Shown here: piece by piece, positions 1 to 64,000 of the stretch | Numbering within the stretch: position 1 is the stretch's first letter | How the letters are laid out: every line of letters starts with the position of its first letter | Assembly (NCBI GenBank): GCA_903851035.1 | Contig: CAINND010000093.1 | Span: 1-64,000, forward strand | Direction: 5' to 3' | Source: an uncultured Acidobacteriota bacterium | GTDB lineage: Bacteria > Acidobacteriota > Terriglobia > Terriglobales > Acidobacteriaceae | Length of the DNA stretch: 64,000 bases | The notes under the pieces: model-generated | What the model was told of the DNA's origin: nothing | What the model saw: the letters and a program-made list of their open reading frames with translations, nothing else | Databases searched by the model: none | Program-made: the position numbers and the translations under genes

Positions 1-1
1 C

Positions 2-550
2 GACCTGAACAACTACAACCTCATCTTCATCACCCTCGGACTGCTGCTGCACTGGCGTCCCAAGAGCTTCGTCAAGGCCGTCAGCGAGTGCGTTCCCGCC
101 ACCGGCGGCGTGCTCATCCAGTTCCCCTTTTATGCCGTCATCTTCGGCATGATCGTGGGTACGGGCATCTCGGCCTGGATGGCGGATCTATTCTCCCGCG
201 TCACCACGCAGCAGACCTATCCGCTGCTGGTCGCTCTCTACTCGGCGCTCATCGGAGTCTTCGTTCCCTCCGGCGGCAGCAAGTGGGTCATTGAGGCGCC
301 TTACGTTCTGCAGGCGGCCAACACCCTGCACGTCCATCTGGGATGGGTGGTGCAGATTTACAACGCCAGTGAGGCCTTGCCCAACCTGGTCAACCCCTTC
401 TGGATGCTGCCGCTGCTTGGCCTGCTGCGCCTGAAGGCGCGCGACCTGGTCGGCTACGGCGTTTTGCAGATGCTGGTGCATGTGCCGGTGGTCTTCTTCT
501 TCTGCTGGTACTTCGCGCACACCATTCCGTACCTCGCTCCCGTCAAGTAG
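2..550 (+). CDS. Short-chain fatty acid transporter, AtoE family (C-terminal part)
   Basis: The reading frame is open from the window edge, so the N-terminus is missing and 182 residues are visible. The segments GGVLIQFPFYA, VPSGGSKWVIEAP and NPFWMLPLLGL match the conserved C-terminal half of AtoE/SCFA transporters (PF02667), which import short-chain fatty acids such as acetoacetate or butyrate across the inner membrane. Hydrophobic stretches alternate with short loops, as expected for a polytopic permease. The next gene starts about 110 bases downstream, so co-transcription is possible but not shown. Family assignment is confident; the substrate is not determined. Confidence 0.85.
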   Translation, partial: DLNNYNLIFITLGLLLHWRPKSFVKAVSECVPATGGVLIQFPFYAVIFGMIVGTGISAWMADLFSRVTTQQTYPLLVALYSALIGVFVPSGGSKWVIEAPYVLQAANTLHVHLGWVVQIYNASEALPNLVNPFWMLPLLGLLRLKARDLVGYGVLQMLVHVPVVFFFCWYFAHTIPYLAPVK

Positions 551-662
551 AGGGCGCGCGCTACCTCCCAGCGGACGGTGCATTGGCGCCGTCCGCTGAT
601 TTATTCTTACCGCAGGGCGCTCCTGCCCTCGTCTAACTTTTCTTGGAAGGGAACTACCGACA

Positions 663-1661
663 ATGCGTGCATGGCTGCTGGATGATTACAACGGTGTGGA
701 TAAAATGCGTCTCGTCGAGGTTGACGATCCCAGGCCCGCCGCCGGAGAGGTTGTACTTCGCACCCTCTTCGCCGGGCTCAACCCGGCCGATGCCTTTCTT
801 GCCGTCAACCAGTACCCGGCGCGTCCCACCTTCCCGCACATCCTCGGCCGCGATGGCGCTGGCGAAGTCGTTGCCCTCGGCGAAGGCGTCACCGGACTGA
901 AGGTAGGCGACCGCGTCGGCATTCTGCGTGGCGATACCGGCGTCGATCGCTGGGGCACCCTGGCCGAAAAGGTTGTCGTCGAGGCCTCGCACCTCGTTCC
1001 CATCCCCGCCAACTGGACGCTGGAAGAGACCGCCGGCGCGCCGCTCGTATACCTCACCGCATGGCAGGCGCTCACCCAGTGGACGGAGCCCGCCACCCCG
1101 CCCGCGCCCGGCAGTGTGCTGCTCGTCACCGGAGCCAGCGGCGGAGTCGGTTCGGCCTGCGTGCTGCTTGGCCGCTCGCTCGGCCTCACCGTCATCGGTC
1201 TCTCGCGCAGCGAGCAGAAGGCCAAGGAACTCATCGCCCTCGGCGCGGACTTCGTCTTCGACCCCGCCGCAAACAACCTGCACAAACAGGTGCTGGCCGC
1301 CATCGCGCCGCGCCGCGTGGACATCGCCGTGGACATGGTCGCCGGCCCGCTCTTCAACGAACTCATCGGCATGCTCGGTTACGGCGGACGCATCAGCGTC
1401 GTCGGCCGCAGCGGTGGCCCGGTGCCGGAGTTCAACACCGCATCGCTCTTCTTCCGCCGCAACCGCGTCGGCGGCGTCACCGTCAGCGACTACTCCTCGG
1501 CGGAGGCGCAGCAGCATTGGAAGGAAATCGTCCGCCGCCTGGACACGCTGGGCAAAAAGCCGGTGGTGGATGGCGTCTTCGACTTCGCCGTCGTGAAAAA
1601 GGCCTTTGCCCGCCTGGCCGAGGGCCCCATGGGCAAGGTCCTTGTGCGCGTCGGCAAGTAG
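663..1661 (+). CDS. Zinc-independent MDR oxidoreductase (quinone oxidoreductase-like)
   Basis: This 332-residue protein has the medium-chain dehydrogenase/reductase layout: an N-terminal GroES-like domain (GRDGAGEVVALGEGV near residue 60) and a Rossmann NADPH-binding domain with the glycine motif TGASGGVGSA. The cysteine and histidine ligands of zinc alcohol dehydrogenases are absent, which points to the NADPH:quinone oxidoreductase/zeta-crystallin branch. It probably reduces quinones or activated alkenes in the cytoplasm. A GGAAGGG-type ribosome site lies about 12 bases before the ATG. A strong stem-loop terminator follows the stop codon. Confidence 0.85.
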   Translation: MRAWLLDDYNGVDKMRLVEVDDPRPAAGEVVLRTLFAGLNPADAFLAVNQYPARPTFPHILGRDGAGEVVALGEGVTGLKVGDRVGILRGDTGVDRWGTLAEKVVVEASHLVPIPANWTLEETAGAPLVYLTAWQALTQWTEPATPPAPGSVLLVTGASGGVGSACVLLGRSLGLTVIGLSRSEQKAKELIALGADFVFDPAANNLHKQVLAAIAPRRVDIAVDMVAGPLFNELIGMLGYGGRISVVGRSGGPVPEFNTASLFFRRNRVGGVTVSDYSSAEAQQHWKEIVRRLDTLGKKPVVDGVFDFAVVKKAFARLAEGPMGKVLVRVGK

Positions 1662-1691
1662 TACCAAATAACGCAGCGGTAATAAACAAAC

Positions 1692-1723
1692 AAAAGGGGG
1701 AAGCCATAAGGCTTCCCCTTTTT
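1692..1723. terminator. Bidirectional intrinsic terminator
   Basis: A near-perfect stem (AAGGGGGAAGCC with GGCTTCCCCTT, loop ATAA) is flanked by A-rich sequence on the left and a run of T on the right. It lies between the end of the oxidoreductase gene and the end of the convergent gene at 1803, so it can stop transcription from both sides. Confidence 0.85.
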
Positions 1724-1802
1724 GCTCGTTTAGTTTCCATTAGTGAGAGGATTGCGAGCAGGCTAACGATTTTGTGCGAGGTAAAGCCAAAAGCAATCAA
1801 CC

Positions 1803-2906
1803 TCATGGAACTTGATATACCGTCAGCTTTGAATCCAGTAGGACAGCTAGCTTCTTGCCATTCCTCGACAAAGCGTACGAGTAGGTCAGCGTATTCATCG
1901 GGACCTTGACGGTCAGCAGTGCAGTTCCCGTGTTCATATCCAAAAGCACGATGTCCCGGCCAACAAACTTGCCAGACATGTCGAGCGATGGATGCCTGCC
2001 TTTTGCTTCGATCAACTCCTCGACCACACGCAGGGACTGAGGGGATACTACGGGACTGCTGCGGACCAGGATACCCCGATCGATATAAGCATCTTTGGGC
2101 GGTTTATATGCCGCCGAGGAGATGTTGCCTTCGCCGGTAATCTCCAACGGGCTGTCGCCATTCAGACTCGTGTAAATAATGTGCCCGTCGCCAAGCAGGT
2201 TGTGCCGTGTGCATTCCAGCATCGTCCACGGCGCATTCTTGCCCGTCTTCACATCCATTCGAGTGAACTGCGTCTGATAGCAGCTCTTCGTCTGCACTGT
2301 AATTGGAAAAATGACCGATTCGTCGCCGAAAAGGGCTGATTTTCGTTTGACTCCTTCTGGCAGATCAAACGCCTTAAGCACTTGCAAATTCCCATTCCTG
2401 AGAACGTGTATGATGTTGTCTCGTGAATGGGCATAGATCAAGGATCGGTCTGGAGAAAATATTATCGCAGTTTGCATCCCTGTGGGATATTGCGCCATTT
2501 CCTTGCACTGGGCATCATAGGTGATAATCTTATCCACAGTATCAAGAGTAAAGCCTTCAGTGCGCTGAGAAAACAGCCTCAGATATTCCCATTGCATCGC
2601 TTCGGTACTGCATTCAGAGAGTACGCTGCCGGTCTGCGACAAGTGCAAAACCTTCCCCTTATAGCCAGAGGATTGATCGCGGGTTTGAAGTGCCATCGAC
2701 GCCTCTGTAGGGAAGGCAACCCACAGTGAACCGTCGTCTGAAAAGTCCATCGTCTGTGGAAGCGATGAGCCATTCAAGACCCCTCGATCTACATGCCAAC
2801 CGTAGGCCTTCAGGTCAATCGGAGTCGCTGCCATTGGCCCCTGCGAGAGAAGGGCGGTAGAGAGTAATAAAAGAAACAAAGCCGCCAGCCATCTCATTTT
2901 CAACAT
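1803..2906 (-). CDS. Secreted protein, probable beta-propeller, function unknown
   Basis: The 367-residue product starts with a typical signal peptide (MLKMRWLAALFLLLLSTALL). The rest is a string of beta-rich blocks such as SDDGSLWVAFP, SPDRSLIYAHS, TRMDVKTGKN and LSRNGKKLAVLLDSKLTVY. These resemble WD40/YVTN-type propeller blades in which a value is read and displayed repeatedly. No catalytic motif was recognised. Similar secreted propeller-like proteins are frequent in Acidobacteriota. It stands alone between two stem-loop terminators that share the GGGGAAGCC arm sequence. Confidence 0.6.
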   Translation of the reverse strand: MLKMRWLAALFLLLLSTALLSQGPMAATPIDLKAYGWHVDRGVLNGSSLPQTMDFSDDGSLWVAFPTEASMALQTRDQSSGYKGKVLHLSQTGSVLSECSTEAMQWEYLRLFSQRTEGFTLDTVDKIITYDAQCKEMAQYPTGMQTAIIFSPDRSLIYAHSRDNIIHVLRNGNLQVLKAFDLPEGVKRKSALFGDESVIFPITVQTKSCYQTQFTRMDVKTGKNAPWTMLECTRHNLLGDGHIIYTSLNGDSPLEITGEGNISSAAYKPPKDAYIDRGILVRSSPVVSPQSLRVVEELIEAKGRHPSLDMSGKFVGRDIVLLDMNTGTALLTVKVPMNTLTYSYALSRNGKKLAVLLDSKLTVYQVP

Positions 2907-3043
2907 GACATCCAGCTTTCTTGAATGGAGATTGAATATCGTCTCGCGGCCATGATAGTAAAACGTATGAATAACTGTCGATAACCGGCCATTCCACTCG
3001 CTACCAACAAGTCATCCAATGCAGCCCTAATAGCCAAACAAAT

Positions 3044-3075
3044 AGGGGAAGCCTTTACGGTTTCCCCCTGTTTTG
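3044..3075. terminator. Stem-loop terminator, related to the one at 1692
   Basis: The arms AGGGGAAGCC and GGTTTCCCCCT (one G-T pair) flank a short loop and are followed by TGTTTT on the plus strand. The sequence, including the preceding CAAACAAA, resembles the terminator at 1692-1723, so the two flank the propeller gene like a duplicated element. It lies just beyond the stop codon of the PEP-CTERM gene on the minus strand. Confidence 0.6.
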
Positions 3076-3088
3076 CAATCCTTACGCT

Positions 3089-3805
3089 TTACAGCATTTT
3101 CTTTGCAAAGCTGCCTACGGCCAGCAGTACTCCACCACCCAGTACCAGCAGGAAGCTAGGCGGCTCCGGCACGCTGGGCAGGGTGCTGTTCGTCACGCCG
3201 CAGCACCATGTCGGCGGAGGCGTGCTGATGCGGTTCACCGGGATGCTGTTCTTGGCAATCGCTGCCGCAGGCGGCGCCGGTGGCGTCACCGTCGGAGGAA
3301 TCAGCGAGGGCAGTCCGGATTCCAGCGCGATGTCCGGCGGAGGAACGTCCGGCGGCATCACCTGTGCGGGCAGCGGCTCGGGCTTCTTCACTTCAATGCG
3401 ATTGCCGCAGCGCGCGCGCACCATGTGCTTGCCGTCGGTCAGCACCAGCTCGTTCGCGGGGATCACCACCGCGTGCTGTGTCCAGCGCACCTGGTCGTCC
3501 TTGCGATAGCTGACGTAGGCCATGACCGGCTGCTTCAGCCGCGTGAACCACATGCGCTCCGGCTGCAGGCCTTCGTAGTGCTTGCGCACCACGTTATCCT
3601 TCGCCATGGAGTCGGCGAGTTCGCGCTCATCCATCAGCCCGCCCGGAATCACCGAGAAGGGAAATATCTGCCGTGCCGCGCGGAATGTCAGCTTCGGGGC
3701 CTTGACCTCCAGCGTCTCCATCTGGAAGCGCCGCCAGACCTTGTACCCGAGAAACCCCTGTAATCCGATGCACAGGAACAGAAGTAAAAAGATGGTTTTC
3801 TTCAT
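3089..3805 (-). CDS. PEP-CTERM sorting-domain protein next to the two-component system
   Basis: The 238-residue protein has an N-terminal signal or anchor segment (MKKTIFLLLFLCIGLQGFLG), a globular middle part, a long proline-rich linker (about residues 140-210), and a C-terminus reading VPEPPS, then a hydrophobic segment, then AKKML. That tripartite end is a PEP-CTERM signal, recognised and cut by exosortase; the exosortase gene is at 26698. The start is the ATG preceded by AAGGAG at six bases; an in-frame TTG two codons upstream was rejected. It begins 45 bases after the response-regulator stop, so it is probably the third gene of that operon. It may be an exported product or a sensor of sorting capacity; this is inference. 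Confidence 0.8.
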   Translation of the reverse strand: MKKTIFLLLFLCIGLQGFLGYKVWRRFQMETLEVKAPKLTFRAARQIFPFSVIPGGLMDERELADSMAKDNVVRKHYEGLQPERMWFTRLKQPVMAYVSYRKDDQVRWTQHAVVIPANELVLTDGKHMVRARCGNRIEVKKPEPLPAQVMPPDVPPPDIALESGLPSLIPPTVTPPAPPAAAIAKNSIPVNRISTPPPTWCCGVTNSTLPSVPEPPSFLLVLGGGVLLAVGSFAKKML

Positions 3806-3850
3806 AAGCAACTCCTTCGCCGCATTCCTCTCGTCGTTGGTAACGCCTTC

Positions 3851-5374
3851 TTATGGGTGCTCATGGCGTTCCCCTGAACCCACGGCCATCGCGGAGGAGA
3901 ACCTGCTGCCAGCATTGGAGGCGGGTTCTTCGTCTAGCATACGGCGCGCGCCCCTGGCAGGAATCGCCGGGGGTGCTGCCTTTTCCCGTGGACTGATGAT
4001 ACCGTACTGGCGCGATTTGTAAATAAGCGCCTTATAACAAATTCCCAACATCGCTGCCGCGTCCTTGCGTCTCCACTGCGTTTTATCCAGTGCCGCGCGG
4101 ATGGCTTCCGCCTCCGCCTCGCCCTTCATCTCACGCACAATCTGCTTCAAATCGGTCGCGGAATCCGTCTTGCGGCGGCGCATTCCGCCCGGCTTGCGTG
4201 CCTCGCCGGCTGCCACCGGCGACGCAGGCAAGCTTTCTTCGCCCAGAACCAGGTAACGTTTCACTACGTTGTGCAGCTCGCGCAGATTTCCCGGCCATGT
4301 GTGCGCCATCAGCGACTGGCGCATCGCCATACTCAGCGGACGCTCCGGCTGGTGCAGCGCAACCGCCATATGCTTCATAAAGTTACGGAAGAGCGGCACA
4401 ATCTCCTCGCGGCGCTCACGCAGCGGAGGCAGGCACAAACTGAAGCCATTCAGCCGGTAGTACAGATCCAGCCGCAAGCGGCCCTGCTCCACCGCCAGCT
4501 TCACATCCACGTTCGTCGCCGCCAGAATGCGCACATCCACCTGCACCGGGCTCTTGCCGCCAAGCCGGAAGAAGCTCTGTTCCTGCAATACCTGCAACAA
4601 CTTAGCCTGCAAACGCGGAGGCATTTCGCCAATCTCGTCCAGCAGAATCGTGCCCTTGTCGCACTGCTCAAAGTAGCCCGGCTTGGCCGTGCTGGCGCCC
4701 GTAAAAGCTCCCGCCTCGTAGCCAAACAGCTCGCTCTCCAGCAGCTCCTCGGGGATGGCCGCACAGTTGATCTTCAAAAAGCGGCGCTTCGAGCGCGGCG
4801 AGTGAGTGTGCAACAGTTGAGCAATAATCTCCTTACCTGTTCCACTTTCGCCGGTAATCAGCACCGGCATGTCCACCCGCGCAATGCGCAATACCTGCTC
4901 GTACAGCTTCTTCATCGCCGGTGCCGCGGCCAGGAAGAACTTCTCCCCGCCCAGCTCCTCGCAAAGGATGTCACTTACTTCTTCCGTCTCGTCCGCCTCG
5001 GGTGCAACCTCAATCACTCCGGCGTAGCGCCGCACGGCTTCCAGCAAACGCTCTTCATCCACGGGCTTGGCCAGATAGTCGGCGGCGCCCAGCTTCATGG
5101 CCTGCACAATGCCGGCCGGGTCGTGCTGGCCGCTCAGCATCACAACGTGGGCCTCGGCGGCAATCGTGCGAATCTGGCTCAGGGTCTCCAGGCCGTCCAT
5201 GCCGGGCATCACCATGTCCAGCAGAACCATGGCGGGCTGTGGAGTGGCCTTCATCTCGCGCAATGCCTCCTGCCCATTGGCCGCCGTGCGCACACTGTAA
5301 CCTTCGCTTTGCAGCAGGCTGCGCACGTAGCGCAGCATCATCGGATCGTCGTCCACCACCAGTAGATGTGTCAT
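3851..5374 (-). CDS. Sigma54-dependent response regulator (NtrC type, PrsR-like)
   Basis: The 507-residue protein has three domains. The receiver carries acidic D8-D10 and phospho-acceptor D53 (LLDMVMPGMDG). The AAA+ domain has the Walker A GESGTGKE and a canonical sigma54-contact loop GAFTGA at residues 222-227. A Fis-type helix-turn-helix lies near the C-terminus (DAAAMLGICYKALIYK). It should be phosphorylated by the kinase encoded just upstream and then drive open-complex formation by sigma54 polymerase. The start overlaps the kinase stop in an ATGA. In known exosortase loci a kinase/regulator pair (PrsK/PrsR) controls PEP-CTERM genes with RpoN, so the same role is likely here. A longer upstream reading frame exists but lacks receiver-like sequence. 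Confidence 0.9.
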   Translation of the reverse strand: MTHLLVVDDDPMMLRYVRSLLQSEGYSVRTAANGQEALREMKATPQPAMVLLDMVMPGMDGLETLSQIRTIAAEAHVVMLSGQHDPAGIVQAMKLGAADYLAKPVDEERLLEAVRRYAGVIEVAPEADETEEVSDILCEELGGEKFFLAAAPAMKKLYEQVLRIARVDMPVLITGESGTGKEIIAQLLHTHSPRSKRRFLKINCAAIPEELLESELFGYEAGAFTGASTAKPGYFEQCDKGTILLDEIGEMPPRLQAKLLQVLQEQSFFRLGGKSPVQVDVRILAATNVDVKLAVEQGRLRLDLYYRLNGFSLCLPPLRERREEIVPLFRNFMKHMAVALHQPERPLSMAMRQSLMAHTWPGNLRELHNVVKRYLVLGEESLPASPVAAGEARKPGGMRRRKTDSATDLKQIVREMKGEAEAEAIRAALDKTQWRRKDAAAMLGICYKALIYKSRQYGIISPREKAAPPAIPARGARRMLDEEPASNAGSRFSSAMAVGSGERHEHP

Positions 5375-6213
5375 GCCGGCTGCTCCTCTTTCGCGCCAGG
5401 TCCGCGCATGGCAAACTCCGCCTCCGGCAAAGGAGGCACAAAGGGCAGGCGGAAGTGGAAGCTGCTGCCCACGCCCGGCTCGCTCTCTGCCCAAATCTTT
5501 CCCGAGTGCGCGCGCACAATGCGCTGCGCAATGGCCAGTCCCAGTCCGCAGCCCGGCATCTGTCCCGGCGCCGGAGTGGTGTAATACGCCTCAAAGACGC
5601 GCTCCAGATTCTCCCTGGCTATGCCGCAGCCGCTGTCCGTGATGGTTACCTGCGCGCAGTTCGGCGTGTGCGCCTTGGTGTCGCGGCCATCAAAGGCGGC
5701 GCGGAAGCGTGAACTGCGCCGCTCCCAGAACTCCGGGCTCAGCGTCAACTTCACCCGCCCGCCGCGCGGAGTGAAGTGCCGCGCGTTCTCCAGCAGGTTG
5801 ATCAGCACCTGGCGCACCATCGCCTGGTCAAAGGGCAGTATCAGCGGAGAAGCGCACACATCCAGTTCGAACTCCAGCCCCTGCTCGGCGAACTCACCGC
5901 GCAGCAGGGAAAAGGTGTCCAGGACGCACTTTCTCAGATCGGCCTTCTGGGTCACCGGCATGCACTCCTCAGTAACCTTGGCTTGCGGGCCCAGCAGGCG
6001 CGCAATCTTATCTTCCATCTGGTGGCAGGCCATCACGACGTCAGCCAGTGCTCCGGCCTGTTCTTCCGTCAGCGGCCCCAGTTTCCCCGCCCGCAGCAGC
6101 TTCGCCTGGCCGGCAATCACCGCCAGCGAACCCTTCAAGTCGTGGATCGCCATGGCAATACCCGTGGCTTTCCAGTTCTGCTGTTGAGCGAGTTGTGAGA
6201 TCAATGTGGACAT
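5371..6213 (-). CDS. Cytoplasmic sensor histidine kinase (PrsK-like partner)
   Basis: The 280-residue kinase has no membrane segment. A short N-terminal region leads into the H-box AIHDLKGSL (His about 24 residues in). The HATPase domain has the N-box LINLLENARHFTPRGG, G1 box DSGCGI and G2 box GCGLGLAIAQRI. It should autophosphorylate and pass phosphate to the regulator whose start codon overlaps its stop. The start is uncertain: ATG at 6213 gives the compact form, ATG at 6297 adds 28 residues, and neither has a clear Shine-Dalgarno. It diverges from the exopolysaccharide operon. The absence of a sensor domain suggests that a partner protein or a cytoplasmic cue provides the signal. Confidence 0.85.
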   Translation of the reverse strand: MSTLISQLAQQQNWKATGIAMAIHDLKGSLAVIAGQAKLLRAGKLGPLTEEQAGALADVVMACHQMEDKIARLLGPQAKVTEECMPVTQKADLRKCVLDTFSLLRGEFAEQGLEFELDVCASPLILPFDQAMVRQVLINLLENARHFTPRGGRVKLTLSPEFWERRSSRFRAAFDGRDTKAHTPNCAQVTITDSGCGIARENLERVFEAYYTTPAPGQMPGCGLGLAIAQRIVRAHSGKIWAESEPGVGSSFHFRLPFVPPLPEAEFAMRGPGAKEEQPA

Positions 6214-6326
6214 AGGGTTTACCCATTGGTACGAGAAGAAGTGGACTCTCTGCTGAAATTTCGTTTGATCCCATGATTTCAATGTGTTAGCTTCCATCCT
6301 ACAAAGGTGGAAGGGGCGTGGAGGAC

Positions 6327-6342
6327 TGGCACTCTGATTGCA
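6327..6342 (+). promoter_or_regulatory. Sigma54 (RpoN) promoter of the exopolysaccharide operon
   Basis: The element reads TGGCAC, five bases, TTGCA. It matches the -24/-12 consensus with the required ten bases between the GG and GC pairs. The predicted start of transcription is near 6353, only about five bases before the ATG at 6358, which has no Shine-Dalgarno. A dyad (CTTCCA at 6291-6296 and TGGAAG at 6308-6313) lies just upstream and could bind an activator. Two sigma54 activators are encoded on either side. Confidence 0.75.
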
Positions 6343-6357
6343 CATTCCCACCCTGCT

Positions 6358-7404
6358 ATGGCACAACGTGCTAAAAATTCGCCTCTGATTGAGCCCTTCG
6401 GCCTGCCCGAAAGCATTCTTTTCGGCCGGTCGCAGACCATGGCCGCCATCCGCCGCAACCTGCAGAAGGTGGCCGACACCAATATCCCCATCCTTATTGA
6501 GGGGGAGAGCGGCACGGGTAAGGAAGAAGTATGCAGGTTCGTGCACCATCAGTCGCCGTGGCATCACGGGCCGTTCGTCAAGGTGAACTGTCCGGCGATT
6601 CCGCCCGCGCTGGTGGAAAGCGAGCTGTTTGGCTATGAAAGGGACGCGTTTACAGGCGCTTCCCCTTCCGCGGCCGGGCGCGCTGCCGCGGGAACGCTCT
6701 TTTTAGATGAGATCAGCGAACTGGACATGGCGTTGCAGTCCAAACTGCTGCAAGTGTTGCAGGAGGGCCAGTTGCAGGCGGATGGGGAAGATGGGCACAA
6801 GGTGAATGTGCGCATCATCTGCTCCACGCACCGGAATCTGCGGCAGGAGGTGGCCACGGGTGGTTTTCGCCAGGACCTTTATTACCGTATCAGTGGGCTT
6901 GTGTTGCGGTTACCGCCCCTGCGCGAGCGGCTGGAGGATCTGGATGCCCTGGTCGAATACTTCATCGGGCTTTACAACGAGCGCTTTCACTGCCAGGCGC
7001 CGCCCGTGAGTTCTTCCACCATGGCGCGCATGGCGCTGCATAACTGGCCGGGAAACATCCGTGAGCTGGAGAACCTGGTGAAGCGCTATGTGGTTGTCGG
7101 CACGGAAGATGTCGTGCTTTCTGAGATTGGCGGCAGCACCTTGGGCGGCACGGCCCCCGAGGTGGATGCGGTGGAAGAAGGTTTGAGCCTGAGCGAGATG
7201 ACGCGCCAGGCTATGCGGTTGATGGAAAGTCGTATTATTTTGAACAGTTTGCGGCAGAATCAGTGGAATCGCCGCCGCACCGCGCGGGCGCTCAAGATCA
7301 GCTATCGCTCGCTGCTGTATAAGTTGAAGCGGTCGGGCGTTGCCGGCCGCCGCGAAAACGGATCCGCCGAGGCGGAGGGAAGGACGTTGGGAAACCAGTC
7401 ATGA
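6358..7404 (+). CDS. Sigma54 activator without receiver domain (PspF-like architecture)
   Basis: The 348-residue protein consists of an AAA+ domain (Walker A EGESGTGKE, about residue 45) and a C-terminal Fis-type helix-turn-helix (RRTARALKISYRSLLYKL). There is no N-terminal regulatory domain, so activity must be set by partners or by its own level. The sigma54-contact loop reads DAFTGA (residues 96-101) instead of GAFTGA, an unusual change in the first position. The start is the ATG at 6358, chosen because the conserved domain begins about 18 residues later; a GTG at 6307 would lie upstream of the sigma54 promoter. It is the first gene of the export operon and overlaps the next gene by ATGA, which suggests autoregulation. 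Confidence 0.8.
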   Translation: MAQRAKNSPLIEPFGLPESILFGRSQTMAAIRRNLQKVADTNIPILIEGESGTGKEEVCRFVHHQSPWHHGPFVKVNCPAIPPALVESELFGYERDAFTGASPSAAGRAAAGTLFLDEISELDMALQSKLLQVLQEGQLQADGEDGHKVNVRIICSTHRNLRQEVATGGFRQDLYYRISGLVLRLPPLRERLEDLDALVEYFIGLYNERFHCQAPPVSSSTMARMALHNWPGNIRELENLVKRYVVVGTEDVVLSEIGGSTLGGTAPEVDAVEEGLSLSEMTRQAMRLMESRIILNSLRQNQWNRRRTARALKISYRSLLYKLKRSGVAGRRENGSAEAEGRTLGNQS

Positions 7405-8231
7405 AAGCTGTCACGCGTTGCACACTTGTGGTTCTTGTCCTGATGCTGGCCGCGGCCCTGGCCATAGCGCAGTCCAATGCGAGCGCGCCGGCGGGGAATT
7501 ATGATGCCGCGCAACCTTTGCAACCGGCGCAGGCCGTGCCTGTCAGCAACCTGCCGCCGCCACCGGCGATGAACACTCCGGCGCAGACGGTGAAGCCGCA
7601 GCCCCTGCCGCCGCAGCCGGTGATTGTGGAGCGCGCCGCGCCGCAGCCGGAGACGGCTCAGCCGATGGCAGCGCAGGAGAAGGTTCCGCAGCCCGTTCGT
7701 CATCCCAATGCCCAGCAGCCCATGGCAGAGCGGGCTCCAGCGGCGGGTGAGAGCTACATTATTGGCGAGGGCGACGTGCTGGCCATCAACGTATGGCATG
7801 AGACGGAGCTGACTCGCACCCTGCCGGTGCGCATGGACGGCATGATTACCCTGCCGCTGATCGGCGACATGAAGGCCGCCGGGCAGACGGTGGATCAGTT
7901 GAGCGCGACCATCACCACCAAGCTGAAGCGCTACCTGGAGGCGCCGGAGGTCACGGTGATCGTGCAGGAGCCGCGCAGCCAGTTCTTTACCGTCATGGGG
8001 AAGGTGTTGAAGCCCGGCTCCTATCCGCTTGGGCAGCGGCTGTCGGTGATGGACGCGCTGGCCCTGGCCGGCGGCTTCAAGGACTTTGCCAAGGTCAACA
8101 AGATTCAGGTGGTGCGCACCCATCGCGATGGCCGCGTGGAGCGCATTCCCTTTGATTACAAGCGTGCCGTATCCGGTGACATTCAACACAACTTTCAACT
8201 CGAGCAGCACGATCTGATCGTGGTGCCGTAG
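7401..8231 (+). CDS. Polysaccharide export protein, OPX/Wza-like
   Basis: The 276-residue product has a signal peptide, a long Pro/Gln-rich spacer (about residues 25-115), then a poly-export domain starting at ESYIIGEGDVLAINVW and an SLBB domain (VMGKVLKPGSYPLGQRLSVMDALALAGG). Proteins of this family form the periplasmic and outer-membrane channel through which exopolysaccharide leaves the cell. There is no lipobox, and the usual C-terminal amphipathic helix of Wza is missing, so the outer-membrane pore may be supplied by the barrel protein encoded next. The gene overlaps the activator gene by four bases. Confidence 0.85.
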   Translation: MKAVTRCTLVVLVLMLAAALAIAQSNASAPAGNYDAAQPLQPAQAVPVSNLPPPPAMNTPAQTVKPQPLPPQPVIVERAAPQPETAQPMAAQEKVPQPVRHPNAQQPMAERAPAAGESYIIGEGDVLAINVWHETELTRTLPVRMDGMITLPLIGDMKAAGQTVDQLSATITTKLKRYLEAPEVTVIVQEPRSQFFTVMGKVLKPGSYPLGQRLSVMDALALAGGFKDFAKVNKIQVVRTHRDGRVERIPFDYKRAVSGDIQHNFQLEQHDLIVVP

Positions 8232-8282
8232 CTTTCGGCCCACGGGCCATGCATGGTTGCCTAGCGTTCAAGGAGTTTGGTC

Positions 8283-9632
8283 ATGAAGAAGATTCTGATG
8301 ATGAGCATGTTGCTGGTGCTGGGTCTTGCTGCCCCGGTCCTGGCGCAGGATTCGCAGGATGCCCCGAAGCCGGTGATTATGGATCCGACCGGCCCGGCAC
8401 ACCTGGGCAGCGAGGGGCCGTCCCTGACCCTGAGCAGCGACGTGCAGTCGCGCAACGTGCTGCTGGTGGGCTTCAGCGTGGGCGCGGCCTACGACACGAA
8501 GGGGCTGTATAACTCCACTACCGGCAGTTACAGCGGAGACACGCGCTATTTCTTCCAGCCGACGGTGGCCTTCCAGCGCACCTACACCACCGGCGCCTGG
8601 ACGTTGAGCTACACTCCCGGCGTCAGCTACAGCCAGAACGACACCAACAACAGCCAGTACACGCAGAACTTGAGCGGCGACTGGGTGTGGAAGCCCAACG
8701 GGCGGCTGATGCTGCACGTCCGCGAGGACTTCAGCCTGACCGACAATCCCTTTGAGAGCATTGGCCGCGTGGACCTGCTGCCGCCGCTGGGCGGACCCTC
8801 CGGCCCGGGCTACGACGGCGTGCTGCCGGACACAAAGCGCACCGGCTCGGTGAGCAACGTGGACCTGAGCTACCGGGTGGGCGAGCACAGCGCCGTGGGC
8901 CTGACCGCCGGCTATCAGTTGTACAACTACGACGCCACGACGAGCGCGACCACCGCCTTCCCGTATGTGGATTCGCATGTAGTGACCGGCTCGGCGTTCT
9001 TCTCGCACCAGTTCAACCGCGAGGTGACCCTGGGCGTGCAGATGAGCTACATGGACATTTACAGCACGGGCGCGGAGATTGCACGCACCCAGGCTCCGGC
9101 GCCGATGCTGTTCGCCAAAATCACGCCGGGCTTGCGCACGGAGATCACGCTGTACGGTGGCCCGGAGTACGCGCGCACGCGTGAGGTGATTGTGCTGGGC
9201 CCGATCACCCTGGCCAGCTACACGCACAAGTTGTATCCCACCTACGGCGGCACGGTGAGCTGGAGCGGCAACCGCCACGGCTGGGACGCGCAGGCACAAC
9301 AGCGCATCGCCAACGGCGGCGGCGTGCTGGAGGCGGTGAAGAACATCTCCGCCGGCGCCGGCTACCGCCTGCGCATGAGCCAGCGCTGGACGGCCGAGTT
9401 GCGCGCCAACTATGCCGATCAACAGGGCATCGGCGTGCTGAGCACGGGCACCTACTTCAAGAGCCTGTGGGTGGGCGGCGGACCGAATTATCAGATCACC
9501 AGCCGCTGGGCGCTGCGTGGACAGGTCGCCTATGTGCATCAGACGGAGTCCGGGCTGGGACCGGTGGCGGGCAACCATGTGCTGGTGCAGGGATCGCTGG
9601 AATACCGCCGTCGCAAGAATCTGGGAGAATAA
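8283..9632 (+). CDS. Outer-membrane beta-barrel protein of the exopolysaccharide locus
   Basis: The 449-residue protein has a signal peptide (MKKILMMSMLLVLGLAAPVLA) and then about twenty alternating aromatic-rich strands such as WTLSYTPGVSYSQN and YRLRMSQRWTAELRANYADQ, typical of an outer-membrane barrel. The position between the OPX protein and the co-polymerase matches the barrel gene of XrtA-type exopolysaccharide loci. It likely provides the outer-membrane exit pore. The ATG at 8283 is preceded by AAGGAG. The exact family was not identified. Confidence 0.7.
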   Translation: MKKILMMSMLLVLGLAAPVLAQDSQDAPKPVIMDPTGPAHLGSEGPSLTLSSDVQSRNVLLVGFSVGAAYDTKGLYNSTTGSYSGDTRYFFQPTVAFQRTYTTGAWTLSYTPGVSYSQNDTNNSQYTQNLSGDWVWKPNGRLMLHVREDFSLTDNPFESIGRVDLLPPLGGPSGPGYDGVLPDTKRTGSVSNVDLSYRVGEHSAVGLTAGYQLYNYDATTSATTAFPYVDSHVVTGSAFFSHQFNREVTLGVQMSYMDIYSTGAEIARTQAPAPMLFAKITPGLRTEITLYGGPEYARTREVIVLGPITLASYTHKLYPTYGGTVSWSGNRHGWDAQAQQRIANGGGVLEAVKNISAGAGYRLRMSQRWTAELRANYADQQGIGVLSTGTYFKSLWVGGGPNYQITSRWALRGQVAYVHQTESGLGPVAGNHVLVQGSLEYRRRKNLGE

Positions 9633-9637
9633 GAGTC

Positions 9638-11224
9638 ATGGCCGTGGACGATAATTCCGCGCAGGCACCCATCACGCCACACGACGCATGGGAGACCCTG
9701 GTGCGCCGTCGCTGGCTGGTGGGCGGCGGACTGTTTCTATGCTGGCTGATGGTGTGGTGCGGCAGCTGGCTGCTGCCCTCGGTCTATCGCTCGGAGACCG
9801 TGATCCTGATTGAGCAGCAGAAGGTGCCGGAGGAGTACGTCGTCGCCAACGTCAGCGTGGATTTGCAGCAGCGCCTGGAGGCGATGCGCCAGCAGATTCT
9901 GAGCCGCACCCGTCTGGAACGCATCATCAACCAGTTTGGCCTGTACAAGGAGGCCAACAAGACGAATCCCGACGAAGTGATCGAGCAGATGCGCAAGGAC
10001 ATCAAGACCGATCTGGTGGAGGCACCGGGCCGCCGCGGACAACTGTCGGCCTTCAAGATCAGCTATAGCGCGCCGTCGGCGCGGCTGGCGCAGCAGGTGA
10101 ACGCGCAGTTGACCTCGCTGTTCATCGACCAGAACATCGAAGAGCAGTCGCAGCGGGCCGAGGGTACGACCGAATTTCTGAGCAGCGAACTGCAATCGGC
10201 ACGCAACCACCTGAATGAGCAGGAAGACAAGATCAAGCAGTTCAAGGCGGGCAACCTGGGCTCACTGCCCAGCCAGATGGAGACCAACGTCCACATCCTG
10301 AGCGGGTTGCAGGAGCGCCAGCAGAGCCTGAGCCAGGCGCTGAACCGCGCCCAGGAGCAGCGGCTGTACTACGAGAGCCTGCTGACGCAATACCGCTCGG
10401 TGAGCAAGGAGCAGGAAAAGGGCGGCAACAGCCTTCCGGCGATTGACGAGCAACTCTCCAAGCTGAAGCAGGACCTGGCCGACGCGCAGGCCAAGTACAC
10501 GCCCGACCATCCGGACGTGCAGCGGCTGAAGCGGCTGATTGCGCGCACGGAAAAGCAGCGCGACGACATTCAGCGGCGGCTGGCCGAGGGCGGCAACGAC
10601 GCTCCGGCGCCGGTGCCGGCGCCGACGCATGACCCGCGCACCATGACTCCGATATTGCAGTTTGAGAGCCAGTTGAAGGCCAACCAGCAGGAGATCGCCG
10701 ACCTGAAGCGCGACCTGGCCCAGGTGGAGGCGCAGATTGGCGGCTACCAGGGACGGCTGAACAACATGCCGATCCGCGAGCAGCAACTGGCCGACCTGAT
10801 GCGCGACTACGACCAGTCCAAGGCAAACTACGACTCGCTGCTGAAGAAGCAGATGCAGTCGCAGTTGGCGACGAACCTGGAGAAACGGCAGCAGGGTGAG
10901 CAGTTCCGCATTATGGATGCGCCCAGCCTGCCGAAGAAGCCGATCTCGCCGGATAGATTGAAACTGAGCCTGATGGGGCTGGCCGGCGGGCTGTTGCTGG
11001 GCCTGGGCCTGGCCATTGTGGTGGAGGCCTTTGAAGACAAGGTGCGCACCGAGGAAGAGGTGACGCGCCTGGTGAAGGTTCGCATCCTGGCCGGCGTGCC
11101 GCACCTGTTTACGCCGCAGGAAGAGAGCAAGCGCAAGATCCGCCGCGTGATGGAGTGGTGCCTGGCGTCCGTGATGCTGCTGGTGATGGTCGCGGCCAAC
11201 GCCTACACCTCTTTGGGGAGATAG
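9638..11224 (+). CDS. Polysaccharide co-polymerase / chain-length determinant (Wzz/GumC family)
   Basis: The 528-residue inner-membrane protein has one transmembrane segment near residue 30 (RRWLVGGGLFLCWLMVWCG), a long periplasmic coiled coil rich in Gln, Glu, Lys and Ala (about residues 170-440), and a second membrane segment before a short cytoplasmic tail. The motif KPISPDRLKLSLMGLAGGLLLG near the second segment is the family proline-rich signature. It lacks the fused kinase; the tyrosine kinase is encoded separately at 12199. A second hydrophobic segment at the very C-terminus (CLASVMLLVMVAANAYTSL) is typical of the exosortase-associated subgroup. It sets polymer length together with the ligase/polymerase and kinase. 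Confidence 0.85.
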   Translation: MAVDDNSAQAPITPHDAWETLVRRRWLVGGGLFLCWLMVWCGSWLLPSVYRSETVILIEQQKVPEEYVVANVSVDLQQRLEAMRQQILSRTRLERIINQFGLYKEANKTNPDEVIEQMRKDIKTDLVEAPGRRGQLSAFKISYSAPSARLAQQVNAQLTSLFIDQNIEEQSQRAEGTTEFLSSELQSARNHLNEQEDKIKQFKAGNLGSLPSQMETNVHILSGLQERQQSLSQALNRAQEQRLYYESLLTQYRSVSKEQEKGGNSLPAIDEQLSKLKQDLADAQAKYTPDHPDVQRLKRLIARTEKQRDDIQRRLAEGGNDAPAPVPAPTHDPRTMTPILQFESQLKANQQEIADLKRDLAQVEAQIGGYQGRLNNMPIREQQLADLMRDYDQSKANYDSLLKKQMQSQLATNLEKRQQGEQFRIMDAPSLPKKPISPDRLKLSLMGLAGGLLLGLGLAIVVEAFEDKVRTEEEVTRLVKVRILAGVPHLFTPQEESKRKIRRVMEWCLASVMLLVMVAANAYTSLGR

Positions 11225-11230
11225 CTCGCA

Positions 11231-12202
11231 ATGTACGAGAAGTTTTACGGCTTCAATCAGAACCCGTTCCGCATGAGTCCCGACCCGGCGTTTTACTACG
11301 CCACGGCGCGGCACAATGAGGCGCTGGCCAACCTGACCTACGGCGTGCTCATGCAGAAGGGCTTCATCGTGCTGACCGGCGAAGTGGGCACGGGCAAGAC
11401 GCTGCTGGTGCGCTGCCTGCTGGACACGCTCTACCGCTCGCGCGTGGCGCACGCCTACATTTTGAATCCGCTGCTCTCCTCGGATGACCTGTTGCGCATG
11501 ATCCTCACCGACTTCGGAATCCGCGAGGTGAAGCGCACACGCGGCGAGATGCTGCAACAGTTCAACGAGCATCTCATCGAGGTGTACCGCCGCAACGGCA
11601 TCTGCGCCCTGGTGATTGACGAGGCGCACCTGCTGACCCCCGGACTGCTGGAAGAGATTCGGCTGATGACCAACATCGAGACCAGCAAGCACAAGCTGCT
11701 GCAAATTGTTTTGGTGGGCCAGCCCGAACTCGACGAGAACCTGGATTCGCCCGAACTGCGCCAGGTGAAGCAGCGCGTGGCCCTGCGCTATGCCCTGGAG
11801 CCGATGAACGACATGGAAGTGCGTGGCTACATCGACCGCCGCCTGGAAGTGGCCGGCGCGCCCAACCGTTTGCTGCAAATCTTCCCCGCGCCCACGCTGG
11901 CTCGCATTCTGCATTACGCGCACGGCATTCCGAGGCTTGTGAACACGCTATGCGACAGCGCGCTGGTCAGCGGTTACGGCAAGCAGTTGAAGAGCATTCC
12001 CCCGGCGATGATTGACGAGGTGGCCAACGACCTGCGCCTGAGCCTGAAGAACAGCGTGCAGCAGATGACGGGCACGCCATTCAACAACCGTCCCGGCGAG
12101 GACGAAATGAGCCGCAAGACGCTGGTGAAGACGCTGATGCGGCTGGCCAGGCTGCTGGAGCCCGGCGCCGACAACGATAAGAATCAAGGAGTGGCAGGAT
12201 GA
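11231..12202 (+). CDS. ExeA-like AAA+ ATPase of exosortase loci
   Basis: The 323-residue ATPase begins MYEKFYGFNQNPFRMSPDPAFYY-like, the hallmark of the ExeA/GspA group and of the subfamily found next to PEP-CTERM exopolysaccharide genes. It has Walker A TGEVGTGKT and Walker B ALVIDEAH. It probably remodels or assembles the export complex at the inner membrane. It overlaps the kinase gene start by four bases. There is no peptidoglycan-binding domain, unlike longer ExeA proteins. Confidence 0.85.
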   Translation: MYEKFYGFNQNPFRMSPDPAFYYATARHNEALANLTYGVLMQKGFIVLTGEVGTGKTLLVRCLLDTLYRSRVAHAYILNPLLSSDDLLRMILTDFGIREVKRTRGEMLQQFNEHLIEVYRRNGICALVIDEAHLLTPGLLEEIRLMTNIETSKHKLLQIVLVGQPELDENLDSPELRQVKQRVALRYALEPMNDMEVRGYIDRRLEVAGAPNRLLQIFPAPTLARILHYAHGIPRLVNTLCDSALVSGYGKQLKSIPPAMIDEVANDLRLSLKNSVQQMTGTPFNNRPGEDEMSRKTLVKTLMRLARLLEPGADNDKNQGVAG

Positions 12203-13287
12203 GCCGTATCTTCGACGCGCTTCGCCGGTCGGAAATGGACCGCAACCCGGGCGATGAAAACTCCGCCGGGCAGAATGCTTCCGCCACGCCAAAGCCGGTT
12301 TCGCCCACGGACGCCGCGCTGGATGCAGCTACTACGGCAGCCCAGTCAACGGCAGTGCCGCCGCCTGCGGTTGCAGCGGCCGCGCCGATTGTGCAGGCGG
12401 CTGCGCCCATGGACGAGAAACTGGCTGAGCTGATGCGCAAGGCGCGTGACGCCAAGGGGATGCCGGACTTTTCGCAGCTTCGCCCGACGATGACGCCGGA
12501 GCCGGAGCCCGAGACGGTGGCGGCTGCGGTGGAGGTGAAGCCTGCGACCCCCACGCTCGACCTGAGCAAGCTGAAGCGGATCAACGTAACGGCCGCGCCA
12601 TCGTCACGGCTGGTGGCGCTCATCAGCGAAAAGGCGCTGGGCGCGGAGAAGTTCCGCGTGCTGGGTGCGCGTCTCAGCAATATCCGCCTCAGCAGCAAGC
12701 TGAATATTTTGCAGGTGACCAGCAGCGTGGTGGGCGAGGGCAAAACCCTGACCAGTGTGAATCTGGCTATGACACTGGCCAAGCGCTTTGATCAGAAGGT
12801 GCTGCTGGCGGAAGGCGATCTGCGCAAGCCGGCCGTCTGCAAAATGCTCGGATTGCCCATGAAGCCCGGCATCGGCGAATGGTGGGATCACCCGGAGATT
12901 CCGGTGACCGATTACATCCTGCGCATTGGCGACACCGGCATGTGCCTGCTGCCCGCCGGCGACGTATCGCATCCGGCCAGCGTGCTGCAATCGCAGCGCA
13001 TCGCCGACCTCTTTCAGGAGCTGGCGCGGCAGTTCGACTGGGTCATCATCGACACGCCTCCGCTGCTGCCCATGGCAGACAGCAACCTGTGGTCGCGCAT
13101 CAGCGACGGAACATTGATGGTGGTGCGCAAGGGCGTGGTCACACGCTCGGCGCTGAAGAAGGCCGTGGAGAGCCTGGACAATCCCAAGATGGTGGGTGTG
13201 GTGCTGAACGACGCCAGCGATTACGACCGCGTGAATTACTACGATCAGTACTACACGCCGCGCGGCGACCGTCCGGCGGGAGCCTAG
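12199..13287 (+). CDS. Bacterial tyrosine autokinase (BY-kinase) of exopolysaccharide locus
   Basis: The 362-residue protein starts MSRIFDALRRSEM, as in exosortase-locus tyrosine autokinases, followed by an Ala/Pro-rich linker. The kinase domain has Walker A SSVVGEGKT, Walker A' VIIDTPPLLPMAD, and a tyrosine-rich tail (YDRVNYYDQYYTPRG) that is the autophosphorylation cluster. It controls polymer length by cycling between phosphorylated and dephosphorylated states with the co-polymerase encoded two genes upstream. No cognate tyrosine phosphatase gene was seen in the window. Confidence 0.9.
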   Translation: MSRIFDALRRSEMDRNPGDENSAGQNASATPKPVSPTDAALDAATTAAQSTAVPPPAVAAAAPIVQAAAPMDEKLAELMRKARDAKGMPDFSQLRPTMTPEPEPETVAAAVEVKPATPTLDLSKLKRINVTAAPSSRLVALISEKALGAEKFRVLGARLSNIRLSSKLNILQVTSSVVGEGKTLTSVNLAMTLAKRFDQKVLLAEGDLRKPAVCKMLGLPMKPGIGEWWDHPEIPVTDYILRIGDTGMCLLPAGDVSHPASVLQSQRIADLFQELARQFDWVIIDTPPLLPMADSNLWSRISDGTLMVVRKGVVTRSALKKAVESLDNPKMVGVVLNDASDYDRVNYYDQYYTPRGDRPAGA

Positions 13288-13293
13288 ACCCCG

Positions 13294-14661
13294 GTGACTC
13301 GCCGCTCTCATGTGTACATCCCGGTGCGGGCCATAGCTCTTGGCCTGGCGGAGGCCATCATGGCCGCGCTGGCGCTGGTGATGGCCATGGTGCTTTACCT
13401 GGGGCCCATCAACGCCACGCTGGCCCTGGGTTACGAGCAGGCCGACGTGCGCGTGGCGCTCATCGTATTCATCTTTGTGCTGTGCATGTACTACTGCGAC
13501 CTGTATGACCTGAGCGTGCTGCGCAATCCGCGCGAGGTGGTCACCAACCTCATCCAGTGCTTCGGTTCGTTCTTCGTGGTGCTGGGCTGCATCTACAGCA
13601 TGTTTCCCGTGGCGCGGCTGGAGATGTGGGTGGTGCTGGGCGGCTCCGGCCTGGCGGCCTTTGGCGCGCTGATGTGGCGCGGACTCTTCCGCTATGCCGC
13701 GCACTGGCCCGCCTTCCAGGAGCCGCTGGTCACCTTCGGCGAAGGCCCGGTTATCTCGCAAATCGCCAACCTTGTGTCGAGCCAGCCGGAACTGGGCTTC
13801 CGCCTCGTCGGCCAGGTAAATGAACTGCACGAGGAAGGCGAGGGAATGATTCCCGCCACCGAGCTGCGCCGCCTGGTGGACGAATATCATGTGCAGCGCG
13901 TGGTGGTGGCCATGGGCGAGCGCCGCGGCCGCCTGCCGGTGGATATGCTGCTGGACCTGAAGGAAGAAGGCGTGACCGTGCAGGAGGGCAGTGAACTGTA
14001 CGAGAACATCACCGGCAAGGTCTATCTGGATTCACTGCGCCCGAGCATGCTGCTGTTTTCGCCGGCCTTTGAGGTCAGCACGTTTTCGCTGCTGGGCCAG
14101 CGAATCATGGCCATCGTGGTAAGCCTGGCGCTGATAGCGGTCACCCTGCCCATCATGCTGCTGGTGGCCGTGGCCATCAAGCTCGATTCTCGCGGGCCGG
14201 TGGTCTTCCGGCAAAAGCGCGTGGGCCTGCGTGGAAAGCTCTTCACGTTATACAAATTCCGCACCATGCGCGAGGGCAGCGATGGCGTGCGCCCCGCGTC
14301 GGAAAAAGACGAGCGCTTTACCCGCTTCGGTAGCTGGCTGCGCTCCACGCGACTGGACGAGTTGCCGCAGCTTTGGAACATCCTGAAGGGCGACATACAA
14401 CTGGTGGGGCCGCGTCCCTTTGTGCCGGAGCAGGAGCAGGAGCTGGTGGAGTCCATACCGTTCTACAAGCTGCGCTGGAGCGTGCGGCCCGGCGTTACGG
14501 GCTGGGCGCAGATTAATCGCGGCTACTGCTCGACGCTTGAGGACAACCAGGAAAAGCTCGCCTACGATCTTTTCTACATCAAACATTTCTCGCTCGGGCT
14601 GGACCTGCTGGTCATCTTCAAGACCGCCAAGACGCTGCTGCTGGGCCGGGGGGCGCGATGA
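13294..14661 (+). CDS. Initiating undecaprenyl-phosphate sugar phosphotransferase (EpsB-type)
   Basis: The 455-residue protein has an N-terminal block of membrane helices, a CoA-binding-like central region and a C-terminal bacterial sugar transferase domain. The latter has the diagnostic segments RQKRVGLRGKLFTLYKFRTM, LRSTRLDELPQLWNILKGD, LVGPRP and RPGVTGWAQIN. It links the first sugar phosphate to undecaprenyl phosphate on the cytoplasmic face, starting the repeat unit. Architecture and neighbours match the PEP-CTERM-associated subfamily. The start is a GTG seven bases after the kinase stop. Confidence 0.9.
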   Translation: MTRRSHVYIPVRAIALGLAEAIMAALALVMAMVLYLGPINATLALGYEQADVRVALIVFIFVLCMYYCDLYDLSVLRNPREVVTNLIQCFGSFFVVLGCIYSMFPVARLEMWVVLGGSGLAAFGALMWRGLFRYAAHWPAFQEPLVTFGEGPVISQIANLVSSQPELGFRLVGQVNELHEEGEGMIPATELRRLVDEYHVQRVVVAMGERRGRLPVDMLLDLKEEGVTVQEGSELYENITGKVYLDSLRPSMLLFSPAFEVSTFSLLGQRIMAIVVSLALIAVTLPIMLLVAVAIKLDSRGPVVFRQKRVGLRGKLFTLYKFRTMREGSDGVRPASEKDERFTRFGSWLRSTRLDELPQLWNILKGDIQLVGPRPFVPEQEQELVESIPFYKLRWSVRPGVTGWAQINRGYCSTLEDNQEKLAYDLFYIKHFSLGLDLLVIFKTAKTLLLGRGAR

Positions 14662-15836
14662 TTACGCTGATTGCGCAGATCGCCTTTTGGACGGCCGTGG
14701 CGCTGGTGCTGTACGCCCACTTCGGCTACCCGCTGGTGCTCTTTGTCTGCTACGGGTTGGTGCAGATGCGGCGCGACTGGGCCTTTCTGCAGCTTCGCGT
14801 AGACCGCCGCCGCGGCGAGTTGACGGATGCCGAACTGCCCACAGTCACCCTGTTGTTTGCCGCCTACAACGAGGAAGAGCACTTGGCGGAGAAGATCGCG
14901 AACACCATCGAGCTCGACTACCCGGCGGAAAAGCTGCAAGTGGTGATCGTCAGCGACGGGTCGAGCGACCGCACCAACGAAATACTTTCGCGCGTGACCG
15001 ATCCGCGCTTTGAGATCGTCATCCGCAGCGAGCGCAGCGGCAAATGCGCGGCCCTGGCCGTGGCCGTGGAGCGCGCCCGCAACAGCATCTTCGTGCTCAG
15101 CGATGGCAGCACGATGTTTGCCACGGACGCCTTGCGTAAGCTGGTGCGCCACTTTCAGTCGCCGCAGGTGGGCGCCGTCTGCGGCGCACTCAGCTTCCAC
15201 TGCAACGAGGAGAGCAGCCAGACTGAAGGCCTTTACTGGAAATACGAGACGGCTCTGCGCCTGATGGAAGCGCGCCTTGGCGCCACGCTGACGCCGAGCG
15301 GAGCCATCTACGCCGTGCGCGGCACGGCCTACACGCCGCCCAGTCCGGACGTGCTGGTGGATGACATTCTGACGCTGATGGAAGTGCGCCGCCAGGGCTT
15401 CCAGGTGCACTACGATCCCGAGGCCAAGGCCGTGGACTATCCCGCCTCGAGCGTGGCCGGTGAGTTCCATCGCCGCGTGCGCCTTGGCACAGGCAGCTTT
15501 CGCGCCCTGCCGGAGCTGATGCGCGTGCCCAAGCCGGGCTTTACGGGCTTTGCCTTCTTCAGCCACAAACTGCTGCGCTGGGTGCTGCCCGTTCTGCTGC
15601 TGGTGATCTTTATCAGCAATCTCTTCCTGTTGGGCAGCGTTTTTTATCGCGTCACCTTTGCGCTGCAACTGCTGCTGCTGCTGTGGGCGGCCGTGGGCTG
15701 GGCCTTCCGCGGACTGCTGGTGCGCGTGCGCTTTGCGCTCGTCGGATATTTTCTGGTCGCCATGAACGTGGCGCTCTTCATAGGAATGCTGCGCGGCATT
15801 CTGGGCAGGGAGGCGGCATGGCAGCGCGGCAGCTAG
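14658..15836 (+). CDS. Membrane glycosyltransferase, GT2 family
   Basis: The 392-residue protein has an N-terminal membrane helix, a GT2 catalytic domain (VTLLFAAYNEEEHLAEKI, then VVIVSDGSSDRTNEIL) and a later DD acidic pair (DVLVDDILTLMEV), and three or four C-terminal membrane helices. This is the layout of polysaccharide synthase-like transferases such as IcaA/HasA relatives. It adds a sugar to the lipid-linked unit. It overlaps the preceding gene by ATGA and the next by about 19 bases. Confidence 0.85.
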   Translation: MITLIAQIAFWTAVALVLYAHFGYPLVLFVCYGLVQMRRDWAFLQLRVDRRRGELTDAELPTVTLLFAAYNEEEHLAEKIANTIELDYPAEKLQVVIVSDGSSDRTNEILSRVTDPRFEIVIRSERSGKCAALAVAVERARNSIFVLSDGSTMFATDALRKLVRHFQSPQVGAVCGALSFHCNEESSQTEGLYWKYETALRLMEARLGATLTPSGAIYAVRGTAYTPPSPDVLVDDILTLMEVRRQGFQVHYDPEAKAVDYPASSVAGEFHRRVRLGTGSFRALPELMRVPKPGFTGFAFFSHKLLRWVLPVLLLVIFISNLFLLGSVFYRVTFALQLLLLLWAAVGWAFRGLLVRVRFALVGYFLVAMNVALFIGMLRGILGREAAWQRGS

Positions 15837-16612
15837 ATCATCCGCGGCCCGCCCTGAGCGGCGTCCCGGTCTTCATGTATCACGACCTGTGCGAGGGCGC
15901 GGCCAGCGACCGTTACACGGCCAGCCTGCCGCAACTGACCATGCACCTGGGCTTTCTGCGCGAGGCGCGATTCACCGTCTGCAGCCTGGAAGAAGCACTG
16001 CGGCCACTGCCGCACGGCACGCGCCGCGCCGTGCTGACCTTTGACGACGGCCTCGTCCGCCAGTGCGACATTGGGCTGCGCGTGCTGGTGGAGCATGGCT
16101 TCTCCGCTACATTCTTCGTTACCACATCGCTCATTGACACGCCGGGCTACATGACCTGGAACCAGTTGCGCGGCATGCGCACGGCCGGCATGACCATCGG
16201 CTCGCACGGGCATCATCACGCGGATCACACCGCGATGAGCGCGAAGCAGGTGGAAGAAGAGTTGCGCCGCTCGCGTGGGATTTTGGAAGAGAAGCTGGTC
16301 GCGCCGGTGAATGCCTTTTCCGCGCCCTTTGGCTTTGTGAATCGCTCGGTGGCCGCCGTGGCGAGGCAGGTGGGCTTCCAGCATGTGTGCAGTTCGCTGC
16401 CGTGGCCGGTGCAGCCGGGCATGACGATGATTCCGCGCATTGTGGTTTACAAAAACACCACGCGCGAAGATTTTGCCGGACTCGCCTGCGGCAGCGCATG
16501 GCCATTGATGGCCCGCCGCGCGCGCCACTCCGCTCTGCATGTGCCCAAGTTTGTGCTGCGCCGCTTCTGGCCCGCCAAGTTCGGCGTGGGCCCCATTCCG
16601 GAGGAGCAATGA
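15818..16612 (+). CDS. Polysaccharide deacetylase (NodB homology, CE4)
   Basis: The 264-residue protein carries the CE4 motif 1 TFDDG and motif 2 SHGHHH, the metal-binding His pair, and an Arg/Pro-containing C-terminal motif. No signal peptide is evident, so it would act in the cytoplasm or at the membrane on lipid-linked intermediates unless the start is misassigned. It likely removes N-acetyl groups from the exopolysaccharide. The ATG at 15818 lies inside the end of the previous gene; the longer upstream frame reads as nonsense. Confidence 0.85.
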   Translation: MAARQLDHPRPALSGVPVFMYHDLCEGAASDRYTASLPQLTMHLGFLREARFTVCSLEEALRPLPHGTRRAVLTFDDGLVRQCDIGLRVLVEHGFSATFFVTTSLIDTPGYMTWNQLRGMRTAGMTIGSHGHHHADHTAMSAKQVEEELRRSRGILEEKLVAPVNAFSAPFGFVNRSVAAVARQVGFQHVCSSLPWPVQPGMTMIPRIVVYKNTTREDFAGLACGSAWPLMARRARHSALHVPKFVLRRFWPAKFGVGPIPEEQ

Positions 16613-17754
16613 GCCGCGTAAATGTATTCGTGCTGATTGATGCCCTCGGCTGGGAGCTGGTTAGCCAGCGGCCATTCCTTGCAAAGTTTCTGCCGCATCA
16701 GCAGGAGGTGCGCACGCTGCTGGGTTACAGCTCGGGGATCATTCCGTCCATCCTCACCGGGCAGACCCCGGCGGAGAACGGCGTGTGGAACCTCGTTTAC
16801 TACGATCCCGCGCGCTCGCCCTTCCGCCACATGAAGCACTTTGGAACGCTGCCCGGCCGCATGCTGGACAATCGTTATGGCCGCCGCGCGCTCACTGAGC
16901 TGGGCCGCCGCGTGCTGGGCCTGGGCTCGAACTTCGATGTCAGCGTGCCGCCGCAAACCCTGCCGTGGTTCCACTGGGCAGAGAGCCGCAACATTTACGC
17001 GCGGCAGGGAATCCCCGGCTGCCGCAGCATCTTTGACCTGCTGCATGAGCGCGGCGTGGGCCACAAGATTTATTCCTACAAGGACCCGCTCACCGACGCG
17101 GAGATTCTGGCGCGCGCCGAGGCCGACATCACCAGCGCAACCGGCGAGTTCTTCTTCCTCTACCTCTCCGAGCTGGACATGTTCCTGCACCTGAACCGGC
17201 ACGACCCGGAGAAGATCGCCCTCAAGCTGGAGTGGTATGAGCGCGAGTTGGGCAAGGTCTTTGCCGCCGCCACGGCGCGCGATCCCGAAGCCGGGCTGCA
17301 CGTCTTCAGTGATCACGGCATGACGCCCGTTGTGCGGCACTGCGATCTGGCCGCCGAGGTGGAGTCCACCGGCCTGCGCACGCCGGCGGATTACCTGGCC
17401 GTTTACGACTCCACGATGGCGCGCTTCTGGTTCTTCAGCGACGCGGCACGGGAGAAGGTGACCGCGCGGCTCAAGGGCCTGGACTACATACAAATTTTGA
17501 GCGACGACGAACTGCGCGAATTCGGCGTGTACTTTGAGGATCATCGCTACGGCGAAGTGGTTGCGCTGCTGGCGCCCGGCTGCATCGTCGCCGAAGGCGG
17601 CTTCAACGGTAGTGGATGGCGGCCCGCGGGCATGCACGGCTATCACCCGGACGATCCCTACGCAAGCGCCGTGTATCTCTCCAGCGCCGTGCCGCAGAGC
17701 AAGCCAAAGACCGTGCGCGAGATTTTCTTCATCATGCAGGAGGCCGCACGATGA
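16609..17754 (+). CDS. Alkaline-phosphatase-superfamily phosphodiesterase
   Basis: The 381-residue protein belongs to the type I phosphodiesterase/nucleotide pyrophosphatase group. It has an N-terminal metal-binding Asp (VFVLIDALGWE), a GYSSGIIPSILTG segment carrying the expected nucleophile, and C-terminal metal ligands in SDHGM and MHGYHPD. It may release or transfer phospho-groups such as phosphoethanolamine on the polymer. No signal peptide is visible. It sits between the deacetylase and a glycosyltransferase with ATGA overlaps on both sides, so a role in polymer modification is likely but the substrate is unknown. Confidence 0.75.
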   Translation: MSRVNVFVLIDALGWELVSQRPFLAKFLPHQQEVRTLLGYSSGIIPSILTGQTPAENGVWNLVYYDPARSPFRHMKHFGTLPGRMLDNRYGRRALTELGRRVLGLGSNFDVSVPPQTLPWFHWAESRNIYARQGIPGCRSIFDLLHERGVGHKIYSYKDPLTDAEILARAEADITSATGEFFFLYLSELDMFLHLNRHDPEKIALKLEWYERELGKVFAAATARDPEAGLHVFSDHGMTPVVRHCDLAAEVESTGLRTPADYLAVYDSTMARFWFFSDAAREKVTARLKGLDYIQILSDDELREFGVYFEDHRYGEVVALLAPGCIVAEGGFNGSGWRPAGMHGYHPDDPYASAVYLSSAVPQSKPKTVREIFFIMQEAAR

Positions 17755-18917
17755 GCGCTCCGTTGACGGTCTGCATGTTTGATAACGAGCGCGTGCGCGG
17801 CGGCGCCGAGGAGCACATGCTCTGCCTGCTGAAGGGGCTAGATCGTGCGCGCTTTCGTCCCATGCTGGTGTGCCCGGCGGAGTTGCTGGCACAGCTTGTC
17901 GCGGAACTGCCCAAAGACGTGACGACCTTTGCGCTCGAACTGCACTCGCATCGCCAGGTTGGCCTGATGCACGAGCTTGCGGGCTTTCTGCGCCGCCAGA
18001 AGGTGCAGGTGCTGCACTCGCACGGCTTCCGTCCCAGCCTGCTGGCTTCTCCCGTGGGGCGCTGGGCGGGCGTGGCGGCCAACGTGGAAACTCCGCATGT
18101 GCGTGAATACTGGCGCAAGGGCTGGAAGGCCGACTATCGCATCGATCGCTTTGCCGGACGCTTTGTGGATGCCTACATCGCCGTCAGCGAGGCCAATGGC
18201 CGCTACCTGCGCGAGGAGAAGCAACTTCCCACGCTCAAGATAAAGGTCATCCGCAACGGCAGCGATCTCTCGCGCTTTGTGCCATCGCCGGGAGTTTCCG
18301 CCGAGGCTGCGTCAATGCGTGTTGCGGCGGGTTTTGGCGAGCAGGATAAAGTTTTGTTTCTGGCCGCGCGGCTGGAGCCGCAAAAGGGCCACGCCGTGCT
18401 GCTGCGCGCCATGGCCGCCTTGCGTGAGGAGTTTCCCACCTTGCGGCTGATGGCGCTTGGTGAAGGCACTCTGCGCGGTGAACTGGAAAAGCTTACGGCC
18501 GAGCTTGGCTTGGAAGGCCACGTGAAGCTGCCGGGACACTCGCCGGATGTGGAGCGCTGGATGGCCGCCGCCGATTTGTGCGTGCTGCCCTCGTTTGCCG
18601 AAGGCCTGCCGCTCTTCGCCATCGAATGTTTGGCCATGCAGCGTCCCATGGTTGCCACCGCCGTGGATGGCACGCCGGAGATTGTGGTGGATGGCCGCAC
18701 CGGGCTGACCGTGCCTCCGGGAGATGTAGCGGCCCTGGCCGCAGCCATCGGACGGCTGCTGCGCGATCCCGCACTGGCCGCGCAACTGGCGGCCAACGGT
18801 GCCGAGTGGGTGCGCAAGCACTTCACCTTGGAGCGGCAGATACGCGAGACGGAGAATTTGTACGAAGCGCTGTACCGCGTGCGCAAGCAGCGCGGCGCAG
18901 CCCGGGAAAAAGTTTGA
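17751..18917 (+). CDS. Glycosyltransferase, GT4 family
   Basis: The 388-residue protein has the GT-B fold. The N-terminal glycine loop reads NERVRGGAEEHM; the C-terminal nucleotide-sugar domain has FLAARLEPQKGH and the catalytic EX7E element ending in SFAEGLPLFAIE. The segment ATAVDGTPEIVVDGRTG is characteristic of GT4 enzymes. It is a retaining transferase acting on the cytoplasmic face. It overlaps the preceding gene by four bases; the sugar donor is unknown. Confidence 0.88.
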   Translation: MSAPLTVCMFDNERVRGGAEEHMLCLLKGLDRARFRPMLVCPAELLAQLVAELPKDVTTFALELHSHRQVGLMHELAGFLRRQKVQVLHSHGFRPSLLASPVGRWAGVAANVETPHVREYWRKGWKADYRIDRFAGRFVDAYIAVSEANGRYLREEKQLPTLKIKVIRNGSDLSRFVPSPGVSAEAASMRVAAGFGEQDKVLFLAARLEPQKGHAVLLRAMAALREEFPTLRLMALGEGTLRGELEKLTAELGLEGHVKLPGHSPDVERWMAAADLCVLPSFAEGLPLFAIECLAMQRPMVATAVDGTPEIVVDGRTGLTVPPGDVAALAAAIGRLLRDPALAAQLAANGAEWVRKHFTLERQIRETENLYEALYRVRKQRGAAREKV

Positions 18918-18957
18918 TGCGGCAGCGGCAACGCGCTGCTGTCTGTAAGGGGAGAGT

Positions 18958-20148
18958 ATGACGGAGACCGATCACGTCCAAACCACACCACCGGAGCTGG
19001 CTTTTCCGGTGGCAGAGGCGATGGTGCGCGCCTGCCGCGACACCTTTGGTCCCACGCTGCGTGCCGTGGTGCTTACCGGCAGCCTGGCTCGCAACGAGGG
19101 CAGCTACCTGGTGCGCGATGGGCGCCGTGAGTTGCAGAGCGACGTGGAGGCCATGGTGGTGCTGCACGATGGCGCGGCCTTGCCCTCGCGGCACTCCAGC
19201 CGCGCTCTGTGCCGTTTGGCGCAAAGCCATCTGGCCGACCGCGGCATCAACGTGGAGGTCAGCTTCAGCGTGGTGCATGCGAATTATCTTCGCGAGCTGC
19301 CGCCGCACATTTACAGTTACGAGCTGCGCGCCTGCGGCGTGGTGCTCTTTGGCGAGGCCGACATCCTTGGCCTGATTCCGGATTTTTCCGCCGCCGAGCT
19401 CAGTCACGAAGATGCCTGGCGCATGCTGGCCAACCGCCTGATCGAACAGATGGAATCCGCCGGCGACGGCTCGCTGCAGTTGGGCGGAATGCGCTACCGC
19501 AGCATCAAGCTCTGCCTGGATGTGGCTTCGGCCATGCTGGTCTTCAGCGGACGCTTTGAAGCGGGCTACCGCGCCCGGCTTGTGCGCATGGAAGAATTCG
19601 CCCTCACGCCGGAGGCTCGCAATCTGCCCGTCGACATGGTTGAGTTCATGCCCGTTCTGCGCCAGTGCGTGGCGCTCAAGCTGGAGCCGGAGCGCGCCAA
19701 TGAACTGGGTTCCGGCTTTGAGGGACAGGTGACGAGCTGGGCCTGGAAGGCATGGCTGTGGCAGTTGCAGCGCATGGCCCCCGTCACGGCCGAGGAGAGC
19801 GTGGAATTGATGGTGCGCGCCTTTGGCCGCTCGCAGGGCATCAAACGATTGCTGCGCGGATGGCTCTATGCGGTGCGCCGCACCGGCTGGTTGGCTTCCG
19901 CCCTGTACTGGCCCAAGTGGACGATCACGGCCATGAAAGGTTTGACGCCGCGCCACGCGATCTATCTTTCCGCCTATCGCTGGCACATGGCGTGCTCGGC
20001 GCAGACGGCTGCCGAGTTGCCCGCCTGCATGGATGGCGTGCGCGAACTGCTGCCCATCGCGGGCAATCCCGCGCCGCATGAGGCCGCGGCGCTGGCGGCG
20101 CAACTGGTGTGGAACTACAAGGAATTTACGACGGAGACGCGCGCCTAG
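18958..20148 (+). CDS. Nucleotidyltransferase-fold protein of the exopolysaccharide operon
   Basis: The 396-residue product begins with a polymerase-beta type nucleotidyltransferase core: LTGSLARNEGS (residues 39-49), then SDVEAMVVL with the acidic pair D62 and E64, and a third possible acidic position in INVEVSF. The remainder is helical with no recognised domain. Such proteins move a nucleotide to a small molecule, protein or sugar. It follows GGGGAG closely and belongs to the export operon. This type of gene is not a standard exopolysaccharide component, so its substrate is an open question. Confidence 0.6.
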   Translation: MTETDHVQTTPPELAFPVAEAMVRACRDTFGPTLRAVVLTGSLARNEGSYLVRDGRRELQSDVEAMVVLHDGAALPSRHSSRALCRLAQSHLADRGINVEVSFSVVHANYLRELPPHIYSYELRACGVVLFGEADILGLIPDFSAAELSHEDAWRMLANRLIEQMESAGDGSLQLGGMRYRSIKLCLDVASAMLVFSGRFEAGYRARLVRMEEFALTPEARNLPVDMVEFMPVLRQCVALKLEPERANELGSGFEGQVTSWAWKAWLWQLQRMAPVTAEESVELMVRAFGRSQGIKRLLRGWLYAVRRTGWLASALYWPKWTITAMKGLTPRHAIYLSAYRWHMACSAQTAAELPACMDGVRELLPIAGNPAPHEAAALAAQLVWNYKEFTTETRA

Positions 20149-20190
20149 CTTACTGCCGGGTGCGGTCCAACGCAGAATGAGGTGACGATA

Positions 20191-21168
20191 GTGGCAAACG
20201 AAAAGAGCCGGGTGATCCTTCGCGGCGTCAACGACGAAACACTGCGTGAGCGCGTGCGCGAGTGCATGGAATTCTGTGACTGGCGCAGCCCGGTGGCCGT
20301 GGGCTCCAGCGTGGTGGTAAAGCCGAACCTGTGCACCGCCGTGCCGGAAAAGTGGGAGATGTCGAATACCGATCCGCGCATCTGCCACGCCGTGTGCGAG
20401 CTGCTGCTGGAGCGCGCCGCCAAGGTTTATGTCGTCGAATCCGACGGCCTGCGCCAGACCGCGTGGGAGGCCTTCGAGGTCAGCGGCTACAACAAGCTCA
20501 AGGAGCTTGGCGTGGAGCTGGTGAACCTGACCGAGGCCGAACAGGTCGAAGTGGATGTGCCTCCGGCGGGCAAGGTACGCCTGCCCAAGCTCATGCTGCA
20601 GGGCCACACGTTCATCACCCTGCCGGTGCTCAAGACGCACGCCCTGACGTACTTTACCGGCAGCATAAAAAATCAGTGGGGATGCGTGCCGCAGTACGAT
20701 CGCATCCTGCTGCATCAGTATCTCAATCCCATGCTGGCCGAACTGCATGGCATCTTCAATCCGCAAATTTCCATCATGGACGGCATCATCGCCATGGAAG
20801 GGCGCGGACCGGCCAACGGCAAGCCGCGGCGCATGGACATCATCCTGGCCGGCCGTGACAACGTTGCCGTGGACGCCACCGGCATGCGCCTGGCCAGCCT
20901 GGAAGTGGAGCGCTGCAAGCACCTGCTGCTGACGGCGGAAAAGGGCCTGGGCACATGGCGTGATTCTGAGATCACCGTTGACGGCGACTTTGCCGCGCAT
21001 GCCGCGCACTTTGAGCCGGCCATCCTGGACAAGGCCATAGCCGCCATGGATTACATGAGCCGTTACCGCTGGTTTGTGAAGTACATGCTGGAAAAGAATT
21101 TCGTCTTCTATCCCATCCGCGCCGCCGTGCAACTGCTGCGCCGCGTGGGTGTGGTGGAAGGGGGCTAG
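20191..21168 (+). CDS. DUF362 protein
   Basis: The 325-residue protein matches the DUF362 family: VVVKPNLC near residue 40, DPRICHAVCELLLE, the LPKLMLQGHTFITLPVLKTHALT block, and SIKNQWG. The biochemical role of the family is not settled; some members sit with iron-sulphur proteins, but no 4Fe-4S cluster motif is present here. I prefer the GTG at 20191, since GAGGTGA lies six bases upstream, as also seen before the next gene; a GTG at 20182 would add three residues. Membership of the exopolysaccharide operon suggests a modification or cofactor role. Confidence 0.7.
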   Translation: MANEKSRVILRGVNDETLRERVRECMEFCDWRSPVAVGSSVVVKPNLCTAVPEKWEMSNTDPRICHAVCELLLERAAKVYVVESDGLRQTAWEAFEVSGYNKLKELGVELVNLTEAEQVEVDVPPAGKVRLPKLMLQGHTFITLPVLKTHALTYFTGSIKNQWGCVPQYDRILLHQYLNPMLAELHGIFNPQISIMDGIIAMEGRGPANGKPRRMDIILAGRDNVAVDATGMRLASLEVERCKHLLLTAEKGLGTWRDSEITVDGDFAAHAAHFEPAILDKAIAAMDYMSRYRWFVKYMLEKNFVFYPIRAAVQLLRRVGVVEGG

Positions 21169-21207
21169 ATTGCATCTGGCGCTTCCAACTGAATGGCGAG
21201 GTGAGCG

Positions 21208-22413
21208 GTGAAGATCCTCGCCGTGTTGCTGTCTCCGCCCGTGCCCACAACGGCCGGCCATCGTGTGCGCAATCGCAGCATTCTGCGCGCCCTGGCCCAG
21301 GATGGGCATGAGGTAACGGTGGCCAGCTTTGCCGACGCCGATGAAATTGCCAGTCCGGCGCGCGAGTGGGGCGGCCTGTGCCGTGCTTATCATCTGGTGG
21401 CCGCGCCGCTGGGCAGCGCCCTGGCGCGGGTGCGCGCCTTGCCAGATGCGCGTCCCTATGGCGCGGTGCGGCTGACCGTGCCCGCCATGCAGGAGCTGGT
21501 CCGCCATCTGCTGGCCGCCGAAAAATTCGACCTCATACTTTGCGATGACTGCTACATGGCCGGCAATCTGCCGCCGGAGCCCGGCATTCCGGTGGTGATG
21601 AACAAGCACGACATCACCTGCAACATCGTGCGCCAGTTTGCCGATACCTCGCACAATCTCTTCAAACGGCTTTATGCCGGCATGGAGGCGCACAAGATCG
21701 AACGGCTGGAAATCGAAGCCTGCCGCCGCGCCCAGGCCGTGGCCGTCTGCTCCGTGGATGATGCCCGCGCGCTCGATGACATTACCGGCGGCCTGCGTCA
21801 GTTCGTGGTGCCCAACGTGGTGGACGCAGACAAGTACACGCCGCACCCCGTGGGTGACGGCCACAGCGTTGTGTTTGTGGGCGCCATGGATTGGCTGCCC
21901 AACAAGGATGGCGCTGACTTTCTGGTCTTTGACATACTGCCGCGGCTGCGCCAGCTGGTTCCCAGCGCGCGCATCGTGCTGGCCGGGCGCAACCCTTCGC
22001 CGGAGTTCATCGCCCGTTACGGTGATTATCCCGACGTCAGCTTTACCGGCACGGTGGTGGAACTGCGCCCCATCCTGGCGCGCGCCTCGGTCTGCGTGGT
22101 GCCATTGCGCATCGGCAGCGGCACGCGCTTAAAAATTCTGGAAGCCGGAGCCATGGGCAAGCCGACGGTCAGCACCACGCTGGGCGCCGAGGGGCTGGAA
22201 CTGGCCAATGGCAGTGAGATATTGCTGGAGGACGATCCCAACGCCTTTGCCGAGGCCGTCGCCAGCTTGCTGCTTGACCCCACACGCGCCCAGGCCATTG
22301 GCATGGCCGCACGCGCGGCCGTCGAGGAGCGCTACAGTATTCCCGCCCTGCGCCGCCATCTGGCATTCATGCTGGAGAAATTGCAGTTGCCCGGTACGGA
22401 GGCGCGTCCGTGA
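21208..22413 (+). CDS. Glycosyltransferase, GT4 family (second)
   Basis: The 401-residue GT-B protein begins MKILAVLLSPPVPTTAGHRVRN and has the C-terminal donor-binding part with FVGAMDWLPNKDGADFL, VCVVPLRIGSGTRLKILEA and GAEGLEL. These are typical of exosortase-locus GT4 transferases. The GTG start follows GAGGTGA. The last codon region overlaps the next gene by four bases. It probably adds one of the later sugars of the repeat unit. Confidence 0.88.
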   Translation: MKILAVLLSPPVPTTAGHRVRNRSILRALAQDGHEVTVASFADADEIASPAREWGGLCRAYHLVAAPLGSALARVRALPDARPYGAVRLTVPAMQELVRHLLAAEKFDLILCDDCYMAGNLPPEPGIPVVMNKHDITCNIVRQFADTSHNLFKRLYAGMEAHKIERLEIEACRRAQAVAVCSVDDARALDDITGGLRQFVVPNVVDADKYTPHPVGDGHSVVFVGAMDWLPNKDGADFLVFDILPRLRQLVPSARIVLAGRNPSPEFIARYGDYPDVSFTGTVVELRPILARASVCVVPLRIGSGTRLKILEAGAMGKPTVSTTLGAEGLELANGSEILLEDDPNAFAEAVASLLLDPTRAQAIGMAARAAVEERYSIPALRRHLAFMLEKLQLPGTEARP

Positions 22414-23801
22414 TCCTCTTCTACCTGCTGCTGCTCTCGCTGCCCTTTGTGGAGCATGGTTTTTTCGGCATGGCCATTGGCCCGCTGACGATGGAAAAAA
22501 TCATCGGCGCCAGTTGCTTTCTATATGCCATCACCTACCTGCCGCAGCGCCGTGAGCTGCCCCGCTTTTTCGCCTCGCCGCAGGCCAAGGCATTTGCGCT
22601 TTATGTCGGCCTGGCCGTCGTCAGCTACCTGACCACGGCGGAGAGCATCGACTTTGTCGATCTGATCGGCGTCTTCTTCTCGCAACTGGTCTTCTTCGTC
22701 ACCGTGATGATCCTCGTGGACTCGCGCGAGCGGCTGGAGGCGACGGTGCTTACCGTGACGGCTTCCATCGGTGTCGTCTCGCTCTATCTGATACGCGAGT
22801 GGGTGGGCAACGTGGGCACCTACGGCATCAGTTATCGTCCCGGCTGGGTGGCGGGCGATCCCAACGTCTTCAGCGCATCGGCCCTGCTGGTGCTGCCCAT
22901 CATGTTTTGCCCAATCCGGTTTGCCGAGCGCGGCTGGCAGCGGCTGGGAGCCATGTTCAGCCTGGGCGTTACGCTGGTGGCTTTTGTGCTGGCGGCCTCT
23001 CGTGGAGGCATGTTGGGCCTGATGTGCCTGTCACTTTGGCACATGCATAACTGGCGCCGCCGCTTGATCGCCATCTTCGTCATTGCCGCGCTGCTGGGCG
23101 GGGCCTTCCTGCTGCCTTCTTCGCCGCTCGACCGCCTGCTCAAGCCCAATGAGAGTGACCTCGAATCCAGCAACATCCGCCTGCAACTGTGGACGGCCTC
23201 GGGACTGATCTTCCAGGACCACCCGGTCTTCGGCGTCGGCCTCTACAACTTTCCCAAGTATCTGCACAAATACCTGCCGCCGGGCGTGGACCTGGAGTTC
23301 GTCGTCCCGCACAACACATATCTGGAAGCGCTGGTGGAGCTGGGGCTGATCGGCCTGCTGCTCTTCCTCTCGGTCATTGGCTTCACCATGCTCTCGCTGC
23401 ATCGCCTGCGCAAGGCCGCCATGGCCGCCAAGGATGCCTATTACACGGCGCTGGCCACCGGAGTCGGCAGCGGAATCGTGGGCTTTGCCGTGGCCGTCTT
23501 TTTCCTTTCGGCCAAACACGCCAAGCTCTTCTGGTTCTCCGTTTTCTTGTCGGCCTGCATGGCGCCCATCATGCAGTACAGCTTCCGCCAGTCGCGACTG
23601 AAAGAAGAAGCCGCCGCTGCAACCGCGCCGGGTTCAGGCCCCGACACGCAACTGCCGGCCGCTGCCAATGGCACTCCCGCATCCGTTACGGGTGAAGCTG
23701 CGGCCGCGGCGAATGCGGATGCCGCCGAAGCGCCTGGCACGGCTCCTGCGGAAGCTGAGCGGCCGCCCATTCGCGTGGGCAACTGGCTCTCGCGTAATTG
23801 A
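22410..23801 (+). CDS. O-antigen ligase/polymerase-like membrane protein
   Basis: The 463-residue protein has about ten membrane segments and a large loop with the family signature: LWTASGLIFQDHPVFGVGLYNFP, then VPHNTYLEALVELGLIGLLLF. This is the Wzy/WaaL-type region (PF04932), close to the exosortase-associated O-glycosylation ligases. It either polymerises repeat units or ligates glycans in the periplasm. The C-terminal 70 residues are a low-complexity Ala/Pro/Glu tail. The GTG start has GGAGG seven bases upstream. Confidence 0.8.
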   Translation: MILFYLLLLSLPFVEHGFFGMAIGPLTMEKIIGASCFLYAITYLPQRRELPRFFASPQAKAFALYVGLAVVSYLTTAESIDFVDLIGVFFSQLVFFVTVMILVDSRERLEATVLTVTASIGVVSLYLIREWVGNVGTYGISYRPGWVAGDPNVFSASALLVLPIMFCPIRFAERGWQRLGAMFSLGVTLVAFVLAASRGGMLGLMCLSLWHMHNWRRRLIAIFVIAALLGGAFLLPSSPLDRLLKPNESDLESSNIRLQLWTASGLIFQDHPVFGVGLYNFPKYLHKYLPPGVDLEFVVPHNTYLEALVELGLIGLLLFLSVIGFTMLSLHRLRKAAMAAKDAYYTALATGVGSGIVGFAVAVFFLSAKHAKLFWFSVFLSACMAPIMQYSFRQSRLKEEAAAATAPGSGPDTQLPAAANGTPASVTGEAAAAANADAAEAPGTAPAEAERPPIRVGNWLSRN

Positions 23802-23811
23802 TCGCCGTGCC

Positions 23812-25407
23812 ATGCGGCACGAAGAAGGGAAGCGCAGTAATTTGAGCAGCGCGCTCACAAAACGAACCTCGCCGCTGCGCAGCGTCATGGCCAACTGGGC
23901 CGGACTCGGCGTCAACGCCGTGCTCAGCCTGGTGCTGACGCCGGTGCTGGTGCATGGCCTGGGCAACCTCTACTTTGGCATGTACATGCTGGTGGTGGCC
24001 GTGTTGGACTCCTGCGGCCTGCTCGACTTTGGCATGCGCACGGCAATGTTCCGCTTTCTGGCACGCCATGTCGGCGGCGGCCAGCGCGAGGAGCTGGAGC
24101 GGAGCTTTGCCAGCGGCTTCGTCATCGCCTGCACCAGCACCGCGCTGATATTGCTGGCGGCCGTGGGCGCCGTCTTCCTGATGCCGCACCTGTTCACCGT
24201 GGCTGTGGCCGACCGTGCGGTCTTCCGCCTGTTGCTGCTGCTTTGCGGCGGCGCGGTGGCGGCTACGTTCCTGGCGCAGAGCTTCAATACCTACATGTGC
24301 GCCTTCCGCCGCTTCGACCTTTACAACCTGGTCTCGGCCGGCACGGGAATCCTGCGCGCGCTGCTGATTGTCATCGTGCTGGCCAGCGGCGGACGCGTGC
24401 TGGCCGTGGGCGCGGCGACCCTGGTGGTCGCACTGCTGTCGCTTTTCGCCGCCTCGCGGCTGGTGCGCGTGGCCGATCCCGAATTCCGCCTCTCCCTGCG
24501 CATGGTCAGCCGTGCCCGCATCAAAGAGCTGCTGGCCTTCAGCGGCAACGCCTTCCTCGGCACGTTGGGCGATCAGCTCCGCTTCTTCATCGACTCGGTG
24601 GTCATCGGGCGCGTGCTCGGCATCGCCGCCATCACACCCTTCGTCATCCCGGGCCGCCTGATGGTGCTCTTCCGCGAGCTGGGCTTTGCCCTGGCCAGCC
24701 CGCTCAGTGGCGTCATGAGCGAGCACGCCGGACGTAACGAACGCGAGGAGCTGACCAAGAGCTATCTGGCTGCCACGCGCCTCTGCCTGCTGCTCAGCTT
24801 CTTCGTCAGCCTGCTGCTGATGGTGAACGGCGCGGCCTTGATTCGCTTTTGGGTTGGTCCGGGCTTTGCCCAGTCCTACATGCTGATGCTGGTGTTATTG
24901 AGCGGCTATGTGCTGATGCTGGGTCAGCAGCCCTCGGTGGATTTGCTGCTGGCGCAGGGCCGCCACCAGTTGCGTGGCTGGTGGAACCTGGGCGAAGGCG
25001 CCGCCAACCTTCTGCTCAGCGTCTATTGGGGACGCAAGTACGGACTCATCGGCATCGCCCTGGGCACGGCCGCGCCCATGATCTTCGTACAGCTATTCAT
25101 CCAGCCCTGGTATGCGCTGCGCACCATTCAACTGCCCGCCCTGCGCTACCTGCGGGAGGCCTTTCTGCGTCCACTGCTGGTGGTTGCACTGGTGCTGAGT
25201 GTCTGTGCCGCGCTGCGCACCTGGCAGCATCCTTACAGCGCCGGATGGCTGCTCTTCAGTGGACTCTGGCAAGCGGCATTGTTCATTGTGCTGGGCTGGT
25301 GGCTGGCGCTCACCGCCGACGAGCGGGCGCACTTCATGGAGAAGATTGAAGCCACACTGGGCAGCGAGTCGCGCGGCGCAGCCCAACACGAAACGCATCT
25401 CGAGTAG
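23812..25407 (+). CDS. Lipid-linked oligosaccharide flippase (Wzx/MATE-like)
   Basis: The 531-residue protein has about twelve to fourteen membrane helices. It starts with a short basic tail and the family-like segment MANWAGLGVNAVLSLVLTPVLVHGLG. Polysaccharide transporters of the MOP superfamily flip the undecaprenyl-linked repeat unit across the inner membrane. It is the last gene of the plus-strand operon. No Shine-Dalgarno is evident before ATG 23812, so the start is approximate. Confidence 0.82.
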   Translation: MRHEEGKRSNLSSALTKRTSPLRSVMANWAGLGVNAVLSLVLTPVLVHGLGNLYFGMYMLVVAVLDSCGLLDFGMRTAMFRFLARHVGGGQREELERSFASGFVIACTSTALILLAAVGAVFLMPHLFTVAVADRAVFRLLLLLCGGAVAATFLAQSFNTYMCAFRRFDLYNLVSAGTGILRALLIVIVLASGGRVLAVGAATLVVALLSLFAASRLVRVADPEFRLSLRMVSRARIKELLAFSGNAFLGTLGDQLRFFIDSVVIGRVLGIAAITPFVIPGRLMVLFRELGFALASPLSGVMSEHAGRNEREELTKSYLAATRLCLLLSFFVSLLLMVNGAALIRFWVGPGFAQSYMLMLVLLSGYVLMLGQQPSVDLLLAQGRHQLRGWWNLGEGAANLLLSVYWGRKYGLIGIALGTAAPMIFVQLFIQPWYALRTIQLPALRYLREAFLRPLLVVALVLSVCAALRTWQHPYSAGWLLFSGLWQAALFIVLGWWLALTADERAHFMEKIEATLGSESRGAAQHETHLE

Positions 25408-25472
25408 CCTGCGCTCAGTCTAAGCAGCGGCGCATACTTAGTTAATTTGCAATGAGTCAGGCAGACGGCAGC

Positions 25473-26426
25473 TTAGCGCGACATGGTTCCCACGTTGCGC
25501 CCGTAGCGATAGGCACCCACAAAGTCATCCCATGGCTGTCCGCTGCGCCGCTTCAACGCGGCCAGCAGCGCAATTGAGGCAAAGCCCGTCATCAGCCATC
25601 CGAAGGCCAATCGGCTGCCGCGCCAGTTGCGGTGATACAGGTAGCTGGTGCCGCGCACCACTGCGGCGCTCCAATGCTCAGTGCGGCGGCCCGTGGGGCT
25701 GGCGTTGTGGACGAGTCGCGCGCGCGGATCAATCGCCAGCCGCGTGCCCGGCGGCAGATGCATGCAGAAGTCCACATCCTCGCCCTCGCTGGCGCCGCGC
25801 AGGTTCTCGTCAAACTTTACGCCCGCAATGGCCGAGGTACGGAAGCTCATCAGCCCGCCGCCAAAGCGCGTCACCGGGATGCGTCCTGAGTGCCGCAGTT
25901 CTTCCGCGCGGTGATAGATGGCCTGGCGCTCATCGCGGAAGGGGCCATGCACAAAGATGGCTTGCCATAGCCGGTGTCCCAGGTCGCCGGGCGTGTAGTT
26001 GGTGATGATGCCGGAGATGCCGCCCAGTTGCGGGTCTTCCACATAGCCTGACAGCAGCCGCTCCACGAAGTCGTCTTCCAGCACCACGTCATCATCCAGA
26101 AAAAGGATGACCTCGCTATTGCTCATGGACAGCGCCACGTTGCGCGCAATGGCCAGCCCGTTGATGCCGGGATCGCGGCGGTATTGCAGTGTAATGGACT
26201 TGCCCTGCGCTGAGCCGGCCAGCAGTTGACGCACCGCAACTTCGCTCTCATCGTTGCGGCTCTGGTCCACGATGATCAGCTCCTGCGGCAGTACGCTTTG
26301 CCGCAGCAGGGTCTCAAGGGTCACACGGAGGTCATGGGGACGGTTCAGCGTGGGGATCAGCACGGCCAGCGAGGGCCGCTTACATCCTTGCGGAGCCGAT
26401 GAGGCAGTCGTGGAGACCTCGCTCAC
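25473..26426 (-). CDS. Glycosyltransferase, GT2 family, opposite strand
   Basis: The 317-residue protein has the GT2 core: LAVLIPTLNRPHDLRVTLETLL, then IIVDQSRND, and the DDDV acidic motif in ILFLDDDVVLEDDF. A single hydrophobic segment near the C-terminus may dock it to the membrane. It is read against the two flanking operons and shares a 271-base divergent region with the exosortase gene, so it has its own promoter. The start is GTG with a weak ribosome site. Confidence 0.82.
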   Translation of the reverse strand: MSEVSTTASSAPQGCKRPSLAVLIPTLNRPHDLRVTLETLLRQSVLPQELIIVDQSRNDESEVAVRQLLAGSAQGKSITLQYRRDPGINGLAIARNVALSMSNSEVILFLDDDVVLEDDFVERLLSGYVEDPQLGGISGIITNYTPGDLGHRLWQAIFVHGPFRDERQAIYHRAEELRHSGRIPVTRFGGGLMSFRTSAIAGVKFDENLRGASEGEDVDFCMHLPPGTRLAIDPRARLVHNASPTGRRTEHWSAAVVRGTSYLYHRNWRGSRLAFGWLMTGFASIALLAALKRRSGQPWDDFVGAYRYGRNVGTMSR

Positions 26427-26674
26427 AGGGCTACCCGCCCCGTAGCGGTGTTGAACCGGCGGCTATTATCTATCCCGCCCACGACAATGATCTTCAATGC
26501 CACGCTGCGTCATTATACGGGAGCGGTTTCCCTCGCAAGCGATTTTCCTCCGGCGAGTTGCCGTGGCCGGTGACCTCGGTAACTTTTCCCCGGCGGCGGT
26601 CGGTGGTGCGCCGGGCGTGCTTATTCAAATTTGCTGTGTGGCGTATTTTGGACTCACCTGCCAAGCCGCGTTTC

Positions 26675-26690
26675 TGGCAAACTGTTCGCT
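26675..26690 (+). promoter_or_regulatory. Candidate sigma54 promoter at the exosortase gene
   Basis: The sequence TGGCAA, five bases, TCGCT keeps the invariant GG and GC pairs ten bases apart and shares CTG in the spacer with the strong element at 6327. By the usual rule transcription would start near 26701, that is, at or just inside the assigned ATG (26698). Either the true start codon is further in or the match is chance. Confidence 0.35.
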
Positions 26691-26697
26691 GCATCTT

Positions 26698-27612
26698 ATG
26701 CCGGAGCTGCTTCACACCCCGACCGATGGCCCGCCGGAAGCTTCGGCCCCGCTTCGCCTGCTTACCTGGCGGCTGCTGATGCTGGTGGGCTGCCTGCTGC
26801 TGGCCTACGCTCCGGTGCTGGCGCACCTGGTCCGCCAGTGGTCGGATGAGCCGGACTACTCGCATGGCTTCATCGTGCCCATCTTTGCCGCCTGGGTGCT
26901 GTGGGAGCGCCGCGAAGAACTGCGCAACATTGCTCCGCGTCCGCACTGGGCTGGTTTGCCAATCATTGTTTGTTCGCTGGCGCTGCTGGTGCTGGGATCC
27001 TTTGGCGCCGAACTCTTCCTGCAGCGCATCTCGCTGCCGCTGCTGCTGGCCGGGCTGGTTGTCTGGTTCCGAGGCTGGCCTACATTGCGGGCCTCGGCCT
27101 TTCCGCTGCTGGTCTTGCTGCTGGCCATCCCGTTTCCCGGCGTCATCTACTTCCAGATCGTCTTCCCCTTGCAGATTCTTGCCTCGCGCCTGGCGACATG
27201 GATTTTGCACACCATCGATCTTTTCCCCGTGCTGCGTGAGGGCAACGTCATCGTGCTCAGCAGCACGCGGCTGGAGGTGGCGGAGGCGTGCAGCGGCGTG
27301 CGTTCGCTGCTCAGCCTGCTGACCATCGCCGTCATATACTCCTATGTGGCGGAGCGCCGTGTGCTGGTGCGCTGGCTGCTCTGCCTGCTGGTGGTGCCCA
27401 TCGCCATTGCCGGCAACGCGGGTCGCGTGGTCTTTGCCGCCTTTTCCGCCGAGATGGCTGGCGCCAACGCCGTGGAAGGCTGGGGACACTTCCTCAGCGG
27501 CATCTTCCTCTTCTTCATCTCCACCTTGCTCATGGTGTTGGGCCATGTACTGATTCTTGCCCTTGGTCGTCGCCTGGGCTGGGTGCATGCCAATGCGGGA
27601 GGCGACCAGTGA
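26698..27612 (+). CDS. xrt: Exosortase (EpsH/XrtA-type transpeptidase)
   Basis: The 304-residue integral membrane protein has about eight helices and the exosortase catalytic triad: C198 in EACSGVRSL, R243 in NAGRVV, and H264 in GWGHFLSG. It cuts PEP-CTERM tails and is thought to attach the proteins to the envelope polysaccharide. Targets in this window are the proteins at 3089 and 30803. The start ATG at 26698 was chosen because the upstream extension reads as unrelated sequence; no Shine-Dalgarno is visible. It overlaps the EpsI gene by GTGA. I cannot decide between the XrtA subfamily and a related one from motifs alone. Confidence 0.92.
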   Translation: MPELLHTPTDGPPEASAPLRLLTWRLLMLVGCLLLAYAPVLAHLVRQWSDEPDYSHGFIVPIFAAWVLWERREELRNIAPRPHWAGLPIIVCSLALLVLGSFGAELFLQRISLPLLLAGLVVWFRGWPTLRASAFPLLVLLLAIPFPGVIYFQIVFPLQILASRLATWILHTIDLFPVLREGNVIVLSSTRLEVAEACSGVRSLLSLLTIAVIYSYVAERRVLVRWLLCLLVVPIAIAGNAGRVVFAAFSAEMAGANAVEGWGHFLSGIFLFFISTLLMVLGHVLILALGRRLGWVHANAGGDQ

Positions 27613-28262
27613 GCGGCGCGCGTTATTGGACGGTGATTCTGTTGCTGCTGGCAGGAGCTTTGGGTGCGGCCTTGCCGCGCGCGCAGGCCCCCGTGGCGCC
27701 ACCGCAGTTGCAACGCCTGCCGCAGGAGATCGACGGCTGGACCAGCGAGGAGATTCCCATTGAGCCGCGACTGGTGGAGGCCAGTAAGGTGGATGCCTAC
27801 CTCAGCCGCGTCTATCGCCACGCCCCCGCGCCCATGCTGAACAATGATGACCGCCCCGGCGAGCTCGGCGTTTATGTCGGTTTTTATGGCACGCAGCGCG
27901 CCGGAGACAGCGTGCACTCACCCAAGAACTGTCTTCCCGGAGCGGGCTGGCAGCCGGTGCGCGCCGCGCGCATTGCCTTGCCCCTGGCCGGTGGCGCGGC
28001 CCTGGCCAATCTCTATGTAGTGGAGAACGAGCGCCAGCGCTTCATCGTCCTATACTGGTACCAGTCGCACGGTCGCATCATCGCCAGCGAGTACCGCGCC
28101 AAGCTCTACACCCTGCGCGACGCGCTGGTGCTGGGCCGCACCGACTCGACGCTGGTGCGCATCACCGTGCCCGTCGCCGGTGACGAAGCGGCGGCCACGC
28201 GCACGGCCGTGACATTCGCAACCCTGTTCGCGCCCCGGCTCGAGCAGGTTCTCCCGCGCTGA
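27609..28262 (+). CDS. epsI: Exosortase-associated protein EpsI (DUF3485)
   Basis: The 217-residue protein has an N-terminal signal anchor and the EpsI core: LPQEIDGWTSEEIPI, then VGFYGTQRAGDSVHSPKNCLPGAGW and VLYWYQSHGRIIASEYRAKLY. This family is encoded next to, or fused to, exosortases and acts in the periplasm in polymer production or sorting. Its GTG start overlaps the exosortase stop, so the two are translationally coupled. Confidence 0.9.
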   Translation: MSGARYWTVILLLLAGALGAALPRAQAPVAPPQLQRLPQEIDGWTSEEIPIEPRLVEASKVDAYLSRVYRHAPAPMLNNDDRPGELGVYVGFYGTQRAGDSVHSPKNCLPGAGWQPVRAARIALPLAGGAALANLYVVENERQRFIVLYWYQSHGRIIASEYRAKLYTLRDALVLGRTDSTLVRITVPVAGDEAAATRTAVTFATLFAPRLEQVLPR

Positions 28263-28293
28263 AGGCGCGATAGAATTCCCCCTGGAGGCCGCC

Positions 28294-30564
28294 ATGCGCG
28301 CTCGTATCCTTCTGTCCATCCTGCTAGCCATGCTTGGCATCACCGCGGGCTGCCACAAGGATCCTGAAGTCGCCAAGCGCCAGTATCTTGCCAGCGGCGA
28401 AAAGTTCCTCGCCCAGGGCAAGTACCAGCAGGCAGACATCCAGTTCCGCAACGCTCTCAAAATTGATCCGCGCTTTGCCGATGCCTACCTGCAACTCTCC
28501 AAGTCGGCGGTGGCCAGCGCCCACTGGCAGGATGCCTTTGGCAACCTGCAGCACGCCGTGCAATACGATCCCTCCAATATCGAAGCGCGCCTCACCATCA
28601 GCCGCCTCTATATGGCATCGCGCCAGTTCGCTCAGGCCGAGGAGCAGGCCACAGCCGTGTTGCAGCGCGATCCCAATAACGTGCAGGCCCATCAGTTGCT
28701 CGGTTCCATTTACCTTGCCAGCGGACGTGAAGCCCTGGCGCGCCAGTCCTTTGAAAAAGCCATCCAGCTCGCTCCCAACGACGCCGATGGCTACATGGAC
28801 CTGGGCCTGATGGAGCTGAGCCTGCACAACTATCCCGCGGCGGAGGCGAACCTGCGCAAGTCCGTCGAGCATGGCCCGCAGAATCCTCTCTCCACGGCCG
28901 ACCTCGCCAACTTCTATCGCATCCAGCAGAAGCTGCCGGAGGCCGAGCAGGTGCTGCGGCAGGGAATCGCCCGCATGCCCAAGGCCTATCCGCTGGTGGT
29001 CATCCTCGGGGAGGTGCTGGTGGCCCAGCAGCGCCCCGCCGAGGCCGTCAACGAGTTGCAGCACATGCAGGACGCCAACCCGGCGGTGGCCGAAGTGGCC
29101 GGAGCCGTGGGCGATTTCTACGCCGGCTTGGGCGACAGTGAACGCGCGCTGGCGGCCTATCGCCGCGGTCTGGATGCCAATCCTAAAAACACCGAACTGG
29201 CCAATCGCATCATCGCCGTTTACCTCAGCGCCAATCGCATTGCAGAGGCGCAGGCGCTTAACGACAAGGTCACCAAGGAAAGCCCGTCGAACCCGGTGGC
29301 CATCGTGCAGCGCGCGCAAATCCTGCTGGCGCAGAGCCGCCCCGACGAGGCCGTGCAACTGTTGCAGCGCCAGGTCACGGACACTCCCGACCTGGCCATG
29401 GCCTATCTTGCCCTGGGCAACGCGCAATGGCGCCGTGGCGCGCTCGAACAGGCCGCCGAGGCCTTCCAGAGTGCCGTGCGCATTGAGCCCACCATGGTGG
29501 AGGCCTGGAAGCCCCTGGCCGAGCTGCAACTCTCCCGCGGAGAGGTCAACGCCGCCCGCAGCTACGCGCAGCGCTGCATCCAGCTCCAACCCGCCGCTGC
29601 CTCCGGTCACCTCCTGATGGGCTCCGCCTGGTATGCGGCAAAGGACTACGCGCGCGCCGCCGATGAGTTCCAGGTGGCGGCCCGCCTGGCTCCGCGCGAT
29701 CCCTGGCCGCATGCCCGGCTGGCCAAGGTATTCGTCGCGCAAAAAAAGCGCGCAGAGGCCGAAAAGGAGTATCGCTCCGCCCTCACCCTGCAGCCGGATA
29801 ACGCCGTGCTGGAGGGCGAGTACCTGGACTTTCTGCTCAGTGGCCCTCAGCCCAACCAGGCCGTGGACGAGGCCCGCCGATTTGCCGCCGCGCACGATCA
29901 GGCCGCCGAGGCGCATCGTCTGCTGGCCACCATTCTCAATCGTCGCCAACTGTACCCGGCGGCCGAGGCCGAAGCCCGCCGCGCCGTGGCCATCGACCCC
30001 AAGCTCATCAACGCGCAGCTTACCCTCGGCGACATCGAGGAGAAACAGGGGCACCTGGATGACGCGCTGGCCACCTACAACCAGGCGCTCATCCTGCAGC
30101 CGCACTTTGCGCCCTTGCTCACGCTGGTCGGCAATCTTTACCTGGCAAAGAACGATCTGGATGCGGCGCAGAAAAAATTTGAGCTAGCGCTGGTGGCCGA
30201 TCCCAACTTTGCCATTGCGGAAAGCAACCTGGCCTTCGTCTACGCCGAGAAAAAAATGGACCTCGACTACGCCCTCAGCCTGGCGCAAAAGGCCCGCCAG
30301 CAGATGCCGCAGTTGGATTCCCTGGGCGACACCCTCGGCTGGGTCAACTATCGCAAGGGCAACATGGTCACGGCCAAAAGCATCTTCCAGGATTGCGTGC
30401 GTTCCTCGCCGCAGGAGGCGCGCTACCACTACCATCTGGGCATGGTGCTGGCCTCCACGGGGGATCGCCCGCGCGCGCGCCAGGAGTTGGAATCCGCGCT
30501 GCGCCTCAAGCTGAGCGGCCCGTCCGAACACGAGTGCCGCCAGGCGCTGGAGCAGCTCCGCTAG
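28294..30564 (+). CDS. prsT: PEP-CTERM system TPR-repeat lipoprotein (PrsT-like)
   Basis: The 756-residue protein has a lipoprotein-type signal (GITAGC, Cys20) followed by roughly 18-20 tetratricopeptide repeats, for example KYQQADIQFRNALKIDPRFADAYL and GALEQAAEAFQSAVRIEPTM. It would be anchored in the outer membrane and serve as a scaffold for export or sorting, as PrsT does in other exosortase loci. TGGAGG lies eight bases before the ATG. The gap to EpsI is 31 bases, so the three genes form one operon. Confidence 0.88.
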   Translation: MRARILLSILLAMLGITAGCHKDPEVAKRQYLASGEKFLAQGKYQQADIQFRNALKIDPRFADAYLQLSKSAVASAHWQDAFGNLQHAVQYDPSNIEARLTISRLYMASRQFAQAEEQATAVLQRDPNNVQAHQLLGSIYLASGREALARQSFEKAIQLAPNDADGYMDLGLMELSLHNYPAAEANLRKSVEHGPQNPLSTADLANFYRIQQKLPEAEQVLRQGIARMPKAYPLVVILGEVLVAQQRPAEAVNELQHMQDANPAVAEVAGAVGDFYAGLGDSERALAAYRRGLDANPKNTELANRIIAVYLSANRIAEAQALNDKVTKESPSNPVAIVQRAQILLAQSRPDEAVQLLQRQVTDTPDLAMAYLALGNAQWRRGALEQAAEAFQSAVRIEPTMVEAWKPLAELQLSRGEVNAARSYAQRCIQLQPAAASGHLLMGSAWYAAKDYARAADEFQVAARLAPRDPWPHARLAKVFVAQKKRAEAEKEYRSALTLQPDNAVLEGEYLDFLLSGPQPNQAVDEARRFAAAHDQAAEAHRLLATILNRRQLYPAAEAEARRAVAIDPKLINAQLTLGDIEEKQGHLDDALATYNQALILQPHFAPLLTLVGNLYLAKNDLDAAQKKFELALVADPNFAIAESNLAFVYAEKKMDLDYALSLAQKARQQMPQLDSLGDTLGWVNYRKGNMVTAKSIFQDCVRSSPQEARYHYHLGMVLASTGDRPRARQELESALRLKLSGPSEHECRQALEQLR

Positions 30565-30694
30565 CTCCGTGAATGATCAGAGCGTGGATGTATGCAAAAA
30601 ATGGGTAATTCCGGGAAGGGAAGTCTTGTTTGCAGGCTTCCAAATCACGGGTTTAGCCACGCTTTATTATCGTAACTAGCTGAAAACAATAGAT

Positions 30695-30710
30695 TGGACC
30701 TTCCGGGGCT
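30695..30710 (+). promoter_or_regulatory. Weak sigma54-like element before the PEP-CTERM gene
   Basis: The 238-base gap after the TPR gene is AT-rich and holds GG and GC spaced by ten bases (TGGACC, five bases, GGGCT). Only the invariant pairs and a few flanking bases fit, so this is a weak candidate. A leader of about 80 bases would follow. No other clear promoter was seen in the gap. Confidence 0.2.
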
Positions 30711-30802
30711 AAATAAAGTTTGATTCCCTCTGTACCTGACTTGTGACTTGCGTAAAATGTAATTTGCTTCATTCGGGGTGGATGAAGCTAGGAGGTCGCG
30801 TC

Positions 30803-31453
30803 ATGCGGAACATTCTCAGGGTGGTTGTGGTGGCTGCCGCTGTGTTGCTGATGCTTTCGGCATCAGCGCTGGCACAAACCCAGATCACGATTGGCGCCAG
30901 CACCAATGGCACGGTGGAGTTCACTCCCAGCGGCTCGAACTCGATTATGTCGTTCACCGGCAGTTGCGGCGGCTCCAGTTGTGTCGCCGGCGATGCCTAT
31001 ATTGGTTCGAACGTCGGCACCTATGAGATGTGGATCACGGGCAACAACCCGATCCTTTCGCCCAGCGGCACCCCCAACATCTACGCCGTCAACATGAATG
31101 GCGGAACGATGAACTTCAGCTTCAGCGTGGGCACCAGCACCTTTGCCGGCACCATCCAGCTCACCACGCTCTCCAACACCAGCGCACCGGAGTTCATCGG
31201 CACGCTCACGGTCAGCAGCAGCACCGGCATCTTTGCCGCGCTCTGGAAGGCCGGCAGCATCGTTCCCCTGGACTTCACCATCAGCATGAGCCCGGGCAGC
31301 CCCTCGATTGGCGGCACCACGGTTGCCACCGGAACCATCAGCAGCGGCGAAATTACGGGCGGCACTCCGGCGCCGGAACCGGCCAGCATCGCGTTGATTG
31401 GTTCAGGCCTGCTGGCGATTGGCGGATTTGTGAAGCGCCGCATGAGGAAGTAG
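30803..31453 (+). CDS. PEP-CTERM protein, secreted
   Basis: The 216-residue protein has a signal peptide (MRNILRVVVVAAAVLLMLSASALA), a Ser/Thr/Gly-rich beta-type body and a textbook PEP-CTERM tail: APEPAS, a hydrophobic span (IALIGSGLLAIGGFV) and KRRMRK. It should be exported by Sec, cut by the exosortase encoded 3 kb upstream and displayed on the cell surface or released to the matrix. AGGAGG lies seven bases before the ATG, which excludes the in-frame start further upstream. A strong terminator follows. Confidence 0.9.
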   Translation: MRNILRVVVVAAAVLLMLSASALAQTQITIGASTNGTVEFTPSGSNSIMSFTGSCGGSSCVAGDAYIGSNVGTYEMWITGNNPILSPSGTPNIYAVNMNGGTMNFSFSVGTSTFAGTIQLTTLSNTSAPEFIGTLTVSSSTGIFAALWKAGSIVPLDFTISMSPGSPSIGGTTVATGTISSGEITGGTPAPEPASIALIGSGLLAIGGFVKRRMRK

Positions 31454-31502
31454 CGCGCAAATAGGTCGCGCACAGCAAGCTGAAAAGTGGAAAAAGTTTT
31501 CC

Positions 31503-31529
31503 AAAAGGAGCCCTCCGGGGCTCCTTTTT
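31503..31529 (+). terminator. Intrinsic terminator after the PEP-CTERM gene
   Basis: The arms AAAGGAGCCC and GGGCTCCTTT enclose a four-base loop and end in five T. It lies 50 bases beyond the stop codon and closes the exosortase/PEP-CTERM region. Confidence 0.9.
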
Positions 31530-31619
31530 ACCGCCCTCTTGCACATCCTGAGACATTGCTTACACCCGCATAAACACTGATGAAAACAACGATGGCGAAG
31601 GGTAACACCCGCGGACAGG

Positions 31620-31658
31620 TACCTTCGTTCCTGAATCTCCTTCTCACATTACCTTCGT
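31620..31658. repeat. Direct repeat TACCTTCGT, 30 bases apart
   Basis: TACCTTCGT occurs at 31620-31628 and 31650-31658, about three helical turns apart, in the region upstream of the CAP-domain gene. This spacing on one face of the helix suits a regulator binding site, but the pair could be chance. Confidence 0.3.
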
Positions 31659-31714
31659 AAGTTGAGAGCCGTGCATGGATACCCGATGATGCAGATGTAC
31701 TTCGGAGGTTTCCT

Positions 31715-32584
31715 GTGCTGCTTACCGCATGTCTCATCCTCGGCGCCCTGACGGCTGAGCCCCAACCCGGGCTCCCCGACGGCACCAGTGGACAGGAGAT
31801 GTTGACGGTACCGGCGGCAAATCAGCGCGACCTCCGCGATCCCCAGCAGGTTCTGCTTGAGCGCATCAACGATGACCGCGCCCGCGCCGGCCTGAAGCCG
31901 CTGGCATGGGATGCGCGCATGGCCGAGGCCGCCCGCGACCACGCCGAGATGATGGCCGATGAAGGCCGCCTCTCGCACCAGTTTGATGGCGAGCCCGCAC
32001 TGCTCGACCGCCTGACCCGCCGCAGCGTACGCCTGGATACCGCCAGCGAGAACGTGGTCTATGACGTTACGCCCGAAGGCGCGCACGAAGCCTTCGTCAA
32101 AAGCGCGCCGCACCGCGGCAACCAGATGAACTCCGCCTACGACGTGGTCGGCATTGCGGTGGTCAACCGCGCCGGCATCCTCTACGTGGTGGAAGATTTC
32201 GCTCACCGCATCTTCGACGACAGTGATGATGCCGCCGCCGAGCGCATTGCCAGCCGCTTCCGTGGCGCGCGCCAGCAGTTCGGCCTCAACAATCTGGAAC
32301 TGGTCAGCAATCCCTCGGTCAGCCCCCTGGTGGAGCAGATGGCCAGCCACGAGACGCCGGACAGCCACGCTCCGCTCAACCTGCCCGGTGTACGCTACGC
32401 CGCCAGCTACGCCACCACCAGCCCCAATGAGATGCCGCCCTCCGTGGCCCAGATGGCCGCTATGCGCGGCGCCGGCAGCTTCTCGGTGGCCGTGCGCTTC
32501 ATGCGCACGCCGCGCTACCCCAGCGGACTCTTCTGGGTCAGCATCGTCATGTACGAAGGCAACGCCACCATGGCGCGGCGCTAG
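31715..32584 (+). CDS. CAP/SCP-domain secreted protein
   Basis: The 289-residue protein has a short signal peptide and a CAP domain: LLERINDDRARAGLKPLAWDARMAEAARDHAEMM, later HQFDGEPALLDR and SENVVYDV, with the conserved His and Glu positions. The C-terminal half (after about residue 190) has no recognised domain and may be a second beta-rich unit. Bacterial CAP proteins are extracellular; their activities are mostly unknown. The GTG start has GGAGG six bases upstream. Confidence 0.82.
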   Translation: MLLTACLILGALTAEPQPGLPDGTSGQEMLTVPAANQRDLRDPQQVLLERINDDRARAGLKPLAWDARMAEAARDHAEMMADEGRLSHQFDGEPALLDRLTRRSVRLDTASENVVYDVTPEGAHEAFVKSAPHRGNQMNSAYDVVGIAVVNRAGILYVVEDFAHRIFDDSDDAAAERIASRFRGARQQFGLNNLELVSNPSVSPLVEQMASHETPDSHAPLNLPGVRYAASYATTSPNEMPPSVAQMAAMRGAGSFSVAVRFMRTPRYPSGLFWVSIVMYEGNATMARR

Positions 32585-32668
32585 GGTAACCACCCTTTAA
32601 GTTATTCACCCTGTACTATTTCTTGCTCCCGCATTCCACGTAAAGCGACGATAATATGAGTCTGCGAA

Positions 32669-33736
32669 TTGCCGTCGACTGGCGACTCGTCGTTTTTGAC
32701 CCATGGGGATGACCTCGCCTTGCCTTTGACTCTAGTGCCGTTGCGTCCGGATCAGATTGCCCGCTGGGATTCGCTCATCGCGGAGTTCCCGCTGCGCACG
32801 GTTTACCACAGCCAGGCCTGGTTCCAGTGCATGGTGGAGACGCAGCAGGCCGACTGGCGTTACTGGGCCGTCACCGATCATGGCCGCGTCGTCGGCTACT
32901 TTGCCGGTGGCATCACCCGCCGCGGCCCCTTCCGCATCCTGGGCAGCCCGCTGCGCACCTGGCGCACCAATCACATTGGCCCGCTCCTGCAGCCGGGCGT
33001 CGATCCGGAGGCCTTTGTTCTGGCCCTGAATGATCTGGCCCGCGCCGAGCGCCTCTCCATGGTGGAAATTGAGTATCTTGGCATGCCGCACGCCGCTTAC
33101 GAGGCCGCCGGCTTTGAGTGCCACCAGACCTGGACCAACACCCTCAACCTCACCCCCGACCTGGAGCGCATGTTGCGCAACACGGGGCAGGGCCGCCGCC
33201 ACGGCATCCGCAAGGCGCAGCGCTATGGGTTGGAGGTGGTGGACTGTGACGGCACCGGCACCATCGTCCACGACCAGCTGACGCGCACGCTGCGCCACAA
33301 AGGCGCGCTGTGCCCCTTTCCCGTGGAGTTCAGCCAGGCCGTGGAGCGCAACCTGAAGCCAGCCGGTTTGCTCTACAGCCTGGGAGTGCGCAACCCGGAG
33401 GGAGAGATCGTCGCCGTCGGGCTCTTTCCCCGCGACCATCGCACGGTGTACCTGTGGGAGTGCTCCAGCGAATTGAAGGGACGCAACCGCAATCCCAACG
33501 ACCTGCTGCACTGGGGACTCATTTGCCGCGCCGCTGTCAACGGTTTGCAGTTGTATAACATGAGCGGTTACGGGCGCTTCAACTACTCCTTTGGCACGGA
33601 CCTGGTAGCCGTGCACCGCTGGAATAAGTGCTACTCGATCAGCGCCCGCGCCGCCCGCCGCGTTTATGAGGGCATGCTGAAGCTGAAACGCCGCCGCAAC
33701 CCGCTCAGCGAACTGATCGATCCCGTGGTGAAGTAA
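32669..33736 (+). CDS. FemAB-like GNAT-fold acyltransferase, exosortase-associated type
   Basis: The protein (up to 355 residues) belongs to the FemAB-like branch of the GNAT fold: YHSQAWFQCMVET, TGQGRRHGIRKAQRYGLEVV (the Gly/Arg/Lys segment before the second domain), FPRDHRTVYLWECSSELKGRNRNPNDLLHWGLI. Close relatives occur in PEP-CTERM exopolysaccharide loci and may add amino acids or acyl groups to envelope glycans. No ATG exists in frame near the domain start; TTG at 32669, TTG at 32696, or a GTG/TTG around 32730 are possible, so the N-terminus is uncertain. Confidence 0.7.
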   Translation: MPSTGDSSFLTHGDDLALPLTLVPLRPDQIARWDSLIAEFPLRTVYHSQAWFQCMVETQQADWRYWAVTDHGRVVGYFAGGITRRGPFRILGSPLRTWRTNHIGPLLQPGVDPEAFVLALNDLARAERLSMVEIEYLGMPHAAYEAAGFECHQTWTNTLNLTPDLERMLRNTGQGRRHGIRKAQRYGLEVVDCDGTGTIVHDQLTRTLRHKGALCPFPVEFSQAVERNLKPAGLLYSLGVRNPEGEIVAVGLFPRDHRTVYLWECSSELKGRNRNPNDLLHWGLICRAAVNGLQLYNMSGYGRFNYSFGTDLVAVHRWNKCYSISARAARRVYEGMLKLKRRRNPLSELIDPVVK

Positions 33737-33855
33737 GCAGGTGGATTGCCGAATTAGTTTATGGACTGTCCTTGGCAGCCCGGAGCTGGACTAAGCTGCA
33801 TATTTTGTCATTTGTCATTTTCCCGCCCTGTTCATCTTCCCAAATCTGAGACATC

Positions 33856-34785
33856 ATGAGAGTTCAGCTCATGACTAAGACTGTGCTCCGTCAATTCATC
33901 CTCGTTCTTATGGCAAGTTGCAGTCTGCATGGCCAGGTGCATTCTCGCCTGGCGGGCTCTATCCGGCACGCGATGCACGGCCGGCAGGGAACGGTAGTCG
34001 TGCTGGATGTTGAGAGTGGGCGCGTTCTTGCCTCCTATGACCTTGAGCGTGCCGGGCGGCGGCTGGTGCGTCCGGGCTCGGGCATCAAGCCCTTTATGCT
34101 CGCCACGCTCGCCGATAACGGACTGCTCCGGGATGAACCAGGAGTCTCATGCTCGCGCAACCTCGTCATCGCGGGGCGCAAGATGAACTGTGGCCATCCT
34201 CCGATAGCCACGAACTTGAGGGCCGAGGAAGCACTCGCGTATTCCTGCAACTCCTATTTCGCGCAGATGGGAGCCAAGCTCACTGCGGTTCAACTGAGGG
34301 ATGGACTCATGCGCTGGGGCCTCACCTCTGACACAGATCTTTTGCGCGGCGAGGCTACGGGCCGGATTGAATTGGGGCGCACCAAAGAGGAAATCGAACT
34401 ACAGAGCGTGGGCGTTGAGAACATCACACTCACTCCGCTTGGCCTGCTCCACGGATACCTCCGTCTGGCTCGCGAACGCCGCTCCGGAGTGGCAGGCGCA
34501 CACGATACGGTCTTCCGCGGGCTTGAGGCCGCAACCATCTACGGCATGGCTCGCATGGCCCAGCCCATCGAAGGACTGGGAGCCTCCCTGCGTGTGGCAG
34601 GGAAGACAGGTACCAGCAAAGCCGCCGAGGGTCCGTGGACCCATGCATGGTTTGCCGGTTATGCCCCCAGTGATTCACCGGAGATCGTCCTGATCGTCTT
34701 TCTTGAAAACGGTGCTGGCCCCACAGACGCCGCTCCAATTGCCAGCGAAGTATTCTCCGCCTGGGCCGAGGAGCGCAGCAGATGA
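33856..34785 (+). CDS. Small penicillin-binding-type transpeptidase
   Basis: The 309-residue protein has a signal segment and a complete penicillin-binding set of motifs: SxxK as S75-GI-K78, SxN as S130-C-N132, and KTGT at residues 250-253. It lacks glycosyltransferase and dimerisation domains and is far shorter than PBP2/PBP3. Its role may be a dedicated cross-linking or sensing enzyme. It overlaps the SpoIID-like gene by ATGA, so they are translationally coupled. The pairing of a transpeptidase gene with an alpha-2-macroglobulin gene nearby recalls the E. coli pbpC-yfhM pair, though here they are convergent. Confidence 0.8.
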   Translation: MRVQLMTKTVLRQFILVLMASCSLHGQVHSRLAGSIRHAMHGRQGTVVVLDVESGRVLASYDLERAGRRLVRPGSGIKPFMLATLADNGLLRDEPGVSCSRNLVIAGRKMNCGHPPIATNLRAEEALAYSCNSYFAQMGAKLTAVQLRDGLMRWGLTSDTDLLRGEATGRIELGRTKEEIELQSVGVENITLTPLGLLHGYLRLARERRSGVAGAHDTVFRGLEAATIYGMARMAQPIEGLGASLRVAGKTGTSKAAEGPWTHAWFAGYAPSDSPEIVLIVFLENGAGPTDAAPIASEVFSAWAEERSR

Positions 34786-36490
34786 GCCGCAGATTCTGGT
34801 TGCTCATGTTGATGGCGGCTCTCCTGTGGAGCACGTCGGTAGCTCAACCTGTGCGAGTACGCCTCTGGTCGCAACACCCACCCCGTGAGCTGCAACTCTC
34901 GGCTTCACCCAGCTTCAACATGCGCACATGCCCCTCGTGCGCCGCCCTTGGCGGCCATGAACACCGAATCGTCGCGCAGGCCGACAGCGTAAAAATCAAC
35001 CGCACCCCCTACAGGCGTTTACTGGTGAGCGGCGGATATCTTCTAACCGTGGATGGCCACGCCGTCCATCTATCGGCGCCGCTTGAGATCGTCGCCAAAG
35101 GTGGCGTCCTGCTGCTGACAGTTCAACTGCCGCTGGAAGATTACGTTGCCGGCGTGCTGGCCGGAGAAGCCGAGGGCATGCGCTCGCAGGAGGCCCTGAA
35201 GGCGATGGCCGTGGCCGCACGTACCTACGCCGTGCACTTCCGCGGGCGTCACAGGCTGCAGGGCTTTGATCTTTGTGACAGCACGCACTGCCAGGTTCTG
35301 CGCCTCTCGACCGTCAACGACCGCGCTCGCGCCGCCGCCGAAGCCACCGAAGGTGGCTGCTGTGGTATCGCGGAACCACCGCGGCGACCTACTATCACAA
35401 GGATTGCGGCGGCACGACGGAGCGGAGCGGCGAAGAGCTTTCCGGCCGGGGGCCGCTGCTTGCCTACCTGCCGCAGCAGAGCGATCCCTTTTGCCAGCGC
35501 AAGGGCAAAGCCGGCTGGGAGGCGACGCTCCGAAAATCGGATCTGGCCGAGGCCTTATCGGCCGCCGGACTTCACCCGCCCCGTCCCTTGCAGCGCATTG
35601 TGGTGGCCAGTCGCTCGCCATCGGAGCGAGTGCTGACCTTGCGCCTTGAAGGAGCGTCCGCCATCACCGTCCCCGAAGATGTCTTCTACACCGCCGTCGG
35701 TCGCAGCCTGGGGTGGAGTCATCTGCGCAGCGCGATGTTCGATGTGGAGGATCGCGGCGAGAGCGTAAACTTCCGGGGCCACGGAGACGGCCACGGCGTG
35801 GGCCTCTGCCAACTTGGCGCCGAAGTCATGGGGGAAGAGGGTCACAGCTATAACGAGATACTCTCGTTCTACTATCCGCACACTCAACTCGGAGTGAGCG
35901 CGCAGGGGCTGAGCTGGGTGAAGCTGGGCAGCGAGCGGTTCGATCTGCTTACCACGCAGCCGGAGCTTGATCGCAGCGTGGCGGCCATCGTCGGTCGCTC
36001 TCTGCGCGAGGCGGAAGAGCGCACCGGCCTCAACTTGCAGCGCCGCGTCACAGTACGGATCTATCCCACGGTGGCGGCTTTCCGCGATGCCACCGGCGAG
36101 CCGGGCTGGGTGGCGGCATCCACGCGTGGCGACGTCATACGGCTGCAGCCTGCACAGGTGCTCGGTCGCACCCGTTCACTTCCGTCTGTTGTGCGCCATG
36201 AACTGTTGCACATTCTGGTGGAATCAAAGGCGCGTGAGGCAACACCTCTATGGCTGCGGGAGGGGCTGGTGCTTTGCCTGAATCAGGATCACCCCGCAGC
36301 GTCGTCCTCTACCTCTGCGCCGTTCAGCGAGATCGAGCGCCAATTGCGCTCTCCGGCGAATCAGCGCGAGTTGCGCGCCGGGTACGCCGCGGCCGAAGCG
36401 CGCGTGGCTGCGCTCATTCGCCGCTACGGCCCCCCCGCGGTCATCAACTGGCTCTCCGCCGGCCTGCCAGCGGGGCTAGCTGCTCACTGA
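34782..36490 (+). pseudogene. SpoIID-domain protein fused to HExxH peptidase, frameshifted
   Basis: The first part (signal peptide, then LEDYVAGVLAGEAEGMRSQEALKAMAVAARTYAVH) is a SpoIID/LytB domain, which cuts glycan strands or activates amidases. The frame is lost near 35352-35357: the continuation (LLWYRGTTAATYYHKDCGGTTERSG ... HGDGHGVGLCQLGAEVM) is in the next frame, as if one base were missing. Beyond the SpoIID end the same frame encodes about 190 residues with HELLH (36197-36211), a zinc-peptidase motif of the peptidase MA type. The gene is either a recent pseudogene, an assembly error or a frameshifted gene. It overlaps the tail of the convergent membrane-protein gene by about 15 bases. 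Confidence 0.75.
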
Positions 36491-37239
36491 TGCCTGTTTC
36501 TCCTGCTCCCCGGTATCGCTCGCATTGGTCGTCACCCGTCCCGTACTCCAGGCGATGAGCACAATGGCCGTGACTACCAACAAATAGGCCGAGCCCAGGC
36601 GCAGGCCCGCGCTCCAAAGCTCAGCTCGCAGCGTTGGCCGCTCAGGAATCCATCCGGTCAGCCGGATGGAGGCATACACGCACGCCAGGGCAAGAGCGAA
36701 TCCGCCCCAGTAGCGAAGAGTGCGCAAGGCCCGAAGAGCATAGGCCACGGCTCTCCAGCGCAACGCGGCAAAGCCCCTGCTCGCCACCAGCGATCCAACC
36801 GGGAGCATCAGGCTGGGCAGCAGCACCCACATCGTCACGAAAACGCACCACGTAAGCGCGCTGGTGGTAAGCCTCGGCGGCAGGTGCAGCACCTGTGCGA
36901 AGCGGACGGCGACTCTCTCCACGCCCCCGGACACGCTCAGCAGCAGGAACTCCAGCACAGCGAAAACTGCCAGCCACAATCCAAAGGCCGCGCACTGTGT
37001 AAAGCCATGCCTCGGCAGCACCTTGCCCGCGCAGTTCTGATGCGCCGCAAAGACCGTGCGCTCCAGGCACACCGTACCGGCCAGCAGAAGCAGCGCCATC
37101 ACGGCAGAGGCAGCAACCTGCCAGACGTGTTCATCCGGCCAGCTCAGCCACCAGTACATACAGGCCAACAACAGCAGTGTGCCGAACAGTTGCAGCATCC
37201 AGGTCGCAGCGAAGCGATACATTCCCGTTCTCTCTGTGC

Positions 37240-37243
<4 letters not shown>
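36476..37243 (-). CDS. Integral membrane protein, third gene of the alpha-2-macroglobulin operon
   Basis: The 255-residue protein has six or so hydrophobic helices (for example MLQLFGTLLLLACMYWWLS and VTMWVLLPSLMLPVGSLVA) and no recognised domain. ATGA overlap with the alpha-2-macroglobulin stop shows translational coupling, which argues for a shared envelope function, perhaps as an anchor or export partner. The ATG at 37243 starts MSTERTGMYRFAA; a longer frame inside the upstream gene was rejected. Confidence 0.6.
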
Positions 37244-41897
<4,654 letters not shown>

Positions 41898-41898
<1 letters not shown>

Positions 41899-42698
41899 CA
41901 GTCTGTTCCCCGAAGTATGTTCCATCGATAAACGCCAATGAATGAGCGATTCTGCGGCAAAGGCCGCCACCGCGCATCCGGATAGGACAAAAGCTCGCGC
42001 AAACTCGGCCGCCGAACCTCGCCCGCGCCATCCCCGATCGGCCCCGTGTGATAAACCACCAGCGGTTCATCTGTGCCATCAATCTGGCTGCGTTCCAGGT
42101 AGATCATGGCGTGGAATGGCGACTGCTGCGATGACTGGCGAAAGAACAAAACGTCACCCATGCGAGCGTCCTCGACACGCCGTGAAACGAAATGCATATT
42201 AAACTGGCGCAACGAGTCGGCGTCGGCAAACTCCATGTAGCTTCCGTCGTGCAGATCGCCTTCGGCATAGGCGCCGCCCCGGGTGCGAAACATGGCCGCG
42301 CCCACCGGTGTATGCGGGTACTGGTACTGGTGCACCTCTGGGATGGAGGGCAGCCGCGGCAGATTCAGATCGGCGGCCCATCGTCCATCATGCTTGCGCA
42401 AGGCCTCCCGGCCGGCAAAGCGAACCAGCGCGGCACAGTCGCCCACTTCGCCACTGACCTTCGAGGGTGAGAAGTACTGCGACTCCGCAAGAAATGCGAA
42501 CCACCGGCGAAATGCCTCTGCATCGGACGGGTCGCTCAGTCGCAGAAAGTCCGGTGTGCCATCCTCATAGCTGTCTATGGTCGAAAGGGAAGAGCTCGCT
42601 GTCAAAGTCCGTGGCTTACTTGCGGAGGCAGTCGAACTTGCAGGTCGGCAGGCCAGTGAAGGCACGAGGAGGCAGAGGCACAATGCGACTGCTGTCAT
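41898..42698 (-). CDS. DUF1175 protein (YfaT-like), alpha-2-macroglobulin partner
   Basis: The 266-residue exported protein has a signal segment, then the family core with a Cys in EVGDCAALVRFAGREAL and a His in SPFHAMIYL. This arrangement resembles papain-like NlpC/P60 folds. DUF1175 genes flank alpha-2-macroglobulin genes in many Proteobacteria, so a role in processing or housing the macroglobulin is likely. ATG 42698 is preferred because it starts directly with the hydrophobic signal; a GTG at 42758 would add 20 residues of poor quality. Confidence 0.75.
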
Positions 42699-42989
42699 CC
42701 GCGGCTCGTAGCGATGGCGCAAAACGCAGGTTCCTGATGAAACGCGATTGTAAGCCACTGCGATTTACACCACAAGCGTCCACCCAGGGCGGGTTTACTG
42801 CTCGGTCACCGGAAAACAAACGTCTCGGGTGCCTATCCGTAACTAGGTTGTACAGAGGGTTTTGCCCGGTTCGTTGCCGGAGAAGTGGAAGCCGAGGAGT
42901 CCAGCCGCCAACCAAATAGAAAAGGCCGGAATCTTCATCCCAGCCCTTATGGCGTCTTATGGCGTCTGAAGCCAACTGCTGATTTCGGC

Positions 42990-43084
42990 GTAAGTCGTTG
43001 AAGCAAATGGTGAGCGCGCTGGGACTCGAACCCAGGACCCACGCCTTAAAAGTGTTGATAACAGTTGTATAATCAACGACTTAC
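42990..43084. repeat. Inverted repeat flanking the att site
   Basis: GTAAGTCGTTGA at 42990-43001 recurs inverted at 43073-43084. The arms bracket the tRNA fragment, six bases beyond its CCA end and 20 bases beyond its anticodon-loop end. They could be arm-type integrase or excisionase sites, although the left arm lies in what should be chromosomal flank. Confidence 0.45.
43008..43052 (-). other. 3' fragment of tRNA-Lys(UUU): attachment site scar
   Basis: Read on the minus strand, the 45 bases form an exact tRNA 3' part: anticodon loop CTTTTAA (anticodon UUU), five-base stem half, variable loop GGGTC, T-arm CTGGG-TTCGAGT-CCCAG, acceptor half CGCGCTC, discriminator A and encoded CCA. The bases that should form the 5' half do not pair and are not tRNA-like. 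This is the displaced 3' end left when an element integrates into a tRNA gene with crossover in the anticodon loop. The CCA end points to the chromosome (left); the element lies to the right. Confidence 0.85.
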
Positions 43085-43224
43085 ACGTTTAGCTTACTCC
43101 ATGCACGACGCAGTAGAATCAAGTAGATACAGCGAGCTCACCTCTCTGGGTGCCCGGAAGGTGCCCAGAGGGATGAGCCTTCGCCAAGCTACCCAGACTC
43201 GACAATGCCGCCTCATGTAAGGTC
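43053..43224. other. Gap beside the att site with a stem-loop
   Basis: No gene is seen. The sequence is AT-rich next to the tRNA fragment and then holds CTCTGGG and CCCAGAG (43144-43150, 43164-43170) with an internal GGTGCCC/GGGTGCCC direct repeat. It may be part of the recombination site or a weak transcription stop for the gene ending at 43225. Confidence 0.4.
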
Positions 43225-43896
43225 TTACCGGCTCGCATCAGAGCACCGCTCCATCTGGCGTTCCCATTCCCGGAGCGCCTCAGAGTGCCAATTGCTGGGT
43301 GCCGATTGCTGAAACAGTTCGACAGCTACCCACGGCGCTGTTCGTTTCTCCAAATACAGTATACGGGCGGAAGTGTAGGGAAATCTAGGAATCAGGTGTT
43401 CCGCATCCGGAGCCACCAGATATACATTTGCGAAAATCGCATCATCCTTGAAGTTCGCGCTTTCGGCATCGAGAACAACCAACTCTCCCGCGTGAGTGCC
43501 GACCGGAGAGAGTTCGGGAAATTGATGGAGAAACAGGCACGACTGAAGCAACCTACCAACTCCCTTGAGTTCGGCGGGACGGGCCCTTCTTGTGTCCGGG
43601 GAGTCGGGGAACTTCTCGTTTTGCTCTGATGCCGGCTCTCCGTCCAGCGTGGGTATGTACATACGCCTCACGGGGCGCGGTTGCCCCCGCTTGCTATGTA
43701 TCTTGTAACTCGCGTGGAACACGCCACTCTCGTGCCAAGAATTATGTGCGTCAACGGGTCCGTCAAGCGCGTACACCGGGAAAGCGTAGAAATCGTGCCC
43801 CTTGATCTTGAGGACCAGGATTTCTCGCACCTCCCCCAAGTGTCGAAGCGCGTAGCGTAGGTTGAGTTCATCCGCTGCTGCTGGTCTGGAATTCAT
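43225..43896 (-). CDS. Hypothetical protein, element cargo
   Basis: A 223-residue protein with no signal peptide, no membrane span and no recognised motif. The sequence looks genuinely coding (mixed secondary structure, for example LRYALRHLGEVREILVLKIKGHDFYAFPVYALDG). It is the first gene inside the att site. Function cannot be assigned. Confidence 0.55.
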   Translation of the reverse strand: MNSRPAAADELNLRYALRHLGEVREILVLKIKGHDFYAFPVYALDGPVDAHNSWHESGVFHASYKIHSKRGQPRPVRRMYIPTLDGEPASEQNEKFPDSPDTRRARPAELKGVGRLLQSCLFLHQFPELSPVGTHAGELVVLDAESANFKDDAIFANVYLVAPDAEHLIPRFPYTSARILYLEKRTAPWVAVELFQQSAPSNWHSEALREWERQMERCSDASR

Positions 43897-44033
43897 CAGG
43901 AGCAGTATAAGCTCGGCGCCGGCCTTCCCTGCATCGCATCACGACCTCGTCACGCACCTCGGGACCAGTCTTCCTGTATGACTGTCGGAAACGTGGAACT
44001 CCCGAGCCTACTGCATCGATTCGCGGATTCACC

Positions 44034-44093
44034 ATGGGAATCGGGAAAGATGAAATGACGGCGCACGGCTTCCGGGCGGCAGGCACAACATTG
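44034..44093 (+). pseudogene. Remnant of a P4-type tyrosine recombinase
   Basis: In one plus-strand frame the sequence encodes MGIGKDEMTAHGFRAAGTTL. The core MTAHGFRA with its His and Arg (HxxR at 44064-44075) is the hallmark box of P4-family integrases. Neither the preceding domains nor the downstream catalytic Tyr can be read in the surrounding frames. It lies 1 kb inside the att site, where an integrase gene is expected, so it is probably debris of a former integrase. Confidence 0.55.
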
Positions 44094-44565
44094 GGCACAA
44101 TCCAAGAACGAAGGTTAGCGGCAAATCGTCTTCCACTCGTAAATATGTGTCTTCGGGTTCAGAACCTGCTCCTTTTGGCAATTCTTCGTTCCGACTGGTG
44201 GCACTACGGGAGTTTGGATTGGCCGCACCGCAGGAGGAACAATGGGACACATCGTCGGAGAGCAGATTGGCTTCAAATCAATCGCTTTGGTGCATATGGG
44301 CGTAACGTTGCCGTTCACGCACCGACAGACACAGTCAGCAAAAGAGGAAACGGGGTACAAGAGCGCAACTGCCAGTACAAGCAATATTGAGGGCTTCGTC
44401 GGAAAATTCACTTTCTGGAATCTCCTTGCTCAGCTCTGTTTCTCCCGAATTCTATCGCTGGTAGCTGATTTTGCAAGACCAAACTCCATTCTGCGGTTGA
44501 AAGGCTGCGTGATTCGGTGCCATCGCAACGAGTCGGGGCAGGCGGTAGGCACAAAATTGGGAACA
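44075..44565. repeat. Two copies of a 25-base repeat behind adjacent genes
   Basis: GGCGGCAGGCACAACATTGG-like sequence at 44075-44099 recurs at 44541-44565 (22 of 25 bases equal). On the minus strand each copy lies 15-20 bases after the stop codon of a gene (those ending at 44115 and 44586). It might be a conserved 3' element or a duplication trace; the first copy overlaps the integrase remnant. Confidence 0.5.
44115..44411 (-). CDS. Small secreted cysteine-rich protein
   Basis: The 98-residue protein has a signal peptide (NFPTKPSILLVLAVALLYPVSSFA) and a compact mature part with about eight Cys: DCVCRCVNG, ICTKAIDLKPICSPTMCPIVPP, then a proline-rich hinge and KNCQKEQVLNPKTHIYEWKTIC. From memory, similar small Cys/Pro proteins occur in rhizobial genomes; I cannot name a function. 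Disulfides in the periplasm are likely. Confidence 0.65.
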   Translation of the reverse strand: MNFPTKPSILLVLAVALLYPVSSFADCVCRCVNGNVTPICTKAIDLKPICSPTMCPIVPPAVRPIQTPVVPPVGTKNCQKEQVLNPKTHIYEWKTICR

Positions 44566-44585
44566 GATTCCGCTTGGTCCTCCTG

Positions 44586-45524
44586 TTATTTCTTCCATCC
44601 CCATGCCTGCGTGCCGGTGTAACTCCAAGTCTCTCCATCAGCGAGCGCTCTAAGCTTGTATTTGCACACTTGATAAGACTCACTGGTATTTAGGAGACCA
44701 TAGCTGCTCGTCAGCGTTGTTCCTGCTGGCCCGTTTGAGAGGGCTGAAGCATACGGGTTATCTGATAATTCCTTCACCTCGTTACCTGCTTTGTCCTTCA
44801 CCGTCACTGCAATGGCTATCGTTTTCACGACGTAGGCGGAAAAATTTGAAGCGTCGAAACAAACCTCTGCGCCGGGATAGCTGGATTTCCAGACTCCATT
44901 GCTCAGTGTGATCTTCGAGTTCTCGTCTTGCGGAAGTTGCATCGCATTGTGATCGAATGCAATTGGCTCCCACGCGCCATTTGCCAGCCGATCTGTTCTA
45001 CCGTTCTTTTCATCAATACGAATCTCTGAATTCCCTTGGGTGAGGTACCTGTAACTCGGACGAAACGTGTCACGGTCAAGAGCAATCCCTACCACCCCCG
45101 CAACAAGCAAAGAGGAGACCAGAACGACTGAAAGTAAAACCTCAGAGAGGGGCCATTTGACAGCACATAGCCAAGCGAGCCCGCCGAATGCCAGGCCAGC
45201 TATAAGAAAAATAGGTATGAAACCTTGAACGGCGCTAATGATAAAGCAAATCAGACCGAAAGCACCAAGAGTAATCGAACCTCCATGGTAGTGCCGCAAA
45301 CTGCTTCTCGGCTGATCTGCGACGGGAGCAGCGGAATTGCCCGAAGTGGGGCTATCTGACCCAAGGGGGCGCGTGCGGTCATCCGCAACCTTCTCAGTTG
45401 CCGGAGGTGCGTCCGCTGGAGGTGGATCGTTAGCGGGTTCATCTAAAATGCAGCAGCGTTTGCCACAATTCGGACAGGATAGCACTTCATTTGGTAAGGC
45501 TGCACCGCATCCAATACAGTACAT
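44586..45524 (-). CDS. Zinc-ribbon membrane protein
   Basis: The 312-residue protein starts with a zinc ribbon (MYCIGCGAALPNEVLSCPNCGKRCC), a disordered Pro/Asp/Ser-rich linker, then three membrane spans near residues 85-150. A C-terminal extracytoplasmic beta-rich domain (about residues 160-312) ends in WSYTGTQAWGWKK. The zinc-ribbon plus membrane layout is common in proteins of unknown role. GAGAGG precedes the ATG. Base composition is clearly lower in GC than the chromosome. Confidence 0.6.
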   Translation of the reverse strand: MYCIGCGAALPNEVLSCPNCGKRCCILDEPANDPPPADAPPATEKVADDRTRPLGSDSPTSGNSAAPVADQPRSSLRHYHGGSITLGAFGLICFIISAVQGFIPIFLIAGLAFGGLAWLCAVKWPLSEVLLSVVLVSSLLVAGVVGIALDRDTFRPSYRYLTQGNSEIRIDEKNGRTDRLANGAWEPIAFDHNAMQLPQDENSKITLSNGVWKSSYPGAEVCFDASNFSAYVVKTIAIAVTVKDKAGNEVKELSDNPYASALSNGPAGTTLTSSYGLLNTSESYQVCKYKLRALADGETWSYTGTQAWGWKK

Positions 45525-45633
45525 GCTGCCTCTCTCGTTCAGGGCTCATCCAAAAGTATAGCGCGGGGCGGGCTTCGCATCGCCCACATATCTCGCTGAC
45601 GTGATGCCGCTTTGGATGCCTTCTTTATAGCCG

Positions 45634-45921
45634 TCAGTTAGTCTTGTGAACTCCGTAGCGATTTGCAGATTTCCAATTCCGGTAGTGCCCATTCTCGTGG
45701 CGAGCGTTGGTTTCGCCGGGGTATCTGCCGCCGTGGGAAGTTGTGTGATGCCCGCCGCCATAGTACGGTCTGCTAGCGGAAGCGCGAGGCGCTGGCCATG
45801 ATTTCGTTCCGCTCCGGTATCCGCTACTTGTTCGCGGCTTATATGTCCGGTGTGTTGAACTCGCGTAAACGGTAGGCACCAGTAGCATACAAAGCAGTAT
45901 GGCAAGCAAGGCCGATTTCAT
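45634..45921 (-). CDS. Small secreted His/Gly/Tyr-rich protein
   Basis: The 95-residue protein has a signal peptide (MKSALLAILLCMLLVPTVYA) and a low-complexity mature part rich in Ser, Gly, His, Tyr and Arg (for example RPYYGGGHHTTSHGGRY). No family was recognised. The ATG follows AAAGGA closely; a start 33 codons upstream was rejected because it precedes the signal peptide. Confidence 0.5.
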   Translation of the reverse strand: MKSALLAILLCMLLVPTVYASSTHRTYKPRTSSGYRSGTKSWPAPRASASRPYYGGGHHTTSHGGRYPGETNARHENGHYRNWKSANRYGVHKTN

Positions 45922-45979
45922 GTCGTTCCTTTTCCCGCCAGCGAGCAGGTCACCGGCGACGTTGGTCTTCAATGCAATT

Positions 45980-46813
45980 TTAGAACCCACCCATTCCGAT
46001 TCGCGCGACGAAGGCGGCAACGAGAATCTGTGATTCGAGGTCTTCGAAACCTCGTTTGATTGACGGTCTCTCGCTCCCGGTTAGGAACATAGTCAGGACC
46101 CCAGAAACAGCAGATTCCTCCATCCCCGTTTCGCTAGAAACCTTTTCCGCAAGGGAACGGATTAGGCTGCCATCTGTGTCGTCTCCCGCTGTGTCCTGCC
46201 GCAAACGATTCAGAACATCGAGCCACAGACGCGGCGTTCGTTCTAGGATTGCCCCGATGGCGTCTCTGAGAAAATCGCTCGGCCCTTGTGCCCACTGTCC
46301 CATAAACGGCGGCAAAGCAAAATCCTTGTAGTAGGTGGTATACGCGTCTTTCAAAGAATCCCAGCAGGCACTCCTGTCTTCAGATACGTCCCAAACGCCT
46401 ACGATGGGGAGACACTCGCTTTCGTCTCCGACTCCGAAGTCCGGGTGAAAGTAAAGGTAACCACGAGAGCCGAGAACAAACCCTTTCAAACCCCAAACGC
46501 CACTGACCATACTGTCCGTTACCGAGCAGCGGACTAACCAATCCGGTCCAGCATCCAAGAACGGGGCGAGAACCGTCTCCGGGTCTTCGCCCTCAATCGC
46601 CGCCTCTGCTTTTTTGCGAAGTTCTTCATCATCGCCGAACACACTGACTAACGCTTCACGAATGCTCGGCAGAGAATCCGGAGAAATCTTGCGCTTTGAC
46701 TTTCTCCGGCCCGATTTTCCGGCGACTTCGGAGTCAAACGCTCTTTGAATGTCCGCCGACGAAACAGCCGTCCATGGAGAGACCGCCGCAACATCCGCTT
46801 TGGGTGTCTTCAT
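45980..46813 (-). CDS. Hypothetical cytoplasmic protein, element cargo
   Basis: The 277-residue protein has a basic Lys/Arg-rich stretch near residue 35 (KSGRRKSKRK) and an acidic/hydrophobic body without a recognisable motif. AAAGGCGG lies before the ATG. There is no signal peptide or membrane span. Its neighbours are unrelated hypothetical cargo genes on the same strand. Confidence 0.5.
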   Translation of the reverse strand: MKTPKADVAAVSPWTAVSSADIQRAFDSEVAGKSGRRKSKRKISPDSLPSIREALVSVFGDDEELRKKAEAAIEGEDPETVLAPFLDAGPDWLVRCSVTDSMVSGVWGLKGFVLGSRGYLYFHPDFGVGDESECLPIVGVWDVSEDRSACWDSLKDAYTTYYKDFALPPFMGQWAQGPSDFLRDAIGAILERTPRLWLDVLNRLRQDTAGDDTDGSLIRSLAEKVSSETGMEESAVSGVLTMFLTGSERPSIKRGFEDLESQILVAAFVARIGMGGF

Positions 46814-46881
46814 TTGAACCGCCTTTGACTCAATCCGGCTGAATACAAAAGTTGATCCCGGAAATCAAGCCCCCCTATGGC

Positions 46882-47613
46882 TTACCGCGTTTCCCCAGTT
46901 TGCGAAACATGAAGAGGTGGCCCAAGTCGCCTCCTGCATTCGTTACATGGCCAGCGAGCTTCATCGGGATTTTTTCCAACACCGCTAGTCCACCTGGTAC
47001 TCACACACCAATTGCTCTTGATGAGTCTGGAGGCTGCCTCATCCCAAAACACCGAACGTGGTCTATGAAAGCGCTTCTTACACTCACAGCATTCGACACC
47101 ATCGCAAATGCACAAAACCGCTTGGTACTTACTCTCCCCCCTCTCAGGGCAGGGAAGGTCTTCATTCAGGACTACGCCGCGATATTCATGGCACACCAGA
47201 CACCGCACTAGACCGCGCGGAATTCGCCGGGGCCAGAATGCTATATCAAAACCAGGGATACCGCCCGTAACGCGAACATATTCCTCTTCGCAACATCTGT
47301 TGCACGTCCGATTATCTGGCGGATGAGCCAGAATCCCTCTCCCTTCATCCCAGTAGTTGTGACTATGGATACGTCGTCCACAAACGCTGCAAGGAATGCC
47401 TTCACATATGCAGAGCACTGTGAAGTAATCAGCTAAGCCCTGTGTCGCCTGAAGTGGCTCCAAGTCCCTGTTAAGAACCACGCCACGGAATTCGTGACAC
47501 ACAGGACACCGAACGAGGCCGCGAGGAGCAGCTATTGATTCCGGCTTGCGTAGTACAGCCGCATCTTCGCCGCTCTGCTGATTCTGAGGTTGTTCTGGGT
47601 CGGGTTTCGTCAT
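46882..47613 (-). CDS. Protein with two duplicated cysteine-rich zinc-binding units
   Basis: The 243-residue protein contains two tandem copies of one unit. Each runs PRGLVRCPVCHEFRGVVLN or PRGLVRCLVCHEYRGVVLN, then LCICEGIPCSVCGRRIH or LCICDGVECCECKKRFH, then a WDE element. Each has at least three CxxC knuckles, so two or more zinc sites are likely. The units are about 95 residues apart. The role may be nucleic-acid or protein binding. The ATG at 47613 follows GGAGAAGG; the longer frame upstream has no support. Confidence 0.6.
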   Translation of the reverse strand: MTKPDPEQPQNQQSGEDAAVLRKPESIAAPRGLVRCPVCHEFRGVVLNRDLEPLQATQGLADYFTVLCICEGIPCSVCGRRIHSHNYWDEGRGILAHPPDNRTCNRCCEEEYVRVTGGIPGFDIAFWPRRIPRGLVRCLVCHEYRGVVLNEDLPCPERGESKYQAVLCICDGVECCECKKRFHRPRSVFWDEAASRLIKSNWCVSTRWTSGVGKNPDEARWPCNECRRRLGPPLHVSQTGETR

Positions 47614-48035
47614 CTTCCTTCTCCTTTTAGCCACGTTCGACCGAGCGTCAGGGGCGGCAAGCTGGATGCAAATTCCCCTTGTCCATTTTCCGGAATGGCA
47701 GGCGGACATGCCTGAAGTGCATATGTGCCAAGTTCATGGCACTCGTGCTCTATACGCGAAACGAAGCAGAGGAGGCGTGGTTCTGCTCACAGTTGAAACT
47801 CCAAACCGTGCGGCATTCGAACCTGATCCAGAAAGCACAAAACCCTCCAGAGCGGAGGGCCGACGTGTTGCCGTTTAGTTGCTCCTCAAGGGAGCCACAT
47901 TCGCTTTCGCGTCCACCTTGCCCGGTCGGCAGGTTGGCATGGGCGTCGGCCCATTTCTTAATGCTTCACCGAGGCTAGCAGGTGCTCACCCATGAATGCA
48001 AGCGAATACCAACGTTCCACAAATTCAGGGGCGGC
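47614..48035. other. Gene gap in the element
   Basis: About 420 bases between two minus-strand genes. Short open frames exist on the plus strand but lack ribosome sites and resemble no protein. The only clear structure is the stem-loop at 47838-47860, listed separately. Confidence 0.5.
47838..47860 (-). terminator. Probable terminator of the 50645-48036 operon
   Basis: On the minus strand CCCTCC and GGAGGG form a short stem (loop GCTCT) followed by TTTTG. It lies about 180 bases downstream of the three-gene operon that ends at 48036. Confidence 0.5.
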
Positions 48036-48671
48036 CTAGTCGTAAAACATGCCGATGTGGAAAGTCTTAGTCCACTCCTGGATCAGCACGCGCTCATTCT
48101 CGCCTAATGCCAACCAATCTGCGCTACTTATGAGTTCGACCCGGCCCTGCATGACGCCTGGCCCAGAGAGCGTGCTCCATTCTTGCGGATCGGTGGGCTT
48201 TTGTCTCCCCACTTCCCGCCACCAAGTGAGGAAATTTGGATACTTCTTTGCGGATTCCGGAATCCGCAACACTGGGCGACCGGCAACCATTGCCGGTTCG
48301 GAGATCGGCGGATCGAACATTTGTCTTGCTAAAGCTTGTCGCAGCACTCCTTCGTCCCACATTGATTCCGTTCTCATGTTAGGGTCCGGAAGTTCCGCTT
48401 GCTTTTGGCTCTCGTTCCATTCACGCACCACATATTCCCCAACACGGTCGCAAAGTAAATTCGCGGCCTTTGCAATCTCAAAATTCTTACGTCCCACCTC
48501 GCTGGTGACAGCGTACATCTCTTTTACGTGCGGGGGAATCTCTCCGCGCGCGATCCGATCAAAACCTGCAATTAACCGTTCAACGAACTCCTTGGGCTGA
48601 TCTTTTAGCGTATTGTTCTCGATCATTTCCCTGAGATACTCAGGCATACCTTCCGGGGCTTTCAGTTTCAT
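48036..48671 (-). CDS. Hypothetical protein, last gene of a three-gene cargo operon
   Basis: The 211-residue protein is predicted mostly helical (for example PKEFVERLIAGFDRIARGEIPPHVKEMYAVTSEVGRKNFEIAKAAN) and Trp-rich near the end. No motif was recognised. Its start overlaps the preceding stop by ATGA, so it is translationally coupled to the membrane protein upstream and probably works with it. Confidence 0.55.
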   Translation of the reverse strand: MKLKAPEGMPEYLREMIENNTLKDQPKEFVERLIAGFDRIARGEIPPHVKEMYAVTSEVGRKNFEIAKAANLLCDRVGEYVVREWNESQKQAELPDPNMRTESMWDEGVLRQALARQMFDPPISEPAMVAGRPVLRIPESAKKYPNFLTWWREVGRQKPTDPQEWSTLSGPGVMQGRVELISSADWLALGENERVLIQEWTKTFHIGMFYD

Positions 48672-49651
48672 TTTGACCGCTCACTCTCTTGAGGCATTTG
48701 GACCTTTGCTTTCAAAAGCTCAGCCTTTCCAATCGCATCAATTGCTTTCGGCAGCGCATCCATTTCCTCCTTCGTTGGGGATTTTCCTGTGAGAGCTTTT
48801 TCCGTTATCCACTCGCCTGTACGGCGGATGGGAAGGACGGAGTCTGCACCAGCCATGAAATAGGCGGGGTTCATCACATCCCCCCTTGCTTGCATATATT
48901 CAGTTATGAACAGCCATGCGCCGGGGTCCGGAAAGGACGTAGTCAAATGCTTCTTTGCAAGCGCGTATTTCGCTATTCCTCGATGCTCTACGGTTTCGCC
49001 ATTGATGATCCCTTCATGAGAAGGAGCACTTGGAGATTTCCCCGTGGCCTTGAAAACCACTGCATCCACAAATAGCGACGCGAGATTCTTATCGCCTGCG
49101 AAAATCATCGCTCTTTCAAATGCCCCGACCAACTCTAGGTCAAATATGCACTCTGCGAAAGATGCGTCTGAGATTCCCATCTCTACGTTGCGCTTCTTGG
49201 CTTCAACATATAGCTCAGTGGCGAGGCCGGGAACTGCGGCCACGAGCCCTGCCGTAATTGCTGTCTGAGGGAGTTGCTTGAGTTCGTCGAGTGCCGGATT
49301 TCGTTCGGCCGGTGGTGTAGCTAACCGTTCGGATGCAATCGGCAGCTTTCTGTGCGGATTGCTACGATAGCCCGACTCTCCGGTCACGGCGGGTGATGCG
49401 TGGCTGGGAGTTCCCCGTCTGCCGAACCGGAGGTACCAAACGACAGCGCCCCAGCCTAAGAAAAAGAGTCCTAGCAGCATCCCGCTTGGCTGCCCTGCTG
49501 CTAAAGCAAGGACAAAGCAAATCCCACCAACTGCCAGAAATAGGGCGATATACAGCCTGACCGGAATCAAAGAGCCTCCTTTCAGCCGTGATGAATAGCT
49601 CGTGAAGGTTGATCCGCCAGATGAAACGACGATGTCACCGTCCAGTTCCAT
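48668..49651 (-). CDS. Membrane-anchored hypothetical protein of the cargo operon
   Basis: The 327-residue protein has two adjacent membrane spans near residues 30-75 (LYIALFLAVGGICFVLALAAG, MLLGLFFLGWGAVVWYL), a flexible linker, and a cytoplasmic helical domain with no known motif. It overlaps the upstream gene by about 17 bases and the downstream one by four. The operon may encode a membrane-linked system of unknown purpose. Confidence 0.55.
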   Translation of the reverse strand: MELDGDIVVSSGGSTFTSYSSRLKGGSLIPVRLYIALFLAVGGICFVLALAAGQPSGMLLGLFFLGWGAVVWYLRFGRRGTPSHASPAVTGESGYRSNPHRKLPIASERLATPPAERNPALDELKQLPQTAITAGLVAAVPGLATELYVEAKKRNVEMGISDASFAECIFDLELVGAFERAMIFAGDKNLASLFVDAVVFKATGKSPSAPSHEGIINGETVEHRGIAKYALAKKHLTTSFPDPGAWLFITEYMQARGDVMNPAYFMAGADSVLPIRRTGEWITEKALTGKSPTKEEMDALPKAIDAIGKAELLKAKVQMPQESERSK

Positions 49652-50645
49652 CAGGACCGGGTAGATGCACACCTTGCTTCGATGCAAAGAAGCCAGCCCA
49701 CCCCTCCATTAACTGATCGAACACAAAGTTGCGCTTCGAACCTTCCGAAGTCAGGTTGTAGTACTTCTGCGCTAGATCGGCAGCGTTGTGCAGATATTTC
49801 AAATCCTTCGCTGCAAGAATGCCGGGCAAGTTCTGCTCAGTCATAGGTCGAAACTTCTTCAACGTTGAAGTATGCGTCCTGCACCCATCGGCAGCCTGCT
49901 CGTACAAGGTCGCTCTCGGCGGATCAAGTCTCGCCAGTCGTTCATAAACATCTATAAGGGAGTACTGCTGCCGAATATCGTCGTCGGTTGCCTGGAAAGC
50001 GGCATCGTAGTATTCGTGAATTTGCTCGCGTAGGTCTTTGCGCTCCCGATTCACTTGCTGGCGGTGTTCCAGCCAAATTCGAATTAGTCCGGCGATGACC
50101 CCTCCGGCTGCTTGTCCGGCAGCGTAATAAGCATCAAATTGCTGTTGGCCGCCACTGACGTACCGTTGGAGAGTGTCTTTTTCAACACATTGTTCGGTGC
50201 TGCCATAGCTGTAGCACGCCGAGTTGCCGCGATATTGCCAAGATGCTGATGTAGCGGTTGTCAGGGTTGTCGAGTGACCGTGCGAATCGTACCTGCCTGT
50301 CGTGATACTGCCATCGCTGTTCACTAGAAAGATATTTCCGTTGCGTATCGTGCCAGTTGTGACGCCTCTCGAATCGGTCAGCAAGACATTCCCATCTCGG
50401 ACGGACCCGAAGGTGACTTCGCCTTTGTCAGTCGATAAAAACACATTACCGCCGCGAATTGTTCCGGAAGTTGTATGGCCCGCTGAGTCGTGGAAGAACA
50501 CGTTTCCATTGTTGACGGTTCCAAACGCTGAGTTCCCATTCGAGTCAAGTATCGTCACCGAGGTGCTTTGCGCTACCAAGATTCCTGACATAAGCAGCAC
50601 TGCCAGCACCAACGATGCAGCGATACGACGCCTATGACCGATCAT
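49635..50645 (-). CDS. Secreted protein with beta-repeat array, first gene of cargo operon
   Basis: The 336-residue protein has a signal peptide and then five imperfect 18-20 residue repeats built on GTVNNGNVFF / GTIRGGNVFL / GSVRDGNVLL / GTIRNGNIFL (about residues 33-120). Such repeats likely stack as a beta-solenoid or propeller-like sheet. The C-terminal 190 residues are helical and highly charged. TAGGAG lies seven bases before the ATG. The three-gene operon with the next two genes is conserved in layout by overlaps. Confidence 0.65.
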   Translation of the reverse strand: MIGHRRRIAASLVLAVLLMSGILVAQSTSVTILDSNGNSAFGTVNNGNVFFHDSAGHTTSGTIRGGNVFLSTDKGEVTFGSVRDGNVLLTDSRGVTTGTIRNGNIFLVNSDGSITTGRYDSHGHSTTLTTATSASWQYRGNSACYSYGSTEQCVEKDTLQRYVSGGQQQFDAYYAAGQAAGGVIAGLIRIWLEHRQQVNRERKDLREQIHEYYDAAFQATDDDIRQQYSLIDVYERLARLDPPRATLYEQAADGCRTHTSTLKKFRPMTEQNLPGILAAKDLKYLHNAADLAQKYYNLTSEGSKRNFVFDQLMEGWAGFFASKQGVHLPGPDGTGR

Positions 50646-51027
50646 CCCATTGCTCCTATGTAGGGTGCAAAGATTATCGGAGCGTCAGCGGTGAAAGGCA
50701 AGGGCTCAAGGTCGTCGGATAGGCTGGTGATTCGGCATTGGACCGTTCGCAGATCTGCTTGCGCGTCTGTGGAAAAACGCCTGGCGGGCGAGCCGCTTCC
50801 GGGTGTTCCGAAGAAGTCAATCTGAAGCCATCGTCACTTTACAACACGCCCGAACGCACACGTCAGCCCTGCGATCCGAGTGTCCCTGCACCATTTGGAC
50901 TTCTTGAACTTTTTTTCGATTCCCGTTACCCGGGTAACTTATGGGGCATTCATCTCCTGTTTACAATTGCGGCACGTGAATCCTGCTCATCCGTACTCGG
51001 CAGATCGCGGAAAGGGGAGAATACGGA
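50646..51027. other. Divergent promoter region between the cargo and transfer halves
   Basis: The 380-base gap separates the minus-strand cargo operon from the plus-strand transfer genes. It holds the perfect palindrome at 50925-50938 and a run of T at 50910-50916. No gene is supported; a 97-residue plus-strand frame has no ribosome site. Confidence 0.5.
50925..50938. promoter_or_regulatory. Perfect palindrome, likely operator
   Basis: GTTACCCGGGTAAC is a perfect 14-base palindrome about 90 bases before the small gene at 51028, within the divergent region. It is a good candidate binding site for a dimeric regulator of the element. Confidence 0.5.
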
Positions 51028-51309
51028 ATGAGCAGGACTGAAACGCCTTGTGCGCCTGCGCAGTCGCCAGGCTCTGAAGAACAAGACGCCGCACCACTGA
51101 CGATTCAAGAGCAACGTGAAGCGCTCATCGCGCCACTCGTTGCCCGGCTCCAGGACCTCTGGTCCAAGGAGTCGCTCCAGTTGACCGCTGACGAGATCGA
51201 ACTGCTTCAGCTTATGAGCACGCTGGTCAGGCTCTCCGGAATCGACGTTCTGGAGGCCCTGCCGGTGGCCAACCGGATCATGCCGCCAACGGAGCCGTGG
51301 GGAGTGTAG
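51028..51309 (+). CDS. Small hypothetical protein, first plus-strand element gene
   Basis: The 93-residue acidic protein is predicted helical (IQEQREALIAPLVARLQDLWSKES, then TADEIELLQLMSTLVRL). GGGGAGA lies about nine bases before the ATG. No family was recognised. Its place behind the palindrome at 50925 and before the regulator gene at 51453 suggests a regulatory or accessory transfer role. Confidence 0.5.
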   Translation: MSRTETPCAPAQSPGSEEQDAAPLTIQEQREALIAPLVARLQDLWSKESLQLTADEIELLQLMSTLVRLSGIDVLEALPVANRIMPPTEPWGV

Positions 51310-51452
51310 CCTCACACGCGCCGTGTGGCAGATTGCGGGTCCATGGTTCCCCCTCATGGTTCCCGCCTCCAAACAATTGTAAATCTTTATAGACTAGTCC
51401 TCATATCAGTTGTATGATTCACACAGAATTGAACCGGCAAGGAAGTGCCACT

Positions 51453-51866
51453 ATGCCTAGAACCAAAGATCCCAACGCTCCGACAGTCGTCAAGGCGTGC
51501 ACCTCTCTGGACGACCTGACGCTCACGCTGCTCGAGAAGATCAGGCACAAGAACCAGTTGACCAAGACGAACGCGGCGAAGATGATCGTCGGTCTCGCCC
51601 TCGAAAAGAAGATCAAGCTTGCCGACGTCACGAAGTTCTATCAGGATGTCTGGACGAACCTTGTGTTTGAGGGCGGACAGCGCTTCTCGCAGCTGCGCCT
51701 TGACTGGACTCCCGAAGAAAATGCTCTGCTGCTGATCTACGCAAAGCACCTCTTCAGTTCAAGCAACCGCAGCGAGGCCGTTCGGGTTCTGCTGAACTAC
51801 TACGCGGTCCAGAACAAGTTCGCGAGTGTTGGGCAGGTCAAGAAGGCTGTTATCTCCCCCAATTAG
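51453..51866 (+). CDS. Tandem ribbon-helix-helix-like regulator, copy 1
   Basis: The 137-residue protein is a paralog of the product at 57335 (same length, for example LDWTPEENALLLIYAKHLF versus LDWTPEENALLRIYARHLL). Each half looks like a ribbon-helix-helix motif: a short strand, a helix, then an N-RSEA type second helix (SSNRSEAVRVLLNYYAVQN; first half TKTNAAKMIVGLAL). TraY of the F plasmid has two such motifs in one chain and acts at the relaxosome. A similar regulator or relaxosome role is inference. AAGGAAG precedes the ATG; a terminator follows. Confidence 0.55.
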   Translation: MPRTKDPNAPTVVKACTSLDDLTLTLLEKIRHKNQLTKTNAAKMIVGLALEKKIKLADVTKFYQDVWTNLVFEGGQRFSQLRLDWTPEENALLLIYAKHLFSSSNRSEAVRVLLNYYAVQNKFASVGQVKKAVISPN

Positions 51867-51872
51867 CGTGCT

Positions 51873-51922
51873 CCGCAGGGGCGCTTGCTATGCGCAAGCG
51901 CCCCTGCGGACGCGCGCCTTTT
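51873..51922 (+). terminator. Long perfect hairpin terminator
   Basis: CCGCAGGGGCGCTTG (51873-51887) pairs perfectly with CAAGCGCCCCTGCGG (51895-51909), a 15-base stem with a seven-base loop, followed by five T at 51918-51922. It ends the unit of the first ribbon-helix-helix gene. Confidence 0.85.
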
Positions 51923-51982
51923 TGAAAATTGCGACGGCCGTTCTGTGCGTTGCCGAGAGTGACGCGGGCGATACGCTTCTGT

Positions 51983-52237
51983 TCAGAAAGCGCATCGCGT
52001 GCGGAGTTGATGGCAGAGTGGACAGCGCCTGTGCTGACGCCGAGAGCCGTCGCCTGGAACGACAATATGCCCGCATTGGAGCAATTCGCCTTTGCACCTG
52101 CGCTGCCCCTGGAGGTAGAGATCGCAGCTCACGATTCGCCGCTGGGGCCCTTGCAGGTGTGTTCCCCACACCATTCGTTTCAAGAGTTCAGGGGTAATCA
52201 GTATTGGATCAGTGTCACAGCCATATATAGTGGTCAT
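51983..52237 (-). CDS. Possible small zinc-ribbon protein
   Basis: An 84-residue frame on the minus strand reads as protein-like (ITPELLKRMVWGTHLQGPQRR) and ends with CxxG and CGHIVV ... RRCPLC, a plausible zinc site. No Shine-Dalgarno is seen, and a longer plus-strand frame overlaps it, so it may not be expressed. Confidence 0.35.
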   Translation of the reverse strand: MTTIYGCDTDPILITPELLKRMVWGTHLQGPQRRIVSCDLYLQGQRRCKGELLQCGHIVVPGDGSRRQHRRCPLCHQLRTRCAF

Positions 52238-52524
52238 AGAAGTAATATGATTGTCTCATGCACCATGATTGTGGAAAACATGACGGTCTGTATTGGCAGG
52301 GCCGGATACGTTTCCTGAATGACAGCTGAGGGGTTGCTACGGCTCGTCACGGGCGGAGAGTGTTGACCTTCGAGATTCCCCGCTGCGGAGTGCAGGGTCC
52401 CTGTGTTCTAATCGTCAGTCGGTTTTGCATTCTGGTGTTCCCCTTCGGGCGCTCGGTGTTTCCGCGAAAGGGTATTGCCGCATTTGGTGTACAGCATGTC
52501 CTGTGAAGTCTGCATGAGGCGGCA

Positions 52525-53163
52525 GTGGTAGCCATCCTCATCTATGACCGCCAATCTCTGTTCCAGACCTCGATCTCAACCGCGATCAGCGGGTTACTCC
52601 CCCAATCAGAGGTAGTGGATTGGGCCACCGAATCCGAGGTGGCACGCTGGATCATCAGACGGCCTGGAACGACTCTGTTTCTGGGGCAGGTGTCACTCCG
52701 GTCAGAGACGATGCGTCTGGCAACGGTTCATTCCTGCCCCGTCGTCTGGATCGCAGAGCGCAAGGATTCCCTGTTGCCGCTTCTAGCTGAACCGGCGACT
52801 CGCGGAATCATGTACAGGACGGCGAAGGCCACCGATCTACGCGAGTGTTTTTGCGCCCTGCGGGAGGGCCGGATGTGGATACAGCCCCGCGATTGGACTG
52901 ATGACGACGAATCGGCTCCCGATGAACTGTGGAAGCTGCTGACGTTCAGCGAAAAGTGCCTGGCGGCTTTGCTCCTCGATGGCGTGAAAAACAAGGTCAT
53001 CGCCGCTCAACTTGGTACGACATACCAGGTGATCAAGAACCGCACCACACGGATCTACAACAAACTCGGCGTCGATAACCGCATCGATTTGCTCAAGACC
53101 CTCCAAAAGTCACCGCCAACCTGCGAAAGTGCCTCCATGGCGCCGCACGGATCGAAACAGTAG
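52525..53163 (+). CDS. LuxR-type response regulator-like protein with degenerate receiver
   Basis: The 212-residue protein has an N-terminal receiver-like half without a clear phospho-acceptor Asp set and a C-terminal LuxR-type HTH (LTFSEKCLAALLLDGVKNKVIAAQLGTTYQVIKNRTTRIYNKLGVDNRIDLL). It binds DNA, presumably at element promoters such as the palindromes at 53270 or 61027; this is inference. GTG start with GAGG nine bases upstream. Confidence 0.7.
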   Translation: MVAILIYDRQSLFQTSISTAISGLLPQSEVVDWATESEVARWIIRRPGTTLFLGQVSLRSETMRLATVHSCPVVWIAERKDSLLPLLAEPATRGIMYRTAKATDLRECFCALREGRMWIQPRDWTDDDESAPDELWKLLTFSEKCLAALLLDGVKNKVIAAQLGTTYQVIKNRTTRIYNKLGVDNRIDLLKTLQKSPPTCESASMAPHGSKQ

Positions 53164-53269
53164 GTACAGCACTGCCGTTTGCCAGGTCGGGCATTCCGCG
53201 TTCGTCCCGGTGCACTTCTTCGGCGCTGGAAACACAAATTCCACAAAACTCTTGCACTAACTAGCAATC

Positions 53270-53291
53270 CTAGTGATACTATTATCGCTAG
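53270..53291. promoter_or_regulatory. Palindromic operator before the first T4SS block
   Basis: A 22-base dyad starts CTAGTGATA and ends TATCGCTAG (18 of 22 positions symmetric) and abuts the ATG at 53292. It overlaps a possible -10 element (TACTAT, 53277-53282), with TTGCAC at 53252-53257 as a candidate -35. A related copy lies at 61027. Confidence 0.55.
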
Positions 53292-54254
53292 ATGTTCACA
53301 GACACTGATGACACCCGTGCGTCGCTGGAGGAAGTCGGATACTTCACGACTCGGGAAGTAGCCAACACGATCTACCTGGCCGCGCAGCTTGACCGGCCCA
53401 TCCTGCTGGAAGGCCCCGCCGGCGCCGGCAAGACCGAGATGGCCCTGGCGATCAAACGCGCCACGGGCATGAAGCTCATACGGCTCCAGTGCTACGAAGG
53501 CCTCACGGACAAGGAGGCGATTGGAAGCTTCAGCGATGAGTTGCGGCAACTCTATGTGCGCTTTCATGATGGGACCTTCGACGAAGCCGCCAAGAGGGTC
53601 TCGGATCGATCCTTCTTCCTGGCCGGACCGCTCTTGAGTGCGCTGGAGACGCCGGCTCGCTGCATTCTGCTGGTCGATGAGATCGACAAGATCAGCCACG
53701 CCTTCGAGGCCCAGCTGCTTGAGTTCCTCGGCGAATGGCAGCTGACGATTCCCGGACTCGGCGAGGTCAAGGCACATCAACCGCCCTTCACCATCGTTAC
53801 GGCCAACGACGAGCGACAGCTGGGATATCCTCTTCTGCGGCGCTGCGCCCGCATCTACATCAATCATCCGACGCCGGAGCAGGAAGCGGCCATTGTTGCG
53901 AGCCGGACTCCCGATTGCTCGAAGGCAATCCACTACTTCATCGCTGGCTTCGCCAAGACACTCCGGGCCTTCAAGATGGAAAAGCCCCCATCCATCTCCG
54001 AGATGATCACCCTCGCGCTGGCGCTCGACAAACTGAACCTGAAAGAGATCCGGGACGACCACAAGTCGGTTATTCTGCCGTTCATCGCCAAGACAGAGAA
54101 GGATCGGGCGAGTCTGCTTGTCTCTGGCCGCTTCGAGAGCTTCATGGACAACGCTCGCATCATCGCGGACGAAATGAGCCGGCACGACGTACTGGTTCCT
54201 GAGAGCGTTCCCGAGCCCGATTCGGTGATGCCACTGGAGGTTGCGGCGCAATGA
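53292..54254 (+). CDS. MoxR-family AAA+ ATPase in the conjugation block
   Basis: The 320-residue ATPase has Walker A EGPAGAGKT, Walker B ILLVDEIDK and a sensor TANDERQLG. It is of the MoxR/CbbQ/NorQ type, which remodels metal-dependent proteins with a VWA-domain partner. No VWA gene is visible here. It overlaps the transglycosylase gene by ATGA, so it belongs to the transfer operon. A MoxR ATPase at the head of a T4SS block is unusual. The transcript may be near-leaderless because the operator touches the start codon. Confidence 0.8.
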   Translation: MFTDTDDTRASLEEVGYFTTREVANTIYLAAQLDRPILLEGPAGAGKTEMALAIKRATGMKLIRLQCYEGLTDKEAIGSFSDELRQLYVRFHDGTFDEAAKRVSDRSFFLAGPLLSALETPARCILLVDEIDKISHAFEAQLLEFLGEWQLTIPGLGEVKAHQPPFTIVTANDERQLGYPLLRRCARIYINHPTPEQEAAIVASRTPDCSKAIHYFIAGFAKTLRAFKMEKPPSISEMITLALALDKLNLKEIRDDHKSVILPFIAKTEKDRASLLVSGRFESFMDNARIIADEMSRHDVLVPESVPEPDSVMPLEVAAQ

Positions 54255-54760
54255 TCCGGTTCTGCTCAGAACTGTTCTTGGGGCTGTCCTTGGCTCTTTC
54301 CGCAGCGGCAGGCACGTTGCCGCAGAGTGGCCACGACGAAGCGGTGTACTACGCCGACGCGTACGCCGCCCACTATCAGATTCCCCGAGAGCTTATTCAC
54401 GCGATCATCACCCAGGAGTCTGGCTGGAACCCTCGGGCAATCTCCCCCAAAGGTGCCATGGGACTCATGCAGCTCATGCCAGCCACAGCGGCGGAGTATG
54501 GCGTGCAAAATCCCTTTGGCCTCTCGGAAAACCTCTCCGGCGGGGTTCGATACCTAGCCGATCTGATGCAGCAGTTCCACGGAGACTTTCGTCTGGTGTT
54601 GGCGGCATATTACCGGGGTAGCCGTCCAATCCTTCGCTGCGGTCTCCACTACTCGGGCGCCGATGTGCTTGCCTACGTTGCTTCCGTTCGGCGCCTCTAC
54701 CTTGCGGAGCTCGCCCTCCGCAACACACCCCCGAATCCCGCCTATGGAGGCAATCAATAG
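54251..54760 (+). CDS. virB1: VirB1-like lytic transglycosylase
   Basis: The 169-residue exported enzyme has the SLT signature: a catalytic Glu in ITQESGWNPRAISPKGAMGLMQLMPATA. It opens peptidoglycan so the conjugation apparatus can cross the periplasm. It follows the MoxR gene and is followed directly by the VirB9-like gene (stop and start share one base). A short Cys-containing region near the C-terminus (ILRCGLHYSGAD) is not in the core family. Confidence 0.85.
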   Translation: MIRFCSELFLGLSLALSAAAGTLPQSGHDEAVYYADAYAAHYQIPRELIHAIITQESGWNPRAISPKGAMGLMQLMPATAAEYGVQNPFGLSENLSGGVRYLADLMQQFHGDFRLVLAAYYRGSRPILRCGLHYSGADVLAYVASVRRLYLAELALRNTPPNPAYGGNQ

Positions 54761-55878
54761 TGAAGGTCTTTGTCGTTCCTCTTGTTCTCTCGCTGACGGC
54801 AGCAGCCGCATCGGCTCAGTCGGCGTTGCCAACTCCGTCCACCGCTGTGTCAGGGTTGCCCGCAGCAGCCAGTGCCGCGAGCGCAGTTCCTCCTCCTGCG
54901 GCTTTGCCAGTGCCCATTGCCACTCAGGCAAGACCGCAGCTCCCGTCGGGAGATTCTCCTCACTCAGTGGACGCTCGAATTGAAAGCCGGGCGGTCGACA
55001 GCTCCACCGTCGGGGAGGTTCATTGCAAGCCCCTGTTCATCAGCACGATCCATCTTCCTGAGGCCGTCACCTCCATTGCCGTCGGCGCCCCTACGCTGTT
55101 CACCGCCGAGCACGTGGAGAATGAGCCAAAACTGGTCTATGTGAGCCCTCTCACCCACGAGGCTGCGGAGAGCAATCTGCTCGTCGCCCTGGCCAGCGGC
55201 GAGACGATCAGCCTGAAGTTGGTTTCCTCGGGCACCACCTCGGCACCCTACGATGTCGATTTCGTGCTCAACTACAGGCCGGACAAGTCGTTGCTGTCCT
55301 TCGCGGCACCTTTGGGATCTGTCATCCCGCACCCTGTAAGCGGGGAGACCATCGCGGCTCCATTTGTGAAGAGCTATCCGGTACGGTCCTCCGTTCGTAC
55401 TGTGCGGCCGGTAACGGTGATCGACGCCGCACTCGCCGCTCAGGCTGAGCTGGCAACACCTCACTGGATCACGGCCGACGACCTGGAAAGACTCGACAAG
55501 GCGAATGAGCGGGCGACCAAGTCCATCGCGGCCGCCATCGGGCGCACGGAGCAGGTGGGCGTCACCATGATGGTGTCCTACTCCATCCTCAACGTCAGCA
55601 GAGACTGGGTGCAGGTTCTAACGCCCCAGATTCAGCTTGGCAACCCACTGCAAAAGAAGCCCAGCAGGAAGGGAATTCTCGCAGCTCCGGTCTCCATCCA
55701 GGAGTTTCGCCAGAATGTGTCGAAGCTCGCCCCCGGCGAACGGCTGGACGGCGTGGTGCAGTTCCTGCGGCCTGGATTCAAGCAGAGCAGGGAAACGCTG
55801 CTTCTGCAACTTGCCACGGCCGATGCCGTCGATCACCCGGTCATGATCCCGCTGCCGTTCGTGGCACCAGGAATTTAG
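54760..55878 (+). CDS. VirB9/TrbG-like T4SS protein
   Basis: The 372-residue protein has a signal peptide, an Ala/Pro-rich spacer and a VirB9-type N-domain (HLPEAVTSIAVGAPTLFTAEH, then LLVALASGETISLKLVSS). The C-terminal half (after about residue 200) does not show the usual VirB9 C-domain and is unrecognised. It should sit with VirB10 in the periplasmic/outer-membrane core complex. It is GTG-started, coupled to the VirB1 gene, and followed by the VirB10-like gene at 14 bases. Confidence 0.6.
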   Translation: MKVFVVPLVLSLTAAAASAQSALPTPSTAVSGLPAAASAASAVPPPAALPVPIATQARPQLPSGDSPHSVDARIESRAVDSSTVGEVHCKPLFISTIHLPEAVTSIAVGAPTLFTAEHVENEPKLVYVSPLTHEAAESNLLVALASGETISLKLVSSGTTSAPYDVDFVLNYRPDKSLLSFAAPLGSVIPHPVSGETIAAPFVKSYPVRSSVRTVRPVTVIDAALAAQAELATPHWITADDLERLDKANERATKSIAAAIGRTEQVGVTMMVSYSILNVSRDWVQVLTPQIQLGNPLQKKPSRKGILAAPVSIQEFRQNVSKLAPGERLDGVVQFLRPGFKQSRETLLLQLATADAVDHPVMIPLPFVAPGI

Positions 55879-55891
55879 GAGGATCGAGACG

Positions 55892-57217
55892 ATGACCCAG
55901 ACGACTCCAGAACAACCGACGCTCGCTACTCCACAGAACGAAAAGGAAGCTACCCCATTCACGCGGCCAGCCAAGAAGGGCCACGTTCCGGCAGGGTTGG
56001 GCACCCTGATCATCGTTAGCCTCATACTACTCATGGCGTTGTTGGGCGCTGTTCTCGTCTTCTCTCACAAGCAGGAGCCCAAGCAACCCCATGACCAGGC
56101 TTCAAAGCGCGCCCCCGCACAACAGCACGCGCCGGTGGTCAAACAGGTGACGCCCACCGACGAGTACAGCACTCCGAACGCGGCGGCGAATGACGATGCT
56201 GACAACATGACGCCGGGCGCAATTCTGGCGACCAAGAATGCCCTGGAAGCGCAGAAACGACATGCGAAAGAGGCGGAGGAAGCCTCAAAGCAAAATGGCG
56301 CTGGGACTGGCAGTGCCAAACAGCCCCAGGGGGCTTCTGGTTCAACGGCACAAGGCTCGAAACAACCGACTGCCCTGCCGAAGACGCTAGGTTCCATCCC
56401 CCCCTTCCAGCCGCCGCCATTCAACGGAGCCGCAGCCAATCAACCGGGCAGTGGCTTTGGATCCGCGCCATTCCAATCCGGATCCTCCTATAGCGAGTCA
56501 TTGCGGGCGTGGAATGAGCAGGTCACCAAGTCGCGCATCGTCTTCGCGCGCAAGAGCGTGTCTGCCGTGGTCGATGCCGCACAGACTCTGGGACCGGCGA
56601 TTACGAACTTTGGACTGGAACCCGGCTTTCACGTGGCCGCCCGGCTGGAAGCTTCCGCGACCACCGCGGTCGCAGCTCCTGTCACTGCCGTGATCGAGTA
56701 CAACTACGAGCGCAATGGGCAGATCGTCCTGCCGGCGGGAAGCCGCGCGATCGGCCGGATCAACAGCGCCGATCCGCACGGCAATATGGCAATCGCATTC
56801 GAGTCCATTCTCTTGCCGAACGGCTCCACCGTGCCGATCAGTGCCGTCGCAGTCGATACGAATCTGCGGGTGCTGAAGGGGCAGGTGACCGGAAGCAGCC
56901 GCGGCAAGGCCATGCTCGTCGCCACCCTGTCCGGGATTGGACAGACCACGGCGATGATGCTGGGAAACAACTCCAGCGCGGCGCTCAGTGGACAGGACAT
57001 GATACGGTCGCAGCTCTCCCAGAACATGGGAAACACCGCCGACACCCAGATTGCCAAGATGATCTCGAACGAGAGGATCGTGGTGACGCTGGCTGCAGGA
57101 ACCGAATTCTATCTGGTGTTTACCAAGGCGGCGCTGCCGCAGAGCACATCGCAACCGTCGTCGTTGGTCTCCAGCGTCGGGCACCCAACGATTTCTTCTT
57201 CGTCGTCCGAACGATAG
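55892..57217 (+). CDS. VirB10/TrbI-like T4SS core protein
   Basis: The 441-residue protein has a short cytoplasmic part, one membrane span (LGTLIIVSLILLMALLGAVLVF, about residue 40), a long Pro/Gln/Ala-rich periplasmic region and a C-terminal TrbI domain: IEYNYERNGQIVLPAGSRAIGRI, then IAFESILLPNGSTVPISAVAVD. It links the inner membrane to the outer-membrane pore. AGGAGG lies eight bases before the ATG. Confidence 0.85.
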   Translation: MTQTTPEQPTLATPQNEKEATPFTRPAKKGHVPAGLGTLIIVSLILLMALLGAVLVFSHKQEPKQPHDQASKRAPAQQHAPVVKQVTPTDEYSTPNAAANDDADNMTPGAILATKNALEAQKRHAKEAEEASKQNGAGTGSAKQPQGASGSTAQGSKQPTALPKTLGSIPPFQPPPFNGAAANQPGSGFGSAPFQSGSSYSESLRAWNEQVTKSRIVFARKSVSAVVDAAQTLGPAITNFGLEPGFHVAARLEASATTAVAAPVTAVIEYNYERNGQIVLPAGSRAIGRINSADPHGNMAIAFESILLPNGSTVPISAVAVDTNLRVLKGQVTGSSRGKAMLVATLSGIGQTTAMMLGNNSSAALSGQDMIRSQLSQNMGNTADTQIAKMISNERIVVTLAAGTEFYLVFTKAALPQSTSQPSSLVSSVGHPTISSSSSER

Positions 57218-57334
57218 TAGATCTGGAATATTTAGTGCGTTATTCCGTGCCGACAGCCGCCGTGGGGCTAGTTCCCTGCGGCGCGCTGAAAACGGCCGTG
57301 ACCGATATCATGCGCCGAAAAGGAGATGCGATTT

Positions 57335-57748
57335 ATGCCCCGAACCACAGCCCCCAAAATACCGCAGCGAAACGCGACTTGTACCTCTCTGGACGATCTG
57401 GCGCTCACCCTGCTTGAGAAGATCAGACAAACATTCCACCTGGGCAAAATGGATACCGTGAGAATGATCGTGAAACTCGCTGTCGATAACAAGATCAAGC
57501 TGCCGGGGATCACGAAATTCTACCAGGAGGTCTGGACTAATCTTGCATTCGAGGATGCACCGCGCTTCTCGACGATGCGCCTTGATTGGACTCCAGAGGA
57601 AAATGCTCTGCTCCGGATCTACGCCAGACATCTCCTCAGATCGAATAATCGAAGCGAGGCCCTGCGGGTATTGATCGCCTACTACGCCGTCCAGAACAAG
57701 TTAGCAGTCGTCGGCCAACTCAAGAAAGTCACGATCATTCCCATGTGA
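57335..57748 (+). CDS. Tandem ribbon-helix-helix-like regulator, copy 2
   Basis: The 137-residue paralog of the protein at 51453. It shares CTSLDDLALTLLEKIR, ITKFYQEVWTNLAFED, RLDWTPEENALL and NNRSEALRVLIAYYAVQNKL. The two halves each resemble a ribbon-helix-helix unit. It lies at the end of the first T4SS block, so copies 1 and 2 bracket that block. AAGGAGATG precedes the ATG. Confidence 0.55.
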   Translation: MPRTTAPKIPQRNATCTSLDDLALTLLEKIRQTFHLGKMDTVRMIVKLAVDNKIKLPGITKFYQEVWTNLAFEDAPRFSTMRLDWTPEENALLRIYARHLLRSNNRSEALRVLIAYYAVQNKLAVVGQLKKVTIIPM

Positions 57749-58075
57749 AGCTGAAAATCAGGGCTGCGGTGATGGATGGCGCTATCGGGAATCGAGAAGT
57801 AGACTTAACCGATTGAATAATAAACGTAAAGTGTGAGCACAAATTCTGAAAGTTGCCCCACCTGTTGCCCCACCAACTCTTCTCGTCCCTCCGGTACAAT
57901 TCCGCGACGTCGCGCGCAGATGGTGATGGAGTCGTATACGGGCGGCGAGTGCCGTACGATTTCTTGTTCAATCGGCGTTTGTCGGGACTGAAATCACCTC
58001 AAGGAGCGTGGGCGGCCTCCGAACTCGGGCTTGAACCCATTTAGAGGATTGCGCGAAACAAAACAGCGCAGAAGG
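57749..58075. other. Noncoding junction with a tandem repeat
   Basis: About 330 bases without a convincing gene. GTTGCCCCACC occurs twice at 57852-57862 and 57864-57874. The gap separates the first T4SS block from the cargo insertion (58.1-60.8 kb) and may be an old insertion junction. Confidence 0.4.
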
Positions 58076-58828
58076 TTAGAGCGACATTCGCCGCAAGATT
58101 CGCACGATCTCCAGCGTCTTTGCGGAGAAGCGCCGCAGCGTTGGGACGACTTCGAGACCTTCAGCCGGTATTCCGTCCCGGAACTTTACCTCGAAGGTCG
58201 CGTGTCCATAGTTCTTGAGCTTGCTCCCAAGTGGAACCTCGATCCATCCAGGAATAGGGCCAGTCAATGCAAGGGTAAGGCAATCTACTTGCCCGTTTTC
58301 CTGCTCCAACTCCACGCCTTCGATAGACAAGACATTCAGAACTGGGATGAGCAGATGGTGTTTATCGTCAATGTCGAGCTGATGAATGGCCCAAATATCG
58401 GAGTCCCCTCCTTGATACGATTTCACGCTCTTTACCATGAACCTGTAGAGGGAGGAATCGGGAAGTATTTTTGTTGTCTTTTGGAGCACAGATTCAAGCC
58501 TTTCCCTTGTCTCATAAACAGGGAATTTGATTCTAGGATTGTATCCAGCGGGGCTGAGACTTTGAATCGTGTCGGACCACGCAATATCCAGAGCGCACTT
58601 GAGATTGTGAATTGCGTCTCCAATCGTCAGAGCGAGGGATGCGCGGATGTACTTCTCAGCAAGGCTGTAGAGGACGAACTGTTTCCCCGTACTCGCATTG
58701 AAGTGAAGGGACAAGTGGTAGGAGTCTTGAGAGGAGCTGAGTCTTTGCTCGATGTCCGAGATGTGCTTATCGGCCCGTTCGATCTTTAGAAGCGCATTGG
58801 CATACGGGTTCTCCCAAATTTCGCGCAT
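58076..58828 (-). CDS. Hypothetical protein, cargo insertion
   Basis: The 250-residue protein has an N-terminal helical part (ANALLKIERADKHISDIEQRLSS) and a helix with the element IGDAIHNLKCALD. Its end is basic (TLRRFSAKTLEIVRILRRMSL). No function is known to me. It is lower in GC than the transfer genes and read in the opposite direction. Confidence 0.55.
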   Translation of the reverse strand: MREIWENPYANALLKIERADKHISDIEQRLSSSQDSYHLSLHFNASTGKQFVLYSLAEKYIRASLALTIGDAIHNLKCALDIAWSDTIQSLSPAGYNPRIKFPVYETRERLESVLQKTTKILPDSSLYRFMVKSVKSYQGGDSDIWAIHQLDIDDKHHLLIPVLNVLSIEGVELEQENGQVDCLTLALTGPIPGWIEVPLGSKLKNYGHATFEVKFRDGIPAEGLEVVPTLRRFSAKTLEIVRILRRMSL

Positions 58829-58879
58829 AAGTAAAAGATAAATCCCCCGAACGGAGTGTGTCACAATGCGAGCATCGGC

Positions 58880-59170
58880 TCATTTTTTCTGGAACCACGC
58901 GACTACGATAGGGAACATGATTGCAATTATTGCGATGACAATTGCTGTTATCGCAATAACGTTTGCCAACCGCGCAATACGCAGGGCCTCGCGGGAGTTG
59001 GATAAACTTTCTTCGTCTCGCGCCTCTGCCCGTTCAGACTCTTTGGAAGATAGCCACTCCTTGACGGTCTCATAGGCTGGTGGTTTGTAATCGCCATTCA
59101 AGAATCCAGCCTTTACGCTTGCTTCTCCTCGCTGTTCTAAGTCTCTGATTAGATCAGTCGGCGTTCTCAT
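58880..59170 (-). CDS. Small single-span membrane protein
   Basis: The 96-residue protein has a soluble, charged N-terminus (LIRDLEQRGEASVKAGF ... SKESERAEARDEESLSNSREA) and one C-terminal membrane span (VIAITAIVIAIIAIMFPIVVAWF). It may be a tail-anchored cargo protein. AAAGAGAGA lies before the ATG. Function unknown. Confidence 0.5.
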   Translation of the reverse strand: MRTPTDLIRDLEQRGEASVKAGFLNGDYKPPAYETVKEWLSSKESERAEARDEESLSNSREALRIARLANVIAITAIVIAIIAIMFPIVVAWFQKK

Positions 59171-59206
59171 CGTCTCTCTTTTCTTGGATTGCGCTATGAT
59201 AACGTC

Positions 59207-59329
59207 ATGAAATCGAAGCTGGAAGTATCGGATGAGTACACGGCATTTCAGACGGTGCTCCGCCGCGCTCTGCAAGTCTCCAAGCCAAAGCTAGACCGCG
59301 GGTGGCCCACTCAACGCGATTTTCGTTGA
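59207..59329 (+). CDS. Possible 40-residue peptide
   Basis: A short frame starts MKSKLEVSDEYTAFQTVLRR and ends within the stem-loop at 59306-59334. It diverges from the small membrane-protein gene on the other strand. There is no clear ribosome site, so this is a weak call. Confidence 0.3.
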   Translation: MKSKLEVSDEYTAFQTVLRRALQVSKPKLDRGWPTQRDFR

Positions 59330-59334
59330 GTGGG
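59306..59334 (+). terminator. Stem-loop, probable terminator
   Basis: CCCACTCAACG (59306-59316) and CGTTGAGTGGG (59324-59334) form a perfect 11-base stem with a seven-base loop. Only a short GTTT follows, so termination may be weak. It overlaps the end of the possible small peptide. Confidence 0.5.
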
Positions 59335-59510
59335 GCGTTTAAGTCACGCCCTTCTTCCCGCGTGCTGACTTCCCGGCGACGCCATCCAACAGCCCATTCG
59401 AGCCAAAAGAAGGCTTGAATGGCCACCCGCCGTTACCTATATTTCCTAGCCATAAACAGAGCATAGGGCTTTTACGATTGGACTACACTGGACGGTGCTT
59501 GGAGATAAAG

Positions 59511-60359
59511 ATGAGTACACCCCCTAATCCTGTGAACGCGATAACAATGGAAGAACTCAAGGCGATGCACGAAGCAGCGCGACAGAGCCTCGGCGTGTTT
59601 ATTGCAACCGGTGCGCTCTATGTTCATTTTCCAATTCCTGATGCGGTAAAGGACTTGGACGGTTTGCCGAGAACAATTCAGCTTCACTGCGGAGGGGACT
59701 GTGGAAAAGAGCAGACTTTTGAACGCTATGAGTCTGCAAGAGGTACACCCTCTCACGGATCGGATCACGGCTGGGGCCGTGCCGTATGTTACCAATGCCG
59801 TAATTGTAAAAAGAAGCAGCAGATGTATATGTACGTCTGGAAGGAAGATGGCTTCTGGAAAGTCGGCCAGATTCCCGAGTTGCGGGAGACTATTGACCCG
59901 AGACTCAAGAAGGCACTCGGTGATTCTTCAGCGCTCTACCGCAAAGCCGTCCGATCACGGAGTTTCGGGTTCGGCATTGGTGCGGTCTCTTACCTTCGCC
60001 GGATCGTTGAAGACAAGACGGATGTGCTCGTGGACCTTTTGAAAGACGAGAAGTGGGACACATGGGACGAGGCCGAGCGCGCAGAGTTCGAGAACGCCCG
60101 CAAAACTTTTCAGTATTCTCTGAAGATTGAGTATGCGGCGGAAAAAATTTTGCCGGCTGCCGTTTTTGCCGACGGGCGAGACAGTTTCAGCGCGTTGCAT
60201 AGCGTAACCAGCGGCGGCCTGCATGGCAAGACCGAGGATGAATGCATAGCGATTTTCGACCGATGCAATTTGATCTTTGCTCGTACGTTCCAGATGCTTT
60301 CGGAGCATAAACGTGAGCGGGACGAGTTCGCAGAGCAACTGCTCGCTTTGAAGCGTTGA
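59511..60359 (+). CDS. Protein with zinc knuckles and DUF4145-like C-terminus
   Basis: The 282-residue protein has a Cys cluster in the middle (CGGDCGKEQ then CYQCRNCKKKQQ, about residues 60-110) and a C-terminal helical part with VSYLRRIVEDKTDVL and FSALHSVTSGGLHGKTEDEC. This pattern resembles DUF4145 proteins, found in mobile and defence-linked loci. Role unknown. GGAGA lies about eight bases before the ATG; the in-frame start 32 codons upstream was rejected. Confidence 0.55.
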   Translation: MSTPPNPVNAITMEELKAMHEAARQSLGVFIATGALYVHFPIPDAVKDLDGLPRTIQLHCGGDCGKEQTFERYESARGTPSHGSDHGWGRAVCYQCRNCKKKQQMYMYVWKEDGFWKVGQIPELRETIDPRLKKALGDSSALYRKAVRSRSFGFGIGAVSYLRRIVEDKTDVLVDLLKDEKWDTWDEAERAEFENARKTFQYSLKIEYAAEKILPAAVFADGRDSFSALHSVTSGGLHGKTEDECIAIFDRCNLIFARTFQMLSEHKRERDEFAEQLLALKR

Positions 60360-60620
60360 GTTAGTGTTGTCGGTCAACCGGGAGTTTTGAACGGAAAATA
60401 GACTATTTGATTGGTAACGATAAGTCGGCATGGCGACGGGGATCCCGTACCCGACTGCCGGGCTGGGGTCCGAGGAGGCCGCGGTCAGAGGCGGTCGGTC
60501 AGCCCTTTTAGACATCTTCAGAGCCCGTAAATCCTGCGTTGCTCGTTCCAGAAGGTTCCCGATCACTCCGTCTCTAACCTCAACAAATCATGAGGTCCGC
60601 AGGAGCTGATTTTGTCTGTC
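60360..60620. other. Gap before the IS remnant
   Basis: About 260 bases with no supported gene. On the minus strand a protein-like segment reads GNLLERATQDLRALKMSKRA, possibly a broken coding fragment, but its frame has no start and runs into the antisense of the cargo gene. Confidence 0.35.
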
Positions 60621-60785
60621 TCAAAACCTCGGCTCGGCATGGCGCTCGCTGACGCGCAGCGCCAGCACCTCCGCCATGGAGTAGAACTCCTTCGGCCCGA
60701 TGGCGTCTTCAAAACGAGACAGCGTCGGCTGCGGAGCTAGGTCGCGGCCCGCCACCGGATCACGATCCTTAACACTCAGCTAAAT
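60621..60785 (-). pseudogene. IS1380-family transposase remnant
   Basis: The minus strand encodes DPVAGRDLAPQPTLSRFEDA, then GPKEFYSMAEVLALRVSERH and a stop. QPTLSRFE is the conserved box of IS1380-type transposases. Only about 50 residues remain, without start or catalytic end. It marks where an insertion element entered the transfer region. Confidence 0.6.
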
Positions 60786-60960
60786 AGCTTTCGAATCAGT
60801 TGGCCCAACCACGAGGAAGAGTTTCCCTTCGACTCGACGTTAGGCGCATGGCCGTTTTCGTGCTCTTCGAATGAGAAGCCGGAGTTCACGGCTGCCATCT
60901 TGCCCTGACTCCGGCCGATCAACTCATAAGCACGGGGCGAACGCTCGCGGTGAAAGCATC
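60776..60960 (-). pseudogene. Unidentified C-terminal coding fragment
   Basis: On the minus strand a frame reads RSPRAYELIGRSQGKMAAV, then an acidic/polar stretch, and ends WLGQLIRKLFS with a stop overlapping the IS remnant. It has no start or family match and is likely the end of a gene lost by the insertion event. Confidence 0.3.
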
Positions 60961-61026
60961 CCGTGATCTAGCTGTTCTTCAGTGCAATTCAAAAAAATCA
61001 CATTTCCCCCTTGCGTGATATGAATG

Positions 61027-61048
61027 CTAGTGAGACTATGACACATAG
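61027..61048. promoter_or_regulatory. Second operator copy, before the second T4SS block
   Basis: The 22 bases start CTAGTGAGACTAT and end CATAG, matching 16 of 22 positions of the operator at 53270. TTGCGT at 61011-61016 and GACTAT 17 bases on could form a promoter. The first gene of the block starts 20 bases after the operator, behind ACGGAGG. Confidence 0.5.
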
Positions 61049-61067
61049 CACACGTTACGGAGGATGT

Positions 61068-61511
61068 ATGAACTCGAATCGCACGCGCATCAAGTGCCGC
61101 TACGGAAGGCTTCTGGCGGTAGTCTCTCTCTTCACCCTTTTGCTGTTCCCCGTCATGGGCATGGCCCAAAACCTCGGCAAATCACCTGCGGTTGGCCAGG
61201 CGGTGCAGGGTCAGCAGGCGACCCAGGTTGAGGGCACGGTGCTCAACGCCGTCAACTGGATATGCAATGTGATTTGCCCGGTGATCGCGGCCGGTTGCTT
61301 TGTCGCCGCCGCCTTCAAGTACCAGGCAAACCGGCCATACATGAGCAGTATAGTGGGCGGCGGGATATTCCTCGCGGTTTCGGCCGTCACGCGGTTGATC
61401 GAGTACTTCATCGCACAAGGCCAACAGGTCGGGGGTAGCCTTCACCAACTCCCCATCTTCACGAATCATCCCGCGGTTGCCGTGCTGCACCACTTCGTGA
61501 GGAATGTTTAA
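61068..61511 (+). CDS. VirB2/TrbC-like pilin with one unit
   Basis: The 147-residue protein has a signal peptide (VVSLFTLLLFPVMGMAQ) and a pilin-like unit of two membrane helices around residues 59-123: NWICNVICPVIAAGCFVAAAFKYQ, a short polar turn, then GGIFLAVSAVTRLIEYFIAQGQQVGG. This matches VirB2/TrbC topology. The unit recurs twice in the protein at 62477. ATG 61068 is chosen because ACGGAGG lies five bases upstream. Confidence 0.7.
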   Translation: MNSNRTRIKCRYGRLLAVVSLFTLLLFPVMGMAQNLGKSPAVGQAVQGQQATQVEGTVLNAVNWICNVICPVIAAGCFVAAAFKYQANRPYMSSIVGGGIFLAVSAVTRLIEYFIAQGQQVGGSLHQLPIFTNHPAVAVLHHFVRNV

Positions 61512-62236
61512 TGACCACCGCTCTGCCGGATTTTGTGTCGGAGATCTCCGGCATGCTGGTGTCTCTTCTTCCAGTTGCCGCCCTCGGGTCCATTGTGCTC
61601 GCGGGTTTGCGACTGCGCGGCGAAGGAGGCATCAATTACGACGCCGGTGGGGGTTTCTTCAAGTGGCTGTTCTGGGGAGCGCTCCTGCTGACCCTGCCCG
61701 CAATCTTTTCTGCGACGGTTCCTGGACTTTTCTCTGGGGGGCCAGCTCCCGTTCCGCCTTCCGGAGCTGGGACGGGGACGTTCGGTTCCGTTGCGACAAG
61801 TCTCACGACGGGAATCACGAGCTTCGTCAACAATATCCTCGTCGGACGCATTGTGCCATTGATGGCGGCTGCCCTGTGTTTCAAGGCGATTCTTGATAGT
61901 TCCGAGGGGCATTCGCCGTTGCCGTCGATTATCTCGGCGCTATTTGTGCTGGGTTCCCAGGCATTCTGGACTCTTGCGAAGACCTGGTCCACCTCTTCCA
62001 GCAGTACAACTTCCACCGTAGCGTTCGCGTCCGCTGACGTCCTCGACAGCATGTTCAACTACCTGGCCATGACGATCAGCCCGTATGTAGCAGTCCTGTG
62101 CTTCGCAGGAGCGGCGATCAACTACCAACGCTCAAAGCCGTGGGGCGTAGTGGCCCTCTCTGGACTCGCATTTCTGAGTTTCAGCGGATTGTGGTCACTT
62201 GTCACGGGTTGGATGGGGGTCACAATCACATGGTAG
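61511..62236 (+). CDS. Polytopic T4SS membrane protein
   Basis: The 241-residue protein has about six membrane helices and a Gly/Pro/Ser-rich periplasmic loop near residue 80. It may correspond to VirB6 in function, but no sequence signature confirms this. Its start shares one base with the pilin stop, and its end overlaps the next gene by seven bases, so the block is tightly coupled. Confidence 0.5.
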   Translation: MTTALPDFVSEISGMLVSLLPVAALGSIVLAGLRLRGEGGINYDAGGGFFKWLFWGALLLTLPAIFSATVPGLFSGGPAPVPPSGAGTGTFGSVATSLTTGITSFVNNILVGRIVPLMAAALCFKAILDSSEGHSPLPSIISALFVLGSQAFWTLAKTWSTSSSSTTSTVAFASADVLDSMFNYLAMTISPYVAVLCFAGAAINYQRSKPWGVVALSGLAFLSFSGLWSLVTGWMGVTITW

Positions 62237-62493
62237 AAAACTCCCTTCTTATCAAACTGCGCCAGTTCGTCATCTTGGCGGTTCTCCTAGCCGCCGCGGC
62301 GATTGCCGTTGCGGTGCTGGCGCGTTTCCGGATGGGCCTCATAGTGCTTAGGGCTGGGTTTGCGGTGTTCAACGTTCTTTCGTTTTTCTATTGCCTATCG
62401 CTGGTCGGGCAAAAAGCGTGGGAAACCAGCGCCCGAATCGCGAACGCATTTCGCCACCCGGCCAAGGAGTCAAGCAATGTCGAGTGCAACTGA
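62230..62493 (+). CDS. Small two-span membrane protein of the T4SS block
   Basis: The 87-residue protein has two adjacent hydrophobic helices (LRQFVILAVLLAAAAIAVAVLA and GLIVLRAGFAVFNVLSFFYCLSLV) and a charged C-terminus. It overlaps both neighbouring genes. No family is recognised; a pilin-like or scaffold role is possible. Confidence 0.5.
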   Translation: MVENSLLIKLRQFVILAVLLAAAAIAVAVLARFRMGLIVLRAGFAVFNVLSFFYCLSLVGQKAWETSARIANAFRHPAKESSNVECN

Positions 62494-62947
62494 TCCGGCA
62501 CAGGCAATCTTGGCGATGGTCAACTGGCTTGGCCTGATCGTGATGCCGGTCATGGCGGCCTTGTTCCTTGCCATCGGAGTTTACAAGTACTCCAAAGGCG
62601 AGAGCATGGAACGCTCGGTGATCGGAGTCATGGTTGCCATCAGCATCTCCGGCATCACCCGCCTTGCGGAGTACTTCGTCGCAACGAGTGCCGGAAATTC
62701 GATGGTCACCGACACCTACTCCAATGCACTTCTGAACCTGACAAATTGGGTTGCCAACGTGATCCTGCCGGTCTACGCAGCGATAGAGGTAGTGCGAGCC
62801 GGAATCTCGTTTGAAGACCTCACCAGCATGCGCACCGATCTCAGACCAGTCAAACACTTTGCCACCGCGGTGATGTGCTGCGCGGTCTCGGCAATCATGC
62901 GGCTGATCGAGTATTGGGTCGCCAACGGCCAGCAGATTGGGAGCTAA
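62477..62947 (+). CDS. Double VirB2-like pilin (two fused units)
   Basis: The 156-residue protein carries two copies of the unit seen in the pilin at 61068. Residues 13-69 run MVNWLGLIVMPVMAALF to ISGITRLAEYFVA; residues 86-156 run LTNWVANVILPVYAA to VSAIMRLIEYWVANGQQIGS. No clear signal peptide is present. A fused pilin dimer is not the usual VirB2 form. The gene overlaps the preceding one by 17 bases and is followed by VirB3. Confidence 0.65.
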   Translation: MSSATDPAQAILAMVNWLGLIVMPVMAALFLAIGVYKYSKGESMERSVIGVMVAISISGITRLAEYFVATSAGNSMVTDTYSNALLNLTNWVANVILPVYAAIEVVRAGISFEDLTSMRTDLRPVKHFATAVMCCAVSAIMRLIEYWVANGQQIGS

Positions 62948-62951
62948 TCGA

Positions 62952-63296
62952 ATGTCATTGCAAGTTTCACCGGTATCGCGCAACCTGCACAATCCGGTCT
63001 ACCTCATGGGCCTCGAAATCGAGGACATGATGATCATCGGCATCGTCTGCATCGTGGCGCTCATGGGCGGCCAGTTCCTCTTCCCGGACCGCTATCTCGT
63101 ATTTCTTCCCCTCAACTGGGCGCTGATGTTGCTGGTTCTGATTCTTGGGGTGCCCTCACTGTCCATCTTCAAGTACGGCAAACCACGCGGCTATATGAAG
63201 GACCTGATTGCGTGGTACACGAAGCCGCGCGCGTATGCAGCGTGCGAGCGCGATGAACAATTCCCCGCTCAATACCTGTTCGAGGAGGAGGACTGA
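62952..63296 (+). CDS. virB3: VirB3-like T4SS protein
   Basis: The 114-residue protein has the VirB3 layout: a short N-terminus (VSRNLHNPVYLMGLEIEDMM), two adjacent membrane helices and a charged cytoplasmic tail. VirB3 pairs with the VirB4 ATPase. Its stop overlaps the VirB4 start by one base (TGATG), a common coupling. Confidence 0.75.
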   Translation: MSLQVSPVSRNLHNPVYLMGLEIEDMMIIGIVCIVALMGGQFLFPDRYLVFLPLNWALMLLVLILGVPSLSIFKYGKPRGYMKDLIAWYTKPRAYAACERDEQFPAQYLFEEED

Positions 63297-64000
63297 TGCC
63301 AACTACAACCGCAGAACACAACCGTTCTCTTGTCACTCCGGGAATTTACTCGCTGCTTCCCATCCGCGATTTTCTTCCAGGAGCACTGACAGCTGCCGAT
63401 GGGGTGATGGTCCGAACCGATGGATGCTATGTAGCAGGCTTCCATCTTGGCGGCTCACTGACGTACTTTGGCGACGACGCCGCGATGAACGAAATGAAGG
63501 GTCGAGTCGAGGCCCTGCTTCGCACTGTTCCCGAAGAGAGCATGCGCGTCCAGTTCCGCTATGAGGTGGTTGAGAACGCGAACGGTCTCATCGATCGCTA
63601 CGAAGCGCTGCAACGCACGGAGTCCGATGTTGCGCGACGCATGGATGCCATTCGCATTGAAGGCTGGAGAAAAGAAGAAGAGCACAGCGAATTCCTGACG
63701 CGCCTGGCCGCAGTGTATTTCATCTGGGATCCCGCGCTCCACGAGCGCCTGAATCGCACTACAACCAGCGTGCTGGCCAGCCACAAAGATGACTCAAGAG
63801 CACAGGCTGTGCAGCCGGCGGAGATTGAGCCGAGCGGCGGATTTTCTGGTTCTATCAAACGCCTCTTCAAGAAAACTACGGCACCGGTGTCGGCCGAGTC
63901 GCAAGCTCAGATCGGCAAGAAAAAACACCTCTCCATTGTCACTCAGTTTGAGAGCTTCCTCCGCGGCATTGAGTCGTCCTTGAAGACCGCGGGGTTGAAT
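63296..64000 (+). CDS. virB4: VirB4-like T4SS ATPase (N-terminal part, cut by window edge)
   Basis: The frame is open from ATG 63296 to the window end (235 residues). It reads SLVTPGIYSLLPIRDFLPGA, then FHLGGSLTYFGDD and LRTVPEESMRVQFRYEVV, with the N-terminal helical region typical of VirB4/TraC. The Walker motifs lie beyond the window. Position right after VirB3 supports the call. Confidence 0.75.
   Translation, partial: MPTTTAEHNRSLVTPGIYSLLPIRDFLPGALTAADGVMVRTDGCYVAGFHLGGSLTYFGDDAAMNEMKGRVEALLRTVPEESMRVQFRYEVVENANGLIDRYEALQRTESDVARRMDAIRIEGWRKEEEHSEFLTRLAAVYFIWDPALHERLNRTTTSVLASHKDDSRAQAVQPAEIEPSGGFSGSIKRLFKKTTAPVSAESQAQIGKKKHLSIVTQFESFLRGIESSLKTAGLN

Follow-up and report, generated by a model that had tools for sequence, protein, structure and literature searches.

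Organization of the locus

The stretch of DNA that we analysed, 64,000 nucleotides in length, from a soil bacterium and termed the window below, carries a run of genes of about 19 kb on a single strand (6358–25407, +), as the initial annotation of this DNA had stated. The product of the first gene (6358–7404, +) belongs to the sigma54-activator family and lacks a receiver. Profile searches and the sequence itself point to an AAA+ domain, a lid and a Fis-type helix-turn-helix (HTH): PF00158 (187.6 bits) and PF02954 (31.4 bits) both score above their cut-offs, and no receiver domain was found. The nearest named relatives of the gene are found in metagenome-assembled genomes of Acidobacteriota (Terriglobia, Acidobacteriaceae, Sulfotelmatobacter). 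PspF is a receiver-less sigma54 activator, and the first gene product resembles it in the AAA+ domain near the N-terminus, the C-terminal Fis-type HTH and the lack of a receiver. It differs from PspF in its score with the corresponding model (219.5 bits, below the cut-off of 443.55), in its position at the head of a presumed exopolysaccharide (EPS) operon and in its GAFTGA motif, which reads DAFTGA. GAFTGA is the loop with which activators touch sigma54.

The genes behind the first one (7401–25407, +) belong, by family, to an export protein, a chain-length determinant, an ATPase, a tyrosine autokinase, a sugar transferase, glycosyltransferases, and ligase-like and flippase-like proteins, and would form a single operon with it. 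Families of XrtA/PEP-CTERM systems exceed their cut-offs for the chain-length determinant (TIGR03007, 283.8 bits; cut-off 278.85), the sugar transferase (TIGR03025, 348.9 bits; cut-off 295.55) and the exosortase (TIGR02602, 188.3 bits; cut-off 105.55), and several other XrtA models match at the locus below cut-off. By these predicted families, the locus in the window is an XrtA/PEP-CTERM exopolysaccharide locus. Moreover, a predicted secreted protein encoded at 30743–31453 has, by eye, a PEP-CTERM-like tail (APEPASIALIGSGLLAIGGFVKRRMRK) and is a likely substrate of the exosortase.

Two divergent genes lie upstream of the first gene, a histidine kinase (5371–6213, −; HATPase_c) and an NtrC-type response regulator (3851–5494, −), whose domains and sequence, including an intact GAFTGA, make it a candidate activator. 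Since its GAFTGA is intact and that of the first gene is altered, we infer that the regulator is at present the better candidate of the two. With the PrsR model TIGR02915 the regulator scores 347.5 bits and the first gene product 245.9 bits, both below the cut-off of 502.6, which sets the regulator apart from PrsR proper. A homologous divergent kinase is found upstream of the first gene in 64 of the 78 orthologous loci described below; 144 bases separate kinase and first gene in the window, compared to about 850 in many relatives. Within the stretches examined, the export gene comes next in 19 of the 78 loci and other genes do so elsewhere, for instance a gene for a PEP-CTERM protein (L077) or for a chain-length determinant (L048), as judged by eye. 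Kinase and export gene are both absent from the stretches examined at L045, L047, L048 and L057.

A sigma54-type element abuts the start codon of the first gene

The intergenic region contains the sigma54-type −24/−12 element TGGCACTCTGATTGCA (6327–6342, +). The initial annotation had reported TGGCAC-N5-TTGCA at this place; it is an exact match, and the only one in the window with zero mismatches. GG and GC are present at −24 and −12 with ten bases between them. The gap between TTGCA and the ATG at 6358 measures 15 bases, the distance from the T of TGG to the ATG being 31. In the usual −24/−12 register of sigma54 promoters the position of the element sets that of the transcription start (+1), which is thus predicted at about 6353, five bases 5' of the ATG. 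The predicted leader, CTGCT (6353–6357, +), contains no Shine-Dalgarno sequence (SD), and none is found just 5' of it ahead of this ATG. The closeness of element and start, the predicted leader of about five bases and the lack of an SD had all been noted before and hold up. In having an ATG start without an upstream SD, the first gene looks like other leaderless genes, its predicted leader being five bases long. For the first 60 bases, the predicted RNA structure is ordinary (z 0.05). Finally, the genome encodes RpoN (TIGR02395, 398.4 bits; cut-off 277.35).

How readily would such an element arise by chance? The genome (3.26 Mb in 121 contigs) contains five exact matches on both strands, one of them in the window, and about 1e-4 exact matches are expected in the 144-base gap at 6214–6357. 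The score of the element was reached or exceeded in two of 20 random 64-kb windows generated by a Markov model, so that by score alone it is unexceptional for 64 kb; its weight comes from its position and conservation. A coincidental −24/−12 match would fit with these two random windows and with the other four exact matches in the genome, three of which look intragenic by eye. In view of the low expectation in the gap itself and of the fact that orthologues keep the element (see below), we regard a coincidence as very improbable. The fourth of the other matches lies 40 bases before an ATG on contig 94 (L004), and is a second intergenic-looking exact sigma54 element in this genome.

Counts of element-like patterns across genomes say less. 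The pattern TGGCNYN6TGCW near an ATG was found 129 times in the genome of the window and its backward version 23 times, and most of the matches look intragenic, which makes the comparison uninformative. In seven genomes, a pattern search returned 48 matches with a gap of 10–18 bases and 31 with a gap of 24–32 bases. When 30 loci of each set were read, nine of 32 start-codon readings in the abutting set passed a crude rule, compared to eight of 35 in the wider set. This spacing count is mildly in favour of an abutting class and weak on its own; its value lies in the individual genes it brought up.

Conservation of the element and of its spacing

We assembled orthologues of the first gene from 87 places, of which 81 are distinct and 78 have a usable anchor; L053, L058 and L061 were dropped. 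Further orthologue matches, such as L059, L060, L111, L115 and the distant L122–L130, were left out of the set. The upstream regions were scored with an approximate matrix for sigma54 elements. A sigma54-like element scoring at least 7 is found in 57 of the 78 orthologues and one scoring at least 10 in 36, compared to 8.6% and 1.8% of base-shuffled regions. The best string has the form GG-N10-GC in 76 of the 78, and the shuffles are the proper control because the matrix itself favours GG-N10-GC.

Spacing was counted from the T of TGG to the in-frame ATG or GTG that comes first downstream of the predicted +1. It is mostly 49–70 in the orthologues, which corresponds to a longer leader in most of them. 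Element and start abut, with a spacing of 31, in the window, in L032 (of the same genus) and in L048. Other abutting copies have spacings of 27 or 30 (L045, L047), 32 (L051, L052), 34 (L057) and 33 (L177/L208), and their predicted leaders are mostly 5–8 bases long. In a 50-row protein tree, with ten of 15 added loci placed, the abutting copies form four supported groups, implying at least four changes of spacing; owing to long branches, some placements in this tree are uncertain, and the grouping of L039 with L031 (the window) and L032 is flagged. In seven more loci (L043, L054, L055, L067, L077, L114 and L118), an in-frame ATG or GTG occurs at 28–34; these were left uncounted, since either a later start looks conserved or the element is poor.

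The comparison with L032 also bears on where translation begins. An in-frame GTG at 6307 lies upstream of the ATG at 6358, and use of it would place the element inside the gene; another in-frame ATG follows at 6439. The corresponding ATG of L032 has no in-frame start ahead of it, owing to a stop codon. The ATG at 6439 has no SD and falls in FG-x-S-x-x-M, a conserved stretch at the start of the AAA+ domain; relatives whose upstream starts are clear have this codon too. We therefore consider a start at either of these codons improbable.

The sigma54-contacting loop of the first gene product, given as G[AS][FY]TGA, is kept in 72 of 77 orthologue rows. Among the other five, DAFTGA occurs in the window only, the loop is deleted in L032, lost in L039 and L057 and masked in L121. 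GAFTGA is kept in L208, the sister of L057, and in the abutting copies L045, L047, L048, L051 and L052. In the clade of the window, the first gene product may no longer activate sigma54 and could modulate its own operon.

Dyads upstream of the element and the exosortase gene

The initial annotation had pointed out a dyad, CTTCCA-N11-TGGAAG (6291–6313), just upstream of the element and not at the distance usual for an enhancer. The dyad exists, and is probably incidental: four 6-base inverted repeats, this one included, occur in the 144 bases and, by eye, it is absent in L032. A different dyad, TGAAAANNTTTTCC, is enhancer-like in the relatives. In 51 of the 78 loci it scores at least 10 of 12, compared to 1.4% of shuffles; its centre lies exactly 143 bases before the element in 30 of the 78 and 141–145 bases before it in 43, or, counted from the +1 predicted for the first-gene orthologue (L033–L121), about 169 bases upstream. 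Because the kinase starts about 850 bases away in many relatives, this dyad belongs with the promoter of the first gene. L032 has GGAAAGTACTTTCC at 134. In the window, where the gap is 144 bases in all, the best match to the TGAAAANNTTTTCC dyad is seven of 12, which is the chance level. The palindrome GGAAANNNNTTTCC occurs at six places in the genome of the window, and in the five that were scanned no convincing sigma54 element was found within 330 bases (best score 9.9).

A combined pattern of dyad and element was found in 23 of 200 genomes, once in each, and the backward pattern was absent among the matches listed. By coordinates, 18 of the 23 precede a first-gene orthologue. The other five precede a gene for a PEP-CTERM protein in three genomes and for an export-like protein in one (both by eye), and a UDP-GlcNAc 2-epimerase gene (Pfam) in the fifth. 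The latter is a second EPS gene in a relative that has both the enhancer-like dyad and the element, its start lying 30 bases from the element. In L081, L097, L100, L102–L105 and L118, a conserved block, GTAAGTTGCTTTTC-TCAATCA-GATAG, was seen by eye between dyad and element; it might represent a bend or a second binding site.

The exosortase gene had been proposed as a second case of the same layout. The nearest sigma54-like string, TGGCAAACTGTTCGCT (26675–26690, +), is weak: its score is 11.8, and a window would by chance contain about 13 sites that score above 11. Its predicted +1 at about 26701 falls after the in-frame ATG at 26698. We rejected it as a promoter of this gene, and the parallel does not stand.

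The flagellar gene flgF shows two spacing classes

The pattern search in seven relatives also brought up flgF, with a spacing of 27–28. We sampled 50 loci, one of which (L330) belongs to another family of the class, and 80 stretches, working down a list in which 157 of 249 genomes had matches. Our script failed to place six of these, and 124 genes remained for analysis. Two of the six were read separately: L313 has a spacing of 39 with an SD and L325 a spacing of 40 without one. The element was defined as [TC]GG-N9-TGC[AT] and the SD as GGAG, GAGG or AGGA. The distance of the element from the start is 27–29 in 41 genes, 30–35 in only one and 36–60 in 74, and in eight it is absent from this range.

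The two classes differ in their translation signals. An SD is present in none of the 41 abutting genes, compared to 69 of the 74 with the wider spacing (Fisher 5e-26, ignoring relatedness). All 41 abutting genes start with ATG, compared to 50 of the 74 at 36–60, the remaining 24 having GTG or TTG (Fisher 6e-6, ignoring relatedness). Initiation at a 5'-terminal AUG predicts just this combination: ATG as the only start codon, and loss of the SD, in precisely those genes whose promoter abuts the start. Although a single genus code accounts for 29 of the 41 abutting genes, the class is distributed over nine, and both forms occur within four of these (g1, g9, g38 and g52). The SD-bearing leaders are themselves short, as in L321, where the leader is ten bases and the SD begins at the second; predicted leaders of abutting flgF genes are 1–3 bases, compared to the 5–8 in most abutting first-gene copies. 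The flgF of the window's own genome has the SD form, with a spacing of 37. To judge from these sequences, the pattern looks like a switch between leaderless sigma54 transcripts and those with a minimal SD-bearing leader.

These data bear on a further explanation for the first gene, in which the sigma54 promoter works and most of the translated message comes from another promoter further upstream, so that initiation would occur without an SD on a leadered transcript. The 144-base gap has room for such a promoter. An SD was found in 15 of 52 or 26 of 82 sampled genes of the genome, and leadered genes without an SD may therefore exist. We consider this explanation rather unlikely, since it leaves unexplained both the spacing of 27–34 in four clades and the fact that SD and spacing switch together in flgF.

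A model for sigma54 transcripts that begin at or near the start codon

It is likely, in our judgement, that the element at 6327–6342 is a promoter which drives the first gene, and presumably the EPS run behind it, from a start about five bases from the ATG, in a layout that recurs in the order. That such a promoter heads the EPS operon and that the first gene is almost leaderless is supported by the conservation of the element, its spacing in the same genus and in three other clades, the presence of rpoN and the geometry of flgF; a possible enhancer role of the local dyad and the exosortase parallel are not supported. RpoN would recognize the element, and sigma54 RNA polymerase, driven by an activator, would start about 0–5 bases from the AUG. 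Ribosomes can bind directly to a 5'-terminal AUG. With a transcription start about five bases before the ATG at 6358, translation would begin in this manner, at a (nearly) 5'-terminal AUG and not via an SD. More generally, sigma54 promoters of the order would either abut the AUG without an SD or leave a short SD-bearing leader. We find it plausible, and on balance lean towards the idea, that activator-dependent leaderless genes form a regular class in this order, comprising regulator, EPS and flagellar genes, with repeated switching between leader and no leader and with gated transcription coupled to 5'-AUG translation. The repetition of the layout in relatives, both for the first gene and for the flagellar gene, suggests that such messages are genuinely made in this way, which has attracted little notice.

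Conventional leaderless genes probably occur in the genome of the window as well: among 56 sampled genes without an SD, TANNNT begins 12–15 bases before the ATG in eight instances, compared to 0–2 at each other distance. According to the available text of PMC3160421, leaderless genes are predicted for 9.7–19.4% of the genes in three Acidobacteria genomes. As described there, ordinary bacterial leaderless genes share with the present ones a promoter that abuts the start, an ATG start and the lack of an SD; they differ in having sigma70-type −10 boxes, situated about 12 bases upstream of the start codon, the only promoters detectable by that approach, whereas the present genes have a sigma54 promoter, which depends on an activator. 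In the freely accessible text that we consulted, mainly from surveys of start sites, we found no description of a sigma54-leaderless class; the leaderless genes described there go with −10 boxes, with other factors or without any named promoter. For Leptospira, the available part of PMC5243855 reports many transcription starts within 0–10 bases and three sigma54 sites; should some of these coincide, they may be precedents.

The sigma54-controlled PEP-CTERM genes with PrsK/PrsR in Proteobacteria (PMC1569441; PMC9850573), as far as the accessible text describes them, are similar to the present locus in the element and a nearby kinase-regulator pair; the dyad of the relatives would correspond to their upstream activator site. 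Their activator-site motif ends in TTTACA, compared to TGAAAANNTTTTCC in the relatives of the window. In the available text of PMC1569441, which concerns Proteobacteria only, the distance from the end of the motif to the start codon averages 71 bases, with 23 as the minimum, compared to 15 in the window.

Leaderless genes are usually recognized by sigma70-type −10 boxes beside the ATG, and a sigma54 counterpart would escape such scans. If the class is real, it bears on the calling of start codons, and it would join tightly gated transcription to SD-independent translation. In the flgF set, leaderless orthologues can be compared directly with matched leadered ones, some of them in one genus. 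Finally, more candidate genes with a start-abutting sigma54 element were noticed in relatives (L265, L268, L269 and L275); they encode a pilin-like protein (by eye), an HlyD-type adaptor, a proton-antiporter subunit and a secreted protein.

Follow-up and report, generated by a model that had tools for sequence, protein, structure and literature searches.

The 64,000-nucleotide stretch of acidobacterial DNA analyzed here (the window) carries three adjoining genes that appear, from their sequences, to encode six related membrane hairpins, distributed as one, three and two units, directly 5' of virB3 and virB4, the first unit of the triple protein being only a probable member of the set. Hereafter, the single-unit, triple-unit and double-unit proteins are designated S, P and D, and their units S, P1 to P3, and D1 and D2. 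The constancy of this 1+3+2 set across a bacterial class suggests that the fused copies belong to the base of the pilus as a constant component; the transfer machines that carry the set form a family found in soil acidobacteria. In the literature searched, mostly outside subscription journals, no description of the triple protein or of the constant 1+3+2 arrangement was found.

Related hairpins in three adjoining genes

S (61068..61511, plus strand like all genes of the set, 147 aa) is a pilin-like protein with one hairpin (unit S, 61239..61436), while D (62477..62947, 156 aa) has four helices, no signal peptide and two units, D1 (62492..62692) and D2 (62711..62944). The proposal of the earlier note that the unit occurs once in the first protein and twice in the second is borne out by profile comparisons, by shuffles and by the identities within the window (20/59 for S-D1, 29/72 for S-D2 and 19/68 for D1-D2), for each of which none of 1000 shuffles preserving hydrophobicity class scored as high. 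When family profiles of 27-31 relatives are compared, hhalign returns 99.4% for S-D1 and 99.5% for both S-D2 and D1-D2, against at most 3.5% for VirB3, a control hairpin from the same operon, compared with the units. Moreover, the S profile scores 56.9 bits on D1 and 60.8 bits on D2, with null maxima of 19.5 and 18.1 and none of 2000 hydrophobicity-preserving shuffles equal to the score of S with either half of D; VirB3, VirB6 and a small two-transmembrane protein stay at noise level in this scoring.

Regarding P (61511..62236, 241 aa, six helices and no signal peptide), the ATG of which overlaps the stop codon of S, the similar N-terminal hydrophobic pattern reported in the earlier note understated the likeness, the protein consisting of three hairpins. 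Relatedness to the S and D units is clearest for the C-terminal hairpin and weakest for the N-terminal one. Indeed, P3 (62027..62218) reaches hhalign 98.7% with S and 98.0% with D1, P2 (61790..61990) 95.6% and 89.7%, respectively, and P1 (61514..61729), the most diverged, 59.7% with S only. Scored with the S profile, P3 and P2 beat every shuffle null. By these comparisons P3 may be regarded as a clear and P2 as a good member of the S/D kind; P1 exceeds its null narrowly with the S profile and is missed by the other profiles, so that its assignment as a hairpin unit of this kind is probable, not proven. In addition, the whole of D aligns with the P2-P3 tandem at hhalign 96.8% across 121 columns. 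In AlphaFold models, both of medium confidence, D folds into four helices (mean pLDDT 74.7) and P into six (mean pLDDT 66.0); being of single chains, these models do not bear on contacts between S, P and D. The D model, compared using Foldseek and VIA-align 2, retrieved generic helical bundles only, with no VirB2-type pilus among the matches, an outcome that is uninformative either way.

That the repeats are unrelated hydrophobic hairpins, alike through composition, would fit the facts that every unit is a membrane hairpin and that only one profile detects P1 reliably. However, the scores of S, D1, D2 and P3 lie beyond both the class-preserving shuffles and the control hairpins of the same operon, and P2 is backed by profile-profile comparison and by most profiles. 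This explanation is thus ruled out for four of the units, S, D1, D2 and P3, and for P2 it is very improbable; taken as a whole, it is hardly credible. The absence of a profile match, which the earlier note had named as the sign of unrelated segments, is excluded by the 57 and 61 bits obtained against null maxima below 20.

Two further candidates were considered and rejected. P is not a VirB6, since a separate TrbL/VirB6 gene lies downstream in the locus and P matches the pilin-like units. Likewise, the small two-transmembrane protein encoded between P and D (62230..62493, plus strand, 87 aa) is not a seventh unit, being unrelated to the units; of 64 relative loci, only 7 have an extra gene at this position.

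The type IV secretion locus and its candidate pilin

Judging from family matches, the locus is a type IV secretion apparatus for the transfer of DNA or protein, and the T4SS context assigned earlier to the pilin genes is upheld by these VirB/VirD4-type matches. D is followed by a VirB3-like gene (62952..63296, plus strand; below the Pfam cut-off, and located after D in relatives too) and by the gene of a 929-aa VirB4-type ATPase (63296..64000, plus strand), which runs past the window end (63296-66085 on the contig). The same T4SS includes a VirB1-type lytic transglycosylase (54251..54760, plus strand), VirB10/TrbI (55892..57217, plus strand), VirB6/TrbL, VirB8, a VirB9-like protein and VirD4, the families matched being TraG P-loop, TrbL, VirB8, CagX (E 8e-7, below cut-off), TrbI and T4SS-DNA_transf. 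The locus thereby holds VirB4, VirB6, VirB8, VirB9, VirB10 and VirD4, the set by which a P-type (VirB/Trb-like) T4SS is recognized. No VirB11 ATPase is encoded on the contig (C93), T2SSE-family matches being located on other contigs (C121, C61 and C114), and the genome of the window has no PF03432 relaxase; DNA transfer is therefore not established.

The surroundings of these genes hold several other features. A MoxR-like AAA ATPase gene (53292-54254) lies immediately 5' of the VirB1 gene and is also found in loci L021 and L022, and two adjoining VirB5-like secreted proteins occur instead of one (L002:6082-7750 in the locus of the window), as they do in relatives. Just beyond the window, inside the T4SS operon and flanked by virB8 and a second virB9-like gene, an 826-aa protein (C93:70091-72571; L002:10091-12571) carries NGGDFDGDMICVID, where it has a weak Pfam RdRP match (E 0.075), together with a match to PHROG 34895 (E 2e-9); its relatives in loci L019, L020 and L022 (31-37% identity) share the motif GGD[FY]DFD, and from its sequence it looks like a relative of two-barrel RNA polymerases. 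Further downstream on the contig (about 90-94.4 kb; L179:11993-16444), genes for a TOTE-type archaeo-eukaryotic primase, an SSB and a Rad52-like protein suggest a mobile element. The window also encodes a bacterial alpha-2-macroglobulin of 1575 aa (37240-41970, minus strand) and an exosortase of the EpsH family (26497-27612).

S had been described as VirB2-like, which holds for its position and architecture and not for membership of the TrbC/VirB2 sequence family. Like TrbC/VirB2 pilins (PF04956), it has a signal peptide and two helices, its gene is near virB3-virB4 and it is the presumed pilus subunit; unlike them, it lacks a significant sequence match. Indeed, Pfam TrbC scores only 10.7 bits on S of the window (E 0.65; cut-off 27.9) and gives weak matches in 4 of 23 relatives, the best at E 0.02. 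By hhalign against 28 acidobacterial TrbC pilins, the units reach at most 3.3%, that is, no homology, and full-length S reaches 22% over a 13-residue stretch of the signal peptide. Searches of NCBIfam and PHROGs returned nothing relevant to S, P or D, and neither did a sequence search of solved structures with the S and D profiles. TrbC-type pilins are encoded in 59 of 200 genomes of the class to which the window belongs, and several genomes of relatives that bear them have no D match; the genome of the window has no TrbC pilin match, which leaves S as the pilin candidate.

Secretion and topology set S apart from its fused neighbors. As called from the sequence and hydropathy of the S family alignment, a signal peptide spans about residues 1-33 (ending in GMA, before QNLG) and is followed by a conserved secreted N-terminal segment (QNLG..PA...AVQGQ..A), both present in S only and absent from P and D; throughout the S family, an invariant AQNLG region precedes the hairpin. 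S of the window has about 24 residues (61437-61508) beyond the usual C-terminus (SLHQLPIFTNHPAVAVLHHFVRNV), after ...GQQVGG, that the aligned relatives do not have. The hairpin loops of S, D1, D2, P1 and P3 contain about two or more K/R each, while the P2 loop as cut has no positive residue and a K or R just ahead of it; the linkers, N-termini and tails of the three proteins are neutral or negative. By the positive-inside rule, all the hairpins are likely to be the same way round, as in VirB2, with loops cytoplasmic and ends periplasmic, and the units of P and D would be joined on the periplasmic side.

Conservation, age and tail covariation of the fused units

Further double proteins, for which the earlier note had proposed a profile search, do exist. 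In the family to which the window belongs, 72 of 398 genomes have D, and 26 of the 79 genera are represented; D also occurs at 70 loci from named public genomes, the titles of which all give Acidobacteriota lineages (Acidobacteriaceae, Bryobacterales, Acidiferrales and others). Phylum-wide, it was found in 7 of 396 genomes, every one in the class of the window. The order S-P-D-virB3 is seen outright in 54 of these 70 loci; nearly all of the others are either cut off at a contig end or misordered as an artefact of taking ORF starts from stop-to-stop frames. The unit count is just as regular, P being P1-P2-P3 in 62 of 65 P proteins (on other contigs) and D being D1-D2 in 68 of 69 D proteins. Locus L056 (5800-8200), which keeps D and VirB3 with no recognizable S or P and no virB4 immediately after virB3, is probably a decaying T4SS. 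Plasmid records searched with D or a close relative gave no match, and viral contigs one partial match only.

A tree of five unit types (S, D1, D2, P2 and P3) sampled at about 17 loci, with P1 left out, is used only for its main message, the alignment being short and the tree unrooted: the five labels require four changes, the minimum possible, S needing two changes on its own, with support of 93 for D1, 89 for D2 and 100 for P2 and weak support for P3. As the unit types fall on separate branches with the minimum of changes, the duplications are older than the spread of the loci; on this tree the P and D fusions are old, the duplication preceding the family.

It had also been noticed that the end of D2 is the closest match to S. 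The two tails quoted, RLIEYFIAQGQQVGG and RLIEYWVANGQQIGS, are exact in the window, and their likeness extends to a family-wide covariation, locus by locus, of the C-terminal tails of the two units. Over 51 distinct S-D2 pairs, the mean tail score is 31.3 within a locus versus 24.6 between loci, a difference reached in none of 10,000 permutations, and the partial correlation given VirB3 distance is 0.32. In aligned tail columns from 58 loci, S-D2 has a z of 7.2, compared with -0.2 for S-D1, -1.2 for S-P3, 1.5 for D1-D2 and -1.4 for D2-P3. Shared ancestry inflates the S-D2 value, but the other unit pairs, with the same ancestry, show no such signal. Most simply, the covariation would mean that S and D2 touch the same partner with their free ends, or that these ends occupy equivalent places.

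Possible roles of P and D and comparison with known systems

We favor the view that P and D make up a fixed layer in the inner membrane that forms the base, or initiates the growth, of an S filament, a proposal that we consider about evenly poised between right and wrong, and that is close to the assembly seed suggested for D in the earlier note. S would be the pilus subunit: the signal peptide would direct its secretion, after which it would sit in the inner membrane as a hairpin whose two ends face the periplasm. P and D, ancient paralogues with three and two hairpins linked in series through their periplasmic ends, would keep the pilin orientation and, having no signal peptide, are presumed to stay in the inner membrane. 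Together they would form a pre-joined layer at the pilus base, adjoining VirB3, VirB4 and VirB6, upon which S would be recruited and polymerized.

Against a role at the base, the fused D units could be carried into the filament too. P and D would then be minor pilins that leave the membrane with S and enter the pilus as fixed runs of two and three subunits, as their orientation and unit, identical in kind to those of S, their linkers on the side of the pilin ends and the D2 tail, which tracks the S tail as if in equivalent positions, might indicate. Yet P and D have neither the signal peptide nor the conserved secreted segment found in S, and removing a chain of four or six helices from the membrane would presumably cost more than removing two, which makes minor pilins somewhat unlikely. 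For D alone, the earlier suggestion that a fused dimer forces a two-subunit repeat in the pilus is unlikely as stated, D having no signal peptide and the triple protein being an equally constant partner.

Alternatively, P and D might be membrane chaperones or recruiters that act outside the base, mould-like, and pass secreted S to VirB3 or VirB6. Their genes lie between the pilin gene and virB3-virB4, and in the R388 model pilin recruitment takes place near VirB3 and VirB6 (PMC12624023). Such a function would hardly explain the exact, class-wide count of three and two units, and S and D2 are alike in their tails rather than across a general binding surface; we consider this role unlikely. A base or initiation layer is hence preferred over both minor pilins and recruiters.

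The pili of T4SSs are five-fold symmetric, and their growth is believed to take place on VirB6 (PMC12624023). As three and two make five, one P and one D might form a five-hairpin ring matching one layer of the pilus, an asymmetric nucleus with five differing positions; this idea, drawn from arithmetic and from analogy with the type III export gate, is speculative and distinctly doubtful. If true, the P:D ring would fix where the S filament starts and in what register. In the flagellar/type III gate FliP5Q4R1, a helical nucleus in the membrane from which the filament is thought to start, FliR corresponds structurally to one FliP-FliQ unit (PMC7064499); the gate belongs to a different secretion system and the parallel is one of analogy, no homology being claimed.

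The start of a conjugative pilus, and the nature of whatever separates the filament from the platform in the inner membrane, are still unsettled matters. Three and two fused units beside a free pilin, kept since before the class diversified, provide a natural test: as fusion fixes neighbors and counts, removing or splitting P and D would reveal whether a defined nucleus exists.

Several adjoining pilin paralogues are also known from the VirB2 gene arrays of Bartonella, Anaplasma and Patescibacteria, which consist of 2-11 separate genes in variable number (PMC12102498), whereas in the 1+3+2 set the units are fused and their number is constant. The best precedent, by sequence tests, is the TraR/TraQ pair of MPF_I systems (IncI1 R64, ColIb-P9), in which, as with S and D, a secreted single unit stands beside an unsecreted double. 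R64 TraR (134 aa) has a signal peptide and one unit, and TraQ (175 aa) has no signal peptide and, by test, two TraR-type units: Pfam DUF6750, the family of TraR, matches TraQ in two stretches, the TraQ model (conj_TraQ) matches TraR over its first half, and the TraQ halves compared with TraR across nine plasmids give hhalign 96.6% and 93.5%. IncI1 TraQ (R64, L153:16548-17530) thus seems to have arisen by internal duplication of a TraR-type pilin unit. In the part of the published account considered here, TraQ and TraR are called distantly homologous VirB2-family proteins, traQ and traR are both reported indispensable for transfer in R64 and pCTX-M3, and TraQ is presented as a relative of DotE/IcmC in Dot/Icm and given three transmembrane segments, with no mention there of duplication (PMC6112013). 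The acidobacterial locus differs from R64 in gene order and in its triple protein, none being seen beside TraQ and TraR, and its units are unlike theirs in sequence (hhalign at most 31.8%, for TraQ half 1 with P1, and at most 6.1% for the rest), so that a secreted single beside an unsecreted double recurs in a second system with no detectable sequence similarity. R64, with TraQ apparently the double of TraR, is open to the same logic.
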